DNA of 44,745 nucleotides from Elusimicrobia bacterium HGW-Elusimicrobia-1 (GTDB taxonomy: Bacteria > Elusimicrobiota > Endomicrobiia > PHAN01), in assembly GCA_002841695.1 (NCBI GenBank), contig PHAN01000013.1, forward strand, positions 1-44,745, in the 5' to 3' direction. Both the position numbers and the translations under genes were made by a program. The notes under the pieces are model-generated. The model did no database searches. It had not been told where the DNA came from and saw only the letters and a list, made by a program, of their open reading frames with translations. Each line of letters begins with the position of its first letter. Within the stretch, counting starts at the first letter, position 1. Shown one piece after another: positions 1-44,745 of this stretch.

Positions 1-2
1 CT

Positions 3-704
3 TACGCGCAGAACTCCGCCGCGCTTGGAACGCGCGCGTTCGACGCTTTCGTCTCGACAAGAGCGGAGAATCAGACGGTGGGAGGAGTGAAAACTTTCAC
101 CGCACCGTCGGTTTTTCAGTCGTCGGTGTCATTTTCGAGCGCGACGTTTTCGGGGAATGTGGGTATCGGGGTCGCGTCGCCGCAAGGTAACCTGCATATT
201 ATCGGCAGCGCCGTTGACAAACCTTATATATTTGTCGCAAGCCACACAATCGGCGGATTCACACTAATGGTTTCAACCGACGGATATGTTGTTGTGGGAA
301 GTGATGTTAAGTTAAGCGGCAATAAATTCCAAGTGAACGGTTCTGCCGGCAAGACGGCAGGAGGCACCTCCTGGGCGGATTTATCCGACGCAAGATTAAA
401 AAATATCAAAGGAAACGTCGAAAATATTCTCGACAAAATAAATTCCCTGCGTCCCGTTAAATACGAATGGAATGACTTGCGTAAAAAGAAATTCGGCGAC
501 GACCCCGGCGTTAAATACGGCTTCGTCGCTCAGGAAATGAAAGAGATTTTTCCTGAATTTATCGGACAGGACACAAACGGATATTACACCTATAATCCCA
601 GCGGCTACGAAGCGGTGCTTACGGCGGCGATCCGCGAGTTGTCCGCTCTCGTTCAAAAACAGCAAAAAGAAATAGATGAACTAAAAAAAGGACGGCGCAA
701 ATAA
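3..704 (+). CDS. Tail-fibre-like protein with C-terminal S74 intramolecular chaperone (5' partial)
   Basis: The reading frame is open to the left edge of the window, so this is the 3' part of a longer gene. A GTG at 78 lies in the middle of a continuous fibre-like sequence (NQTVGGVKTF then GNVGIG) and is probably not the start. The last ~110 residues match the Peptidase_S74 chaperone found at the C-terminus of phage tail spikes and of many bacterial surface proteins. The motif SDARLK (Ser codon 384-386, Lys codon 399-401) fits the Ser/Lys self-cleavage dyad, followed by RPVKYEW, YGFVAQEM and FPEFIG. A short charged coiled coil (QKQQKEIDELKK) ends the protein. In this family the domain trimerises and folds the fibre, then is released by autoproteolysis. 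The natural role here, phage remnant or cell-surface fibre, cannot be decided from this fragment. Confidence 0.8.
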   Translation, partial: YAQNSAALGTRAFDAFVSTRAENQTVGGVKTFTAPSVFQSSVSFSSATFSGNVGIGVASPQGNLHIIGSAVDKPYIFVASHTIGGFTLMVSTDGYVVVGSDVKLSGNKFQVNGSAGKTAGGTSWADLSDARLKNIKGNVENILDKINSLRPVKYEWNDLRKKKFGDDPGVKYGFVAQEMKEIFPEFIGQDTNGYYTYNPSGYEAVLTAAIRELSALVQKQQKEIDELKKGRRK

Positions 705-729
705 AGCTCTGAAGGTGACTGTAAATAAT

Positions 730-2364
730 ATGTTTACATCCGCGACTCGATTAATCACGTTTCTTTACCACGAAGTAACCGACGACCCCGCTCTAAGCGG
801 CTTCCAAAGACCCTCCGCCCTGCCGTATAAACATACGTCAATGGAATTTATGAACCATCTTGACGCCATAGCCGCCGCCGGTCGCGCGCCGGCGCTCGTA
901 TCCACGGAATTCAAGCGCGCCGATTTGGACATAGCGTTGACCTTTGATGATGGAGGAAAATCGGCCATGTTTATCGCCGATACACTTGATAAACGCGAAT
1001 GGAAGGGCCACTTTTTTATAACCACGGGGATGATTGGCTCGCGCCATTTCGTGTCACGCGCCGATATAAAAGAACTGAACCGGCGCGGTCACGTAATCGG
1101 GTCGCATTCGCATACTCATCCGGATATTTTCAAAGATTTACCACCCGAAAGTATGCTCGCCGAATGGCGGAAAAGCAGGGCGATCCTGGAAGATATAATC
1201 GGAGAGAGAATAATATGCGCCTCGATTCCAGGGGGAGATTTGAACAATTCGGCCGAAAAGGTCGTCGCATCGGAAGGTTTTTTGTATCTGTTTACTTCCG
1301 AGCCGACTATGTATTCTTGGCGAATAGGCAATTTAACGTGTATAGGCAGGGTGTGTCCGAAAGCGGGAACTCCGGCAAAAAAAGTTAAACGCCTGGCGCA
1401 AGGATACGGTTTCGCTTCGGAAATGGCCGTCCGGCGATTGAAAAAAGTAACAAAGACATTGCTTTATCCCGCGTATAAATATATTACGGAGAAACACGCC
1501 GTTCCCATAGAGTCCGCCGGCGCGGCGGGCGCCAAACACAAAGCAAAACGTTTGAACGGCCTGCGAGTGGTATTGCTGGTAGGTCCGCGGGTGTGGCATA
1601 AGGCGACGTGCGCCACATTGATTGCGAGCGGAGCAAATGTGGTCGGCATTTGCACGGCGGATAAACTAACGATGGGCGTGCCACTGACGCATACCATACG
1701 CAACGTGCGCCGTCGGGGACTGCTGAAAACCCTCAATCAAATACTCGGACGCTTGTATTATCTCGCTCTGAATGCAGGAAAAGATCGCGTGGCGCTCCGA
1801 AACATTTTCAACGAGAGTCAAGCGGAAAAAATCATCGCCGAATGTGGATGCCCGATACACCTCACGACCGACTATTCCTCCGCCGCCACTATTAAATGGC
1901 TGAGAGAACTCAATCCCGACGTTTTTGTCGCACACACCGGATACTGGGTCGGTAAACAAGTCCGCGAAATTCCTTCCACCAAACTGACAATAGGCGGCCA
2001 TCCCGGCATCACACCTCAATATCGCGGCAGCCATTCCACTTTTTGGGCTCTTTATAAAGGACTAAGCAACCACGTCGGCTATTCGGTTTTTTACTTGGAT
2101 GCGGGAGTGGATACAGGCGATTTGATATTTCAGGAAACCATACCGATAGAAAAAAAAGACAGTTTTTTTACGCTCGGATGGAAAGGGATGAAGCGCATAG
2201 CTCAGGCACAGGCGGAAATCATCAAGAGAATGGACGAGGGCGACATAGTTGCAGGTCGTCCGCATAAGGAAATACCGGCGGGTTCCGAATACGATGTTCC
2301 GGGACTCACCGACTATCTGAGTTACGGCCTCTCTCCGAAAATACCTGTCAATAAGCGCGAATAG
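730..2364 (+). CDS. Polysaccharide deacetylase (NodB) fused to a formyltransferase
   Basis: A two-domain protein of about 544 aa. Residues ~10-230 form a NodB/CE4 deacetylase: LTFDDGG carries the metal-site Asp (D73/D74) and SHSHTHP the histidines (H126-H130). After a basic linker, residues ~275-540 form a formyltransferase of the GART/ArnA N-terminal type, with GGHPG, PQYRGSH, and GVDTGD carrying the catalytic Asp (D461). The usual Asn two residues before the catalytic His is Gly here (GGHPG instead of NxHPx). ATG 730 is preferred over GTG 715 because AAGGTGA at 712-718 is a suitable ribosome site. ArnA/ArnD-like chemistry on amino sugars (formylation, then deformylation) is a precedent for needing both activities, so a role in surface-glycan modification is likely. 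The actual substrate is unknown. It lies 25 bp after the S74 gene. Confidence 0.82.
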   Translation: MFTSATRLITFLYHEVTDDPALSGFQRPSALPYKHTSMEFMNHLDAIAAAGRAPALVSTEFKRADLDIALTFDDGGKSAMFIADTLDKREWKGHFFITTGMIGSRHFVSRADIKELNRRGHVIGSHSHTHPDIFKDLPPESMLAEWRKSRAILEDIIGERIICASIPGGDLNNSAEKVVASEGFLYLFTSEPTMYSWRIGNLTCIGRVCPKAGTPAKKVKRLAQGYGFASEMAVRRLKKVTKTLLYPAYKYITEKHAVPIESAGAAGAKHKAKRLNGLRVVLLVGPRVWHKATCATLIASGANVVGICTADKLTMGVPLTHTIRNVRRRGLLKTLNQILGRLYYLALNAGKDRVALRNIFNESQAEKIIAECGCPIHLTTDYSSAATIKWLRELNPDVFVAHTGYWVGKQVREIPSTKLTIGGHPGITPQYRGSHSTFWALYKGLSNHVGYSVFYLDAGVDTGDLIFQETIPIEKKDSFFTLGWKGMKRIAQAQAEIIKRMDEGDIVAGRPHKEIPAGSEYDVPGLTDYLSYGLSPKIPVNKRE

Positions 2365-2464
2365 TCGGAGCGGCGGAACTTTCCAGACTGGCTGGATAGA
2401 AGGTACCGGCGGCAACGAAACCCGCCCCGTAAACGCATATGTCAATTACATAATCAAACACTGA
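2363..2464 (+). pseudogene. C-terminal remnant of a tail-fibre-like protein
   Basis: Directly after the deacetylase-formyltransferase stop, another frame encodes GTFQTGWIEGTGGNETRPVN followed by AYVNYIIKH and a TGA (2462-2464). The NETRPVNAYVNYIIK pattern is typical of the extreme C-terminus of tail-collar/tail-fibre-like proteins. No start codon or body precedes it, because the frame runs back into the upstream gene. Its TGA overlaps the methyltransferase ATG (TGATG), so it probably was the 3' end of the gene once located upstream of the methyltransferase. It is too short for a functional product. Confidence 0.6.
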
Positions 2465-3201
2465 TGAAAAACAACGACATACAAACTTCCACTCGCGAGT
2501 GGTACAAAAACTACTACGCTAAAAAAGGCCCGGACAGAAACAATCCGCTCAAAGACAAAAGCGGGATTTTTCAGTTGCTGGCGCAGGAGAGAGCATTTAT
2601 TCGCGCCATGGCTTCGACGGAAATAAATCCGGCCGAGTCGACACTTTTAGACGTGGGTTGCGGAACCGGCTCAAGCATAATCAATTTCGTAAAACTCGGT
2701 TTTCTTCCGGAGAATATCGCGGGCATAGACATACTCGACGAGAGAATAGAAGGATGCCTCCGTGTATTTCCGTGCGCGAAATTCATCCGGGCGGACGCCT
2801 CAAAAATCCCGTTCGACGCAAACACGTTCGACGTAGTATCCGAATCCACGATGTTTATTTAATTAACCGACGAAAATCTTGCCGCCGCCATCGCTTCGGA
2901 AATGATAAGAACCCTTAAGACCGGCGGCTGTCTGATACTTATAGATTGGGTAGTCGGCAAACCTTTTAACAAAGAATACAGGGCTTTCACGAAACGCCGC
3001 CTGAAAAAACTTTTCGGCGTAGGCGAAAAAACCGTTTTGACGGGAATTTTTAACGGGCCGCTTGTGCCGCCCATAGGCAGGTTTTTGTCGGCGCGGCTTC
3101 CGTGGCTTTATTTCGCGGTTCAGACATTTTGTCCTTTTATGGTGGGACAAAAGGTGTTTGTGCTAAAGAAACTCTCAAAATTGAGGAGCGCACCGCAATG
3201 A
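2464..3201 (+). pseudogene. SAM-dependent class I methyltransferase interrupted by an in-frame TAA
   Basis: One continuous frame of 245 sense codons plus an internal TAA at 2860-2862. Before the stop, DVGCGTGSS is the SAM-binding motif I, GIDILDE is motif II and DASKIPFDANTFDVV is the post-II region. After the stop the homology continues without a shift: LTDENLAAAIASEMIRTLKT, GGCLILIDW, then GQKVFVLKKL. The residue at the stop is expected to be Gln (CAA) in relatives with a QLTD motif, so a single C-to-T change explains it. The first part alone (132 aa) would lack the late strands of the fold, and a restart at ATG 2902 would lack the SAM site. Relatives occur in surface-glycan gene clusters. 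The 3' end overlaps the next gene as ATGA. A sequencing error would restore an intact gene. Confidence 0.75.
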
Positions 3202-3851
3202 AAATCGACAATTTTGTCAACTTCGGCGTCCAAAAATCGTGGGCCGCGTTATTTTTTGCGGCCGCGGCGATTTTTAGCGTCACGGCAACGTCCGTACGCG
3301 CCGCGCCGATGGCCGGCGGTGACTTTTCCGTCGACGTTTCGCAGACCGACAGCGCGGCGGCGTCAAGACATCTGAGAGATTCCGTCATACGCGGATATGG
3401 CGCGATGCATTCGGCAGGCGCGACTCACGTCTCCGAAATAACAGGCGGCGGCTACGAACTTCAGGCGGGATTCGAACATTATGACTTCGGGCCGGAATAC
3501 TTCCGTTCCGTCGCTATCAAGCGAGGCGGGGATTTCGCCTTCGGATTTAACGAGGATGCCGTATGGAATTGGGAAGTCCCCGCGGTCACGGGACGGGCCG
3601 CCACGGTCGATGTCTACATCCGCCTTGGCGACGAATACGGCTCTGCGGCGCAAAAGCCGTCAGTCACGCTCAAAGGTCCCGGCGTAAACGCCTCCGCGAC
3701 CGCGACGGCTGCGGCTTTTACGCAGTGGGAAAAACTTACCGTCGGCGGAACTCCCTCGGCGGATTCTTCGCTCATACTTGCGACAGAGGGTTTTTCAAGA
3801 AACGAAGGCGCCCGATTTTACACTGACGACATCGCCGTCGCGCAGGACTGA
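3198..3851 (+). CDS. Small secreted beta-sandwich protein (shared domain copy 1)
   Basis: The start is ATG 3198, with GAGGAG at 3183-3188 as ribosome site and a 4-bp ATGA overlap with the methyltransferase stop. The N-terminus (basic, then AALFFAAAAIFSVTATSVRA) is a clear signal peptide, giving a mature secreted protein of about 190 aa. The C-terminal half (VDVYIRLGDEYG, WEKLTVGGTP, GARFYTDDIAVAQ) is clearly homologous to the C-terminal domain of the glycine-rich protein (to 21168) and the N-terminal domain of the giant protein (from ~23750). The fold is probably a jelly-roll, carbohydrate-binding-module-like beta sandwich, an inference from the strand pattern. No catalytic motif is visible. 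Function is unknown; it may bind a surface polymer or be a building block of the same exoprotein system. Confidence 0.7.
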   Translation: MKIDNFVNFGVQKSWAALFFAAAAIFSVTATSVRAAPMAGGDFSVDVSQTDSAAASRHLRDSVIRGYGAMHSAGATHVSEITGGGYELQAGFEHYDFGPEYFRSVAIKRGGDFAFGFNEDAVWNWEVPAVTGRAATVDVYIRLGDEYGSAAQKPSVTLKGPGVNASATATAAAFTQWEKLTVGGTPSADSSLILATEGFSRNEGARFYTDDIAVAQD

Positions 3852-3897
3852 GCGCGCCGTGAGGCCGCCGGCGGAAAACCTTCGGGACTTCCGGCGG

Positions 3898-6279
3898 ATG
3901 GTCGACGGAGTTTACCGCGCGTTCCGCGCAAGGCCGTTATTTTGGGCGGCCGTCGTTCAGATAACTTTCATTCTTCTTCGGGGCGCCGAACGGATAGTGC
4001 CGCTCCCGCCTGAAAACCCGCCTCAACAAGAACTCTCCGTCGCAGGGAAAACCGAAAATAATAAGGACAATAACCAAGCTATCCGCGAAATCACCGGCGC
4101 AATAGCCGACTGGCCGCAAAAAAGGCCCAGAGGAATTAAAAGGTTTACCGTCGTGACCGCCGACGGCGAAAAAATCGCCGCGTTCATCGAATCCGCCGAC
4201 GGCAAACGCGCCGAAACCGCGTCCGGAATACCGCTTGCGAAAGGCGCGCGCGTAAAGTTGCGCGGATATTTCCGCCAACCGCGGAGCGCCCGCAACCCCG
4301 GAGAGTTCGACTATCGCGCATATCTTCTTACGCGCGGAATTCGCCGGACTTTCCGCGCCGCCCGCGGGCGCGACGACCCGTCGGCTCAGGATGCGGAGCC
4401 CCCCGTAAAAATAACTTCGCCCGCGGGCGCAATCAATTCCCTTGCCGACGCCGTGCGCGGCGCGACTTTGCGCGCCGTCGCCGAACACGTCCCCGACGAA
4501 GATTCGGCCGCGCTGCTTTCAAGAATGCTCATAGGCGAATCCTCCGACGGCACCGACGGAGACGAAGACCTGGAACGCTTCGCGTCATTAAGGGAAAACT
4601 TCGCCCTGGCCGGCGTCGCGCATGTTCTTGTAATATCGGGACTGCACGTCGGTTACGTGGCGGCGATATTCTGGTTTATTTTCCGGCTGAGCGGCCTGTC
4701 GAAAACAAACGCCGGAGCGCTGGCGCTGCCATTTATATGGATTTACGCTCTGGCGGCCGGCGGCACCACCCCCGTCATAAGAGCCGCAGTAATGGCCACA
4801 TCGCTTATGCTTTCGGCCGGCATCGGGCGCGGATACGACTCGTATCAGGCGCTGGGTTTGGCGTCTATCGTCACGCTGAGCGCAAATCCCGCGGACTTGT
4901 TCTCGGCCGGATTTCAACTCTCCTACGCGGCGACTTTCGGAATAATTCACTTCTCAAAATACACACCATCCTTCGTTAAAATCTCCAACCGCGCGGCCGC
5001 GTGGGTCGCGGGCATTATCTGGATGTCGTTCTCCGCCCAACTTTTCACCACGCCCCTTGTTTCGTCGTATTTCGGCCGATTCTCGACGGTGGCATTTATA
5101 TCGAATCTCGCGGTCATTCCGGCTGCAGGCATTGCCCTGGGCGCGGGAATAGCCGCGGTAATTTTTGATTTTATATTCCGTCCGGCGGCGGCATTCTGCG
5201 GTCTCATCGCGTCTGTCGCCCTGACTTCGGCATCGGCGGCGGTCAATTTTCTCTCGCACATCCCCAATGCCTCCATACCCGTCGCCTCTCCCGGAATGGT
5301 ATCGAGCATCGCGTGGTATTCGGGTTCGGTTTTTGTTCCGGTATTTCTGAAGATGAAGAAACTCTCAGCCGCCGCGGCGATTGGGATTCTTGCCGTCGCG
5401 CTTGCGGCAACCCCGTCGGATTTTTGGAATACGCGCGGCGGAGCAAGAGTGACTTTTTTGAGTTCCGAGGGGGAATGCGCGCTGATAGAGACACGGGACG
5501 CAAGAAATATTCTTATCGACGCGGGCGGCTTCTGGGATCCCTCGCGCTCCGCGGCAAAAGATTCCTACATCCCTTTTCTTCGCAAAAAAAATATCCGCGA
5601 ACTCGACGCGGTTTTTCTGACATCTCCTGAATTTTCAAGATACGGCTCGCTTGAAGAAATAATACGCGCGGTGCGCGTAAAACGCGTTTACGTCAATCCC
5701 GGAATTTCTCTGTGGCCGGAATACTTTTCTTTAATGGAAATGCTGGAAGAAAAAAAGATACCGGTGTCCGAGATATGGGCTCCCTGGCGCATGTCGGCGG
5801 GCGACGCCTCGATAATCGCGCTGAATCCCGCAATCAGACGCTCCGATACGTCCCGCAACGCGCTGGCGCTTTTGTTTGTATCGGGAAGAATGAAGATATA
5901 CTTCACGTCGGGCGCCGACGAGGTTTTCGAGCGGCGGATGTCCGAACGAATCAATCCGGGCGGCGGGCTTATAATAAAAATTCCAAGAAGCGCCCGACGG
6001 GGGGTGGATTCGCTGTTTGAAATGCTTCGTCCCGATTATGCTATAATCAACGCGAAATCGCCGGCGGCGCAATTACAACGCGGCGGTATGATTTTTTTGG
6101 ACGATACCGGCGCCGCTGAAGCCGGAATCGCCTGTGACGGCGGGATGATACTGAAATTATCGTCGCCGCCAAGGGCGGGAAAAATCGGGAATATCAATGA
6201 TGAAGAAAAAAATAAAAAAAATAGCCGTATACCACAGCATATCGCATCCGAAGGCGTTATCGACGGTAAAACGCCTTAA
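3898..6279 (+). CDS. comEC: ComEC/Rec2-family DNA-uptake channel protein
   Basis: A polytopic membrane protein of about 793 aa in the usual ComEC order: N-terminal hydrophobic segment, DUF4131-like OB region (GARVKLRGYFRQPR, FDYRAYLLTRGIRRTF), Competence domain with many membrane segments (VAHVLVISGLHVGYV), then a C-terminal metallo-beta-lactamase-like domain from ~residue 520 (LIETRDARNILIDAGG). ComEC moves single-stranded DNA across the inner membrane during transformation. The MBL HxHxDH metal motif (usually THPDADHIGG) reads TSPEFSRYGS (5620-5649), and the later TGD motif is also changed, so the presumed nuclease centre looks dead. The frame opens upstream (GTG 3859 and ATG 3778 are alternatives). 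ATG 3898 avoids a long overlap and sits just before the first membrane helix. No other competence genes are in the window. Confidence 0.88.
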   Translation: MVDGVYRAFRARPLFWAAVVQITFILLRGAERIVPLPPENPPQQELSVAGKTENNKDNNQAIREITGAIADWPQKRPRGIKRFTVVTADGEKIAAFIESADGKRAETASGIPLAKGARVKLRGYFRQPRSARNPGEFDYRAYLLTRGIRRTFRAARGRDDPSAQDAEPPVKITSPAGAINSLADAVRGATLRAVAEHVPDEDSAALLSRMLIGESSDGTDGDEDLERFASLRENFALAGVAHVLVISGLHVGYVAAIFWFIFRLSGLSKTNAGALALPFIWIYALAAGGTTPVIRAAVMATSLMLSAGIGRGYDSYQALGLASIVTLSANPADLFSAGFQLSYAATFGIIHFSKYTPSFVKISNRAAAWVAGIIWMSFSAQLFTTPLVSSYFGRFSTVAFISNLAVIPAAGIALGAGIAAVIFDFIFRPAAAFCGLIASVALTSASAAVNFLSHIPNASIPVASPGMVSSIAWYSGSVFVPVFLKMKKLSAAAAIGILAVALAATPSDFWNTRGGARVTFLSSEGECALIETRDARNILIDAGGFWDPSRSAAKDSYIPFLRKKNIRELDAVFLTSPEFSRYGSLEEIIRAVRVKRVYVNPGISLWPEYFSLMEMLEEKKIPVSEIWAPWRMSAGDASIIALNPAIRRSDTSRNALALLFVSGRMKIYFTSGADEVFERRMSERINPGGGLIIKIPRSARRGVDSLFEMLRPDYAIINAKSPAAQLQRGGMIFLDDTGAAEAGIACDGGMILKLSSPPRAGKIGNINDEEKNKKNSRIPQHIASEGVIDGKTP

Positions 6280-7012
6280 AAAATGGTGCTTCGCCAGAAG
6301 AATAGCTTGCTTTACCGTAGAAACCGGCTCCCCCGTCAAGCCCTCCGACCTGATAGTATCCATGGGCGGCGACGGCACACTGCTGTCTGTGGCGCGCGCC
6401 GCCGCTTCGTCGGGTACGCCCGTGCTGGGCGTCAATATGGGCCGCATGGGTTTTCTGGCCGACACACCTCCCGAAGAACTCACCAAATTGCTCGATGATT
6501 TCAGCCGTCGCGGCTTCGACGTGGAAAAACGCACCATGCTCGATATTATGCTGCCGTCCGGCCGGGTGGAACTCGCGCTCAACGAATGCGTCGTCAAACG
6601 CGTCGAAACCGGCAAACCCGCGGCGCTCTCAGTTTGGGTAAACGGCGAATTTCTGGCCGACTACGTCGGCGACGGCATCATCATAGCCACACCGACCGGC
6701 TCCACGGCGTATTCGCTTTCGGCCGGCGGCCCCATAATTCATCCGCATCTTGAAGCAATTATAATCACGCCGGTCTCCCCGCACACGCTCACACAGCGGC
6801 CTCTTATTATATCCACGGAACATTCCGTCGAGATCAGACGCCCGCCGAAAAGCGGAATGCTTTCGGTCTTTGCCGACGGACGTCTCGTGGCCGAGGGACT
6901 CGCCGGAGGATTTGAAATACGCCCGTCGCGGAAAAAATTTATTCTGGCGGTAAACCCGTCGAAAAAATTCTTCGGCACTCTCCGCGAAAAATTAAACTGG
7001 GGAAAACGCTGA
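6197..7012 (+). CDS. nadK: NAD kinase
   Basis: Phosphorylates NAD to NADP in the cytosol. The 271-aa length is normal. Family motifs are intact: GGDGT at residues 57-61, the NE pair (ALNEC) near 124, and TPTGSTAYSLSAGGP near 154. It overlaps the comEC 3' end by 83 bp (two adjacent ATGs, 6197 and 6200), so it is probably in the same transcript. No ribosome site stronger than a purine-rich stretch is visible. Confidence 0.95.
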   Translation: MMKKKIKKIAVYHSISHPKALSTVKRLKKWCFARRIACFTVETGSPVKPSDLIVSMGGDGTLLSVARAAASSGTPVLGVNMGRMGFLADTPPEELTKLLDDFSRRGFDVEKRTMLDIMLPSGRVELALNECVVKRVETGKPAALSVWVNGEFLADYVGDGIIIATPTGSTAYSLSAGGPIIHPHLEAIIITPVSPHTLTQRPLIISTEHSVEIRRPPKSGMLSVFADGRLVAEGLAGGFEIRPSRKKFILAVNPSKKFFGTLREKLNWGKR

Positions 7013-7071
7013 TTGCGGATTGTTGAGCCCGCGGTAAATGCGCCGCGCCGAGCGTCCGCGAAGGCGCCGTC

Positions 7072-7076
7072 GGAGG
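7072..7076 (+). promoter_or_regulatory. Ribosome binding site deciding the TTG start of sppA
   Basis: GGAGG lies 5 bases before TTG 7082. It favours that TTG over the TTG at 7013, which has no site and would add an implausible tail before the membrane anchor. Confidence 0.65.
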
Positions 7077-7081
7077 ACACA

Positions 7082-8056
7082 TTGAATATCGATAAAAAAA
7101 TAACTGCCGTTTTAGCCGGCCTTTACGCGGCGTCGCTGATCGCCGCGCTGGTCATTCTGGTAAGAACTCCCGCGCCCGCTCCGGCCTCCGAGACCGCCTT
7201 ACAGGCGTTTGCAGGCCTGCCGAAATTCCGCGAAACTCTCGATGCCGTCTACATCATCGACATTTACGGCCCCATAAGATCCGCGCGAGGGGGTTCCAGA
7301 CGCGCGGCAACTCCGGAGCGCATAGTAAAACGCCTGCGGGACGCCTCGGGCAGAGGCGACGTAAAAGCCATAGTGCTGAGAATCGATTCGCCCGGAGGAA
7401 CCGTCGCCGCCACGCAGGAAATCTTCGACGAGGTAATGAACGCCCGCAAAGCCGGCAAAATCGTGGTCGCATCCATGGGCGACATAGCGGCGTCGGGCGG
7501 ATACTACATAGCCGCCGGAGCCGACAAAATCATGGCCAATCCGGGCACACTGACCGGTTCGGTGGGCGTAATATTCGAGCTTATGCAGGCGCAGGAACTT
7601 TTCAAAAAAATCGGAGTGAAAATAGAAACCGTAAAATCGGGCAAGTACAAGGACACCGGCTCTCTTACGAGGGAGATTACTCCGGAGGAACGCGCGCTGC
7701 TGCAGGGAATCATAAACGACGCCTACGACCAGTTCGTCTCGGCGATAGTCCGCGGACGCGGTATGCCGCGCGAAAAAGTCCTTGAGTTCGCCGACGGCAG
7801 GATATTCACCGGAGCCCAGGCCAAAAATGCCGGAATAATCGACGCACTTGGCAACCGCAACGACGCCGTGGATATGGCCGCAAAATTATCGCAAATAGAA
7901 GGCAAGCCGCGCATAATCACCGAGCGCGAGCCGTGGGAAGAGTTTTTGCAGTATCTTGAGATGAGCCAGTTTTCGCGGCTTGACCTTCCGGCGTCAGCGC
8001 AGGCGGCCGCAGCGCGTCTGAGTATGGGCGTAAGATTTGAATATATGATGGAGTGA
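7082..8056 (+). CDS. sppA: Signal peptide peptidase SppA (serine protease, S49)
   Basis: A short-form SppA of 324 aa with one N-terminal membrane anchor (ITAVLAGLYAASLIAALVIL), the active side facing the periplasm, that degrades cleaved signal peptides. The catalytic Ser is S138 in AASGGYYIA and the general-base Lys is K190 in SGKYKDTG. Their 52-residue spacing is the same as in Bacillus SppA. LRIDSPGG and GTLTGSVGV are further family motifs. The TTG start at 7082 is chosen because of the GGAGG site just upstream. It follows nadK closely and its TGA overlaps a GTG of the next frame. A housekeeping role fits the secretion-heavy content of the window. Confidence 0.93.
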   Translation: MNIDKKITAVLAGLYAASLIAALVILVRTPAPAPASETALQAFAGLPKFRETLDAVYIIDIYGPIRSARGGSRRAATPERIVKRLRDASGRGDVKAIVLRIDSPGGTVAATQEIFDEVMNARKAGKIVVASMGDIAASGGYYIAAGADKIMANPGTLTGSVGVIFELMQAQELFKKIGVKIETVKSGKYKDTGSLTREITPEERALLQGIINDAYDQFVSAIVRGRGMPREKVLEFADGRIFTGAQAKNAGIIDALGNRNDAVDMAAKLSQIEGKPRIITEREPWEEFLQYLEMSQFSRLDLPASAQAAAARLSMGVRFEYMME

Positions 8057-8064
8057 GCCGTTCT

Positions 8065-8604
8065 ATGACTGAAAACGAAAATATTCTCGACAGAATATAC
8101 GGCGTCGTCTTTCAAAAAAGTGAGACAACCCTCGGCATATCGTGCGCGGTGGCCGCGGCGGCGGTTTTCAGCTGGCGGCTCGGCCTTGCGATGGCATCAT
8201 CGTCGCGGGCGTCGCTTTTCATCGCGGATTTTGTTTGTGCTATGATTATTTACGCCGGTTTTCTGGTGTTCTGGACGCCGGTTATACATCTTCTGGGCGA
8301 GAAAACCACGTCCGGAGCCCGGCTATTGCTCAGAGAAACCAACATAGCGGCCGCCGCTCTGGCGTTATACCTTCCCGTCGGACTGATAACCCGCGCCGTT
8401 TCCGCGCCGGCCGCCGCCTCAATCGCCGATATTCTGCTGCGCCTGTTTTTTATCTGGCGTCTGTCCACCGCGGTAATGAAAATTTATTCCACGGAACGCC
8501 TCAAATCTCTGGCTCTGGTCGCCTCGCCCGGAATGGTTTTGGTGTTCTGGACACTCGCGGCGACAATTTCGGCAATCATAAAATTATGGCAGATGTTCCG
8601 ATGA
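8065..8604 (+). CDS. Polytopic membrane protein of unknown function
   Basis: About 179 aa with four to five hydrophobic helices (for example SCAVAAAAVFSW, FIADFVCAMIIYAGFLVFW, ETNIAAAALALYLPVGLI, MVLVFWTLAATISAII). I do not recognise a diagnostic motif; the length and helix pattern are reminiscent of Yip1-type proteins, a weak resemblance only. ATG 8065 is preferred; GTG 8053 overlaps the sppA stop and is an alternative. It ends in an ATGA overlap with the radical SAM gene, so it is translationally coupled to it. Confidence 0.65.
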   Translation: MTENENILDRIYGVVFQKSETTLGISCAVAAAAVFSWRLGLAMASSSRASLFIADFVCAMIIYAGFLVFWTPVIHLLGEKTTSGARLLLRETNIAAAALALYLPVGLITRAVSAPAAASIADILLRLFFIWRLSTAVMKIYSTERLKSLALVASPGMVLVFWTLAATISAIIKLWQMFR

Positions 8605-9449
8605 TAGAGACCTGCCGCTTCTGCGGACATTCCTGCGGCGCCGACCGGTCGTCTCACACAAAGGGAACATTCTGCGGAGCGGGCCCGGATATCGAAGTGT
8701 CCTGCGTAAATCTGCATTTCGGGGAAGAGCCGCCCATCTCGGGCACTCGCGGGTCGGGAACGATATTTTTTGCGCATTGCTCGCTTTCCTGCGTGTTCTG
8801 CCAGAATTATCCGATAAGCGCTTTCGGCAACGGCAGGATTTTTTCCGTCGAGCGTCTGGCCGCCGAAATGACGGGGCTTGCCGCTCTCGGCGCGCACAAC
8901 ATAAATCTTGTGTCGCCCACTCATTATGCCGCGCCGGTCGCCAAAGCCATAATTCTGGCGCGGAAAAACGGCCTTGCAATTCCCGTGGTGTACAATACCG
9001 GAGGATACGACGGTCCCGATGCTTTGCGAATGTTCGACGGCCTCGTCGACGTCTATATGCCCGACGCAAAATATGCGTCCGGCGAAACGGCGCTTAAGTA
9101 TTCCGGCGCGGCGGACTATCCGGACGTAAACCGCGCCGCAATCAAAGAAATGTTCAGACAAACCGGCCATCTGAAACTCTCGGCCGACGGCATCGCCGTG
9201 AAGGGCGTTTTAATAAGGCATCTGGTGCTGCCCGGGCATACGCGGGACAGCAAGCGGGTGCTCGACAACATAGCCGAAGATCACTCGACGGAAACTCAAA
9301 TAAGCATAATGTCGCAGTACCATCCCGCTCACAAGGCGTCCGATTATCCGGAGCTCTCAACAAAACTCTCGCGGCGGGAATATGCCGATGTCGTGGATCA
9401 CGCCGACAAACTGGGATTCGCCAATGCGTACATTCAGTATCTTCAATAA
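8586..9449 (+). CDS. PflX-type radical SAM protein (COG1313-like)
   Basis: The radical SAM cluster motif CX3CX2C is C65-C69-C72 (HCSLSCVFCQNY), preceded by the GEEPPISGTRGSGTIFF segment typical of uncharacterised PflX-like relatives of pyruvate formate-lyase activating enzyme. Four more N-terminal cysteines (C10, C13, C17, C30) could bind a second metal or cluster, a usual feature of this subgroup. YMPDAKY and LPGHTRDSKRVL are also family-typical. The substrate is unknown. The ATG at 8586 gives 287 aa; ATG 8601 (ATGA overlap with the preceding gene) is equally plausible and keeps all motifs. The open frame extends further upstream, but that part shadows the membrane-protein gene. No glycyl-radical enzyme is present nearby. 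Confidence 0.85.
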   Translation: MADVPMIETCRFCGHSCGADRSSHTKGTFCGAGPDIEVSCVNLHFGEEPPISGTRGSGTIFFAHCSLSCVFCQNYPISAFGNGRIFSVERLAAEMTGLAALGAHNINLVSPTHYAAPVAKAIILARKNGLAIPVVYNTGGYDGPDALRMFDGLVDVYMPDAKYASGETALKYSGAADYPDVNRAAIKEMFRQTGHLKLSADGIAVKGVLIRHLVLPGHTRDSKRVLDNIAEDHSTETQISIMSQYHPAHKASDYPELSTKLSRREYADVVDHADKLGFANAYIQYLQ

Positions 9450-10533
9450 AATAAATATCCCGTCGGCCGCACTCTTTGCGGTCGCGCTGGCCTGCGCCGC
9501 GCCGGTCGCGTCGTTCGGCGCCGGCCCCGCGGCGGCGGAATCTGAAACCTCCGCAAAAGTGAGACCGGTCTTAAACGACAAATACCTGCAGGAAATTCTT
9601 GACCTCATCAATTCGTCGAAAAAAACCGTGCTCATTTGTCATTTTTCGTGGAATCCCGACACCACCACCCGCCTCATTAAAAACGCCGTTTACAATGCCG
9701 TCGAGCGGGGAGTCAAAGTCAGGGTGCTTCTTGAGGGCTCTCTGCAGCAAAACGAATATGCCGTAAAAGAATTCACTCAACTCGGCGTGGGCGTGAAAGT
9801 ATCCAAGCGCGAATGGTTTCTGCACTGCAAGCTTGTCGTCGTGGATTCCCAAAAAACTTTGCTGGGCTCGACAAATCTGAGTTACAAATCAATAAATGAA
9901 AATAACGAGGCCAACGTCCTGGTGGACTCGCCCGAAATCGCCAAACTCTACGAAAAATTCTTCGAGGCCATCTGGCGCGATACCACCAAAGAAATAAAAC
10001 TCTCTCCGGTGGAAACCCCATATGCGATAGCCGCCCCGAACAGAACATATCATCCTCTGATGCGGGAATACGTCGAATGGGCGCAGAAAGACATCTCCAT
10101 AGTCGTATACGGAATGAGGGTCTACACGGGCGGGCAGAATGAAGTGATGGATTTTGTCGACGAACTTGAAGCCGCCGCCAAGCGCGGCGTGAATGTGCGC
10201 GTACTCATAGAAAAAAGCGGCTACGACGAGCGTCTCAACGAAGGAAACAAGGACGCCGTGGAATATCTGGTCGCGCGCGGCATAGACGCCAGGTTCGAGT
10301 CGCCGGGAAAAATTACTCACGCCAAACTGATTATAGTCGACAACGAAGCGGCGGGCGTGGGTTCCGCGAACTTCGCCCTGAGCGGTTTCAGATTTTATCA
10401 GGAAGCCAACGTCGTAGTAAAAGACCGCGAGGCCATACGCCAACTGCGGGAATATTTCGACAAACTCTGGAAGAATACCCGTCCGCAGGCGGCGCCCGCC
10501 AAATCAAGCGCGCCCGCCAAACGAAAGAAGTAG
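9424..10533 (+). CDS. Exported phospholipase D-family protein with two HKD motifs
   Basis: The N-terminus (FNKINIPSAALFAVALACAAPVASFGAG) is a signal peptide. Two PLD catalytic motifs are present: H134-K136-D141 (HCKLVVVD, then GSTNLS) and H299-K301-D306 (HAKLIIVD, then GSANF). Both halves of the pseudo-dimer are therefore intact and the enzyme should be an active phosphodiesterase, acting outside the cytoplasm on phospholipid or DNA. The tail is Lys/Ala/Pro-rich. At 369 aa it is a small two-HKD form. It overlaps the radical SAM gene by 26 bp, indicating coupling. The class includes secreted nucleases and cardiolipin-synthase-like enzymes; the substrate cannot be told from sequence. Confidence 0.87.
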   Translation: MRTFSIFNKINIPSAALFAVALACAAPVASFGAGPAAAESETSAKVRPVLNDKYLQEILDLINSSKKTVLICHFSWNPDTTTRLIKNAVYNAVERGVKVRVLLEGSLQQNEYAVKEFTQLGVGVKVSKREWFLHCKLVVVDSQKTLLGSTNLSYKSINENNEANVLVDSPEIAKLYEKFFEAIWRDTTKEIKLSPVETPYAIAAPNRTYHPLMREYVEWAQKDISIVVYGMRVYTGGQNEVMDFVDELEAAAKRGVNVRVLIEKSGYDERLNEGNKDAVEYLVARGIDARFESPGKITHAKLIIVDNEAAGVGSANFALSGFRFYQEANVVVKDREAIRQLREYFDKLWKNTRPQAAPAKSSAPAKRKK

Positions 10534-10543
10534 GACAGTATCC

Positions 10544-10864
10544 GTGAAACGAAGAATAATAGCTCTTGTTCTGACGGTTTTTCTTGGCGCCGGAGCCGGG
10601 CACATATATCTCAGAGAATTCTTAAAAGGCGCGTTGCTCGTGGGGGCGAATTTCGCGCTGGCGATATCCCTCGTTCTGCGCGCCTCCGGCGACACGTCCT
10701 TCGACGGGATGAGTCCCATGGAAGCCGTAAGGGAATTTATGATGACTTACTCTAACAAAATGGTATGGCACGACGCGGCCATAGCAGCCATACTCGCCTA
10801 TGCCATAGTCGATGTCTGGCGCATGAGCGCTTATGAAACAAAAGAAAGCAATTCAAAACAGTAA
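10544..10864 (+). CDS. Small membrane protein, TM2/DUF-like
   Basis: A 106-aa protein with a GTG start at 10544 (ATG-like context GTGAAACGAAG). It has an N-terminal helix (IIALVLTVFLGAGAGHIYL), a second helix (GALLVGANFALAISLVL) and a third near residues 78-92. The GxGHIYLREFLKGALL pattern resembles TM2-type small membrane proteins. Function is unknown. It overlaps the next gene by 32 bp. Confidence 0.65.
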   Translation: MKRRIIALVLTVFLGAGAGHIYLREFLKGALLVGANFALAISLVLRASGDTSFDGMSPMEAVREFMMTYSNKMVWHDAAIAAILAYAIVDVWRMSAYETKESNSKQ

Positions 10865-12215
10865 AAAATCGGCCGCCGGGCGCCAACGCGCCCTCCGTCG
10901 GGCGCGAACCGCCCTTGCGGCCATTATCGGAGCGGCGATGAGCGCAAATATTTTGTCGGCAAGTCCCGGGTTTCTGTCTAAAACTCAAAATTTCACTCTT
11001 CCCAACGGGTTTAACGCGCTGCTGTGTCCCGAGTCCGGCAGCGGAGTGACAAGCGTGCAGGTGTGGGTGGCGGCGGGCTCCGTTTACGAGAATGAAAAAA
11101 CCGCGGGGCTTTCGCATTTTCTGGAGCATCTGATATTCAAAGGCACAAAGAAATTTCCCGGAGACGAGATATCCCGTCTCGTCGAAACGTCCGGCGGGGC
11201 GATAAACGCCGGGACATCCAAAGAATACACGGTATATTACATCGACACACCGTCGGAAGCCGCCGCCAAGGCCGTAGAAATTCTGGCCGACGCGGTAAGC
11301 AACGCGGCGTTCCCGCCCGACGAGATAGAAAAAGAGCGTCCCGTCGTCATCGAGGAAATAAAGCGCCACGACGACAGTCCCACATCCGTACTTTACGAAT
11401 TGCTTTCCGAAACGCTGTATTCCGCCTCGCCCTATCGCGGCCGCATAATCGGCGACGAAAAAGTCATAGCCGGCGTGTCCCGCGGCGAGATAATCGCCTA
11501 CTACAAAAAATACTATACTCCGTCGAATATGACTGTTTCTATCGCCGGAGATTTTGACGCCGCGGCTATGCGGGCCGCCGTAGAGAAATACTTCGGCGCG
11601 CAGGCCTCAGAGGTTAAACCGCCGGCAGTCAATCTTAAAGAAACCGTCAAGCCGGAAGTAAAACTCCGCAAGGTCTCGAAAAGCGTGGCGCACACTTACG
11701 CCGCGTCCGGATATCTTGCGCCCGATACGTCGAGCGACAGGCAGTTTGCGGCCGATGTGGCCGCGCATATACTCGGCGGCGGACAGAGTTCGCGTCTCTA
11801 CAGAAAACTCCGCGAACAGATGCGCCTGGTCTATGCCGTCGGCGCCGACTTCTACGCCCAGAAAGGCGACGGCATTTTCGAGGTGTCTGCGATATTCGAC
11901 AAGGAAAACTTCGATGCCGTGCGCGAGGCCGCGGCCTCCGAGATATCGCGCCTTCGCGCCGAAGGGCCGTCGGATGAGGAACTCAAACGCGCGCGCGCCG
12001 TCATAAAAAACGGATGGCTGTTCGGCGCCGAAAAGGCCCACGACAGAGCGTCTATGCTCGGATACTGGAGTATAGCGGACAATGTCGCCATACTCGAGAG
12101 ATATCTGGCCGGAATAGACGCCGTAACGGCGGACGATGTCAGGAATTTTATGAACGAATACCTTGCCGACGGCGCGGAAGTTTGGTCGGCCGTCGAGCCG
12201 GAACCCAAAAAATGA
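10833..12215 (+). CDS. Catalytic M16 zinc peptidase (pitrilysin family), exported
   Basis: The inverted zinc motif HFLEH (H95, E98, H99) and the third ligand E175 (VVIEE) are in place with normal spacing, so this subunit should be active. The N-terminus is strongly basic, then hydrophobic (ALAAIIGAAMSANILSAS), an export signal. The two M16 domains cover residues ~50-455, with SSRLYRKLREQMRLVYAV in the second. At 460 aa it is one half of a clamshell protease. The partner half is the next gene, coupled by ATGA. Such pairs digest short peptides or process exported proteins in the periplasm. Confidence 0.92.
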   Translation: MKQKKAIQNSKKSAAGRQRALRRARTALAAIIGAAMSANILSASPGFLSKTQNFTLPNGFNALLCPESGSGVTSVQVWVAAGSVYENEKTAGLSHFLEHLIFKGTKKFPGDEISRLVETSGGAINAGTSKEYTVYYIDTPSEAAAKAVEILADAVSNAAFPPDEIEKERPVVIEEIKRHDDSPTSVLYELLSETLYSASPYRGRIIGDEKVIAGVSRGEIIAYYKKYYTPSNMTVSIAGDFDAAAMRAAVEKYFGAQASEVKPPAVNLKETVKPEVKLRKVSKSVAHTYAASGYLAPDTSSDRQFAADVAAHILGGGQSSRLYRKLREQMRLVYAVGADFYAQKGDGIFEVSAIFDKENFDAVREAAASEISRLRAEGPSDEELKRARAVIKNGWLFGAEKAHDRASMLGYWSIADNVAILERYLAGIDAVTADDVRNFMNEYLADGAEVWSAVEPEPKK

Positions 12216-13558
12216 CCGGACGCGAAACAAAATCCGCAAAATTAAAAATATCTACGGTCGCAATCGCGGCGTTTGCGTCCGTTGTTATACACACCACGGC
12301 ATCCCACGGAGGCGAAGTGAACACCTTTCAACTTAAGAACGGACTCAAAGTAATCCACCGCCAAATTCCAAGACACCCCGTGGTCGCCATTTCGGTTTTC
12401 GCCCGAAGCGGCGCGCTCTATGAGCCGAAAGGCAAGAGTGGAATAACGTATCTTACGCAATCTCTCGTCACAAAAGGCACAAAAAACAGGACCGCCGCGC
12501 AAATCGCCGACGATTGCGAAAAAATAGGGATAAGCATATCGGCCTCCGCCGACAAGGACTATGCCATGGTCGACTCGGCGTCGTCCTCGGAGCAGGCCGC
12601 CGAAACCGCCGCGCTTATGGCCGATGTCATAATAAATCCGATTTTTCCGAAAGAAGAGTTCGATAAAGAAAAAACCGCCGCCATCGCGGCCGCGCGATCG
12701 CGCAAAGACCGTATTTTTACCGTAGCCGACGATCTCTCGGACGAAATATTCTACGGAGACGCCCACCCGTACTCGGCGCCGGAAACCGGCACGGAAAAAT
12801 CCATCGTCAAAATATCGCGCGGCGACGTGATAAAGTGGCACGCGCGCACTTATACCTCGGACAATATGGTAATAACCGTGGCGGGCGATATATCGGCCGA
12901 CGACGCCCGTGCCGCGATGGAGCGCAGTTTCGGCGGAGCGCCGTCGGGAAGGGTTATGAAGCCCTCGAAATCCGCGGCGGCCAAAAAGAAGTCCGCGTTA
13001 TCGGAAAAACACGACTTCCGTCAGGCATTCCTTATGCTGTCCTATCCGGCCCCGCGCGTGGGAGAGGCGGGCTACGCCGAGCTCAAGCTTATCGCGGGCG
13101 CCCTGGGATCGCGCATGAGCGGACGACTTTTCAGGGAACTGCGCGAAAAATTATCTCTGGCCTATGAAGTCAACGCGCTTTATCCGACCCGCGCTTCCGA
13201 CGCTAAGTTCACGTTCTACATAGGCCTTGATGCGGCCAACGTTGAAACCGCCCGACGGCAACTGCGCCGTATAATCTCCGAAGTCAAAGAAAACGGTTTG
13301 TTCGACGATGAAATCGCCGAAACGAAGCGTTATCTGGCGGGCATCCGGAAACTGCAGAGACAAACTGCCGCGCGCAGGGCTTTCTACGACGGATTCTGGA
13401 CAATAATGGGCAAGGACCCTTCTTACGATGAAAAACTTTCGTCCGACATAGACGCATTGGGCAAAGATTCCATACAAGCCGCCGCGCGCAAGTATTTTGA
13501 CGAAGCCGACGAAGTCGAGATAATCATAACTCCCGTCGAAAAATCCCGCACACAATGA
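12212..13558 (+). CDS. Non-catalytic M16 partner subunit, exported
   Basis: The start is ATG 12212, which overlaps the stop of the catalytic subunit (ATGA) and precedes a signal peptide (LKISTVAIAAFASVVIHTTA). The fold is M16 throughout (LKNGLKVIHRQ, PIFPKEEFDKEK, GRLFRELREKLSLAYEV), but the HxxEH site is replaced by YLTQS (residues 80-84), so it cannot bind zinc. The Arg/Tyr region of the second domain is kept. This is the arrangement of heterodimeric M16B proteases, where the inactive subunit helps bind substrate. The 3' end overlaps the histidine kinase start as ATGA. Confidence 0.9.
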   Translation: MTGRETKSAKLKISTVAIAAFASVVIHTTASHGGEVNTFQLKNGLKVIHRQIPRHPVVAISVFARSGALYEPKGKSGITYLTQSLVTKGTKNRTAAQIADDCEKIGISISASADKDYAMVDSASSSEQAAETAALMADVIINPIFPKEEFDKEKTAAIAAARSRKDRIFTVADDLSDEIFYGDAHPYSAPETGTEKSIVKISRGDVIKWHARTYTSDNMVITVAGDISADDARAAMERSFGGAPSGRVMKPSKSAAAKKKSALSEKHDFRQAFLMLSYPAPRVGEAGYAELKLIAGALGSRMSGRLFRELREKLSLAYEVNALYPTRASDAKFTFYIGLDAANVETARRQLRRIISEVKENGLFDDEIAETKRYLAGIRKLQRQTAARRAFYDGFWTIMGKDPSYDEKLSSDIDALGKDSIQAAARKYFDEADEVEIIITPVEKSRTQ

Positions 13559-15006
13559 CCAACGCGATAGCAAGAATTCTTCGTTACAAAGAACAAATCG
13601 GGCTGAAATTCCGCATAGTGCTTTTCGCCACGCTCGCGCTGTGGACGGTATTTCTTGCGGGCATAGGGTCGTGGGCTTTGTTCACCAACGGTCTGGTAAA
13701 AAAACAACTCGGCAACAAGGCGCTTGCCGTCGTCAACACGGCGTCCATCCATATAGAGCGGCTCGGACATCACAAAATAAAAAATCCTTCCGACACCGCT
13801 CTGCCCGAATACAAAAATATAATCGAAATTCTGCATCGGTTGGGAGCGCGCACGCCGTTCGTGCGGTATATCTATACCGCGCGCATAGCAAAAGACAACA
13901 GAATGTATTTTATCGTCGACCCCGAAGAAAACAGAGATATCGACGGCGACGGAAAAATATCTCCGGAAGAAATGAGACAGCCCATAGGATCTCTTTACGA
14001 CGAGCCGCCGGAAAAATACGCGGAGTGCATGTCGGCCATGGGCGGCCATGCGGCCGTAAATTTAAATTTTGTGCGGGATAAATGGGGCGAGTGGATCTCG
14101 GCCGCCGCGCCTCTGCACGGCCCCGACGGAAAAGTCGAGGCCATCCTGGCCGCCGATGTCGCCGTGGGCGAGTTTACCGCCCAGCGGAAACAAGCCACCA
14201 GATTAATATTGAGCGCATCCTTCGCCGCGGCGGGAGTAGGGGGATTTCTTTTCGCTCTGGCTTTGGCCGTTTTCGTGACACGTCCTCTAAAAGAAATGGA
14301 ACTTACCGCGCGGCGCATCGCGGAGGGCAATTACTCCCGCGAAATCAAAATGACCGGCCCCGCCGAACTCGGCATACTCGTAAAAAGTTTCAACAATATG
14401 CGCAACAAGGTTTTTACCGACCGCGAGCGAATAGCCAGAGACCTTCACGACGGTCTTATCCAGATAATAAGAGCCGCGATATTCCAGGCGGAGTATATAG
14501 CCAAAAAACCCGATTCCTGCCACGAGGAACTGCCTAAACTCAAGAAATATCTGGACACTGCCATCGAAGAAATTCGCAAAATCATACTGGAACTCACACC
14601 GGCCAAACTCATAGAAAAAGGTCTGATACCGGCTATGCGGCATTACGCTCAAAAAGTCAAAGAGGGTGGCGGAATGGATTATGCATTTGAAACCAATCTG
14701 CCGGACGATTTCTCGTCCCCCGTCGAAGAAGAACTCATAAAAATATATCTTGAAGCGCTCAATAACATAAAATTCAACAGCGCGGCGTCAAAATTTAAAG
14801 TGGATTTCAACCGCGCGCGATCAGGGCTGACGCTTAATATTTCCGACAACGGCAAGGGCTTCGATGTGGACACCGCTTTGAAGCGCCTTGATAAATATGG
14901 TATAAAAAATATGACCAGCCGCGCAGAAGCCAACAACTGGAAACTTATCATAACAAGCGCCGAGGGGGAAGGAACGTCGATTTTTCTTGAAATACCGGCG
15001 AACTGA
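13555..15006 (+). CDS. Sensor histidine kinase, HisKA_3/NarL type, with EF-hand-like loop in the sensor
   Basis: Layout: membrane helix (~19-50), extracytoplasmic sensor (~50-215), second helix (~222-245), HAMP (TRPLKEMELTARRIAEG), HisKA_3 phospho-acceptor H298 (ARDLHDGLIQ), and a HATPase domain with ISDNGKGFD and YGIKNM. The sensor contains DIDGDGKISPEE (residues 128-139), a canonical 12-residue EF-hand-like calcium loop with acidic positions 1, 3, 5 and 12. The signal may therefore be calcium or a calcium-dependent ligand, an inference. It overlaps the M16 gene by ATGA and is 5 bp from its response regulator, so protease and kinase genes share a transcript and perhaps an envelope-stress role. 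Confidence 0.92.
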   Translation: MTNAIARILRYKEQIGLKFRIVLFATLALWTVFLAGIGSWALFTNGLVKKQLGNKALAVVNTASIHIERLGHHKIKNPSDTALPEYKNIIEILHRLGARTPFVRYIYTARIAKDNRMYFIVDPEENRDIDGDGKISPEEMRQPIGSLYDEPPEKYAECMSAMGGHAAVNLNFVRDKWGEWISAAAPLHGPDGKVEAILAADVAVGEFTAQRKQATRLILSASFAAAGVGGFLFALALAVFVTRPLKEMELTARRIAEGNYSREIKMTGPAELGILVKSFNNMRNKVFTDRERIARDLHDGLIQIIRAAIFQAEYIAKKPDSCHEELPKLKKYLDTAIEEIRKIILELTPAKLIEKGLIPAMRHYAQKVKEGGGMDYAFETNLPDDFSSPVEEELIKIYLEALNNIKFNSAASKFKVDFNRARSGLTLNISDNGKGFDVDTALKRLDKYGIKNMTSRAEANNWKLIITSAEGEGTSIFLEIPAN

Positions 15007-15010
15007 ATAA

Positions 15011-15646
15011 ATGAAACCCGCTATTATAAAAATACTCATAGTCGAAGACCACGAACTCGTAAGAGAGGGATTAAGAAAAATACTTTCGCTCGAAAAAGAT
15101 TTCAAGGTCGTCGGAGAAACCGGCACGGGGGCCGAAGCGATATGCCTGGCCCGCCGGCTTATGCCCGACGTCATTCTTCTTGACATTAACCTGCCCGACA
15201 TGACGGGACACAAAGTGTGCGCGGCTGTCAAATCCGACGACGCGCTCGGCGGAACGAACATCATAATGCTCTCCATGCTCGACGACGAAGAACACGTCAT
15301 GGAGGCGGTTCGCGCGGGATGCTCCGGATATCTGGTGAAATCGGCTCCGTCGGAATCGCTCATTAAATCCGTTCGTCTCGTACAGGACGGCGAAGTCGTT
15401 CTGCCCAGAGAACTTACCGCCAAACTCGTGAGCGCTGTCCACAAGAACCAGCCGAAACTCCTCTCTCCCAAAGAAACCGAAGTCATAAAATTCATAGCGC
15501 AGGGTCTTTCAAACAAAGCCATAGCCAAAAAACTTTTGTCGAGCGCAAGCACCGTAAAGAACCAGATTAGCTCAATCTTTGCCAAACTCAAAGTCCAAAG
15601 TCGTTCGGCCGCGGTCAACGAAGCGTCCAAAAAAGGTCTCATATAG
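15011..15646 (+). CDS. Response regulator, NarL/FixJ family
   Basis: A receiver domain with acidic pocket E12-D13, phospho-acceptor D58 (ILLDINLPD) and the Lys of LVKSA, then a GerE/LuxR helix-turn-helix (LSPKETEVIKFIAQGLSNKA, SASTVKNQISSIFAKLKV). At 211 aa it is the standard length. It lies 4 bp after its kinase and is almost certainly its cognate partner. It would bind DNA on phosphorylation; its targets are not visible. It is the last gene of the 3.2-15.6 kb run. Confidence 0.94.
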   Translation: MKPAIIKILIVEDHELVREGLRKILSLEKDFKVVGETGTGAEAICLARRLMPDVILLDINLPDMTGHKVCAAVKSDDALGGTNIIMLSMLDDEEHVMEAVRAGCSGYLVKSAPSESLIKSVRLVQDGEVVLPRELTAKLVSAVHKNQPKLLSPKETEVIKFIAQGLSNKAIAKKLLSSASTVKNQISSIFAKLKVQSRSAAVNEASKKGLI

Positions 15647-15834
15647 CAAATAACGGGGGGATGCCGCATATCTAAAACGGGGGATGTCCATCGGGGGGAC
15701 TTTCCGTCGCAAACTCGCAGTGATTCCAAACTGATATAAACGTATAACCGGTTTCAATTTTTTCCTTTGAGGCGGTCTGCTTTCCTATTGCCTATTCCTA
15801 TCGGCCATAGGTAATCAATTGTCCCCACGGCCTA

Positions 15835-15864
15835 TTGCGCCCGTAATTGTCGCGCCTGTATAAT
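15835..15864 (+). promoter_or_regulatory. Candidate sigma-70-type promoter for the PilZ-regulator-sigma operon
   Basis: TATAAT at 15859-15864 with TTGCGC at 15835-15840 and an 18-base spacer, about 70 bp before the PilZ gene. The 286-bp gap (15647-15932) otherwise contains G-runs after the response regulator and a small CCTAT/ATAGG hairpin at 15797-15811. I see no gene in it. Confidence 0.4.
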
Positions 15865-15932
15865 TCCCGCCATAATCAGTTGTATGTCGCGCGCGCGCCG
15901 CGCGAATCCACCGCGAAACATTACGGGAGCAT

Positions 15933-16388
15933 ATGGCAATGAACAAGAGAACACACGACCGCACGGAAATGAGCGTTTCATGCCGCATCGCAAACGCCGA
16001 AGATGTTTTCGGCTCGACCAGAGGCGGGTGGAGACGTCTTGCGGGCGCTATTATGGGAGGGTTCGGCCAAAAACGCGGACTCGACGGTCTTATACGCAAC
16101 ATCTCTTCCGGCGGGGCGATGATAGAGATAGACCGTGGCGATTTTAACAGGCGCGCAGGCGGAGGCGGGCGCGAAGGATTTTATATGCTTGCCGCCGAAG
16201 AATGCCTGGACATTGAACTTATGACGTCTCCCGAAGGCGAGCATATAACACAGATGGGCTTCCGTCCGTCGAGAATCAAACTCTCGCGGGAAAAAATCCA
16301 AATAGGAGGCGCGTTCGTTGCGGGCGCAAAAAATCTCATCCCCGTACAACACCGCGACGCAAACGGACTCGTCATAACATGGCCATGA
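15933..16388 (+). CDS. PilZ-domain protein (probable c-di-GMP receptor)
   Basis: The two PilZ signature elements are present: RxxxR (R6-R10, RTHDR) at the start, and NxSxxG (N56-S58-G61, RNISSGGAMI) after a variable insertion. The spacing between them (about 45 residues) is longer than in minimal PilZ domains because of a Gly/Arg-rich stretch. The remainder continues as beta strands to residue 151. GGGAG at 15925-15929 better fits ATG 15939 (MNKRTHDR) than ATG 15933; both keep the motif. It is coupled to the response regulator downstream, so c-di-GMP, phosphorelay and an alternative sigma factor may be wired together here. Confidence 0.75.
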   Translation: MAMNKRTHDRTEMSVSCRIANAEDVFGSTRGGWRRLAGAIMGGFGQKRGLDGLIRNISSGGAMIEIDRGDFNRRAGGGGREGFYMLAAEECLDIELMTSPEGEHITQMGFRPSRIKLSREKIQIGGAFVAGAKNLIPVQHRDANGLVITWP

Positions 16389-17137
16389 AATTGGAACCAC
16401 CCTGCAAGATGAAAGAACCCGCAAAGAAAATTCTTCTCTTCGAGGACGACGCGGGTATTACGCATCTTATCGCCGCCATACTTGAGCAGGACGCCTCTTT
16501 TGAACTGGTGGACTATGACGATTCCGACAGGCCTCTTGAAAAAATCCGCGAACATAAGCCCGACCTCATCATTCTGGATCTCAACCTGCCTTCCGTCTCC
16601 GGCTGGGACGTCATAAAAATTCTCCGTCAGGACAAAACTTTCGGGAATATTCCGGTGATAATGATAACCGGTCATTATCGCGCGACGCAGGATATCGTAA
16701 ACGGTCTCGGCGACTTCTGCGCCGACGATTACGTGCTCAAACCCTTTTCTCCGAATGTCCTTCTGGCCCGGATAAAGGCGCTGCTCCGGAGACGACTGTT
16801 ATCCGACAGAGCCGTCAAAAAATCCTCGCCCGAAAGCGAGCTCAAATTCGCCGGAATCCGGATAAATACCGAAAGTTCCGAGGTTTTCGTCAACGGCGGC
16901 AGCAAAGTGGATCTTACTCAGACGGAATTCAACATATTGTTCTATCTGATGAAAAGGTGCGGAAAGCCCTGCACGCGCGACGAGATTTACGACTACATCG
17001 GCGCGCCTTCCGAGGACATAATGTCGCGCGTCATAGACAAGCACATTGTCGGCATACGCAAAAAACTCGGCAAGTACGGCGGCCTGATAAAGTCCGTTTT
17101 CGGCGTGGGCTATTCAATGGACAACGGCGATGAATAA
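16385..17137 (+). CDS. Response regulator, OmpR/PhoB family
   Basis: Receiver domain with the acidic cluster EDD (residues 20-22), phospho-acceptor D65 (LIILDLNLPS) and Lys in VLKPFSP, then a winged-helix DNA-binding domain (LTQTEFNILFYLMKR, VIDKHIVGIRKKLG, FGVGYSM). The start ATG 16385 overlaps the PilZ stop as ATGA; ATG 16379 is a near alternative. No sensor kinase is adjacent, so it is an orphan in this window. Its stop overlaps the sigma gene start by 8 bp. Confidence 0.92.
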   Translation: MKLEPPCKMKEPAKKILLFEDDAGITHLIAAILEQDASFELVDYDDSDRPLEKIREHKPDLIILDLNLPSVSGWDVIKILRQDKTFGNIPVIMITGHYRATQDIVNGLGDFCADDYVLKPFSPNVLLARIKALLRRRLLSDRAVKKSSPESELKFAGIRINTESSEVFVNGGSKVDLTQTEFNILFYLMKRCGKPCTRDEIYDYIGAPSEDIMSRVIDKHIVGIRKKLGKYGGLIKSVFGVGYSMDNGDE

Positions 17138-17957
17138 AATAAACGGCGCGGCCGGATTATCCGCCGGAAACGGCCCCAACAATACGGGCGGGGAAATTAA
17201 GGCCGATAATTTTCCGGACGCGTTCCGGCGCGGCGAGGAATCGGCCTTCGGGCGTCTCGTCGACGAGCATAAAGACCGGCTGTTTTTCTCGGCGCTTAAA
17301 ATGCTCAGATGCAAGGAAGACGCCGAGGACGCCGTAGCGGCCGCTTTTGCCGCGGCCTACAAAGAACGCGCCAAATTCCGCGGGGCATCGAGCGTCTATA
17401 CGTGGCTCTGGCGGATATGCTTCAACATCTGCTGGCACCATCTTCATAAAAAGCGCGTGGCGGCGTTTTCCATCGACGAAATGACGGCCGACGGCGACGA
17501 GGGCGCCTCAAAAGACCTCGCGCGGTTCGTCATCGCCGATTCCGCCCGGAAAGATTTTTTCCGCGGTATAGAAGTGTCGCGGGTGCGCAAAACCGTAAGA
17601 CGCGCGATACTATCCCTTCCAAAAAAATACCGCCGCATAGTGATTTTGAGGGATTTGATGGACTACTCCTACGAGGAAATCGCCGTGATTCTCGACGTCT
17701 CCAGAGGCACGGTAATGTCGCGCCTCTGGCGGGCAAGAGAATCGCTCCGCGACGTTCTGATATCCGCCGGCGTAGTCGGCGCGGCGCCGTCGCGCGACGA
17801 GGACATCGTGGCTTCGCAGCGGGGAAGCCATCCGGACGCTGCAACTCTTCCGAGCGTCGGCGCACGCGGCTCGGAAGAGAGAGCGGCTCCCGGGCCGGCC
17901 GCCGCGTCGAAACATCCCGCGCCGAGATTCCGGCTTCCTGCCGTCGGTAATTTATAG
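17130..17957 (+). CDS. ECF-type sigma-70 factor with unusual C-terminal tail
   Basis: Region sigma-2 lies at about residues 33-105 (FGRLVDEHKDRLFFSALKML, EDAEDAVAAAF, VYTWLWRICFNICW) and sigma-4 at ~155-215 (LPKKYRRIVILRDLMDYSYE, SRGTVMSRLWRARESLR). It directs RNA polymerase to alternative promoters. After sigma-4 there is a ~55-residue Ala/Pro/Ser/Gly-rich tail ending AVGNL, not usual for ECF factors; it could be regulatory or simply a read-out of non-coding DNA. No anti-sigma gene follows. A strong terminator at 17984 closes the operon, so control may be through the PilZ and response-regulator partners. Confidence 0.9.
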   Translation: MNKINGAAGLSAGNGPNNTGGEIKADNFPDAFRRGEESAFGRLVDEHKDRLFFSALKMLRCKEDAEDAVAAAFAAAYKERAKFRGASSVYTWLWRICFNICWHHLHKKRVAAFSIDEMTADGDEGASKDLARFVIADSARKDFFRGIEVSRVRKTVRRAILSLPKKYRRIVILRDLMDYSYEEIAVILDVSRGTVMSRLWRARESLRDVLISAGVVGAAPSRDEDIVASQRGSHPDAATLPSVGARGSEERAAPGPAAASKHPAPRFRLPAVGNL

Positions 17958-17983
17958 ATACAATTTTTTCGTTCTTTGCAGCC

Positions 17984-18010
17984 GCCCCGCCTTGCGGGGC
18001 CTATTTTTTT
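17984..18010 (+). terminator. Rho-independent terminator after the sigma factor gene
   Basis: A perfect 7-bp GC-rich stem, GCCCCGC/GCGGGGC with loop CTT (17984-18000), followed by a T run at 18004-18010. It lies 26 bp after the sigma gene stop. Confidence 0.88.
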
Positions 18011-18059
18011 GTCGTGTTTTCTTTGGGTATTGTGGCAAGGACAATACAACAAAAAAGAT

Positions 18060-18079
18060 TTCGTAACAACTTCGTAACA
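18060..18079. promoter_or_regulatory. Direct-repeat motif, copy 1
   Basis: TTCGTAACAACTTCGTAACA, two TTCGTAACA units 11 bp apart (about one helical turn). The identical 20 bp occurs at 23599-23618. Here it is followed by an inverted GTAAC/GTTAC pair (18075-18093). It may be an operator-like site or an end fragment of a mobile element. Confidence 0.45.
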
Positions 18080-18150
18080 AGTTTTCGTTACAATTTTCAT
18101 GTTGACCGGATAGATTGCCGGTGTTTTATGCCAGCTTTGGCGCCGACCAA

Positions 18151-18313
18151 GTCATTCTGAGCCGCCCGAAGGACGTGTCATTCTGCCCCCCGAGCAGTCG
18201 TCATTCTGAGGGCTTATTCTTTTGTTATGCTGAGTAGTTTTCTGTCATGCTGAGTGAAACGAAGCATCTCCGATGACGGAAAGGCGGGATCCTTCGCTTC
18301 GCTCAGGATGACA
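18151..18313. repeat. Composite REP-like repeat, copy 1
   Basis: Begins with several GTCATTCTGAG-type units and a GGCTTATTCTTTTG block and ends with a 71-bp palindromic element (18243-18313: TGTCATGCTGAGTGAAACGA on the left arm, ATCCTTCGCTTCGCTCAGGA then TGACA on the right). A related composite lies at 21740-21883. With the terminator and the direct-repeat motif it fills the 386-bp gene-free gap before the ORF6N gene. Confidence 0.8.
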
Positions 18314-18333
18314 AATTGAGCGCTCTTGAAAAA

Positions 18334-18340
18334 GGGGGGA
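18334..18340 (+). promoter_or_regulatory. Ribosome binding site of the ORF6N gene
   Basis: GGGGGGA placed 3 bases before ATG 18344. It makes ATG 18344 a better start than TTG 18326, which would place the G-run inside the coding sequence. Confidence 0.5.
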
Positions 18341-18343
18341 TTT

Positions 18344-18835
18344 ATGAGCGATTTGGCGCCGATAGAAGTTATTGTTGAGCAAGTATTCATCATCCGCGGA
18401 CAAAAGGTAATGCTTGACAGAGATCTTGCAAAGCTTTATGAAGTAGATACCGGTCAGTTAACCAGGCAGGTAAGACGAAATATTGAAAGGTTTCCGATTG
18501 ATTTTATGTTTCAGTTAACGAAAGAAGAACTGCAAAACTTGATATGCCAAAATGGCACATCAAGTTGGGGTGGCACACGTAAGTTGCCATTCGCTTTCAC
18601 CGAACAAGGCGTGGCAATGCTTTCGTCAGTATTGAGAAGCAAAAGAGCCGTTCAAGTAAACATACGGATAGTTCGGGTTTTCGTTAAGTTAAGAGAAATA
18701 CTCGCTACGCACAAAGATATTCAAAAAAAAGTCGAAGAGCACGACGGGCAGATAAAATATCTGTTTGACGCCATTAAAAAACTTTTGACCGCGCCGCGTG
18801 TGCCCGGAAAGAAAATAGGATTCGCCGTTAAATAG
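18344..18835 (+). CDS. ORF6N-domain DNA-binding protein
   Basis: A 163-aa protein. Residues ~5-95 match the ORF6N domain of phage and mobile-element proteins (IRGQKVMLDRDLAKLYEVDT, RQVRRNIERFPIDFMFQLTK, LPFAFTEQGVAMLSSVLRSK), followed by a helical C-terminal region (FVKLREILATHKDIQKKVEE). These proteins are thought to bind DNA in phage regulation and anti-repression. Base composition is more AT-rich than the surrounding operons, which fits transfer. It sits between REP-like elements and close to a palindrome-plus-T-run terminator (18940). A fragment of a second ORF6N gene lies at 21939. Confidence 0.88.
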   Translation: MSDLAPIEVIVEQVFIIRGQKVMLDRDLAKLYEVDTGQLTRQVRRNIERFPIDFMFQLTKEELQNLICQNGTSSWGGTRKLPFAFTEQGVAMLSSVLRSKRAVQVNIRIVRVFVKLREILATHKDIQKKVEEHDGQIKYLFDAIKKLLTAPRVPGKKIGFAVK

Positions 18836-18939
18836 CGCTCTCGAAATCATTAATGATACGCCCTTTGATGAGACACTTCCGCACACCGGAGCAAATTATG
18901 ATACGCCCCCTGAGCCGCAAACCTGAAAGTTCGAGGAAA

Positions 18940-18963
18940 CCCGAAGCTTCGGGGTTTTTGTTT
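18940..18963 (+). terminator. Palindromic terminator after the ORF6N gene
   Basis: CCCGAAGCTTCGGG is a perfect 14-bp palindrome at 18940-18953, followed by a T-rich stretch (GTTTTTGTTTT). It makes it unlikely that the open frame running through it from 18853 is coding. Confidence 0.6.
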
Positions 18964-18993
18964 TCCGAAATCCACAACATCCTCCCTCGGGGT

Positions 18994-19075
18994 GACAGAA
19001 ACGTTCTGTCATTCCCGCGGAAGCGGGAATCCAGAGAAAATAATGGATTCCCGATAAAAACATTCGGGAATGACA
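18994..19075. repeat. Dispersed palindromic repeat, GTCATTCCCGCG type
   Basis: A GACAGAA/TTCTGTC hairpin (18994-19010) leads into GTCATTCCCGCGGAAGCGGG ... CATTCGGGAATGACA (to 19075), a two-armed palindromic element of the kind dispersed in many genomes. In the open + frame it spells SFPRKRESR, a known signature of repeat read-through rather than of a protein. Confidence 0.7.
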
Positions 19076-19114
19076 AATGTGGAGATACAGGGGGATTTCT
19101 TGCTGCCCCCGCCC

Positions 19115-19269
19115 TCACCCATTGTCATTGTGAAGAACCCACTCTTAATCACATAGCCCTGCTCTCGCCCATTGTCATTGCGAGGAGTCAAGGGCTTGCC
19201 CTTGATGACGAAGCAATCTCGCGTATGGAGAGATTGCCACGCCACCCTGCGGGTGACCGCAATGACAAT
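19115..19269. repeat. Dispersed palindromic repeat, GTCATTGCGAG type
   Basis: Units GTCATTGTGAAG and GTCATTGCGAGG are followed by ACGAAGCAATCTC, GAGATTGCCACG and the reversed end GTGACCGCAATGACAATAATG. The element overlaps the probable start (ATG 19225) of the glycine-rich protein, so the first ~13 codons of that gene are repeat-derived. Related copies lie at 44411-44580. Confidence 0.72.
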
Positions 19270-21168
19270 AATGGTTTCGCCCGCCGCCTCGCCGCCGCAC
19301 TTGCTTTGACTATTCTCTATTCACTATTTACTAAACACTCTCTTTCCGCTGCCCCCCTCGAACTCGACTATATGGAATACACTACCACCGCCGCCGCGCA
19401 AGCCGCCTACGTCAGCAATTCTTCCGTTACAGCGACGGGCGGAACTATAACTTATTCAGGAGGATATACGATTCATACTTTTACCTCGAATGGAACCTTT
19501 ACAGTTACCAACGGTAGTGGTAATATTGAAGTTCTTGTGGTTGCGGGTGGTGGTTCTGGCGGTACAAACGGCGGTGGAAGTGGTGCTGGCGGTTTGACTT
19601 ACAACTCTTCTTATGCTGTTACCACAGGAGCGATTACTGTAACGGTTGGAGCTGGTGGTACTGGTGGTTTATATCCAACCGCAGGTACAAATGGTGGAAA
19701 TTCTGTGTTTGGCTTAATTACCTCAACAGGTGGTGGTCGTGGCGGTAGTCAGGGGGTTGGTCAAAATGGTGGCTCTGGTGGTGGTGGTGGATACTCAGAC
19801 TATGCTGGGGGGGCAGGTATATCTGGGCAGGGTAATAATGGGGCGGCAGCAACCGCTGGTGCAAGTGGTAATTACGGTGGTGGTGGAGGTGCTGGTGTTG
19901 CTGCTTCAGGAATGAATGGTGGTAACGGTCTTGCCTATTCAATTTCGGGAACCTCTATCTATTACGCCGGTGGTGGAGGTGGTGGTCGCCAATCTGGTGC
20001 ACCAGCAGGTTCTGGCGGATTAGGGGGAGGGGGTAATGGTAACACTCTTGAACAAGCTGCTTCTCACGCAGTAGCAAATACAGGAGGAGGCGGAGGTGGT
20101 TCCGCAGGTGGTAGTGGCACTTCAGGTAACGGCGGCTCCGGCATCGTCATAGTGAGATATGCGCCATTCATAGCATACTCCGAACCCACCATTAGAACTC
20201 AAGGTTCTTACGCGATAAAGTCCTCAGCACCAGTAAACATATGCCTCAACAAAACCCTCACCAGAACAGTTTCTCCGACGATAAACCTCTCCAATTACAC
20301 ACAAATCAAATTCGACATCCGTTCCACAAGAACCGGAAGCAATATCAAAATCGGCATCAGAGATTCCGGTGGCACGACGACTTACATCACGCCAAATGTA
20401 ACCTCGGCGAATAATTATCAGACGGTAGATTGGGATATATCCGCCGTGAGCAACGCAAACAAAGACGCGATAGACAGAATAATAATCGAGATAGTAAACG
20501 CCGCCGCCTCAAACACTTTTTATATTGATAATCTTTTTGCGCCCGCCATCGTGCCGAATGCGTCGGTTATAACATCCGCATCGTCGAACTCATCCGATAA
20601 AATTACTTGGTCTTGGCAGGACAACTCGTCGGGCAACTATCAGGAAGACGAGTTCAGAGTTTATTCTTCGACGGGCGGGTTGCTCACAACGCGCACCGCC
20701 GACACGACTTTTTGGATAGAAACCGGACTCAAGCGCAACAAAGAATACTCCCGATACATTCAGTCCTATAACACCGCCGGTTCATCCAACTCCGCAACAA
20801 TATCCTGGCGCACCAAACCCGGAAGTTATCCCGAGTCAGTCACCATCCGCGCCGGCTCAAAATCGTTTGGGTTTGTGGGCGACGGCAACTGGACATACGA
20901 CATCCCCGCAAAATCAGGACAACTTGCGACAGTCAAAGTTTGGGTTCGCTACAACGCCGAATACGGCGCGGCCCAAAAACCCCGTGCCACACTTTCCAAT
21001 CTCGGCGTAAGTTCAAGCCAGCAAATGACGGTAGGTTCAAATACCTGGGAAGAATTAACGCTCTCGGGAACACCCTCAAGAGACGGCTCGCTCCTTCTTA
21101 AAATCGAGGGCGAAAGCACGGCTCCCGGAGCGCGCGTTTACGCGGATGATATAAGTGTGAGTCAGTGA
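19225..21168 (+). CDS. Exported glycine-rich protein with FN3 and shared beta-sandwich domain
   Basis: About 647 aa from ATG 19225. Layout: repeat-derived N-terminus, signal peptide (ARRLAAALALTILYSLFTKH, cleaved near SAAP), beta strand leader (HTFTSNGTFTVTNG), a long Gly-rich domain (~105-310; GGGSGGTNGGGSGAGG style), a CBM-like jelly roll (~325-450; NLSNYTQIKFDIRS), one FN3 module (~455-540; WSWQDNSSGNYQEDEFRVYS) and the C-terminal shared beta-sandwich (WEELTLSGTP, GARVYADDISVSQ). The FN3 module is close to the first FN3 module of the giant protein. No enzyme motif is seen; it is likely a surface or matrix protein. The Gly-rich part uses mainly GGT, unlike the GGC-rich neighbours. Upstream frame to 18853 runs through repeats and a terminator and is rejected. 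Confidence 0.8.
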   Translation: MERLPRHPAGDRNDNNGFARRLAAALALTILYSLFTKHSLSAAPLELDYMEYTTTAAAQAAYVSNSSVTATGGTITYSGGYTIHTFTSNGTFTVTNGSGNIEVLVVAGGGSGGTNGGGSGAGGLTYNSSYAVTTGAITVTVGAGGTGGLYPTAGTNGGNSVFGLITSTGGGRGGSQGVGQNGGSGGGGGYSDYAGGAGISGQGNNGAAATAGASGNYGGGGGAGVAASGMNGGNGLAYSISGTSIYYAGGGGGGRQSGAPAGSGGLGGGGNGNTLEQAASHAVANTGGGGGGSAGGSGTSGNGGSGIVIVRYAPFIAYSEPTIRTQGSYAIKSSAPVNICLNKTLTRTVSPTINLSNYTQIKFDIRSTRTGSNIKIGIRDSGGTTTYITPNVTSANNYQTVDWDISAVSNANKDAIDRIIIEIVNAAASNTFYIDNLFAPAIVPNASVITSASSNSSDKITWSWQDNSSGNYQEDEFRVYSSTGGLLTTRTADTTFWIETGLKRNKEYSRYIQSYNTAGSSNSATISWRTKPGSYPESVTIRAGSKSFGFVGDGNWTYDIPAKSGQLATVKVWVRYNAEYGAAQKPRATLSNLGVSSSQQMTVGSNTWEELTLSGTPSRDGSLLLKIEGESTAPGARVYADDISVSQ

Positions 21169-21242
21169 GGGGAAGAAAAACAGCTTGAATCTAATGAATG
21201 GTGTCTAATATCTTCGCGGTGTCTTATGAGTGCCTATTTCTT

Positions 21243-21313
21243 TGTCATGCTGAGTGAAACGAAGCATCCCCGGTAACGGAAAAATGAGATCCTTCGCTAC
21301 GCTCAGGATGACA
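21243..21313. repeat. 71-bp REP-like palindrome, middle copy
   Basis: Same 71-bp element as 18243-18313 and 21813-21883, differing in the centre (GGTAACGGAAAAATGA). It is followed by four isolated right-arm half-sites of the GCTCAGGATGACA type (21318, 21357, 21377, 21400), which lead up to the GIY-YIG gene. Together they fill the gap 21169-21430. Confidence 0.85.
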
Positions 21314-21430
21314 AATCGCTCAGGATGACAGGTAAATTCATGACGACCGTATTAATGCTCATGATGACTATTTTACGCTCAGGATGACTGTAATACTTTG
21401 CTCAGAATGACAATCTGAAGGCCTCGGTTT

Positions 21431-21712
21431 GTGAATAAACGATACTACGTGTATATAGTGACCAACAAAAGAAATAAGGTTCTCTACACGGGCGTAACCG
21501 GAGATTTAAAACGGCGAATTTACGAACATAAAAACAAACTTGTGGAAGGATTCACCAAGAAGTACAACGCCGATAAATTAGTTTTCTACGAGGCATTTGG
21601 TTCGGCGATGGATGCCATATCCGCCGAGAAAAAGATCAAGGGATGGTTAAGAGCAAAAAAAGTCGCCCTGATTGAAAGTGTCAATCCGGACTGGAGGGAG
21701 TTAACGCCGTAA
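21431..21712 (+). CDS. GIY-YIG nuclease superfamily protein
   Basis: 93 aa with a GTG start. The single GIY-YIG domain is of the small UPF0213/URI-like type: RYYVYIVTN and LYTGVTGDLKRRIYEH give the two Tyr positions and the catalytic Arg, and SAEKKIKGW gives the conserved Glu. Such proteins are presumed endonucleases; their natural role is mostly unknown. It is tightly enclosed by REP-like palindromes and half-sites on both sides (21243-21412 and 21740-21940), which raises the possibility that it acts on them. Confidence 0.88.
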   Translation: MNKRYYVYIVTNKRNKVLYTGVTGDLKRRIYEHKNKLVEGFTKKYNADKLVFYEAFGSAMDAISAEKKIKGWLRAKKVALIESVNPDWRELTP

Positions 21713-21739
21713 GTTGCATTAACACGCCTTTCTTGCCGT

Positions 21740-21883
21740 GTCATTCTGACCCCCTGAAGGACGCGTCATTCTGAGCCGCCCGAACAGTTGTCGTTCTGAG
21801 GGCTTATTCTTTTGTCATGCTGAGTGAAACGAAGCATCCACGGTAACGGAAAAATGGGATCCTTCGCTACGCTCAGGATGACA
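21740..21883. repeat. Composite REP-like repeat, copy 2
   Basis: GTCATTCTGA units, the GGCTTATTCTTTTG block and the 71-bp palindrome (21813-21883) in the same order and orientation as at 18151-18313. Further degenerate right-arm half-sites (GCTCCGGATGACA, GCTCGGGATGACA) continue to about 21943 and run into the ORF6N pseudogene. Confidence 0.82.
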
Positions 21884-21938
21884 AAAATAGTGCTCCGGAT
21901 GACATAAAAGAGCTCAGTGACACAAAAGTGCTCGGGAT

Positions 21939-22120
21939 GACAAAGCCCTCAAAAACAATCCCGCTAAGTTCCCTGACGGCTATATTTTTGAACTCACAAA
22001 AGAAGAGAATGCCGAGGTGGTAAAAAAATTTGACCGCCTCCGCCCATTGAAATTTTCACCGTCGAGGTAAACTTCGCCGTGCTGAAATTCAAACACACCG
22101 TCAAAAAGGAAAAGAAATAA
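21939..22120 (+). pseudogene. ORF6N-domain gene fragment, frameshifted
   Basis: From 21939 the frame reads DKALKNNPAKFPDGYIFELT then KEENAEVVKKFDRL and LKFSPS, the middle of an ORF6N domain, and stops at 22068-22070. A second frame (22049-22120) continues with EIFTVEVNFAVLKFKHTVKK, a likely C-terminus, and stops at 22118. The start is lost and replaced by a REP half-site (GGATGACAAA). It is a dead relative of the gene at 18344, though not a close copy. Confidence 0.6.
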
Positions 22121-22189
22121 ATGAACCACGGACCGGTTGATTACTTCAGAGGTATAGATAGGGGACATCCAGTTCCGGCGCCTCGGTCC

Positions 22190-22400
22190 AAAAAAACCGC
22201 GACTGTCGTCCGGCCTTGTCACCGGACGGCAAACGTCGGAGCTCCCGCTCTGCGGGTTTTGAGGTTTGCGGTGCGCGCTTAGCCGCCATAGGGCTCTGTC
22301 CTTTTGAGCCCTTCAAGTATGAGCATGCTCACACTTGGTATTCCTCCGCCCGTGGTTCATTTATTTCTTTATCCGCCGGGTTCGGCGACGCCTGCGAAGA
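22190..22400 (-). ncRNA. Candidate omega-RNA region at the 3' end of tnpB
   Basis: On the minus strand this is the 3' end and downstream flank of tnpB, where IS200/IS605-type elements encode the guide RNA. It contains four stable hairpins in a row: AAGTATGAGC/GCTCACACTT (22315-22336, over the stop codon), GGGCTC/GAGCCC (22291-22311), CCCGC/GCGGG (22244-22256) and CGTCCGG/CCGGACG (22207-22228), then a run of T (minus strand) near 22190. The exact ends and guide start cannot be defined from one copy. Confidence 0.4.
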
Positions 22401-23579
22401 TTTTTTTGGCTCCGCGACGGCCGGCGACGGCGCAATGCCGAGCATAGCCGCGCCCCTTGATGCTATGTTTCTGGCCGCGTTTAGGTCGGCGCTGACGGTG
22501 TGGCCGCAGTTGACGCAGCTGAATTTTTCCGGCGACGGCCTGTTTTTGCCGGCTCGCCATCCGCACACGGCGCAGGTTATCGACGTCCCGCCCGGATCGA
22601 CGGTAACCGACTTTATGCCCGCGAGACGGGCCTTGTAGATTATCATCGCGGCCAGTCGCCTGTAAGACCATCGCCATACGACCTGAGGCGGCAAGCTCCT
22701 GTCGTGGCCGCCTCGTCCGAGCAAACGCTCTTTGAGACCGTTGAGATTTTCAAGCGCAATGGCCGCTCCCTGCGAAATGACCAGATTTACGAGGTTCCTG
22801 CTTATGTGATGGTTGACATTGTCGGCCCGCCTCATGTTTTTTCGCCTTTCGGATCTGCTTTGGAATTTTCCGGCCGTCAATCCGTGAAAAATCCCGCTTA
22901 AAACCCCCGAACGAAAAAATTTTCCGCCCGAAGTCACGGCGGGGTGCCGCACGCCGAGGTCGACACCCGTCACCGACGAAAATTTATCATAGTGTATGAG
23001 AATTCTCAGCGATACGGACAAACACCACCGGCCATCGGGTTTGCGGTAAAGCTCTGCGGGGCCGGACTTAAAATCCGCGTCGAGGTATTTCAGCGCGTAA
23101 GGCCGCGGAGAGACGGGAACGACAAGATATTTTTTTCGACCCGCTTCGATAAGAAATCTTATCACGCGGTTGCCGCGATGCGTTCTGCCCCAGACGTAGG
23201 CGTCCTGCCTTAATACAATCGGGACAAGCCCGGCGGTTTCAGGACGGGTAGTGTGTTTGCGGTGTCTCACGCGCGACCAGAATATCCGCTGCATAGAAAC
23301 GGCTTTGTCTCGGGCGGATTGAATCGCGGCGCTACCGAGGTCGAATTTTTCGCGCGCCTCGGCGTTGCACATCATATGAAGCTTGTAGGGGCTTGAAGTG
23401 TTGAGTTCCCTGGATTTATCCAAAAAGAAAGTCACGCATTTCGTGAACGCTTTTTGATAATTCTCGAGTATTTTTCGTTTGCGCTTTGAAAGGTGAGGAA
23501 CGGAAAGTGTCAGGGCGATATATTGAACGTCGTCGGAACGCGGCGATGAAACGGCGAGTTTTGAGAACAGTGAGGGCAT
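22329..23579 (-). CDS. tnpB: TnpB, IS200/IS605-type RNA-guided nuclease (solitary)
   Basis: 416 aa with complete RuvC centre: D207 (GVDLGVRHPAV), E277 (ALENLNGL) and D365 (SADLNAARNI). The zinc ribbon cysteines are C336/C339 (CAVCG) and C355/C358 (CVNCG). TnpB is an omega-RNA-guided DNA endonuclease that helps IS elements persist and is the ancestor of Cas12. No TnpA (Y1 transposase) gene is in the window, so the element is either a solitary derivative or depends on another copy. It lies between the ORF6N pseudogene and the giant FN3 gene and is the only convincing minus-strand gene. Confidence 0.94.
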   Translation of the reverse strand: MPSLFSKLAVSSPRSDDVQYIALTLSVPHLSKRKRKILENYQKAFTKCVTFFLDKSRELNTSSPYKLHMMCNAEAREKFDLGSAAIQSARDKAVSMQRIFWSRVRHRKHTTRPETAGLVPIVLRQDAYVWGRTHRGNRVIRFLIEAGRKKYLVVPVSPRPYALKYLDADFKSGPAELYRKPDGRWCLSVSLRILIHYDKFSSVTGVDLGVRHPAVTSGGKFFRSGVLSGIFHGLTAGKFQSRSERRKNMRRADNVNHHISRNLVNLVISQGAAIALENLNGLKERLLGRGGHDRSLPPQVVWRWSYRRLAAMIIYKARLAGIKSVTVDPGGTSITCAVCGWRAGKNRPSPEKFSCVNCGHTVSADLNAARNIASRGAAMLGIAPSPAVAEPKKSSQASPNPADKEINEPRAEEYQV

Positions 23580-23587
23580 TTGCAGAA

Positions 23588-23616
23588 ATTATATAACATT
23601 CGTAACAACTTCGTAA
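23588..23616 (-). promoter_or_regulatory. Candidate tnpB promoter
   Basis: On the minus strand TATAAT (23588-23593) with TTACGA (23611-23616) 17 bases upstream, 8 bases before the tnpB ATG. The -35 part lies inside the TTCGTAACA direct repeats. Confidence 0.45.
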
Positions 23617-23618
23617 CA
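23599..23618. promoter_or_regulatory. Direct-repeat motif, copy 2
   Basis: The same 20 bases as at 18060-18079, in the 55-bp space between the divergent tnpB and giant-protein genes. It covers the tnpB -35 candidate and lies 17 bp before the giant gene ATG, so a factor bound here could affect both. Confidence 0.45.
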
Positions 23619-23634
23619 TCTTTTTGTTAAGAAT

Positions 23635-26600
23635 ATGAGCGTGGAAAAGGTGTTTACAAGGTTATCTATCTTATCCATCCTTCGCGCAAGCGCGGCGTCC
23701 GTCGTATTTGCGGCGGTTCTGTCCGTCTTCGCGCCGACGGCGGCCGTCGCCGTAAACACCCACGTCATACGGGAAACTTCCATAGTCCAAAGAGGTTCCG
23801 GCGCATTTCGTCTGGAACTCGATACCGCCGCCGTCTTTCAAATTGCGGCCACCACCAACGTCCCCGTAACAGTCACTCTCTGGCTCCGCTACAACGCATC
23901 GTACAACACCGGCTCGGGGTATCCCGTGGTGTCTCTGGAAGGTCTGGGAGTAAGCCACTTTTCCACGGCCACCGCCAACGCTCTCGACGCCTGGGAAATG
24001 CTCACCGTATCCGGAACACCGACCGGACAGGGCGTAATAAACCTTACGGTAAAATCATTCTCGTCAGCCGGCGGCTCAAAAGTTTATTTCGACGAAATCG
24101 TGGCCATTTCGACCGAGGCCTACACCGGCGGAGGCGATTTCTTTACCGCCTCGACCGACGAAGCCGACGAGGAGCCAATAAAAACCCTCTATAATGCTCT
24201 CGAAGAACCGCGCCTTTACACCGGCAGCGGCGACTTTTTCATCTTTGAATCCTCTTATCCCGCCTCCGCTATTTTCCAGAAATATTATGAAACGCCGACG
24301 GCCTCGACCGGCTCTTTCGCAACCGCAATATCATCCACGGCGCTTCAATGGAACTGGTCGGATAATTCTTCGGGCAAGAAACAGGAAGAAGAATTCCGGA
24401 TATATTCTTCGACGGGCGCGCTCAAAACCACGAAGGCGGCCAATGCCACTTATTGGGACGAACCCGGCCTTAGCCCAAACACTACCTACTTTCGCTTAAT
24501 CCGTGCGTGGAACGTGGTGGGTTCAAGCGATACGGGAATAATCTCGGGCGTCACACTCGCGCAGGCGCGTCCGGTTGATTCTCTTACGGCGCTGTCCGGC
24601 TCGCAGATAAGAGTAAACTTTGCCGGCGGCGACAATCCGTCGGGCACGCTTTACGCGATAAAAGCCGTTGTCGGAGAATTGACCTATTATGTAAACTCGG
24701 CCAACTCTCAACTGACCGGCTCGCCGGATTACCAGACACTTGCCGCGTGGGGAGTCCCAAGGGACGTCTCCGGACTTTCGGGCAACACGCTTTATAACTT
24801 CAGCGTCGTGGCGAGAAATCACGCGGGTTCAATAAACGAAGGCGAAGGTAATTCAAAATCCACACTCGCCAACAAACCCGTCGCGCAGTCGTTCAACGAC
24901 AACTTCATCACGACACATTCGGTAAGATGTTACTGGGACGCCAACGGCAACGGCGGCGGCACGACTTACCGCGTTCAGATGTCGACGGCCAACGATTTTT
25001 CGGTGATAAACGCCACAAAGACCACCAGCGCGGGCATATATCTGGACTTCGACGGTCTTTCGGCCAACAGCGGCTACTACTTCCGCGTGTGCGCCCTTAA
25101 CCTTGAAAGCGAGCCGACGGCTTTCGAGAATCTCACGTCGGTCGGCCCCAAATATACGCGCATAGAAAGCCCTGTTCTTACTTCTTCGCAACTGTCAATG
25201 TACGTTTCATCGACGGTCGTAAACTTCGGCGCGCAGAGTTTCACAAAACTCTCCGACGGTTCCAGCGGCATACAGTTCGAGGAGTCGGGCTCCGAAGGCG
25301 GTCCGTGGACGAGCGGGTGGGAAAAGAACAAAATCTGGACCCGCCGCGCCGACAACCCCACATCCGCGCCGGCGCTTCTTGCCAACACCACCTACTCATT
25401 CCGCGCGCGCTCCCAAAATATCGCCGCGCTGGGAAATGATTATACGGATACCATCGTCGCGGCCACGAAGATAGAGCCCGTTTTTACTATGGAATGGATA
25501 ATCGGCTCATCGAGCATAGGCGTGCGCGCGCTTCCGTCGGGCGGAGGAAGTTTCAGCAACATCTCATCCGGCCTTTCGGCGATAAACTACACTATATGTG
25601 TAAACACTTATCAATGGACTAATACCGGTGTTTCGAGTTCCGCGTGGATACAAAGCGGCGACTATTTTTATTTCACCGCATACACGGGCGCCAACGACGC
25701 AATAACGTCCAACACAACTTTTTATTTCATATCGAATTCGCGCAACTACGACGGTGTTCTCAATTCCACAATAACCCACATAACCAAGGTGACACTTCCC
25801 GCAACGCCGCTTGCCCCGACGGTAGGTATGCCGGCGGGAGACCCGCTGAACCGTCTCGGCGTCGAAATACCGGATGAGACGCCTTTGAATCCCGCCGAAA
25901 CGCAGTATGCGGTGGCTCTTTCCACAATGCCTTCCGGAGTTCCCGTATATTGGGTGCAGACAGACCGCTCCACCGGCGTCGCCGCAGTTTGGCGGACGAA
26001 ATCCGGCTGGAACACCGATTTGTGGGGCGCCGGCGCGGGAGTGGGCGTAAAAGATCTTTTGTGGAATACGAGTTATTATGTGCGTGTCAAAGCCCGCAAT
26101 TCTTCGGAAGAGCAAACTTCTTTGGGCGCGGCGACGCACAAGACGACCTACGCCGGAATGCCTTATGCCATCGCTCTTTCGACGGCATCGGGCGTAAGCG
26201 GACGGCTCGACGCATACTGGTCTCCGGCGGACGCGGCGGCAAATTACCGCGTTCAGATAGTAAGCGCGGCGGTCGGCGATACCTTCGGCAACTTCGACTA
26301 TGTTTCCGGCGATTCCGGCTGGATGGGTTTAAGCAGCCACACTTTCACGGGTCTCGGCGTCAACAAAAAATATTTCGTCAGGGCGATATCCCGCAACCGC
26401 GACGGCGTGAACCGTTCCACCGGCACTGCAGCCAACTGGACCACCGACGGCGACAAATACGCTTTCACGCTTCCCGACATCCCCGTCGGCGTTAACATAA
26501 AATACGACATCGGATACACTTCGGCCGCGATAGTATGGTCGGAAGGTTCCAATCCTCCGGGCACGGCGACGAAGTATTCCGTAGAAATAAGTTCAAGCGC

Positions 26601-29600
26601 GTCGTTCCAATGGATAACCGATTCGGAAGCGAATTTCTCCGAAACTATTCCGGAGAAAAAGTTTATCGGTTTATCGAAAAACACCGTGTATACCGCCCGC
26701 GTTCGCGCCAAAAATTATGACGGCGGAAATCCGGGCGCGTGGGTCGCGACGGGTTCGTCGTGCACCCTCATAGAAACGCCCCTTTCCGTAATCGCCTCGA
26801 ACATAGCGCAAACCAACGCCACGCTTACCATAAACTGGGAGAACTCTTTTGATTTATCCGATGCCGGCGGCGACGGAAGCCGCTGGTTACTCAATAAAGA
26901 AAGTGATTCAAACACTTACGATTCCATCAAATATCCCACCGAACAGGACGACTACTGGCGCGACGGCCAATCGTGGACAGTTCAGGACATATTCGGCGCA
27001 AGCAACGGGACATTACAAGCCAATACCACCAACCAGTTCCGGGTAAAAGTCAGAAATAAAGACAAAGTCGAAACGCCGTGGATAACGTCGAGCGTTATGT
27101 GCAGCAAAATACAAAACCCCACGGGCGTTACGCTCGTTGAAGCCACAACCTGGTATGTAAGAGCCAAACCCGCCGGAACTTTCTCCAATCTGGGCGCGGG
27201 GACAACCGCCTCGGCCGTCGCAGTATGGAAAACCGGCGAGTCGGATCCCGACGACGAAGCCGCCGCCGGCGCGCTCTGGAAGACGAACACCGACGACTAT
27301 CGTCAATTCGACGCCAACCCCAACGCCGAGATAATTTTTTACGCCAAGGCCAGAAATAAATTTGCGGTGCCGTCTTATTGGGGCACATCGAGCGCCCCGA
27401 CGGCTGCGACGTACTACACATTGGCCGAAATTCCGCCCGCTCCGACACTATCCGGAATGACCACCGGATCCCTGCGCGTCAACATCCTCACCGCCGAAAA
27501 CCCCGGCGTCACACTTTACGCCGTAAAAATCACCACCTCCGGCGGAGCGGACAGATGGCTTAACTCCGCCGGAAACATAGCGGCATCGCCCCTCTGGCAG
27601 ACCGAATCCCAATGGGAAGGCGCCGACGGTTACAAAACCGCACAAGGCCTTACGCCCAACACTTCCTATTTCATAAGCGTGGCCGCCAAAAATCAGGCAG
27701 GGTCGATTACGAATTACGGAGGCGTTTCGGCGAAGTGGACTTTGATAGAAGCCGTCTCGTCGGCGGCCGCCATAGAAATAGGTTCCTCTACGGTAAAAAT
27801 TCAGGCGTATCCGACGGGCGCGGCGGGATATACCAATCTCGGAAGCGGCTCGTCCCATTTGAGAATGGCCGCCAATGTCGGAGCATTCCCCGAAGTGCCC
27901 TACGAGACGGTGGTCTCCACGAATGTTTTTGAGTTCACCGCTCTGGCGGCCAACGCCGAGCATAATTTTTACGCCAAATCCTATAACGGCGAGGATGTCG
28001 GATCGGGAGCGTCCGGCGGAGTATCCCTCTCAACCGCCACAAGAATACAACCCGCGTCGGGCGTGGCATTCGGCGCCGTAACCAACGCCTCTATAGAGGC
28101 GCGCGCGGCGGGGGATTTCTCCAACGTAACGGCTTCCACCAGCGGCCTTATAGTTTACAAGACGTCTCCCGCGCCCGCCGAGGATTCGGGCTGGCAGAGA
28201 AATACAAACTTCTGGCAATTTTCGGGACTTCAGCCGAATACTACTTATTACTTCAAGGCCAACTCCCGCAACATCTACGGACTGCCCAACACCGAAACAG
28301 TCATAATTTCCACCATCACCCGCGCCAACGCGCCGAGCGCGCCGACGGTCTCGATAGTATCAACCGATTCTTTGAATGTTCTCATCAACGAAAACTCCAA
28401 CCCGCCCGCCACCGAGTTCCGGATACTGATATCTTCGACCAACTGGGCGATTACCAAATACATCCAGGCCAACGGCTCCGTCGGAGACGCGGCCATCTGG
28501 CGCACAAAAGCCAACTGGGGCGGCGACAACGGCATCGACGTGACCGGCCTTACTCCCAACACTCAGTATAGATTCAAAGTTACCGCGAGAAATTATCAGG
28601 GCGCCGTGACGGCGGATTCTTCGGAGTCGTCGCGCTACACCAAGATTCAGATGCCCGAGGGATTCGACTACGAAATATGGCGCACGTCGGTATCCGTGAC
28701 TGCCACCGGCGATCTTACAAACGTAGAATCGCTCGGATGGATTCAGTTCGGCCGCACGGCCAACGGCCTTTCGTGGACGGACACGTCGGACTTAAACGGC
28801 ACGGGCGTTCAGACGTACGCGTGGACGGATCTGGCGGCCAACACGACTTATCAGTTCCGCATCCGCACGAAAAACGCGATGTTAGACGCCGTCAACGATT
28901 ATGTCGTCGACAACGCGACGGCCACCCGCATAGAGAGCGTGGCGGCTTGTCTTGCGACGGTAAATTCTTCCTCGCAACTTTCGATAGCGCCCTCTAACGC
29001 GGGAGCGATGAGTAACCTTGCCGTCGGACAATCCGGATGGCGCATGCGCATTCAGGACGGCGGCACGGATGAAATCAGCTATTCCGAGTGGCGAAACGAC
29101 ACTGTGGCGATATCGTCTTCCGGACTTAAGCCCAACGCGCCGTATAACATGTCGGGGCAATCCAGAAACCGGCTGGGGCTTGTCAATCCGTGGTCGGCGT
29201 GGTATTCTACGTACACTTACGCGAATGTTCCGTCGAGTCCGGTCGTTCAGGCGGTTTCGGGTTACGATGACCGGCTTAAAATCATAATAGACGATTTCGC
29301 CAACGCGGGCAATCCTTCAAGCACACTTTTCCGCATAGAAATAAGAAAAGTCGATGGCGGCTCGTGGGATGTGAATCAAAAGTTCATACGGGATATCGGA
29401 GGGCTTTACTACATAAGCGACAACGTGTCTGACGCCGCGTACAAAACCCGCTCCGACTGGGGCGCCGAGGCCGGTTCGATAATACGCTCGCTTGAAAGCA
29501 ACGTGGAATACGCCCTGCGGCTCGTCGCGCGCAACGCTTACGGACATCTTACCGCAGCGGGCGCTGAGACAAAGAGAAAAACGCTGCCCGGAAAACCCGC

Positions 29601-32600
29601 AAACGTTACGGCGGTTCCCGCCGGCGGATATGAGACGAGCCGCATAGCCATATCGTGGGATTCCAACGCCGCGCAGTACAGAGTACAGCACGCGACATCG
29701 GCCGCAGGCGGATGGCTCGACGTATTCACGGCTTGGGCGCTGACCTCGGCTTCGACGGTACACTACTCGGTAACGCCGTCGTCCCAGGTGTTCTACCGCG
29801 TTATGGCCAGAAACACGGATATGTCCGAAACCGACTGGTCGGACGTGACTTCAACTTACACGTGGGCGGCCGCTCCGGGCGCGTCTTACCTGATGTACCC
29901 GTCGACTTATTCTCTTAAAATCGAGTGGGTCGCTTCGGGCAATCCCGCCTCGGCGCAATATTACGCCGAGGTCTCGATAGATTCCACGACATTTTCCGGA
30001 GCATCGGCGTCGGGATGGATTTCCTCGACATCCACCGTCATAGAATCTCTCGCTCAAAACAACAAGTACTACTCGCGCGTCAAGGCCAGAAATCCCGCCG
30101 GCGTTTCGACGGCGTGGGGCGATGTGTCGGCCTACAAGTATACGCTTATCGCCGATTGCACCGACGTGGTTATGCTCTCAAATTCCGTTAATTCCATTCA
30201 GGTCAAGGGTGTGCCGGAACCGGTCAATCTGGGCGTGGACTATAATTCGACCGGCATCGATTTCAAAAATCTCTCGACGGGAACTTCGTCTCAGTGGATA
30301 CAGACCAACTCGTGGACGAACAATACCGGACTTGGCGCCAACTGGGTTTACTCTTACCAGGTGCGTGTAAGAAACGGCGACGGCATCGGCGGCGCGGGCG
30401 GATGGCTTCCCGACGGAGGGCGCAATATAGCCACGGCGATGGAAAGTCCGACCGGCGTTACGATACTCTCCGTGAGTTCGCACAGCATATCTGCGCAAGT
30501 AAGCCCGACCGGAAGCTATACGCAACCTACCATCGATGAGAGCGGGCTGGCCATAGAATGTCACGCCAACGCGGCATATACTTCTTTCGTATCTTCGAGC
30601 GGATGGAAACAAGACCAGAACACTCAAGGGCTATTCTCCTTGCTGGCGGCCAACACCACCTATTATTTCCGCGCCAAATCGCGCAATAAACTCGGAGCGG
30701 AATCCGACTGGTCCGGCTTCGGCTCGACGGTAACGCTCTGCGCCCAACCGATTCAGGCAAGCCCCGCCGACATATCGTCGGGTTCGTTTGTCGCCAAATG
30801 GGGCGACGGGGGAAATCCGGGCGGCACGCGATATGAATTGTGGCATTCGACGAGACCCGATTATTTCGTCACCGCTTCGACAATAACCACGGCAAATGAC
30901 TACACGGCGGCGGGACTTCTGGCCAACTCCACTTATTATTCGAGAGTACGCGCGCTCAACCGCGCCGGCACGCCGACGAACTGGACGGACTTAAATTACG
31001 TGATAACAAAAATCGAGACGGCGGCCGGAATAGAGTTTGTTGACGTTACGACGGGAAGCATACGCGGCAAGGCGGAGGGCTCCTTTACCTATATTACTTC
31101 GGGCGATTCCGGATGGCTCATCGAAAACATCATCGCGGGCACGAGTTCCCAGTGGCAGAACACGGAGCCCGCTTTCTGGCTTTCGGCTGCCGATCCGAAC
31201 AGCGACCTTACGGAAAACTTAAAGGCCTCCAAGCAATACACCTTCCGCGCGCACACCAGAAACCGCGCGGCGGAAGCCACTCCCTACGTTCAGGTTTCCA
31301 CGTGGACGCGCGCGCGGGCGCCGGGATACGACAATTTGAGCCAGATAGCCGCGGGAACAATCCGCGCCAACTGGACCGTCAACGAAAACGAAAACGCCCA
31401 GTATTATGTCGAGTGTTCCACCAAAGACAATTACTCGGTGGCCTTCGCCACGCGCAACTGGGGCGCGGCCATAAATTATCTGTTTACGGGACTCAATCCC
31501 AACGAAAGATATTATTCCCGCGCAAAATCCAGAAATACCAACGTCGGCGGGTCGGACACGGACTGGACTTATCTGCCGTCGAGCTACACCCTCATACAGA
31601 ATATAACATCGGCGGCGTTTCCGTCGGTGGGCGTAACTTCCATAACGGTTCAGGCCTCGGCGCCGTCGAATATTACGGCGGGCGCAAGCGGAATGGTATT
31701 CAAATGGTCGACCGACGACTTCGTCGGAAATGTTACGTCGACGACTTTCATACAACAAACTTCCACTGCTATTGCGTCTCTTACCCCGAACACCACCTAC
31801 TATTTCAGATTCATAACAAGAAACGGCGACGCGCAGGAAGGATCCGAATCCGCGTCGTGGGCCAAATCCACGCTTGCTCAGGCGCCGCCTCAACCCGTAA
31901 TATCCAATCTGTCCGGCTCGTCTCTGCGCGTAACCATCAACACCGGAGCTAACTCCGCGCACACGCTTTATTCCATAAAGACCGTAACCGGCAACACGAC
32001 TTACTACGTCAACGCTTCCAAACAACTCGCCCCCGAAGGCGAAACGCAATGGGCCACGACCGCGGGATGGAACTCACCGTTTGACATCACGGGGCTTACC
32101 GGCAACACTCAGTACACGGTATTCGTAAGGGCCAAAAACTCCGAGGGTACCCTTACTTCATACTCCGCGTACGCGACGTCGTCTACACTGGCCGACGTGC
32201 CGGGTCAGCCGGGACTGGTGGTGCTCTCGACTCATTCGATAAACGTCGTCGTAAGCGAAGGTCTTAATTCTCCGGAGACGGAGTTTGCCATAGCCGTAAG
32301 CTCCGACGAGTGGGCGACTTCGGCCTATGTTTCTTCGTCGACTTACGAAACTATCACTTACGAAAATTGGACAACCAAAACCGGCTGGGGCGGAGTATCC
32401 GGCAGGGCTCTGGGCGCAAGGCGTCCCAATACCGGTTTCTCGTACAAAGTCATAGCGCGCAATAAAGACGGAATAATGACGGCGTGGTCTTTGGCCAATC
32501 AGAAATACACAAAAATAGAAACTCCGGAAGGCATAAATTTCCAGGTGGGGACAACCTCGGCAAGCGTGGCTCCGGTGGGCGATTTCACCAAAGAGCCCGG

Positions 32601-35600
32601 AGAGCAGTGGATAAGATACAGAAGAAACTCCACTTACGCCAACTGGACGGACGCCGCCGTCTACGACTGGACAGGCCTTACGCCTAATACCACTTACGGT
32701 TTTTACGCGCAGACAAGAAACAAGGAAAATCTTGAAAACTCGATGGTCGGGCCCGTCGACAACGCCACGCTTATAGAGCTGCCCTCGTCGATGTCGTTCG
32801 AGATTTATTCGTCCTCGATTTACGCCCGCCCGTCGGGAACGTTTACGAATCTTGCCGCCGGCGACGCGGGAATAATCGCGGTAAGACAAGGCGACGGCAC
32901 GCAGCTTTGGCAAAACACCACGAATTACCAATGGACTTTCGACGGCCTCGACCCCGCCACGGCCTACAATTTCCGCGCCAACTCCCGCAACCGTTACGGC
33001 ATAGCCAATTCTTCGACGGGATGGATTACGCGCTACACCCTGCCGGCGGCGCCTCCCGCTCCGAATCTTACCGGAGTAAACGCAAGTCAGTTATCGCTTG
33101 AAATCAACGAGGGCGCAAACGCCGGAAGTCCCAACGTCGCTTATGCCGTCGGCGTATCGACGGCCGCGAATTTCAACACCGTCAAGTTCGCTTCATACAC
33201 CGGCACCGGATACGTCACGGCAACCGCCCCGCAGTGGCGCAGTTACGACGACTGGGGCGGGGTGCTCGGCTTTACGCTCGGCTCTCTGTCGTCGAACACG
33301 ACTTACTACATAGCGGTAAAAGCCCGCAATCCCGACGCGATGGAAACGGCTTACTCCTCTGTCGTCAGCACCCGCACCAAGATAACCACTCCGTCGTCGG
33401 TAGAGTTCGTGTCTCTGGGAGTAACGAGTTCTACGGTAAAAGGCGCGAATCCGGAAATATCGGGATTTGAAGCCGGCGATGCGAGCGGCATCAATTTTGA
33501 GGTTTTCGTCGACAGTTACGCAACCTTGATATCGAGCAGCAACTTCATAAAGGACAATCTCTGGACGATAGAAGGCCTCGCCGGCAACACCACTTACTGG
33601 TGGCGCATAGTAACCCGAAACCCCGACGGGTCGCTCAACACCGCAAATAAAGTCGGGGCGACCGCCCAAAGAATCGAGTCCGTGGCCTATCCCATATTCA
33701 GGGTGGAAAGCGCCAACGCCATACAGGTGGCGCCGTCTCCGTCGAATTATTCCGAAATAGAAACGGGCGTTTCGGGCATAGCGTTCTATGAGACATCGCT
33801 GTCGACGACGAGCGGATGGCGCAAGACGACCGACTACTGGACGCTATCGGCGCTGTCGCCCAACACGCAGTATTCGTTTTACGCCAACTCCAGAAACAGA
33901 GCGGGGCTGGCCAACACTCCGACGCCGACGATTTCCACATACACTCTGGCCAACGTTCCTCTGACGCCGGGGCTTGCGGCAATGAGCGTATCATCCATAA
34001 ATATCGTCGTAAACGAAAACTCGAATCCGGCCGCGACCATATTCGCCATAGCAGCCAGCTCCGACAACTGGGCCACCACAAAGTTCATCGCCTCGAACGG
34101 AATTTTTGCGGATACGGAAACTTGGCGCACGCGCTCCGAGTGGGGCGGCGGATCGGGTATTGTCAGCGGCGGGTTGGAGGCCAACAGGCAGTATCGCTTC
34201 AAGACGAAAGCCCGCAACCAGTCGGGAATCGAAACGCAGTATTCTTTGGTCTCGTCCAAGTTCACTCTCATCGAGCGTTCCACTAACGCTGTGTTCAGTC
34301 CCGTAACGGAAACCGCCATAACGCTGGCCGGAACGCCGACGCCGAGCCGTCTTACTACGGGAGCGATTTTCTTTGAGAACCAGACGACATCCGCCAATTC
34401 AGGATGGCTAACCACCAATTCGTGGCCCAACTCGGGACTTTCGACCAACACTCTTTATAACTACACAATAACCACCAAAAACGGCGACGGCGCTCTCAAT
34501 GAGTCAAGCGATATTCTGCCCAGAGCCACCAGAATCGAATCGCCGGGTTCCATAGAAACCATTGAAACTCTGGAAACGTCCATCACTCTTAAGGTCAAAA
34601 ACGCCCAGGGCGGAAATGCGTTCTCGAATCTTACGTCCGGCGATTCCGGCATATACTTCTGGGGAATAAACATCTCCACGAATTCCGGCTGGATACAACA
34701 GACCACGTGGACTCTGACGGGTCTTTCTCCGTCGACAAAATACGGCTTCAACGTAAAAACCCGCAACCGCGACGGTCTCATCGAATCCAATCCGCTGGCC
34801 GACGGCTCCACTTTCTACACGGCTCCCGAAGCCGTCTCAATAAATTCTCTTTCCACCGGCGACCCGACCGATACGGCCATACACCTTATGATTTCGTCCG
34901 GCACCAACGGCATTGAAACCCTTTATCAAGTTGCCGTCTCTACGGTCGAGGGCTTCGCGTCGGGTACGACTTATTACGTCGATGCCACGCTGGGAATACT
35001 TGTAACGAATCCGAATACGACATGGAACATACACGACGTATGGCGCAATGACGGCGGCGGCAAAAATGTGGCGGAACTTTCCGGCAACACGATGTACAAC
35101 TTCAAAGTAAGAGCGAAAAATCCGCAGAACACGATATCCCCGTGGTCCGCCGTCGGCCAGCGCTCTACCAATTCAAGCGCTCCCGAGAATCTTGCGGCCG
35201 CGGCGCTGTCTTCATCGACGATAAGAATAACATGGACGGGCACGGGGCCCAAGTATCAAGTGGAGCGCGCGACATGGAACGCGCCCTCGGCGGTCGCGCC
35301 CCAGACGAACGGCTGGACAAGAATTTCCGATTGGAGCGCGGGCGCTTCTTTCGACCACGAAGGCCTGAGCGCCAACGTGCGCCGCTGGTACCGCGCGCGA
35401 GCCGGCAACGACGGGGACGTCGGCGTGAGCAACTGGGCCGGCAATAACGTCAACCGCTACACGCTTGCCGCGCTTCCGGCGGCGGCGGCATTCGCCGACG
35501 TTTCATCGTCGGAAATCCGCGCCGGCTGGACTTCGGGCGGCAACCCCGATCTTACCGAGTACAAAGTTTTCGTCTCGTCGGCAGGCGTCGGCGTCTCGAC

Positions 35601-38600
35601 GATAACATCCTACGGTTATACGCCCGACCTCGCGTCGCAACTATTCCAATTCCTTGACTTGAACACGACCTATTACTTCTGGGCCCGCGCCAGAAACGGC
35701 AACAACATAGAGTCCACCGACCGCGTCCTCGGCTCGACTTCCACGCTGTGCGCCGCTCCCGCCGCCCCGTCGATGGTAGCGGCTTCGACGCACACTGTTT
35801 GGGTCGGCATAAACGACGCGGGAAATCCGCCGTCAAGCAAATATGCCCTGAGAATAAGTTCGCCGAACGGGATTCTTCGCTACGCTCAGAATGACGGCGC
35901 TCTCGGTGATACACCTTTCTGGAAAACAAAATCGGATTGGTTGGTGTCCGGTTCGACCGTCGTCGGCCTTCTGACGAATACGTCGTATTTCGTTGATGTG
36001 AGCGCTCTCAATAACAACGGCATCGCTACGACTTTCTCCGCAGGGTCGGCGAAATTCACCTACGCGGCGGTTCCTCAGGCGGGCTCGTTTGCAGTATGGA
36101 CGACCTCGATAACGGCGAACTTCGCTTTCGCGGGAAACCCGCAAAACACGTTTTATCAGGTGCGTCGCGCCACACATTCGCAGATCACGGGTTCCGTCGA
36201 AAATGCCGACGGCGTAGATATAACGTCGGGGACCTTCGCGTCGCTTAACCCCAACAACCGTCAATGGTTCTGGGCGAGAGCGAAAAACGGCGACAATATC
36301 TGGAGCGACCACGCTTCCTTAGGCGCCAAATACACCCGTATCGAGACCGCGTCAAATATGAGTTTCGCAGTTCACTGGACGTCGATCACCGCGACCGCGG
36401 CGGACAGTTTCACTTCCTTAGGCGACGGCGAAAGCAGAATTATTTTACGCGAAACCAGAACCGTCCAGTCCTCGACTCACACATCGAGCGGGAATTTAAA
36501 TTGGACCTGCGACGGCACGCTTGCGCCCAACACGACCTACGGATTCACCGTGCAATCCTTCAACGGCGACGGCCTCGCCAACGCCGAAAGCGCCGTGACT
36601 CTCAAAGCCACGCGCATAGAAAATCCGACGGGTCTTGAGTTTATCGAAACCTCGACGTGGTATGTGAAGGTCGCTCCCCGTAACGAGTTCAGCTCTCTTA
36701 ATGTCGGGCTTTCCGGCGTCGAGATACAGAGAACCGGCTCGGCGGATTCAAGCGGCTATCAGAACTCCACCTCGGCGTGGACGAACAACGGGCTCGACGC
36801 TTCGCGCATTTACTACTATCGCGCCAGATCCAAAAACCGCGACGGCCTTGCCAACGACTGGTCGAACGCATTCTCGACTTACACAAGAGCCAATCCTCCC
36901 GCCCCCGGGTCGCCCTCGATTCCGGGCAGAGGCGTGAATTTCATAGAAATCAACTGGTACGAAAACAACAATTCCACTTATACCTATTATTACGTCGAGG
37001 GTTCGTCGGTGTCATACGGCGGCGAGCCCACCAACGCCAGCGGCTGGCTGCCCAATACCACCTACTATCTTCTTAATCTTGTGCCCAACACATCTTATTA
37101 CCTCAGAGTCAAAGCCAGGAACGCTTCAAACATTGAAACCGCCTGGACCCAACTCGGCGCGGCGTGGACCAATATAGAATTCGTCACCGGCATTTCTTTC
37201 GACGGAGTTTTCCGCACAAGCGCCACGCTGAGCGCTTTGGGCGGCCCTTTCACCAGGGCCGGCGCGGGCCTCTCCGGAGTTTCCATAGGCGTATACAGAG
37301 ACGAATATTACACCGAATTGCGCAGTTCCAAACCATACGACGCGAGCGCCGCTCATACACCCGTCAATCTTGTCGCCAACACCACATACTACTTCACCGC
37401 CAACTCACGCTCCGGCGACGGCGATGAAAACGAATCCGTCGGCACGCTGAGTTCTCCGATAAGCAAGATAACTCTCATCGAACGCCCCGCCGGAGTCAAG
37501 TTCGGCGCGATAACCAACACCTCGATACAGGCCGCTCCCGACGGTAATTTCACCAATCTTTCGTCGACGGGTTCGGGCGTGATAACTTATTCGCTGAGCG
37601 CTTCCACCAATTCCGGATGGCGCGGCACAACATCGTACTTCACAATTTCCGGCCTTTCGCCCAACACCGTTTACACATTCAAGGCCGATTCCAGAAACCG
37701 CGCGGGCGTCGCAAGCGGGGAAACACTCAACGTATCGACGTACACACTGGCAAGTTCGCCTCTGGCGTCGGTATTCACCGGAATCACGACAACTACGGTA
37801 AGAGCGAGTTGGACGGCCGGGCTGCCCGCGAATCCGGAGAATACCGAATATTACGTCGAAGCGTCGTCGGTATCGCCCGCCGGCCCGTACAATTATCACA
37901 ACGGATGGCAGACAAGCATTTACCGCGACTTCGACAATCTTTCGCCGAACGTAAAATATTATTTCCGCGTCAAATCGCGCAACTTCGCCGCCGCCGAGTC
38001 CGAGTGGGTGGATCTTGGAATGAAGTATACCCTGATAGAGCAGGTAACCTCGGCGAACTACGCCGTGTATCCGTCGAGCATAAGCATAACCGCCTCGCCC
38101 CAGCCGTCCAATCTCGACGAAGGGAGTTCCGGAATAATATTCACGAACCTCACCACGGGCGTAAACTCCACCTGGATAACCAATATCAGTTACGTATTCG
38201 GCTCGCTGACGCAGAACACGACTTACCAGTTCCGCGTGAACACCAAAAACGGCGACGGCGTATCGAATACCGCCTACAACCTGCCGCTGTCGTGCACACT
38301 GATAAATCCCGCGACCGGCGTCGCGTTCGGAAACTTCTCGGCCACGACCGTAGATGTCCGCGGAGCGGGGAACTTCCCGTCGAACCTGGGCGCGGGACTT
38401 TCGGCCGTAGCCGCCGAAATCCGCAACGCCGACCTCGACTACTCGTCGCACGTGTGGGTGCCGTCTGAGAATACGCACACGTTCGTGGGACTTTCCACGA
38501 ACACCGCTTATACTTTCCGCGCTAACTCCCGCAACCAGTTCGGCGCAAGCCCGTCGTCGACATCGTGGGTTACCAGATATACTTTGGCGGCCACGCCCGG

Positions 38601-41600
38601 CGCCGTGAGTGTTTCCACGACTACGCTTTCATCGCAGCTTGTCATAAACTCTCTGAACACGAACACCAACCCCAACGGTCCCACTGAGTTTACTGATTTC
38701 GCCATCGCGGTGGCCACGTCCTCGATATGGCCCACCACATATTACGTCGACGCGGGCGGCGCGATCGTGCCGGAGCCTGACTGGATATCTTCGGGATGGG
38801 GCGGCAAAAACGTCAACGGTCTTGCGCCCAATACGACCTATTACTTCAGCGCCGTCGCCAGAAACGGCGACGGAATAGTCACGGCCTTCGGCCCGTCGAG
38901 TTCCAAAGCCACGCGCGCGGCGACGCCTCAAATCGTCTCCGTCGAGCCGGACTCAGGCGGCCCCTCGTCCAAACTCCTCGTCAATTATTCCGGCGCGGCA
39001 TATCAATATAAACTCTGGTACGCGACTTATTCCGCGACGGAAGCCAACCGCAACCTTCTTTCCGACTGGGCAATATCCACTTCGACGCTGCACGAAGGAT
39101 TAAGCCCCAACAAGAAATACCATTACTGGCTAAAATCACGCAACGTCGGGTTCGTCGAAAGCGAGTTCTCCGACGAAGCCAATGGGTGGACTCAGGCCAG
39201 CCCGCCCGTTTCATACAATCCGTTCTACTCACCGGCGAGCGTCTCTCAGGATTCCATGCAGATAAACTGGACGGCGGGTTCTCCGGCGAATCCTTCGGGC
39301 ACCTACTATAAAATACAACGCGCCACGTCGTCGGATTTCGGCGGCAATATAAGCGAACTCAGCGTCCAGAACACCTATTATTATTACGACGGAGCGCTTG
39401 CCCCGAACCGCAGATATTTCTTCCGCGTCGCGGCCAGGAACAACGCCGACATACCCGTGTGGACACAATATTCCGCCCTCAACCAACCCGCCGACGGCCG
39501 CGCAACCTTGATAGAATCTCCGACGGGTATAACCGTTCCGCCGGAATTTGTGACCACCACGGCGTTAAGAGCAATCGCCGACGGAGAATTTTACAACCTC
39601 AACAATCCCGACGGCGGCAACAGCTCCGCGATAAACTTAATGTATAGTTCGAACGCCGTTACGGGAGTCGCCAGGGGCTACGGGCAGCAAAGTTATTGGG
39701 ATATTTCGGGACTCACGCCCAACACTACTTACACATTCAGCACGATATCAAAAAACTGGGATAATATAGCCAACGACTGGCTCCCCTACACCTCCACAAC
39801 AGCCACTCGCATAGAAAATCCGACGGGAGTCGAGTTCATCGTATCTTCAATGACGATACAGTCGCGGCCTGTTTTCGCATCGGGACCTGCTAATCTTGGG
39901 CTTGGTCAATCGGGCATAAAACACTGGGGCATAAACACGATGAGTTTGAGCCCGGACGACAACATAGAGTACATACAATCAACGTCGACCTGGCGTCTGT
40001 GGAGCGATCTGAGCCCCAACAAACTTTATAACTTCCAGATAAGAACCAAAAACCGCCAAGGCACACTCAACGACTGGGTAACGGGATTTTCGACCTATAC
40101 GCACTGTGTCCTGCCCTCGACTCCGACGGTTCAGGATAATCCCGGGGACCACACGCCGCCATCCGGAACCCACTTTACGAGAGTAATAGTCGAAGGCGAC
40201 AATCCCGTCGGATCGGGCAAAACGGATTTCGCCGTATGGAGCATCAACGATGGCCAGTGGCTCAACGGACTTGGCGGAATTCAGGCATCCGTCCAATGGT
40301 CAACCTCGACGGTGTGGTACCATTACAACCTTAACGCCAACACTCTCTACCGGTATCGCGTGAAAGCGCGCAACATCGCCGCCATCGAGACCGTGCTGTC
40401 GTCAACGGGCTCGGTCACGACCGGGCCGGGAGCCGCAGATTGGATAACGGCGGCGGAAAGAAGCGTGGTGGCCGAAGGCGAACTATACAGGATAAAGTGG
40501 GATTGGGCCGACGTAGGCGGCGCGAATTATTACGAACTCTGGATTTCCACGGACGGCGCCTACTACGAACAAATGGCCGGCATAACGACGGAATTGACTA
40601 CGTCTTACTACACCGGTCACTATCCCGATAAACCGAATAAAAAATTCTGGGCGAAGGCCAGGGGCAAACAAGCGGGCTTAAGCGGCTACGGCGGATGGTC
40701 TCCTTCCACATGGACATACACCCAGATAGAACGCGCCCAAATGGTGGAACTCAACGTTACATCATCCACGCAAATAGCGATGCGCGCCCGCTCGATAGTA
40801 AACGACATCCCCGCCGGATTCAGCCGGATTCAGGAAGGGTCATCGGCCATATCCTACTGGTGCTCCACCTCGCCTTCCGTCAGCCCGACGGTATTCTCGT
40901 CGTCGGTGAGTTGGACGCAGACCACTTCCTACTTCCAGCTTCCCGGTTCCCTTACCCCCAACACGACATATTACTTCAAGGCGCAATCCAGAAATGCTTT
41001 GGCTGAAGTTATGGCGGTTTCATCCGTCGCCGACTCGACGGTCACGTGGGCCAACTCTCCGTCCGCGCCCGCCCTCGTCGTGGCCACGTCCGACACGCTC
41101 AGAATCGCGGTCTCCGTCAACGGCAATCCGACGCATACGCTTTACGCGATTTACTTCGACGTTCCCGTGGAGCGTTATGTGGACGCCTCCGGCAACGCGG
41201 TATCGGCGACACCCGTGTGGCGCACTTACTCGGACTGGAACGGCGCGGCTGGCATCATCGTAGGCGGACTTGTAAAATCGGCCGAGTACAAAGTAAAGAG
41301 CCGCGCTCAAAATTCCCTGAGCATTCTTACGGCTTGGAGCCCGACTCTCACCGCCTATACCCTCGGCGGACAGCCCATCATCGAGAATACCTCGCCCGGC
41401 GCCGCTTCGCCCGTCTGGACGAACGCTTCGACATGGAAGTTCAGGGCGTCAAACTCTGATTCTTACCGCTGGCTCTGGAACAAAATATTCGATTCCGTCG
41501 TATCCGCTTCGTCGAGCGACCTCTGGGACGGCATCTCTGAAATCACCGGCTCCATCGACTCCGAGGGATCGTGGTACTTCCACGTGGCGGGCTTCTCGGG

Positions 41601-43122
41601 AGACCCTGCGTCCAAGACCGGACAGACGACTTTCGGGCCGGTAAGATACGACAACACCGCTCCGTCGATGGGAGCCGTATCCTCTCAGATGTCGGCCTCG
41701 GATGCGACTCCCATAGAAACCAATGCGTGGACACGCGAAGAAACGCCGTATTTCTACTGGACGGAGCCATATTCCGGCGGCGTCAACGAGAGCCCCATAG
41801 CCGGTTACAGCATAACTTTCTCGACGAACGCGGAAGCCGCGCCGGACACGGTTATAGACACGACCGACGCGTTCTACGACGTATCGGCTCCCATCGCCGC
41901 CGGCGGCGTCTGGTATTTCAGAGCGCGCGCAAAAGACACCGCCGGCAACTGGTCAAGCGCCGTGTCGTTCACCTACAAGTTCAACTCCGGCGAGGATCGT
42001 CCGTCGGTGACGGCCATAACGCCGCTGGGACAATTCATAAACGGCGGCTGGCACGGAGTCAGCGTTTCAAGCCACATAACCGTGACTTTCGACAGATCTA
42101 TGGACAAGGAATCCACCGAGGCGTCGGTGGCGCTCTACGCCGTAAGAGATAAAAACGGCAACACTATCTTTGCCAACATATCGGGCGCAACCGTATACAA
42201 CACGCAAAACTATAAAGCGGTGTTTACGCCGGGGGCGCCGCTTCTTACGAATTACACTTATCGTATCGTCGTCACCGTGGCGGCCAAGGACTCCATGGGC
42301 AACAACCTTGCCGAAGCGTCCGAAGCCGTATTCCACACTATGCTCGACGAAAATATTTCCAACACGATAGTCGCCGCCGACGAAAAAACAAAAGTGGAGA
42401 TGGAACGCGGCGCGACGTCGGAGCCCGTCTACGTCGTCATAAATATCGACCCTGTGGCGTCTCCCATTCACGTAACGCCGTCGGACATAACCGAAGCATC
42501 GGCCAAGGTCGCATCGTCGGACGCCAGAGGTTTTACGAAAATCATTTCAGGCAGCGCAAGAGAGTTTACCGCCTACACCGCCGCGGGTAACCGCCTCAGC
42601 AAGTTCGACGCGCCCGTAACACTGACAATGCCTTACGACGACTCCGACCGCGACGGCGTGGTCGACGGAACGTCGCCGGGAATACTCTCAAAAATGCTCA
42701 AGATAGTTTACCTCAACGAGGCGACCAAGGAGTGGGAAGAACTTGAAAGCGCAGTCGACACCTCCCGCAGAATCGTGACCGCCCGCACTATGCACTTCAG
42801 CGTATACGCTCTTAAAGGTTCGCCGTCCACGGACGTATCGGCCGCGTACGCCTACCCTGTGCCGTTCGACACCGCCGAAGGTCATACGCAAATCCGCTTC
42901 GGCAAAGTCCCGGCCTCGCCCATACCGTCGGTCTGCACAATAAGAATATACACGATAACCGGCTCTCTGGTAAAAGAAAAAGAAGTCGACGACGGAACCG
43001 GCATATGGTCGTGGGACGTAAAAACCGAATCTAAGCAGCCCGTCGCGCCCGGAGTTTATATCTACATCGTCGAGAATTCCGACGGAGTCAAGAAAATCGG
43101 TAAGTTGATGGTGATTAGATAA
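23635..43122 (+). CDS. Giant exported FN3-repeat protein (6,495 aa) with FlgD-like C-terminal domain
   Basis: An uninterrupted 19.5-kb frame. Layout: signal peptide (SVVFAAVLSVFAPTAAVAV); shared beta-sandwich (~40-165; LWLRYNASYN, WEMLTVSGTP); a linker with two YTGxGDFF repeats; about 57 FN3-like modules (~230-5920), each ~100 aa and ending in patterns such as LTPNTTYYFRAKSRN; Ig-like modules (~5920-6120); a Big_5/SbsA-type Ig domain (~6122-6240; ITVTFDRSMDKES); a ZU5-like region (~6240-6400); and a FlgD-like/type-A-sorting-like C-terminal domain (~6402-6495; YAYPVPFD, IRIYTITGSLVKE, GVYIYIVEN, KIGKLMVIR). No enzyme domain is seen, so adhesin, stalk or matrix scaffold is likely. A PorV-like gene follows at 50 bp. 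A REP fragment is embedded in the frame at 35871. Confidence 0.9.
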   Translation: MSVEKVFTRLSILSILRASAASVVFAAVLSVFAPTAAVAVNTHVIRETSIVQRGSGAFRLELDTAAVFQIAATTNVPVTVTLWLRYNASYNTGSGYPVVSLEGLGVSHFSTATANALDAWEMLTVSGTPTGQGVINLTVKSFSSAGGSKVYFDEIVAISTEAYTGGGDFFTASTDEADEEPIKTLYNALEEPRLYTGSGDFFIFESSYPASAIFQKYYETPTASTGSFATAISSTALQWNWSDNSSGKKQEEEFRIYSSTGALKTTKAANATYWDEPGLSPNTTYFRLIRAWNVVGSSDTGIISGVTLAQARPVDSLTALSGSQIRVNFAGGDNPSGTLYAIKAVVGELTYYVNSANSQLTGSPDYQTLAAWGVPRDVSGLSGNTLYNFSVVARNHAGSINEGEGNSKSTLANKPVAQSFNDNFITTHSVRCYWDANGNGGGTTYRVQMSTANDFSVINATKTTSAGIYLDFDGLSANSGYYFRVCALNLESEPTAFENLTSVGPKYTRIESPVLTSSQLSMYVSSTVVNFGAQSFTKLSDGSSGIQFEESGSEGGPWTSGWEKNKIWTRRADNPTSAPALLANTTYSFRARSQNIAALGNDYTDTIVAATKIEPVFTMEWIIGSSSIGVRALPSGGGSFSNISSGLSAINYTICVNTYQWTNTGVSSSAWIQSGDYFYFTAYTGANDAITSNTTFYFISNSRNYDGVLNSTITHITKVTLPATPLAPTVGMPAGDPLNRLGVEIPDETPLNPAETQYAVALSTMPSGVPVYWVQTDRSTGVAAVWRTKSGWNTDLWGAGAGVGVKDLLWNTSYYVRVKARNSSEEQTSLGAATHKTTYAGMPYAIALSTASGVSGRLDAYWSPADAAANYRVQIVSAAVGDTFGNFDYVSGDSGWMGLSSHTFTGLGVNKKYFVRAISRNRDGVNRSTGTAANWTTDGDKYAFTLPDIPVGVNIKYDIGYTSAAIVWSEGSNPPGTATKYSVEISSSASFQWITDSEANFSETIPEKKFIGLSKNTVYTARVRAKNYDGGNPGAWVATGSSCTLIETPLSVIASNIAQTNATLTINWENSFDLSDAGGDGSRWLLNKESDSNTYDSIKYPTEQDDYWRDGQSWTVQDIFGASNGTLQANTTNQFRVKVRNKDKVETPWITSSVMCSKIQNPTGVTLVEATTWYVRAKPAGTFSNLGAGTTASAVAVWKTGESDPDDEAAAGALWKTNTDDYRQFDANPNAEIIFYAKARNKFAVPSYWGTSSAPTAATYYTLAEIPPAPTLSGMTTGSLRVNILTAENPGVTLYAVKITTSGGADRWLNSAGNIAASPLWQTESQWEGADGYKTAQGLTPNTSYFISVAAKNQAGSITNYGGVSAKWTLIEAVSSAAAIEIGSSTVKIQAYPTGAAGYTNLGSGSSHLRMAANVGAFPEVPYETVVSTNVFEFTALAANAEHNFYAKSYNGEDVGSGASGGVSLSTATRIQPASGVAFGAVTNASIEARAAGDFSNVTASTSGLIVYKTSPAPAEDSGWQRNTNFWQFSGLQPNTTYYFKANSRNIYGLPNTETVIISTITRANAPSAPTVSIVSTDSLNVLINENSNPPATEFRILISSTNWAITKYIQANGSVGDAAIWRTKANWGGDNGIDVTGLTPNTQYRFKVTARNYQGAVTADSSESSRYTKIQMPEGFDYEIWRTSVSVTATGDLTNVESLGWIQFGRTANGLSWTDTSDLNGTGVQTYAWTDLAANTTYQFRIRTKNAMLDAVNDYVVDNATATRIESVAACLATVNSSSQLSIAPSNAGAMSNLAVGQSGWRMRIQDGGTDEISYSEWRNDTVAISSSGLKPNAPYNMSGQSRNRLGLVNPWSAWYSTYTYANVPSSPVVQAVSGYDDRLKIIIDDFANAGNPSSTLFRIEIRKVDGGSWDVNQKFIRDIGGLYYISDNVSDAAYKTRSDWGAEAGSIIRSLESNVEYALRLVARNAYGHLTAAGAETKRKTLPGKPANVTAVPAGGYETSRIAISWDSNAAQYRVQHATSAAGGWLDVFTAWALTSASTVHYSVTPSSQVFYRVMARNTDMSETDWSDVTSTYTWAAAPGASYLMYPSTYSLKIEWVASGNPASAQYYAEVSIDSTTFSGASASGWISSTSTVIESLAQNNKYYSRVKARNPAGVSTAWGDVSAYKYTLIADCTDVVMLSNSVNSIQVKGVPEPVNLGVDYNSTGIDFKNLSTGTSSQWIQTNSWTNNTGLGANWVYSYQVRVRNGDGIGGAGGWLPDGGRNIATAMESPTGVTILSVSSHSISAQVSPTGSYTQPTIDESGLAIECHANAAYTSFVSSSGWKQDQNTQGLFSLLAANTTYYFRAKSRNKLGAESDWSGFGSTVTLCAQPIQASPADISSGSFVAKWGDGGNPGGTRYELWHSTRPDYFVTASTITTANDYTAAGLLANSTYYSRVRALNRAGTPTNWTDLNYVITKIETAAGIEFVDVTTGSIRGKAEGSFTYITSGDSGWLIENIIAGTSSQWQNTEPAFWLSAADPNSDLTENLKASKQYTFRAHTRNRAAEATPYVQVSTWTRARAPGYDNLSQIAAGTIRANWTVNENENAQYYVECSTKDNYSVAFATRNWGAAINYLFTGLNPNERYYSRAKSRNTNVGGSDTDWTYLPSSYTLIQNITSAAFPSVGVTSITVQASAPSNITAGASGMVFKWSTDDFVGNVTSTTFIQQTSTAIASLTPNTTYYFRFITRNGDAQEGSESASWAKSTLAQAPPQPVISNLSGSSLRVTINTGANSAHTLYSIKTVTGNTTYYVNASKQLAPEGETQWATTAGWNSPFDITGLTGNTQYTVFVRAKNSEGTLTSYSAYATSSTLADVPGQPGLVVLSTHSINVVVSEGLNSPETEFAIAVSSDEWATSAYVSSSTYETITYENWTTKTGWGGVSGRALGARRPNTGFSYKVIARNKDGIMTAWSLANQKYTKIETPEGINFQVGTTSASVAPVGDFTKEPGEQWIRYRRNSTYANWTDAAVYDWTGLTPNTTYGFYAQTRNKENLENSMVGPVDNATLIELPSSMSFEIYSSSIYARPSGTFTNLAAGDAGIIAVRQGDGTQLWQNTTNYQWTFDGLDPATAYNFRANSRNRYGIANSSTGWITRYTLPAAPPAPNLTGVNASQLSLEINEGANAGSPNVAYAVGVSTAANFNTVKFASYTGTGYVTATAPQWRSYDDWGGVLGFTLGSLSSNTTYYIAVKARNPDAMETAYSSVVSTRTKITTPSSVEFVSLGVTSSTVKGANPEISGFEAGDASGINFEVFVDSYATLISSSNFIKDNLWTIEGLAGNTTYWWRIVTRNPDGSLNTANKVGATAQRIESVAYPIFRVESANAIQVAPSPSNYSEIETGVSGIAFYETSLSTTSGWRKTTDYWTLSALSPNTQYSFYANSRNRAGLANTPTPTISTYTLANVPLTPGLAAMSVSSINIVVNENSNPAATIFAIAASSDNWATTKFIASNGIFADTETWRTRSEWGGGSGIVSGGLEANRQYRFKTKARNQSGIETQYSLVSSKFTLIERSTNAVFSPVTETAITLAGTPTPSRLTTGAIFFENQTTSANSGWLTTNSWPNSGLSTNTLYNYTITTKNGDGALNESSDILPRATRIESPGSIETIETLETSITLKVKNAQGGNAFSNLTSGDSGIYFWGINISTNSGWIQQTTWTLTGLSPSTKYGFNVKTRNRDGLIESNPLADGSTFYTAPEAVSINSLSTGDPTDTAIHLMISSGTNGIETLYQVAVSTVEGFASGTTYYVDATLGILVTNPNTTWNIHDVWRNDGGGKNVAELSGNTMYNFKVRAKNPQNTISPWSAVGQRSTNSSAPENLAAAALSSSTIRITWTGTGPKYQVERATWNAPSAVAPQTNGWTRISDWSAGASFDHEGLSANVRRWYRARAGNDGDVGVSNWAGNNVNRYTLAALPAAAAFADVSSSEIRAGWTSGGNPDLTEYKVFVSSAGVGVSTITSYGYTPDLASQLFQFLDLNTTYYFWARARNGNNIESTDRVLGSTSTLCAAPAAPSMVAASTHTVWVGINDAGNPPSSKYALRISSPNGILRYAQNDGALGDTPFWKTKSDWLVSGSTVVGLLTNTSYFVDVSALNNNGIATTFSAGSAKFTYAAVPQAGSFAVWTTSITANFAFAGNPQNTFYQVRRATHSQITGSVENADGVDITSGTFASLNPNNRQWFWARAKNGDNIWSDHASLGAKYTRIETASNMSFAVHWTSITATAADSFTSLGDGESRIILRETRTVQSSTHTSSGNLNWTCDGTLAPNTTYGFTVQSFNGDGLANAESAVTLKATRIENPTGLEFIETSTWYVKVAPRNEFSSLNVGLSGVEIQRTGSADSSGYQNSTSAWTNNGLDASRIYYYRARSKNRDGLANDWSNAFSTYTRANPPAPGSPSIPGRGVNFIEINWYENNNSTYTYYYVEGSSVSYGGEPTNASGWLPNTTYYLLNLVPNTSYYLRVKARNASNIETAWTQLGAAWTNIEFVTGISFDGVFRTSATLSALGGPFTRAGAGLSGVSIGVYRDEYYTELRSSKPYDASAAHTPVNLVANTTYYFTANSRSGDGDENESVGTLSSPISKITLIERPAGVKFGAITNTSIQAAPDGNFTNLSSTGSGVITYSLSASTNSGWRGTTSYFTISGLSPNTVYTFKADSRNRAGVASGETLNVSTYTLASSPLASVFTGITTTTVRASWTAGLPANPENTEYYVEASSVSPAGPYNYHNGWQTSIYRDFDNLSPNVKYYFRVKSRNFAAAESEWVDLGMKYTLIEQVTSANYAVYPSSISITASPQPSNLDEGSSGIIFTNLTTGVNSTWITNISYVFGSLTQNTTYQFRVNTKNGDGVSNTAYNLPLSCTLINPATGVAFGNFSATTVDVRGAGNFPSNLGAGLSAVAAEIRNADLDYSSHVWVPSENTHTFVGLSTNTAYTFRANSRNQFGASPSSTSWVTRYTLAATPGAVSVSTTTLSSQLVINSLNTNTNPNGPTEFTDFAIAVATSSIWPTTYYVDAGGAIVPEPDWISSGWGGKNVNGLAPNTTYYFSAVARNGDGIVTAFGPSSSKATRAATPQIVSVEPDSGGPSSKLLVNYSGAAYQYKLWYATYSATEANRNLLSDWAISTSTLHEGLSPNKKYHYWLKSRNVGFVESEFSDEANGWTQASPPVSYNPFYSPASVSQDSMQINWTAGSPANPSGTYYKIQRATSSDFGGNISELSVQNTYYYYDGALAPNRRYFFRVAARNNADIPVWTQYSALNQPADGRATLIESPTGITVPPEFVTTTALRAIADGEFYNLNNPDGGNSSAINLMYSSNAVTGVARGYGQQSYWDISGLTPNTTYTFSTISKNWDNIANDWLPYTSTTATRIENPTGVEFIVSSMTIQSRPVFASGPANLGLGQSGIKHWGINTMSLSPDDNIEYIQSTSTWRLWSDLSPNKLYNFQIRTKNRQGTLNDWVTGFSTYTHCVLPSTPTVQDNPGDHTPPSGTHFTRVIVEGDNPVGSGKTDFAVWSINDGQWLNGLGGIQASVQWSTSTVWYHYNLNANTLYRYRVKARNIAAIETVLSSTGSVTTGPGAADWITAAERSVVAEGELYRIKWDWADVGGANYYELWISTDGAYYEQMAGITTELTTSYYTGHYPDKPNKKFWAKARGKQAGLSGYGGWSPSTWTYTQIERAQMVELNVTSSTQIAMRARSIVNDIPAGFSRIQEGSSAISYWCSTSPSVSPTVFSSSVSWTQTTSYFQLPGSLTPNTTYYFKAQSRNALAEVMAVSSVADSTVTWANSPSAPALVVATSDTLRIAVSVNGNPTHTLYAIYFDVPVERYVDASGNAVSATPVWRTYSDWNGAAGIIVGGLVKSAEYKVKSRAQNSLSILTAWSPTLTAYTLGGQPIIENTSPGAASPVWTNASTWKFRASNSDSYRWLWNKIFDSVVSASSSDLWDGISEITGSIDSEGSWYFHVAGFSGDPASKTGQTTFGPVRYDNTAPSMGAVSSQMSASDATPIETNAWTREETPYFYWTEPYSGGVNESPIAGYSITFSTNAEAAPDTVIDTTDAFYDVSAPIAAGGVWYFRARAKDTAGNWSSAVSFTYKFNSGEDRPSVTAITPLGQFINGGWHGVSVSSHITVTFDRSMDKESTEASVALYAVRDKNGNTIFANISGATVYNTQNYKAVFTPGAPLLTNYTYRIVVTVAAKDSMGNNLAEASEAVFHTMLDENISNTIVAADEKTKVEMERGATSEPVYVVINIDPVASPIHVTPSDITEASAKVASSDARGFTKIISGSAREFTAYTAAGNRLSKFDAPVTLTMPYDDSDRDGVVDGTSPGILSKMLKIVYLNEATKEWEELESAVDTSRRIVTARTMHFSVYALKGSPSTDVSAAYAYPVPFDTAEGHTQIRFGKVPASPIPSVCTIRIYTITGSLVKEKEVDDGTGIWSWDVKTESKQPVAPGVYIYIVENSDGVKKIGKLMVIR
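24325..41390 (+). repeat. Array of about 57 FN3-like modules with higher-order order
   Basis: By manual parsing I see three module classes. A: WTAGGNPxxTxYxVExS type. B: short modules with FTNLxxGDSG and SGWxxxTxxWTxxGL, often preceded by RIESPTGVEF-like linkers. C: long modules with INENSNPxxTxFxIxxSS, WRTKSDWGG and ARNxxGxxTAYS. B-B-C triplets recur (for example 27772-29600 and 32535-35190), with A modules between blocks. Modules are diverged rather than identical, so the array is old. Confidence 0.75.
35871..35895 (+). repeat. REP-like fragment inside the giant reading frame
   Basis: GATTCTTCGCTACGCTCAGA followed by ATGAC matches the right arm of the 71-bp REP-like element (ATCCTTCGCTACGCTCAGGA, TGACA) at 23 of 25 bases. 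In frame it encodes ILRYAQND in the middle of a C-class FN3 module. Confidence 0.7.
42841..43122 (+). other. FlgD-like/type-IX-sorting-like C-terminal domain of the giant protein
   Basis: The last ~94 residues carry the pattern YPVPFD ... IRIYTITGSLVKE ... WSWDVK ... APGVYIYIVEN ... KIGKLMVIR, the hallmark of FlgD Ig-like and T9SS type A C-terminal domains. In Bacteroidota such domains target proteins to the type IX system, where PorV acts as shuttle. A PorV-like gene follows directly. Confidence 0.7.
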
Positions 43123-43148
43123 AGTGGTTAGTGGTTAGTGGTTAGTGG
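43123..43148. repeat. Tandem GTGGTTA repeat, left arm of an inverted repeat
   Basis: About 3.5 copies of a 7-bp unit (AGTGGTT) just after the giant gene stop. The complementary copies CACTAACC lie at 43274-43292 inside the next gene's signal-peptide codons. Nineteen bases pair perfectly, enclosing the PorV-like start codon (43172). Confidence 0.85.
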
Positions 43149-43171
43149 CGAGTAAATAAAACGGATAATAT

Positions 43172-44374
43172 ATGAGAAAATTGTGTCTTTTGACTAGTGT
43201 TCCGGCGGCTATAAGCGGGCGGGGACGACTCCTGCGGCGGATTGCCCTTGTCCTTGCCTTTACTATTCACTATCCACTAACCACTAACCACTCTCTTTGG
43301 GCTGCCGGAGAAACCGCCGCCGAATTTCTTAAACTCAGCCCCTCGGCAAGGGCCGCGGCATTGGGAGACGCGGGCGTAACATCTCTGGACGTTTCCGCCG
43401 CTCATTACAATCCGGGCGCTCTATCGGGCATAATTCAGGGCGAAGCGTCATTTATGCACGTGGCTCATTATCAGGATGTATCGTATTCCTACGTCGCGGC
43501 GGCTTATCCCACGTCGCAGGGAACTTTCGCGGCGTCCTTCGGCTCGCTGGGAGTCGGAAAATTCCAGGGCTACAACGTCTTCGGCGAGGCCACGCGCGAA
43601 GTAACCGCCGGAGCGTCCGTAATAGGATTAAGTTACGCCAACTTTCTTTACGGCGACGCGCGGGCGCTTTCAAAACTCGGCGGCGGCCTCACCATCAAAA
43701 GCGTGTCTGAAACTCTCGACAAAAAATCCGCCAATACCATCGCGTTCGACATAGGAATGATTTACTCTATGATGGTGGCGGATCGCCCGCTGGCTCTGGG
43801 CTTGAGTTTTCTTAATATGGGCGGCTCTCTTAAATATAATCCGGAGTCCGCGGGATTTCCTACTCCCACGACTGTAAGATTCGGGGCGCTCTACTCGGTA
43901 AACGTGGCGCAAAATCCTCTCAATACAATGATTGAGATAACAACGCCTCAGGGCGACAAGGCAGCCGTGGGCCTCGGCCTGGAATATATCATAAGAGGTC
44001 TTCTTGCCATAAGAGGCGGATACACCACTGGCGGCGAAATAAAAGATGCCGTGGGTATGAGGTTCGGTTTCGGGCTGAATCTTATGGGTGTCGAGTTCGA
44101 CTACGCTTCGGCGCACGCGGGGGAACTCGGGATTTCGCACAGAGCCGGCATAACCGTAAGATTCGGGCGGCAGGCGCTGCCGATGGCGGTGGGACTTCCG
44201 CCGACGATGTCATCGGGATACACGGTCGACGCGATATACCAGAGAGCCGTTAAATTATACGAAGAGGGGCGTTATCCGGAGGCCGTCATAGAGTTCAACA
44301 GAGCGCTTGAATCAGACCCCACAAACCAAAAAGCGCTTGAATATATGAAGAAGTCCACTGAAAAGATAAAATAA
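43172..44374 (+). CDS. PorV-like outer-membrane barrel fused to a C-terminal TPR
   Basis: 400 aa. An N-terminal signal peptide (RRIALVLAFTIHYPLTTNHS, cleaved near LWAAG) is followed by a PorV/PorQ (UPF0164)-type barrel: AAEFLKLSPSARAAALGDAG, ALSGIIQGEASFMHV, LSFLNMGGSLKY, GLEYIIRGLLAIRGGY and GITVRFGRQ. Residues ~350-400 are a TPR-like repeat (AIYQRAVKLYEEGRYPEAVI, FNRALESDPTN). PorV in Bacteroidota is the T9SS component that carries C-terminal-domain cargo at the outer membrane. A TPR fused to its end is unusual and could dock periplasmic partners. The position 49 bp after a giant protein with a sorting-like C-terminus supports a cargo/partner pair. No other T9SS component is visible. Confidence 0.85.
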   Translation: MRKLCLLTSVPAAISGRGRLLRRIALVLAFTIHYPLTTNHSLWAAGETAAEFLKLSPSARAAALGDAGVTSLDVSAAHYNPGALSGIIQGEASFMHVAHYQDVSYSYVAAAYPTSQGTFAASFGSLGVGKFQGYNVFGEATREVTAGASVIGLSYANFLYGDARALSKLGGGLTIKSVSETLDKKSANTIAFDIGMIYSMMVADRPLALGLSFLNMGGSLKYNPESAGFPTPTTVRFGALYSVNVAQNPLNTMIEITTPQGDKAAVGLGLEYIIRGLLAIRGGYTTGGEIKDAVGMRFGFGLNLMGVEFDYASAHAGELGISHRAGITVRFGRQALPMAVGLPPTMSSGYTVDAIYQRAVKLYEEGRYPEAVIEFNRALESDPTNQKALEYMKKSTEKIK

Positions 44375-44404
44375 GCCGCGAAAAAGATAAAAGAAGTTTG
44401 ACGA

Positions 44405-44580
44405 AAAACCGATGTCATTGCGAGCCCATCATCACCCCTTGTCATTGCGAGTCGCGTAGGGGCGGGCTTGCCCGCCCTCAACGAAGCAATCGCGCGGAAT
44501 TGTGTAGGGGCGACCCCCCGTGGTCGCCCAAAAACAGGGCAGGCACGGGGGCCTGCCCCTACGGCAATGACAGACACCAA
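44405..44580. repeat. Cluster of dispersed repeats downstream of the PorV-like gene
   Basis: GTCATTGCGAG units (44411, 44441), a GGGCGGGCTTGCCCGCCC hairpin (44460-44477), GTAGGGGCGACC and its partner GGTCGCCC, and CAGGGCAGGCACGGG with CCTGCCCCTAC, ending CGGCAATGACA. Frames through this region spell repeat read-through only (for example CHCESRRG), so the 370 bp after 44374 hold no supported gene. Confidence 0.7.
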
Positions 44581-44606
44581 AGAGGCCCTAAAATGAAACG
44601 CGCTCC

Positions 44607-44640
<34 letters not shown>

Positions 44641-44666
44641 GCTGTCTTTATGAGATAGTCCGTAGA

Positions 44667-44684
44667 GACAGGTCGCGACCTGTC
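44667..44684. repeat. Perfect 18-bp palindrome
   Basis: GACAGGTCGCGACCTGTC, fully self-complementary, of the short dispersed type. It could form a hairpin or be a binding site. Confidence 0.6.
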
Positions 44685-44716
44685 CCTAACCCCAAAAAAC
44701 GCCCCGAACCCCAACA

Positions 44717-44745
44717 CCCGAAGCCGCCCGAAACTTCGGGGTTTT
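44717..44745 (+). terminator. Terminator-like hairpin at the window end
   Basis: CCCGAAG (44717-44723) and CTTCGGG (44734-44740) form a stem followed by G and a T run that is cut by the window edge. It resembles the palindrome-plus-T terminator at 18940. Confidence 0.55.

Follow-up and report, generated by a model that had tools for sequence, protein, structure and literature searches.

Asn, His and Asp form the textbook signature of folate-dependent formyltransferases, and in the canonical members Fmt, PurN, ArnA and WbkC the catalytic Asn stands two residues before the His. ArnA and ArnD provide a formyltransferase and a NodB-fold deformylase in one and the same pathway. In the rhizobial NodB-NodA system an N-acetyl group is removed and the amine is re-acylated, NodA, a member of another family, adding a fatty acyl chain. 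Deacetylases of the PgaB/IcaB type act outside the cytoplasm; formyl-tetrahydrofolate (formyl-THF) is cytosolic. In FDH the Asn is replaced: PMC4388273 describes the hydrolase domain of this enzyme as functional with Ile at the Asn position, and names Leu83, Cys86, Ser87, Phe89 and the Asn-replacing Ile104 as its contacts to folate. Citing Reuland 2006, the same paper states that full-length FDH retained less than 10% of its hydrolase activity when the Ile was changed to Asn (PMC4388273). Loss of the Asn is thus compatible with folate chemistry, because FDH has Ile there.

The window analysed here is a stretch of 44,745 nucleotides from Elusimicrobia bacterium HGW-Elusimicrobia-1 (contig PHAN01000013.1). 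Near its start lies a gene in which the original prediction, made from the letters alone, had recognised a NodB deacetylase and a formyltransferase in one chain. Both domains gave Pfam matches above the cut-offs: Polysacc_deac_1 (PF01522) at residues 67-184 (72.4 bits, cut-off 23.1) and Formyl_trans_N (PF00551) at residues 385-483 (46.7 bits, cut-off 26.1). The reading frame extends from ATG 730 to the TAG at 2362-2364 with no internal stop. An earlier start at GTG 715 is possible, but this codon lies inside a Shine-Dalgarno-like AAGGTGA (712-718). Pfam found in the window protein no match to Formyl_trans_C, to the UDP-glucuronate dehydrogenase domain of the ArnA C-terminal type, or to the carrier and aldehyde dehydrogenase domains of the FDH/ALDH1L1 type. 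The GC content of the fused gene (0.507) is a little below that of the window (0.543). The features of the gene are as follows:

730..2364, plus strand: fused NodB deacetylase / formyltransferase-fold protein, 544 aa (open frame; PF01522 and PF00551 above cut-offs)
748..1509, plus strand: NodB/CE4 domain, about residues 7-260, PgaB/IcaB-like fold (alignment A2, model, PDB matches)
940..954, plus strand: TFDDG, with Asp73-Asp74 of the deacetylase metal site (F72, D73, D74 and G75 invariant in 14/14 rows)
1102..1122, plus strand: SHSHTHP, the deacetylase H-x3-H with His126 and His130 (both His invariant in 14/14 rows)
1510..1563, plus strand: Ala-, Gly- and Lys-rich linker of ~18 residues, corresponding to the junction of separate genes in relatives
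1564..2343, plus strand: formyltransferase-fold domain, about residues 279-538 (alignment A1, model, PDB matches)
1933..1935, plus strand: His402, closing the strand that precedes the G-G-H strand and possibly standing in for the Asn (residue counts; model strand 131-135)
1963..1965, plus strand: Arg412, invariant in the GG clade (see below) and found in none of the other rows compared (residue counts)
1993..2007, plus strand: GGHPG, with Gly422 at the Asn position and the catalytic His424 (alignments)
2020..2028, plus strand: YRG (motif coordinates)
2104..2121, plus strand: GVDTGD, which contributes the catalytic Asp461 and belongs to the D-x-G-x-D-T-G folate loop (alignments)

Structure prediction, which had been proposed as a check, gave a formyltransferase fold for the second domain (mean pLDDT 86.2, pTM 0.86), and its PDB matches included Fmt (Z 18.1, rmsd 3.3, 216 residues aligned), the FDH hydrolase (Z 17.1), ArnA (Z 16.9) and WbkC (Z 15.9). 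The model of the NodB domain (mean pLDDT 85.0, pTM 0.84) matched its nine best chains, BA0330, BC0361, PplD, IcaB and PgaB among them, with Z scores of 23-26, and ArnD with Z 13.5; those matches with an rmsd of at most 3.0 covered about 205-216 aligned residues. With WbkC and the N-terminal domain of ArnA the second domain shares the fold, the catalytic His and Asp and the folate loop, whereas it has Gly in place of the Asn and is not followed by a Formyl_trans_C match, and a NodB domain takes the place of ArnA's dehydrogenase. The FDH hydrolase has the same fold and is likewise devoid of the Asn, but the window protein has Gly and not Ile at this position, carries no carrier or dehydrogenase domain, and has a sugar deacetylase as its partner. 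The NodB domain has the fold and the metal-site motifs of the CE4 deacetylases of the PgaB/IcaB/PplD type; unlike these, the window protein has no signal peptide that could be seen by eye, and the deacetylase is fused, or coupled as a neighbouring gene, to a formyltransferase-fold partner. At the position of the NodB motif-3 Arg the window protein has Ser; this Ser165, in the segment S-[IV]-P-G-G, was invariant in all 14 NodB rows of alignment A2.

When the domain is aligned with solved chains, GGHPG has its first Gly opposite the Asn of WbkC and Fmt, or the Ile of FDH, and its His opposite the catalytic His of all three. These alignments are gap-free inside the motif, some of them having a one-residue gap two to three positions upstream. 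They bear out the earlier reading that Gly occupies the catalytic Asn position while His424, the YRG segment and Asp461 are kept.

Relatives were retrieved by the formyltransferase-fold part alone; the NodB half was not used. A degenerate DNA pattern (G-x-H-P-G-x-T-P-x-[YF]-R-G) was scanned over 84,980 species genomes and yielded 18 stretches, every one of which encodes a relative of residues ~279-538 (38-50% identity, with E values no worse than 1.9e-39; in two the ORF is partial). They belong to Gemmatimonadetes, Fuerstiella and another planctomycete, Flavobacteriaceae, Moheibacter, Alpha- and Gammaproteobacteria, and Terriglobia. Profile searches that did not require the Gly, run over 18, 289, 297, 249 and 246 partly overlapping genomes, added one further member, L105 (GAHPG, 300 bits), and the next best matches had at most 125 bits. 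PF00551 was matched by 19/19 rows of alignment A1 at E <= 0.01. In a tree of 57 rows (20 GG, 10 CP, 18 Asn-keeping and 9 fmt rows; L067 and L071 were left out) the window protein and its 19 relatives formed one clade, the GG clade, with support of 100/99. The independent lineages number fewer than 20 because several rows are close kin (L056/L057 and L043/L044/L045).

Gly stands at the Asn position in all 20 GG rows; for the 18 found with the pattern the constancy of Gly and His is by construction, since the pattern required both. As the same Gly is carried by 19 related genes in other genomes, it is not a base error, and comparison of the sequences confirms that it is real. His424 and Asp461 were found in 20/20 GG rows, the Asp without having been required by the pattern, and Asp461 also occurs in 10/10 CP, 18/18 Asn-keeping and 9/9 fmt rows. 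Five residues that were not part of the search pattern are identical throughout the GG clade: His402, Arg412, Ser436, Asp461 and Trp484. Arg412 was absent from the CP (0/10), Asn-keeping (0/18) and fmt (0/9) rows, while Ser436 recurred in two and Trp484 in one of the 18 Asn-keeping rows. With such clade-invariant residues, some of them absent elsewhere, and with 20 rows in one clade, the suggestion of a distinct subfamily is supported. The altered chemistry suggested with it may or may not apply: the His, the Asp and the D-x-G-x-D-T-G loop are retained, and the hydrolase domain of FDH functions with Ile in place of the Asn. His402 is a candidate for the role of the missing Asn; in the profile alignment it immediately precedes the position matching FDH Cys86. 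The idea that it is unique to the GG clade was rejected: none of the CP (0/10) or fmt (0/9) rows had it, but it was present in 2/18 Asn-keeping rows and so does not mark the replacement cleanly.

In the phylum of the window the DNA pattern occurred in one of 340 genomes, the window's own, and among the matches listed in 98 other genomes none contained both domains. A horizontal gain of the gene is therefore likely. The survey of fusions that had been called for found the GG fusion in this single assembly. Viral contigs gave two pattern matches with the protein query, none of which was confirmed, and no match with either of two DNA patterns. Three phage records each covered one domain, and none of 89 plasmid records covered 80% of the query. 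At E <= 1e-25 one of 289 genomes of the class of Primorskyibacter was matched, namely the search centre itself.

In all 19 GG relatives the two parts are separate genes, mostly neighbours, and no fused GG copy was seen outside the window. When the flanks were lengthened and a profile was used, 16 of the 19 had a NodB gene adjacent, just upstream; in one (L058/L082) the cluster also contains it, ~4 kb upstream, and two (L045, L048) are at contig ends. In a first pass, tblastn had matched the NodB half in 14 of the 18 pattern loci, the match in one of these 14 (L039) being partial, at the edge of the piece. A second Asn-less clade, CP (10 rows, 100/100), has the motif [V/A/I]-x-H-[P/T/D]-G-x-[C/A]-P-E-Y-R-N-A-H-G. 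Here NodB is adjacent in 9/10 loci, the tenth (L095) being at a contig end, and the formyltransferase-like gene comes first, in the order opposite to that of GG. The two clades are not sisters in the tree, with moderate support at this point (87/85, 88/81).

Altogether 58 loci were scored for NodB: 19 GG, 10 CP, 26 Asn-keeping and 3 GAHAS. None of the 26 Asn-keeping loci had a NodB of the A2 type at 190 bits or above, and nine had some NodB match at E <= 1e-5. Four of the nine (L061, L094, L104, L111) match by construction because they are in the profile seed; in L094 the match lies in the same ORF, and that of L112 is weak (26 bits). No NodB was found near the GAHAS loci (0/3). Two simple rules were tried and rejected. 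That loss of the Asn generally goes with a NodB partner is contradicted by L068, L070 and L071 (GAH; NodB near in 0/3) and by Palleronia L022 (GFH; none among the listed neighbours), and that NodB pairs only with Asn-less forms is contradicted by the nine Asn-keeping loci. The genes in L068, L070 and L071, from three planctomycete genomes, are formyltransferase-like with GAHASLLPHNRG and have Gly at the Asn position. L022, on a Palleronia plasmid, encodes a formyltransferase (4935-5858, plus strand) with GFHPAPLP, again with Gly at the Asn position, which keeps Formyl_trans_C; the sugar cluster around it includes a DegT-type aminotransferase, and the listed neighbours include no deacetylase.

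A reverse search was started from NodB over 217 and 216 genomes, with ~1.5 kb inspected on either side, or less where a contig end lies close (L129). Matches of at least 190 bits lay beside a formyltransferase-like gene in 5/5 cases, matches of 125-177 bits in 0/12. The search is not independent, since all five are in genomes already found by the formyltransferase route. The phylogeny of the NodB partners (46 rows) placed those of 12 GG rows, the window included, and of 9 CP rows in one clade (99/98). The partners of five Gemmatimonadota GG genes formed another NodB lineage (100/99; other GG partners 99/96), which adjoins NodBs with no formyltransferase-like gene near (L126, L127; 94/91). One ancient inherited pair does not explain these data, because the GG partners are split between two NodB lineages. 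If the tree is right, GG and NodB would have been joined at least twice, or the partner was swapped.

A fusion of the reverse order, formyltransferase-NodB with the Asn kept, is encoded by L094 (1426-3156, plus strand; genome G832, of the phylum of the Terriglobia locus). It lies ~2.3 kb upstream of a gene pair in the same genome, an Asn-less formyltransferase-like gene and NodB (L092).

The pairing of neighbouring genes says more about function than the fusion does by itself, and it suggests an undescribed swap of acetyl for formyl on sugars. Our main reading, to which we assign a probability of roughly 0.5, is that the window protein is a cytoplasmic two-step enzyme tailoring amino sugars, which would take N-acetyl off and then put N-formyl on. 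The NodB/CE4 domain would deacetylate an N-acetylamino sugar in a glycan precursor, which may be a free nucleotide sugar or, at the membrane's inner face, a lipid-linked sugar. The second domain would then cap the freed amine with a formyl group from N10-formyl-tetrahydrofolate, yielding an N-formyl sugar, and the work of the Asn may be done by His402, Arg412 or other residues of the clade, or by the backbone. The sequences show the two domains in one chain, the retained metal-site and His/Asp residues and the conserved gene pairing in relatives; we infer the folate donor, the sugar substrate, the order of the steps and the replacement of the Asn. Because formyl-THF is cytosolic and no signal peptide was seen by eye, deacetylation is probably intracellular and on a precursor. 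The logic resembles that of NodB-NodA, in which deacetylation is also followed by re-acylation of the amine.

In favour of the two-step enzyme, the best structural matches of both domains include active enzymes of both kinds. Among the neighbours, ten proteins were scanned from 4 of 13 fetched clusters: glycosyltransferases were found in L078, a bacterial sugar transferase, a GHMP kinase and a nucleotidyltransferase in L082, an asparagine-synthase-type amidotransferase in L073, and an AAA_31 protein, the sole protein scanned there, in L085. Several observations count against it: in L075, L076 and L081 the pair lies among genes that by eye are unrelated to glycans, the Asn used by transferases is missing in 20/20 members, the motif-3 residue of NodB is Ser in 14/14 rows, and enzymes of the PgaB/IcaB type work outside the cytoplasm. 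We found no assay of any relative.

A different formyl acceptor is a serious rival, which we nevertheless consider unlikely. Folate would be used as in FDH, the formyl group moving to a thiol, water or another acceptor and not to the amine freed by NodB. FDH is among the best fold matches and works with Ile at the Asn position, where Asn lowers hydrolysis, and HypX is proposed to formylate CoA with a changed triad (PMC6802093). The window protein, however, has no carrier or dehydrogenase domain attached, and hydrolysis alone would hardly explain the steady link to a sugar deacetylase.

Rather improbable is a course of events as in the Arn pathway, in which formyl would serve as a temporary cap, put on at the outset and later taken off by the NodB domain acting as a deformylase. 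The formyltransferase-like gene does come first in the CP clade, and ArnA and ArnD provide the precedent; yet the NodB model is closer to BA0330, PplD, IcaB and PgaB than to ArnD, and the two activities in one chain would cancel out unless a step intervenes.

The original prediction had also offered a second domain that is catalytically dead and merely binds sugar or folate for the deacetylase. The loss of the Asn in two clades would fit, but in the 20 GG and 10 CP rows the His, the Asp and the folate-loop D-T-G are nearly or fully invariant, unlike a decaying site, and we regard this alternative as disfavoured and improbable. An assembly or base-calling artefact joining two overlapping genes is the least probable: the fusion was seen in one genome only and the two genes overlap or nearly touch in many relatives, but the frame runs stop-free through the 18-residue linker, and L094 shows that a fusion of the opposite order exists elsewhere.

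The two-step reading can be extended, tentatively and with more doubt than confidence, to an N-acetyl-to-N-formyl exchange module that would have been assembled more than once from NodB and two Asn-less formyltransferase-fold clades, with other GG residues (candidates His402 and Arg412) replacing the Asn and the window chain passing the amine on directly. The Asn-less clades, which keep the His, the Asp, the folate loop and a deacetylase partner, are a natural test of the role of the Asn. If the exchange reading is true, a signature of two genes could make N-formyl sugars in bacterial glycans predictable, including those of phyla with little-studied surface glycans. The fold families are already known; what is new is a variant within them, an Asn-less clade coupled to NodB, and its activity is predicted. 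Searches of 5.39 million open-access papers gave no description of such a pair among the papers listed (titles and the starts of abstracts), which is weak evidence of novelty because most subscription papers lie outside that scope.

The fused gene is preceded, at a distance of 25 bases, by a gene (3-704, plus strand) for a protein whose C terminus carries a Peptidase_S74 (endosialidase chaperone) domain. Just downstream lies a SAM methyltransferase-like gene (2464-3198, plus strand) with an in-frame TAA at 2860-2862, beyond which the frame is open to ~3198; the interruption may reflect a pseudogene, an assembly error or a recent mutation. Farther along, a single ORF of 6,495 aa (23635-43122, plus strand) encodes a giant surface-type protein that contains fibronectin type III domains and, near its end, a Big_5 domain. 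It is directly adjoined by a gene on the opposite strand (22329-23579, minus strand) for a TnpB-like protein with a Cas12f1-like TNB domain.
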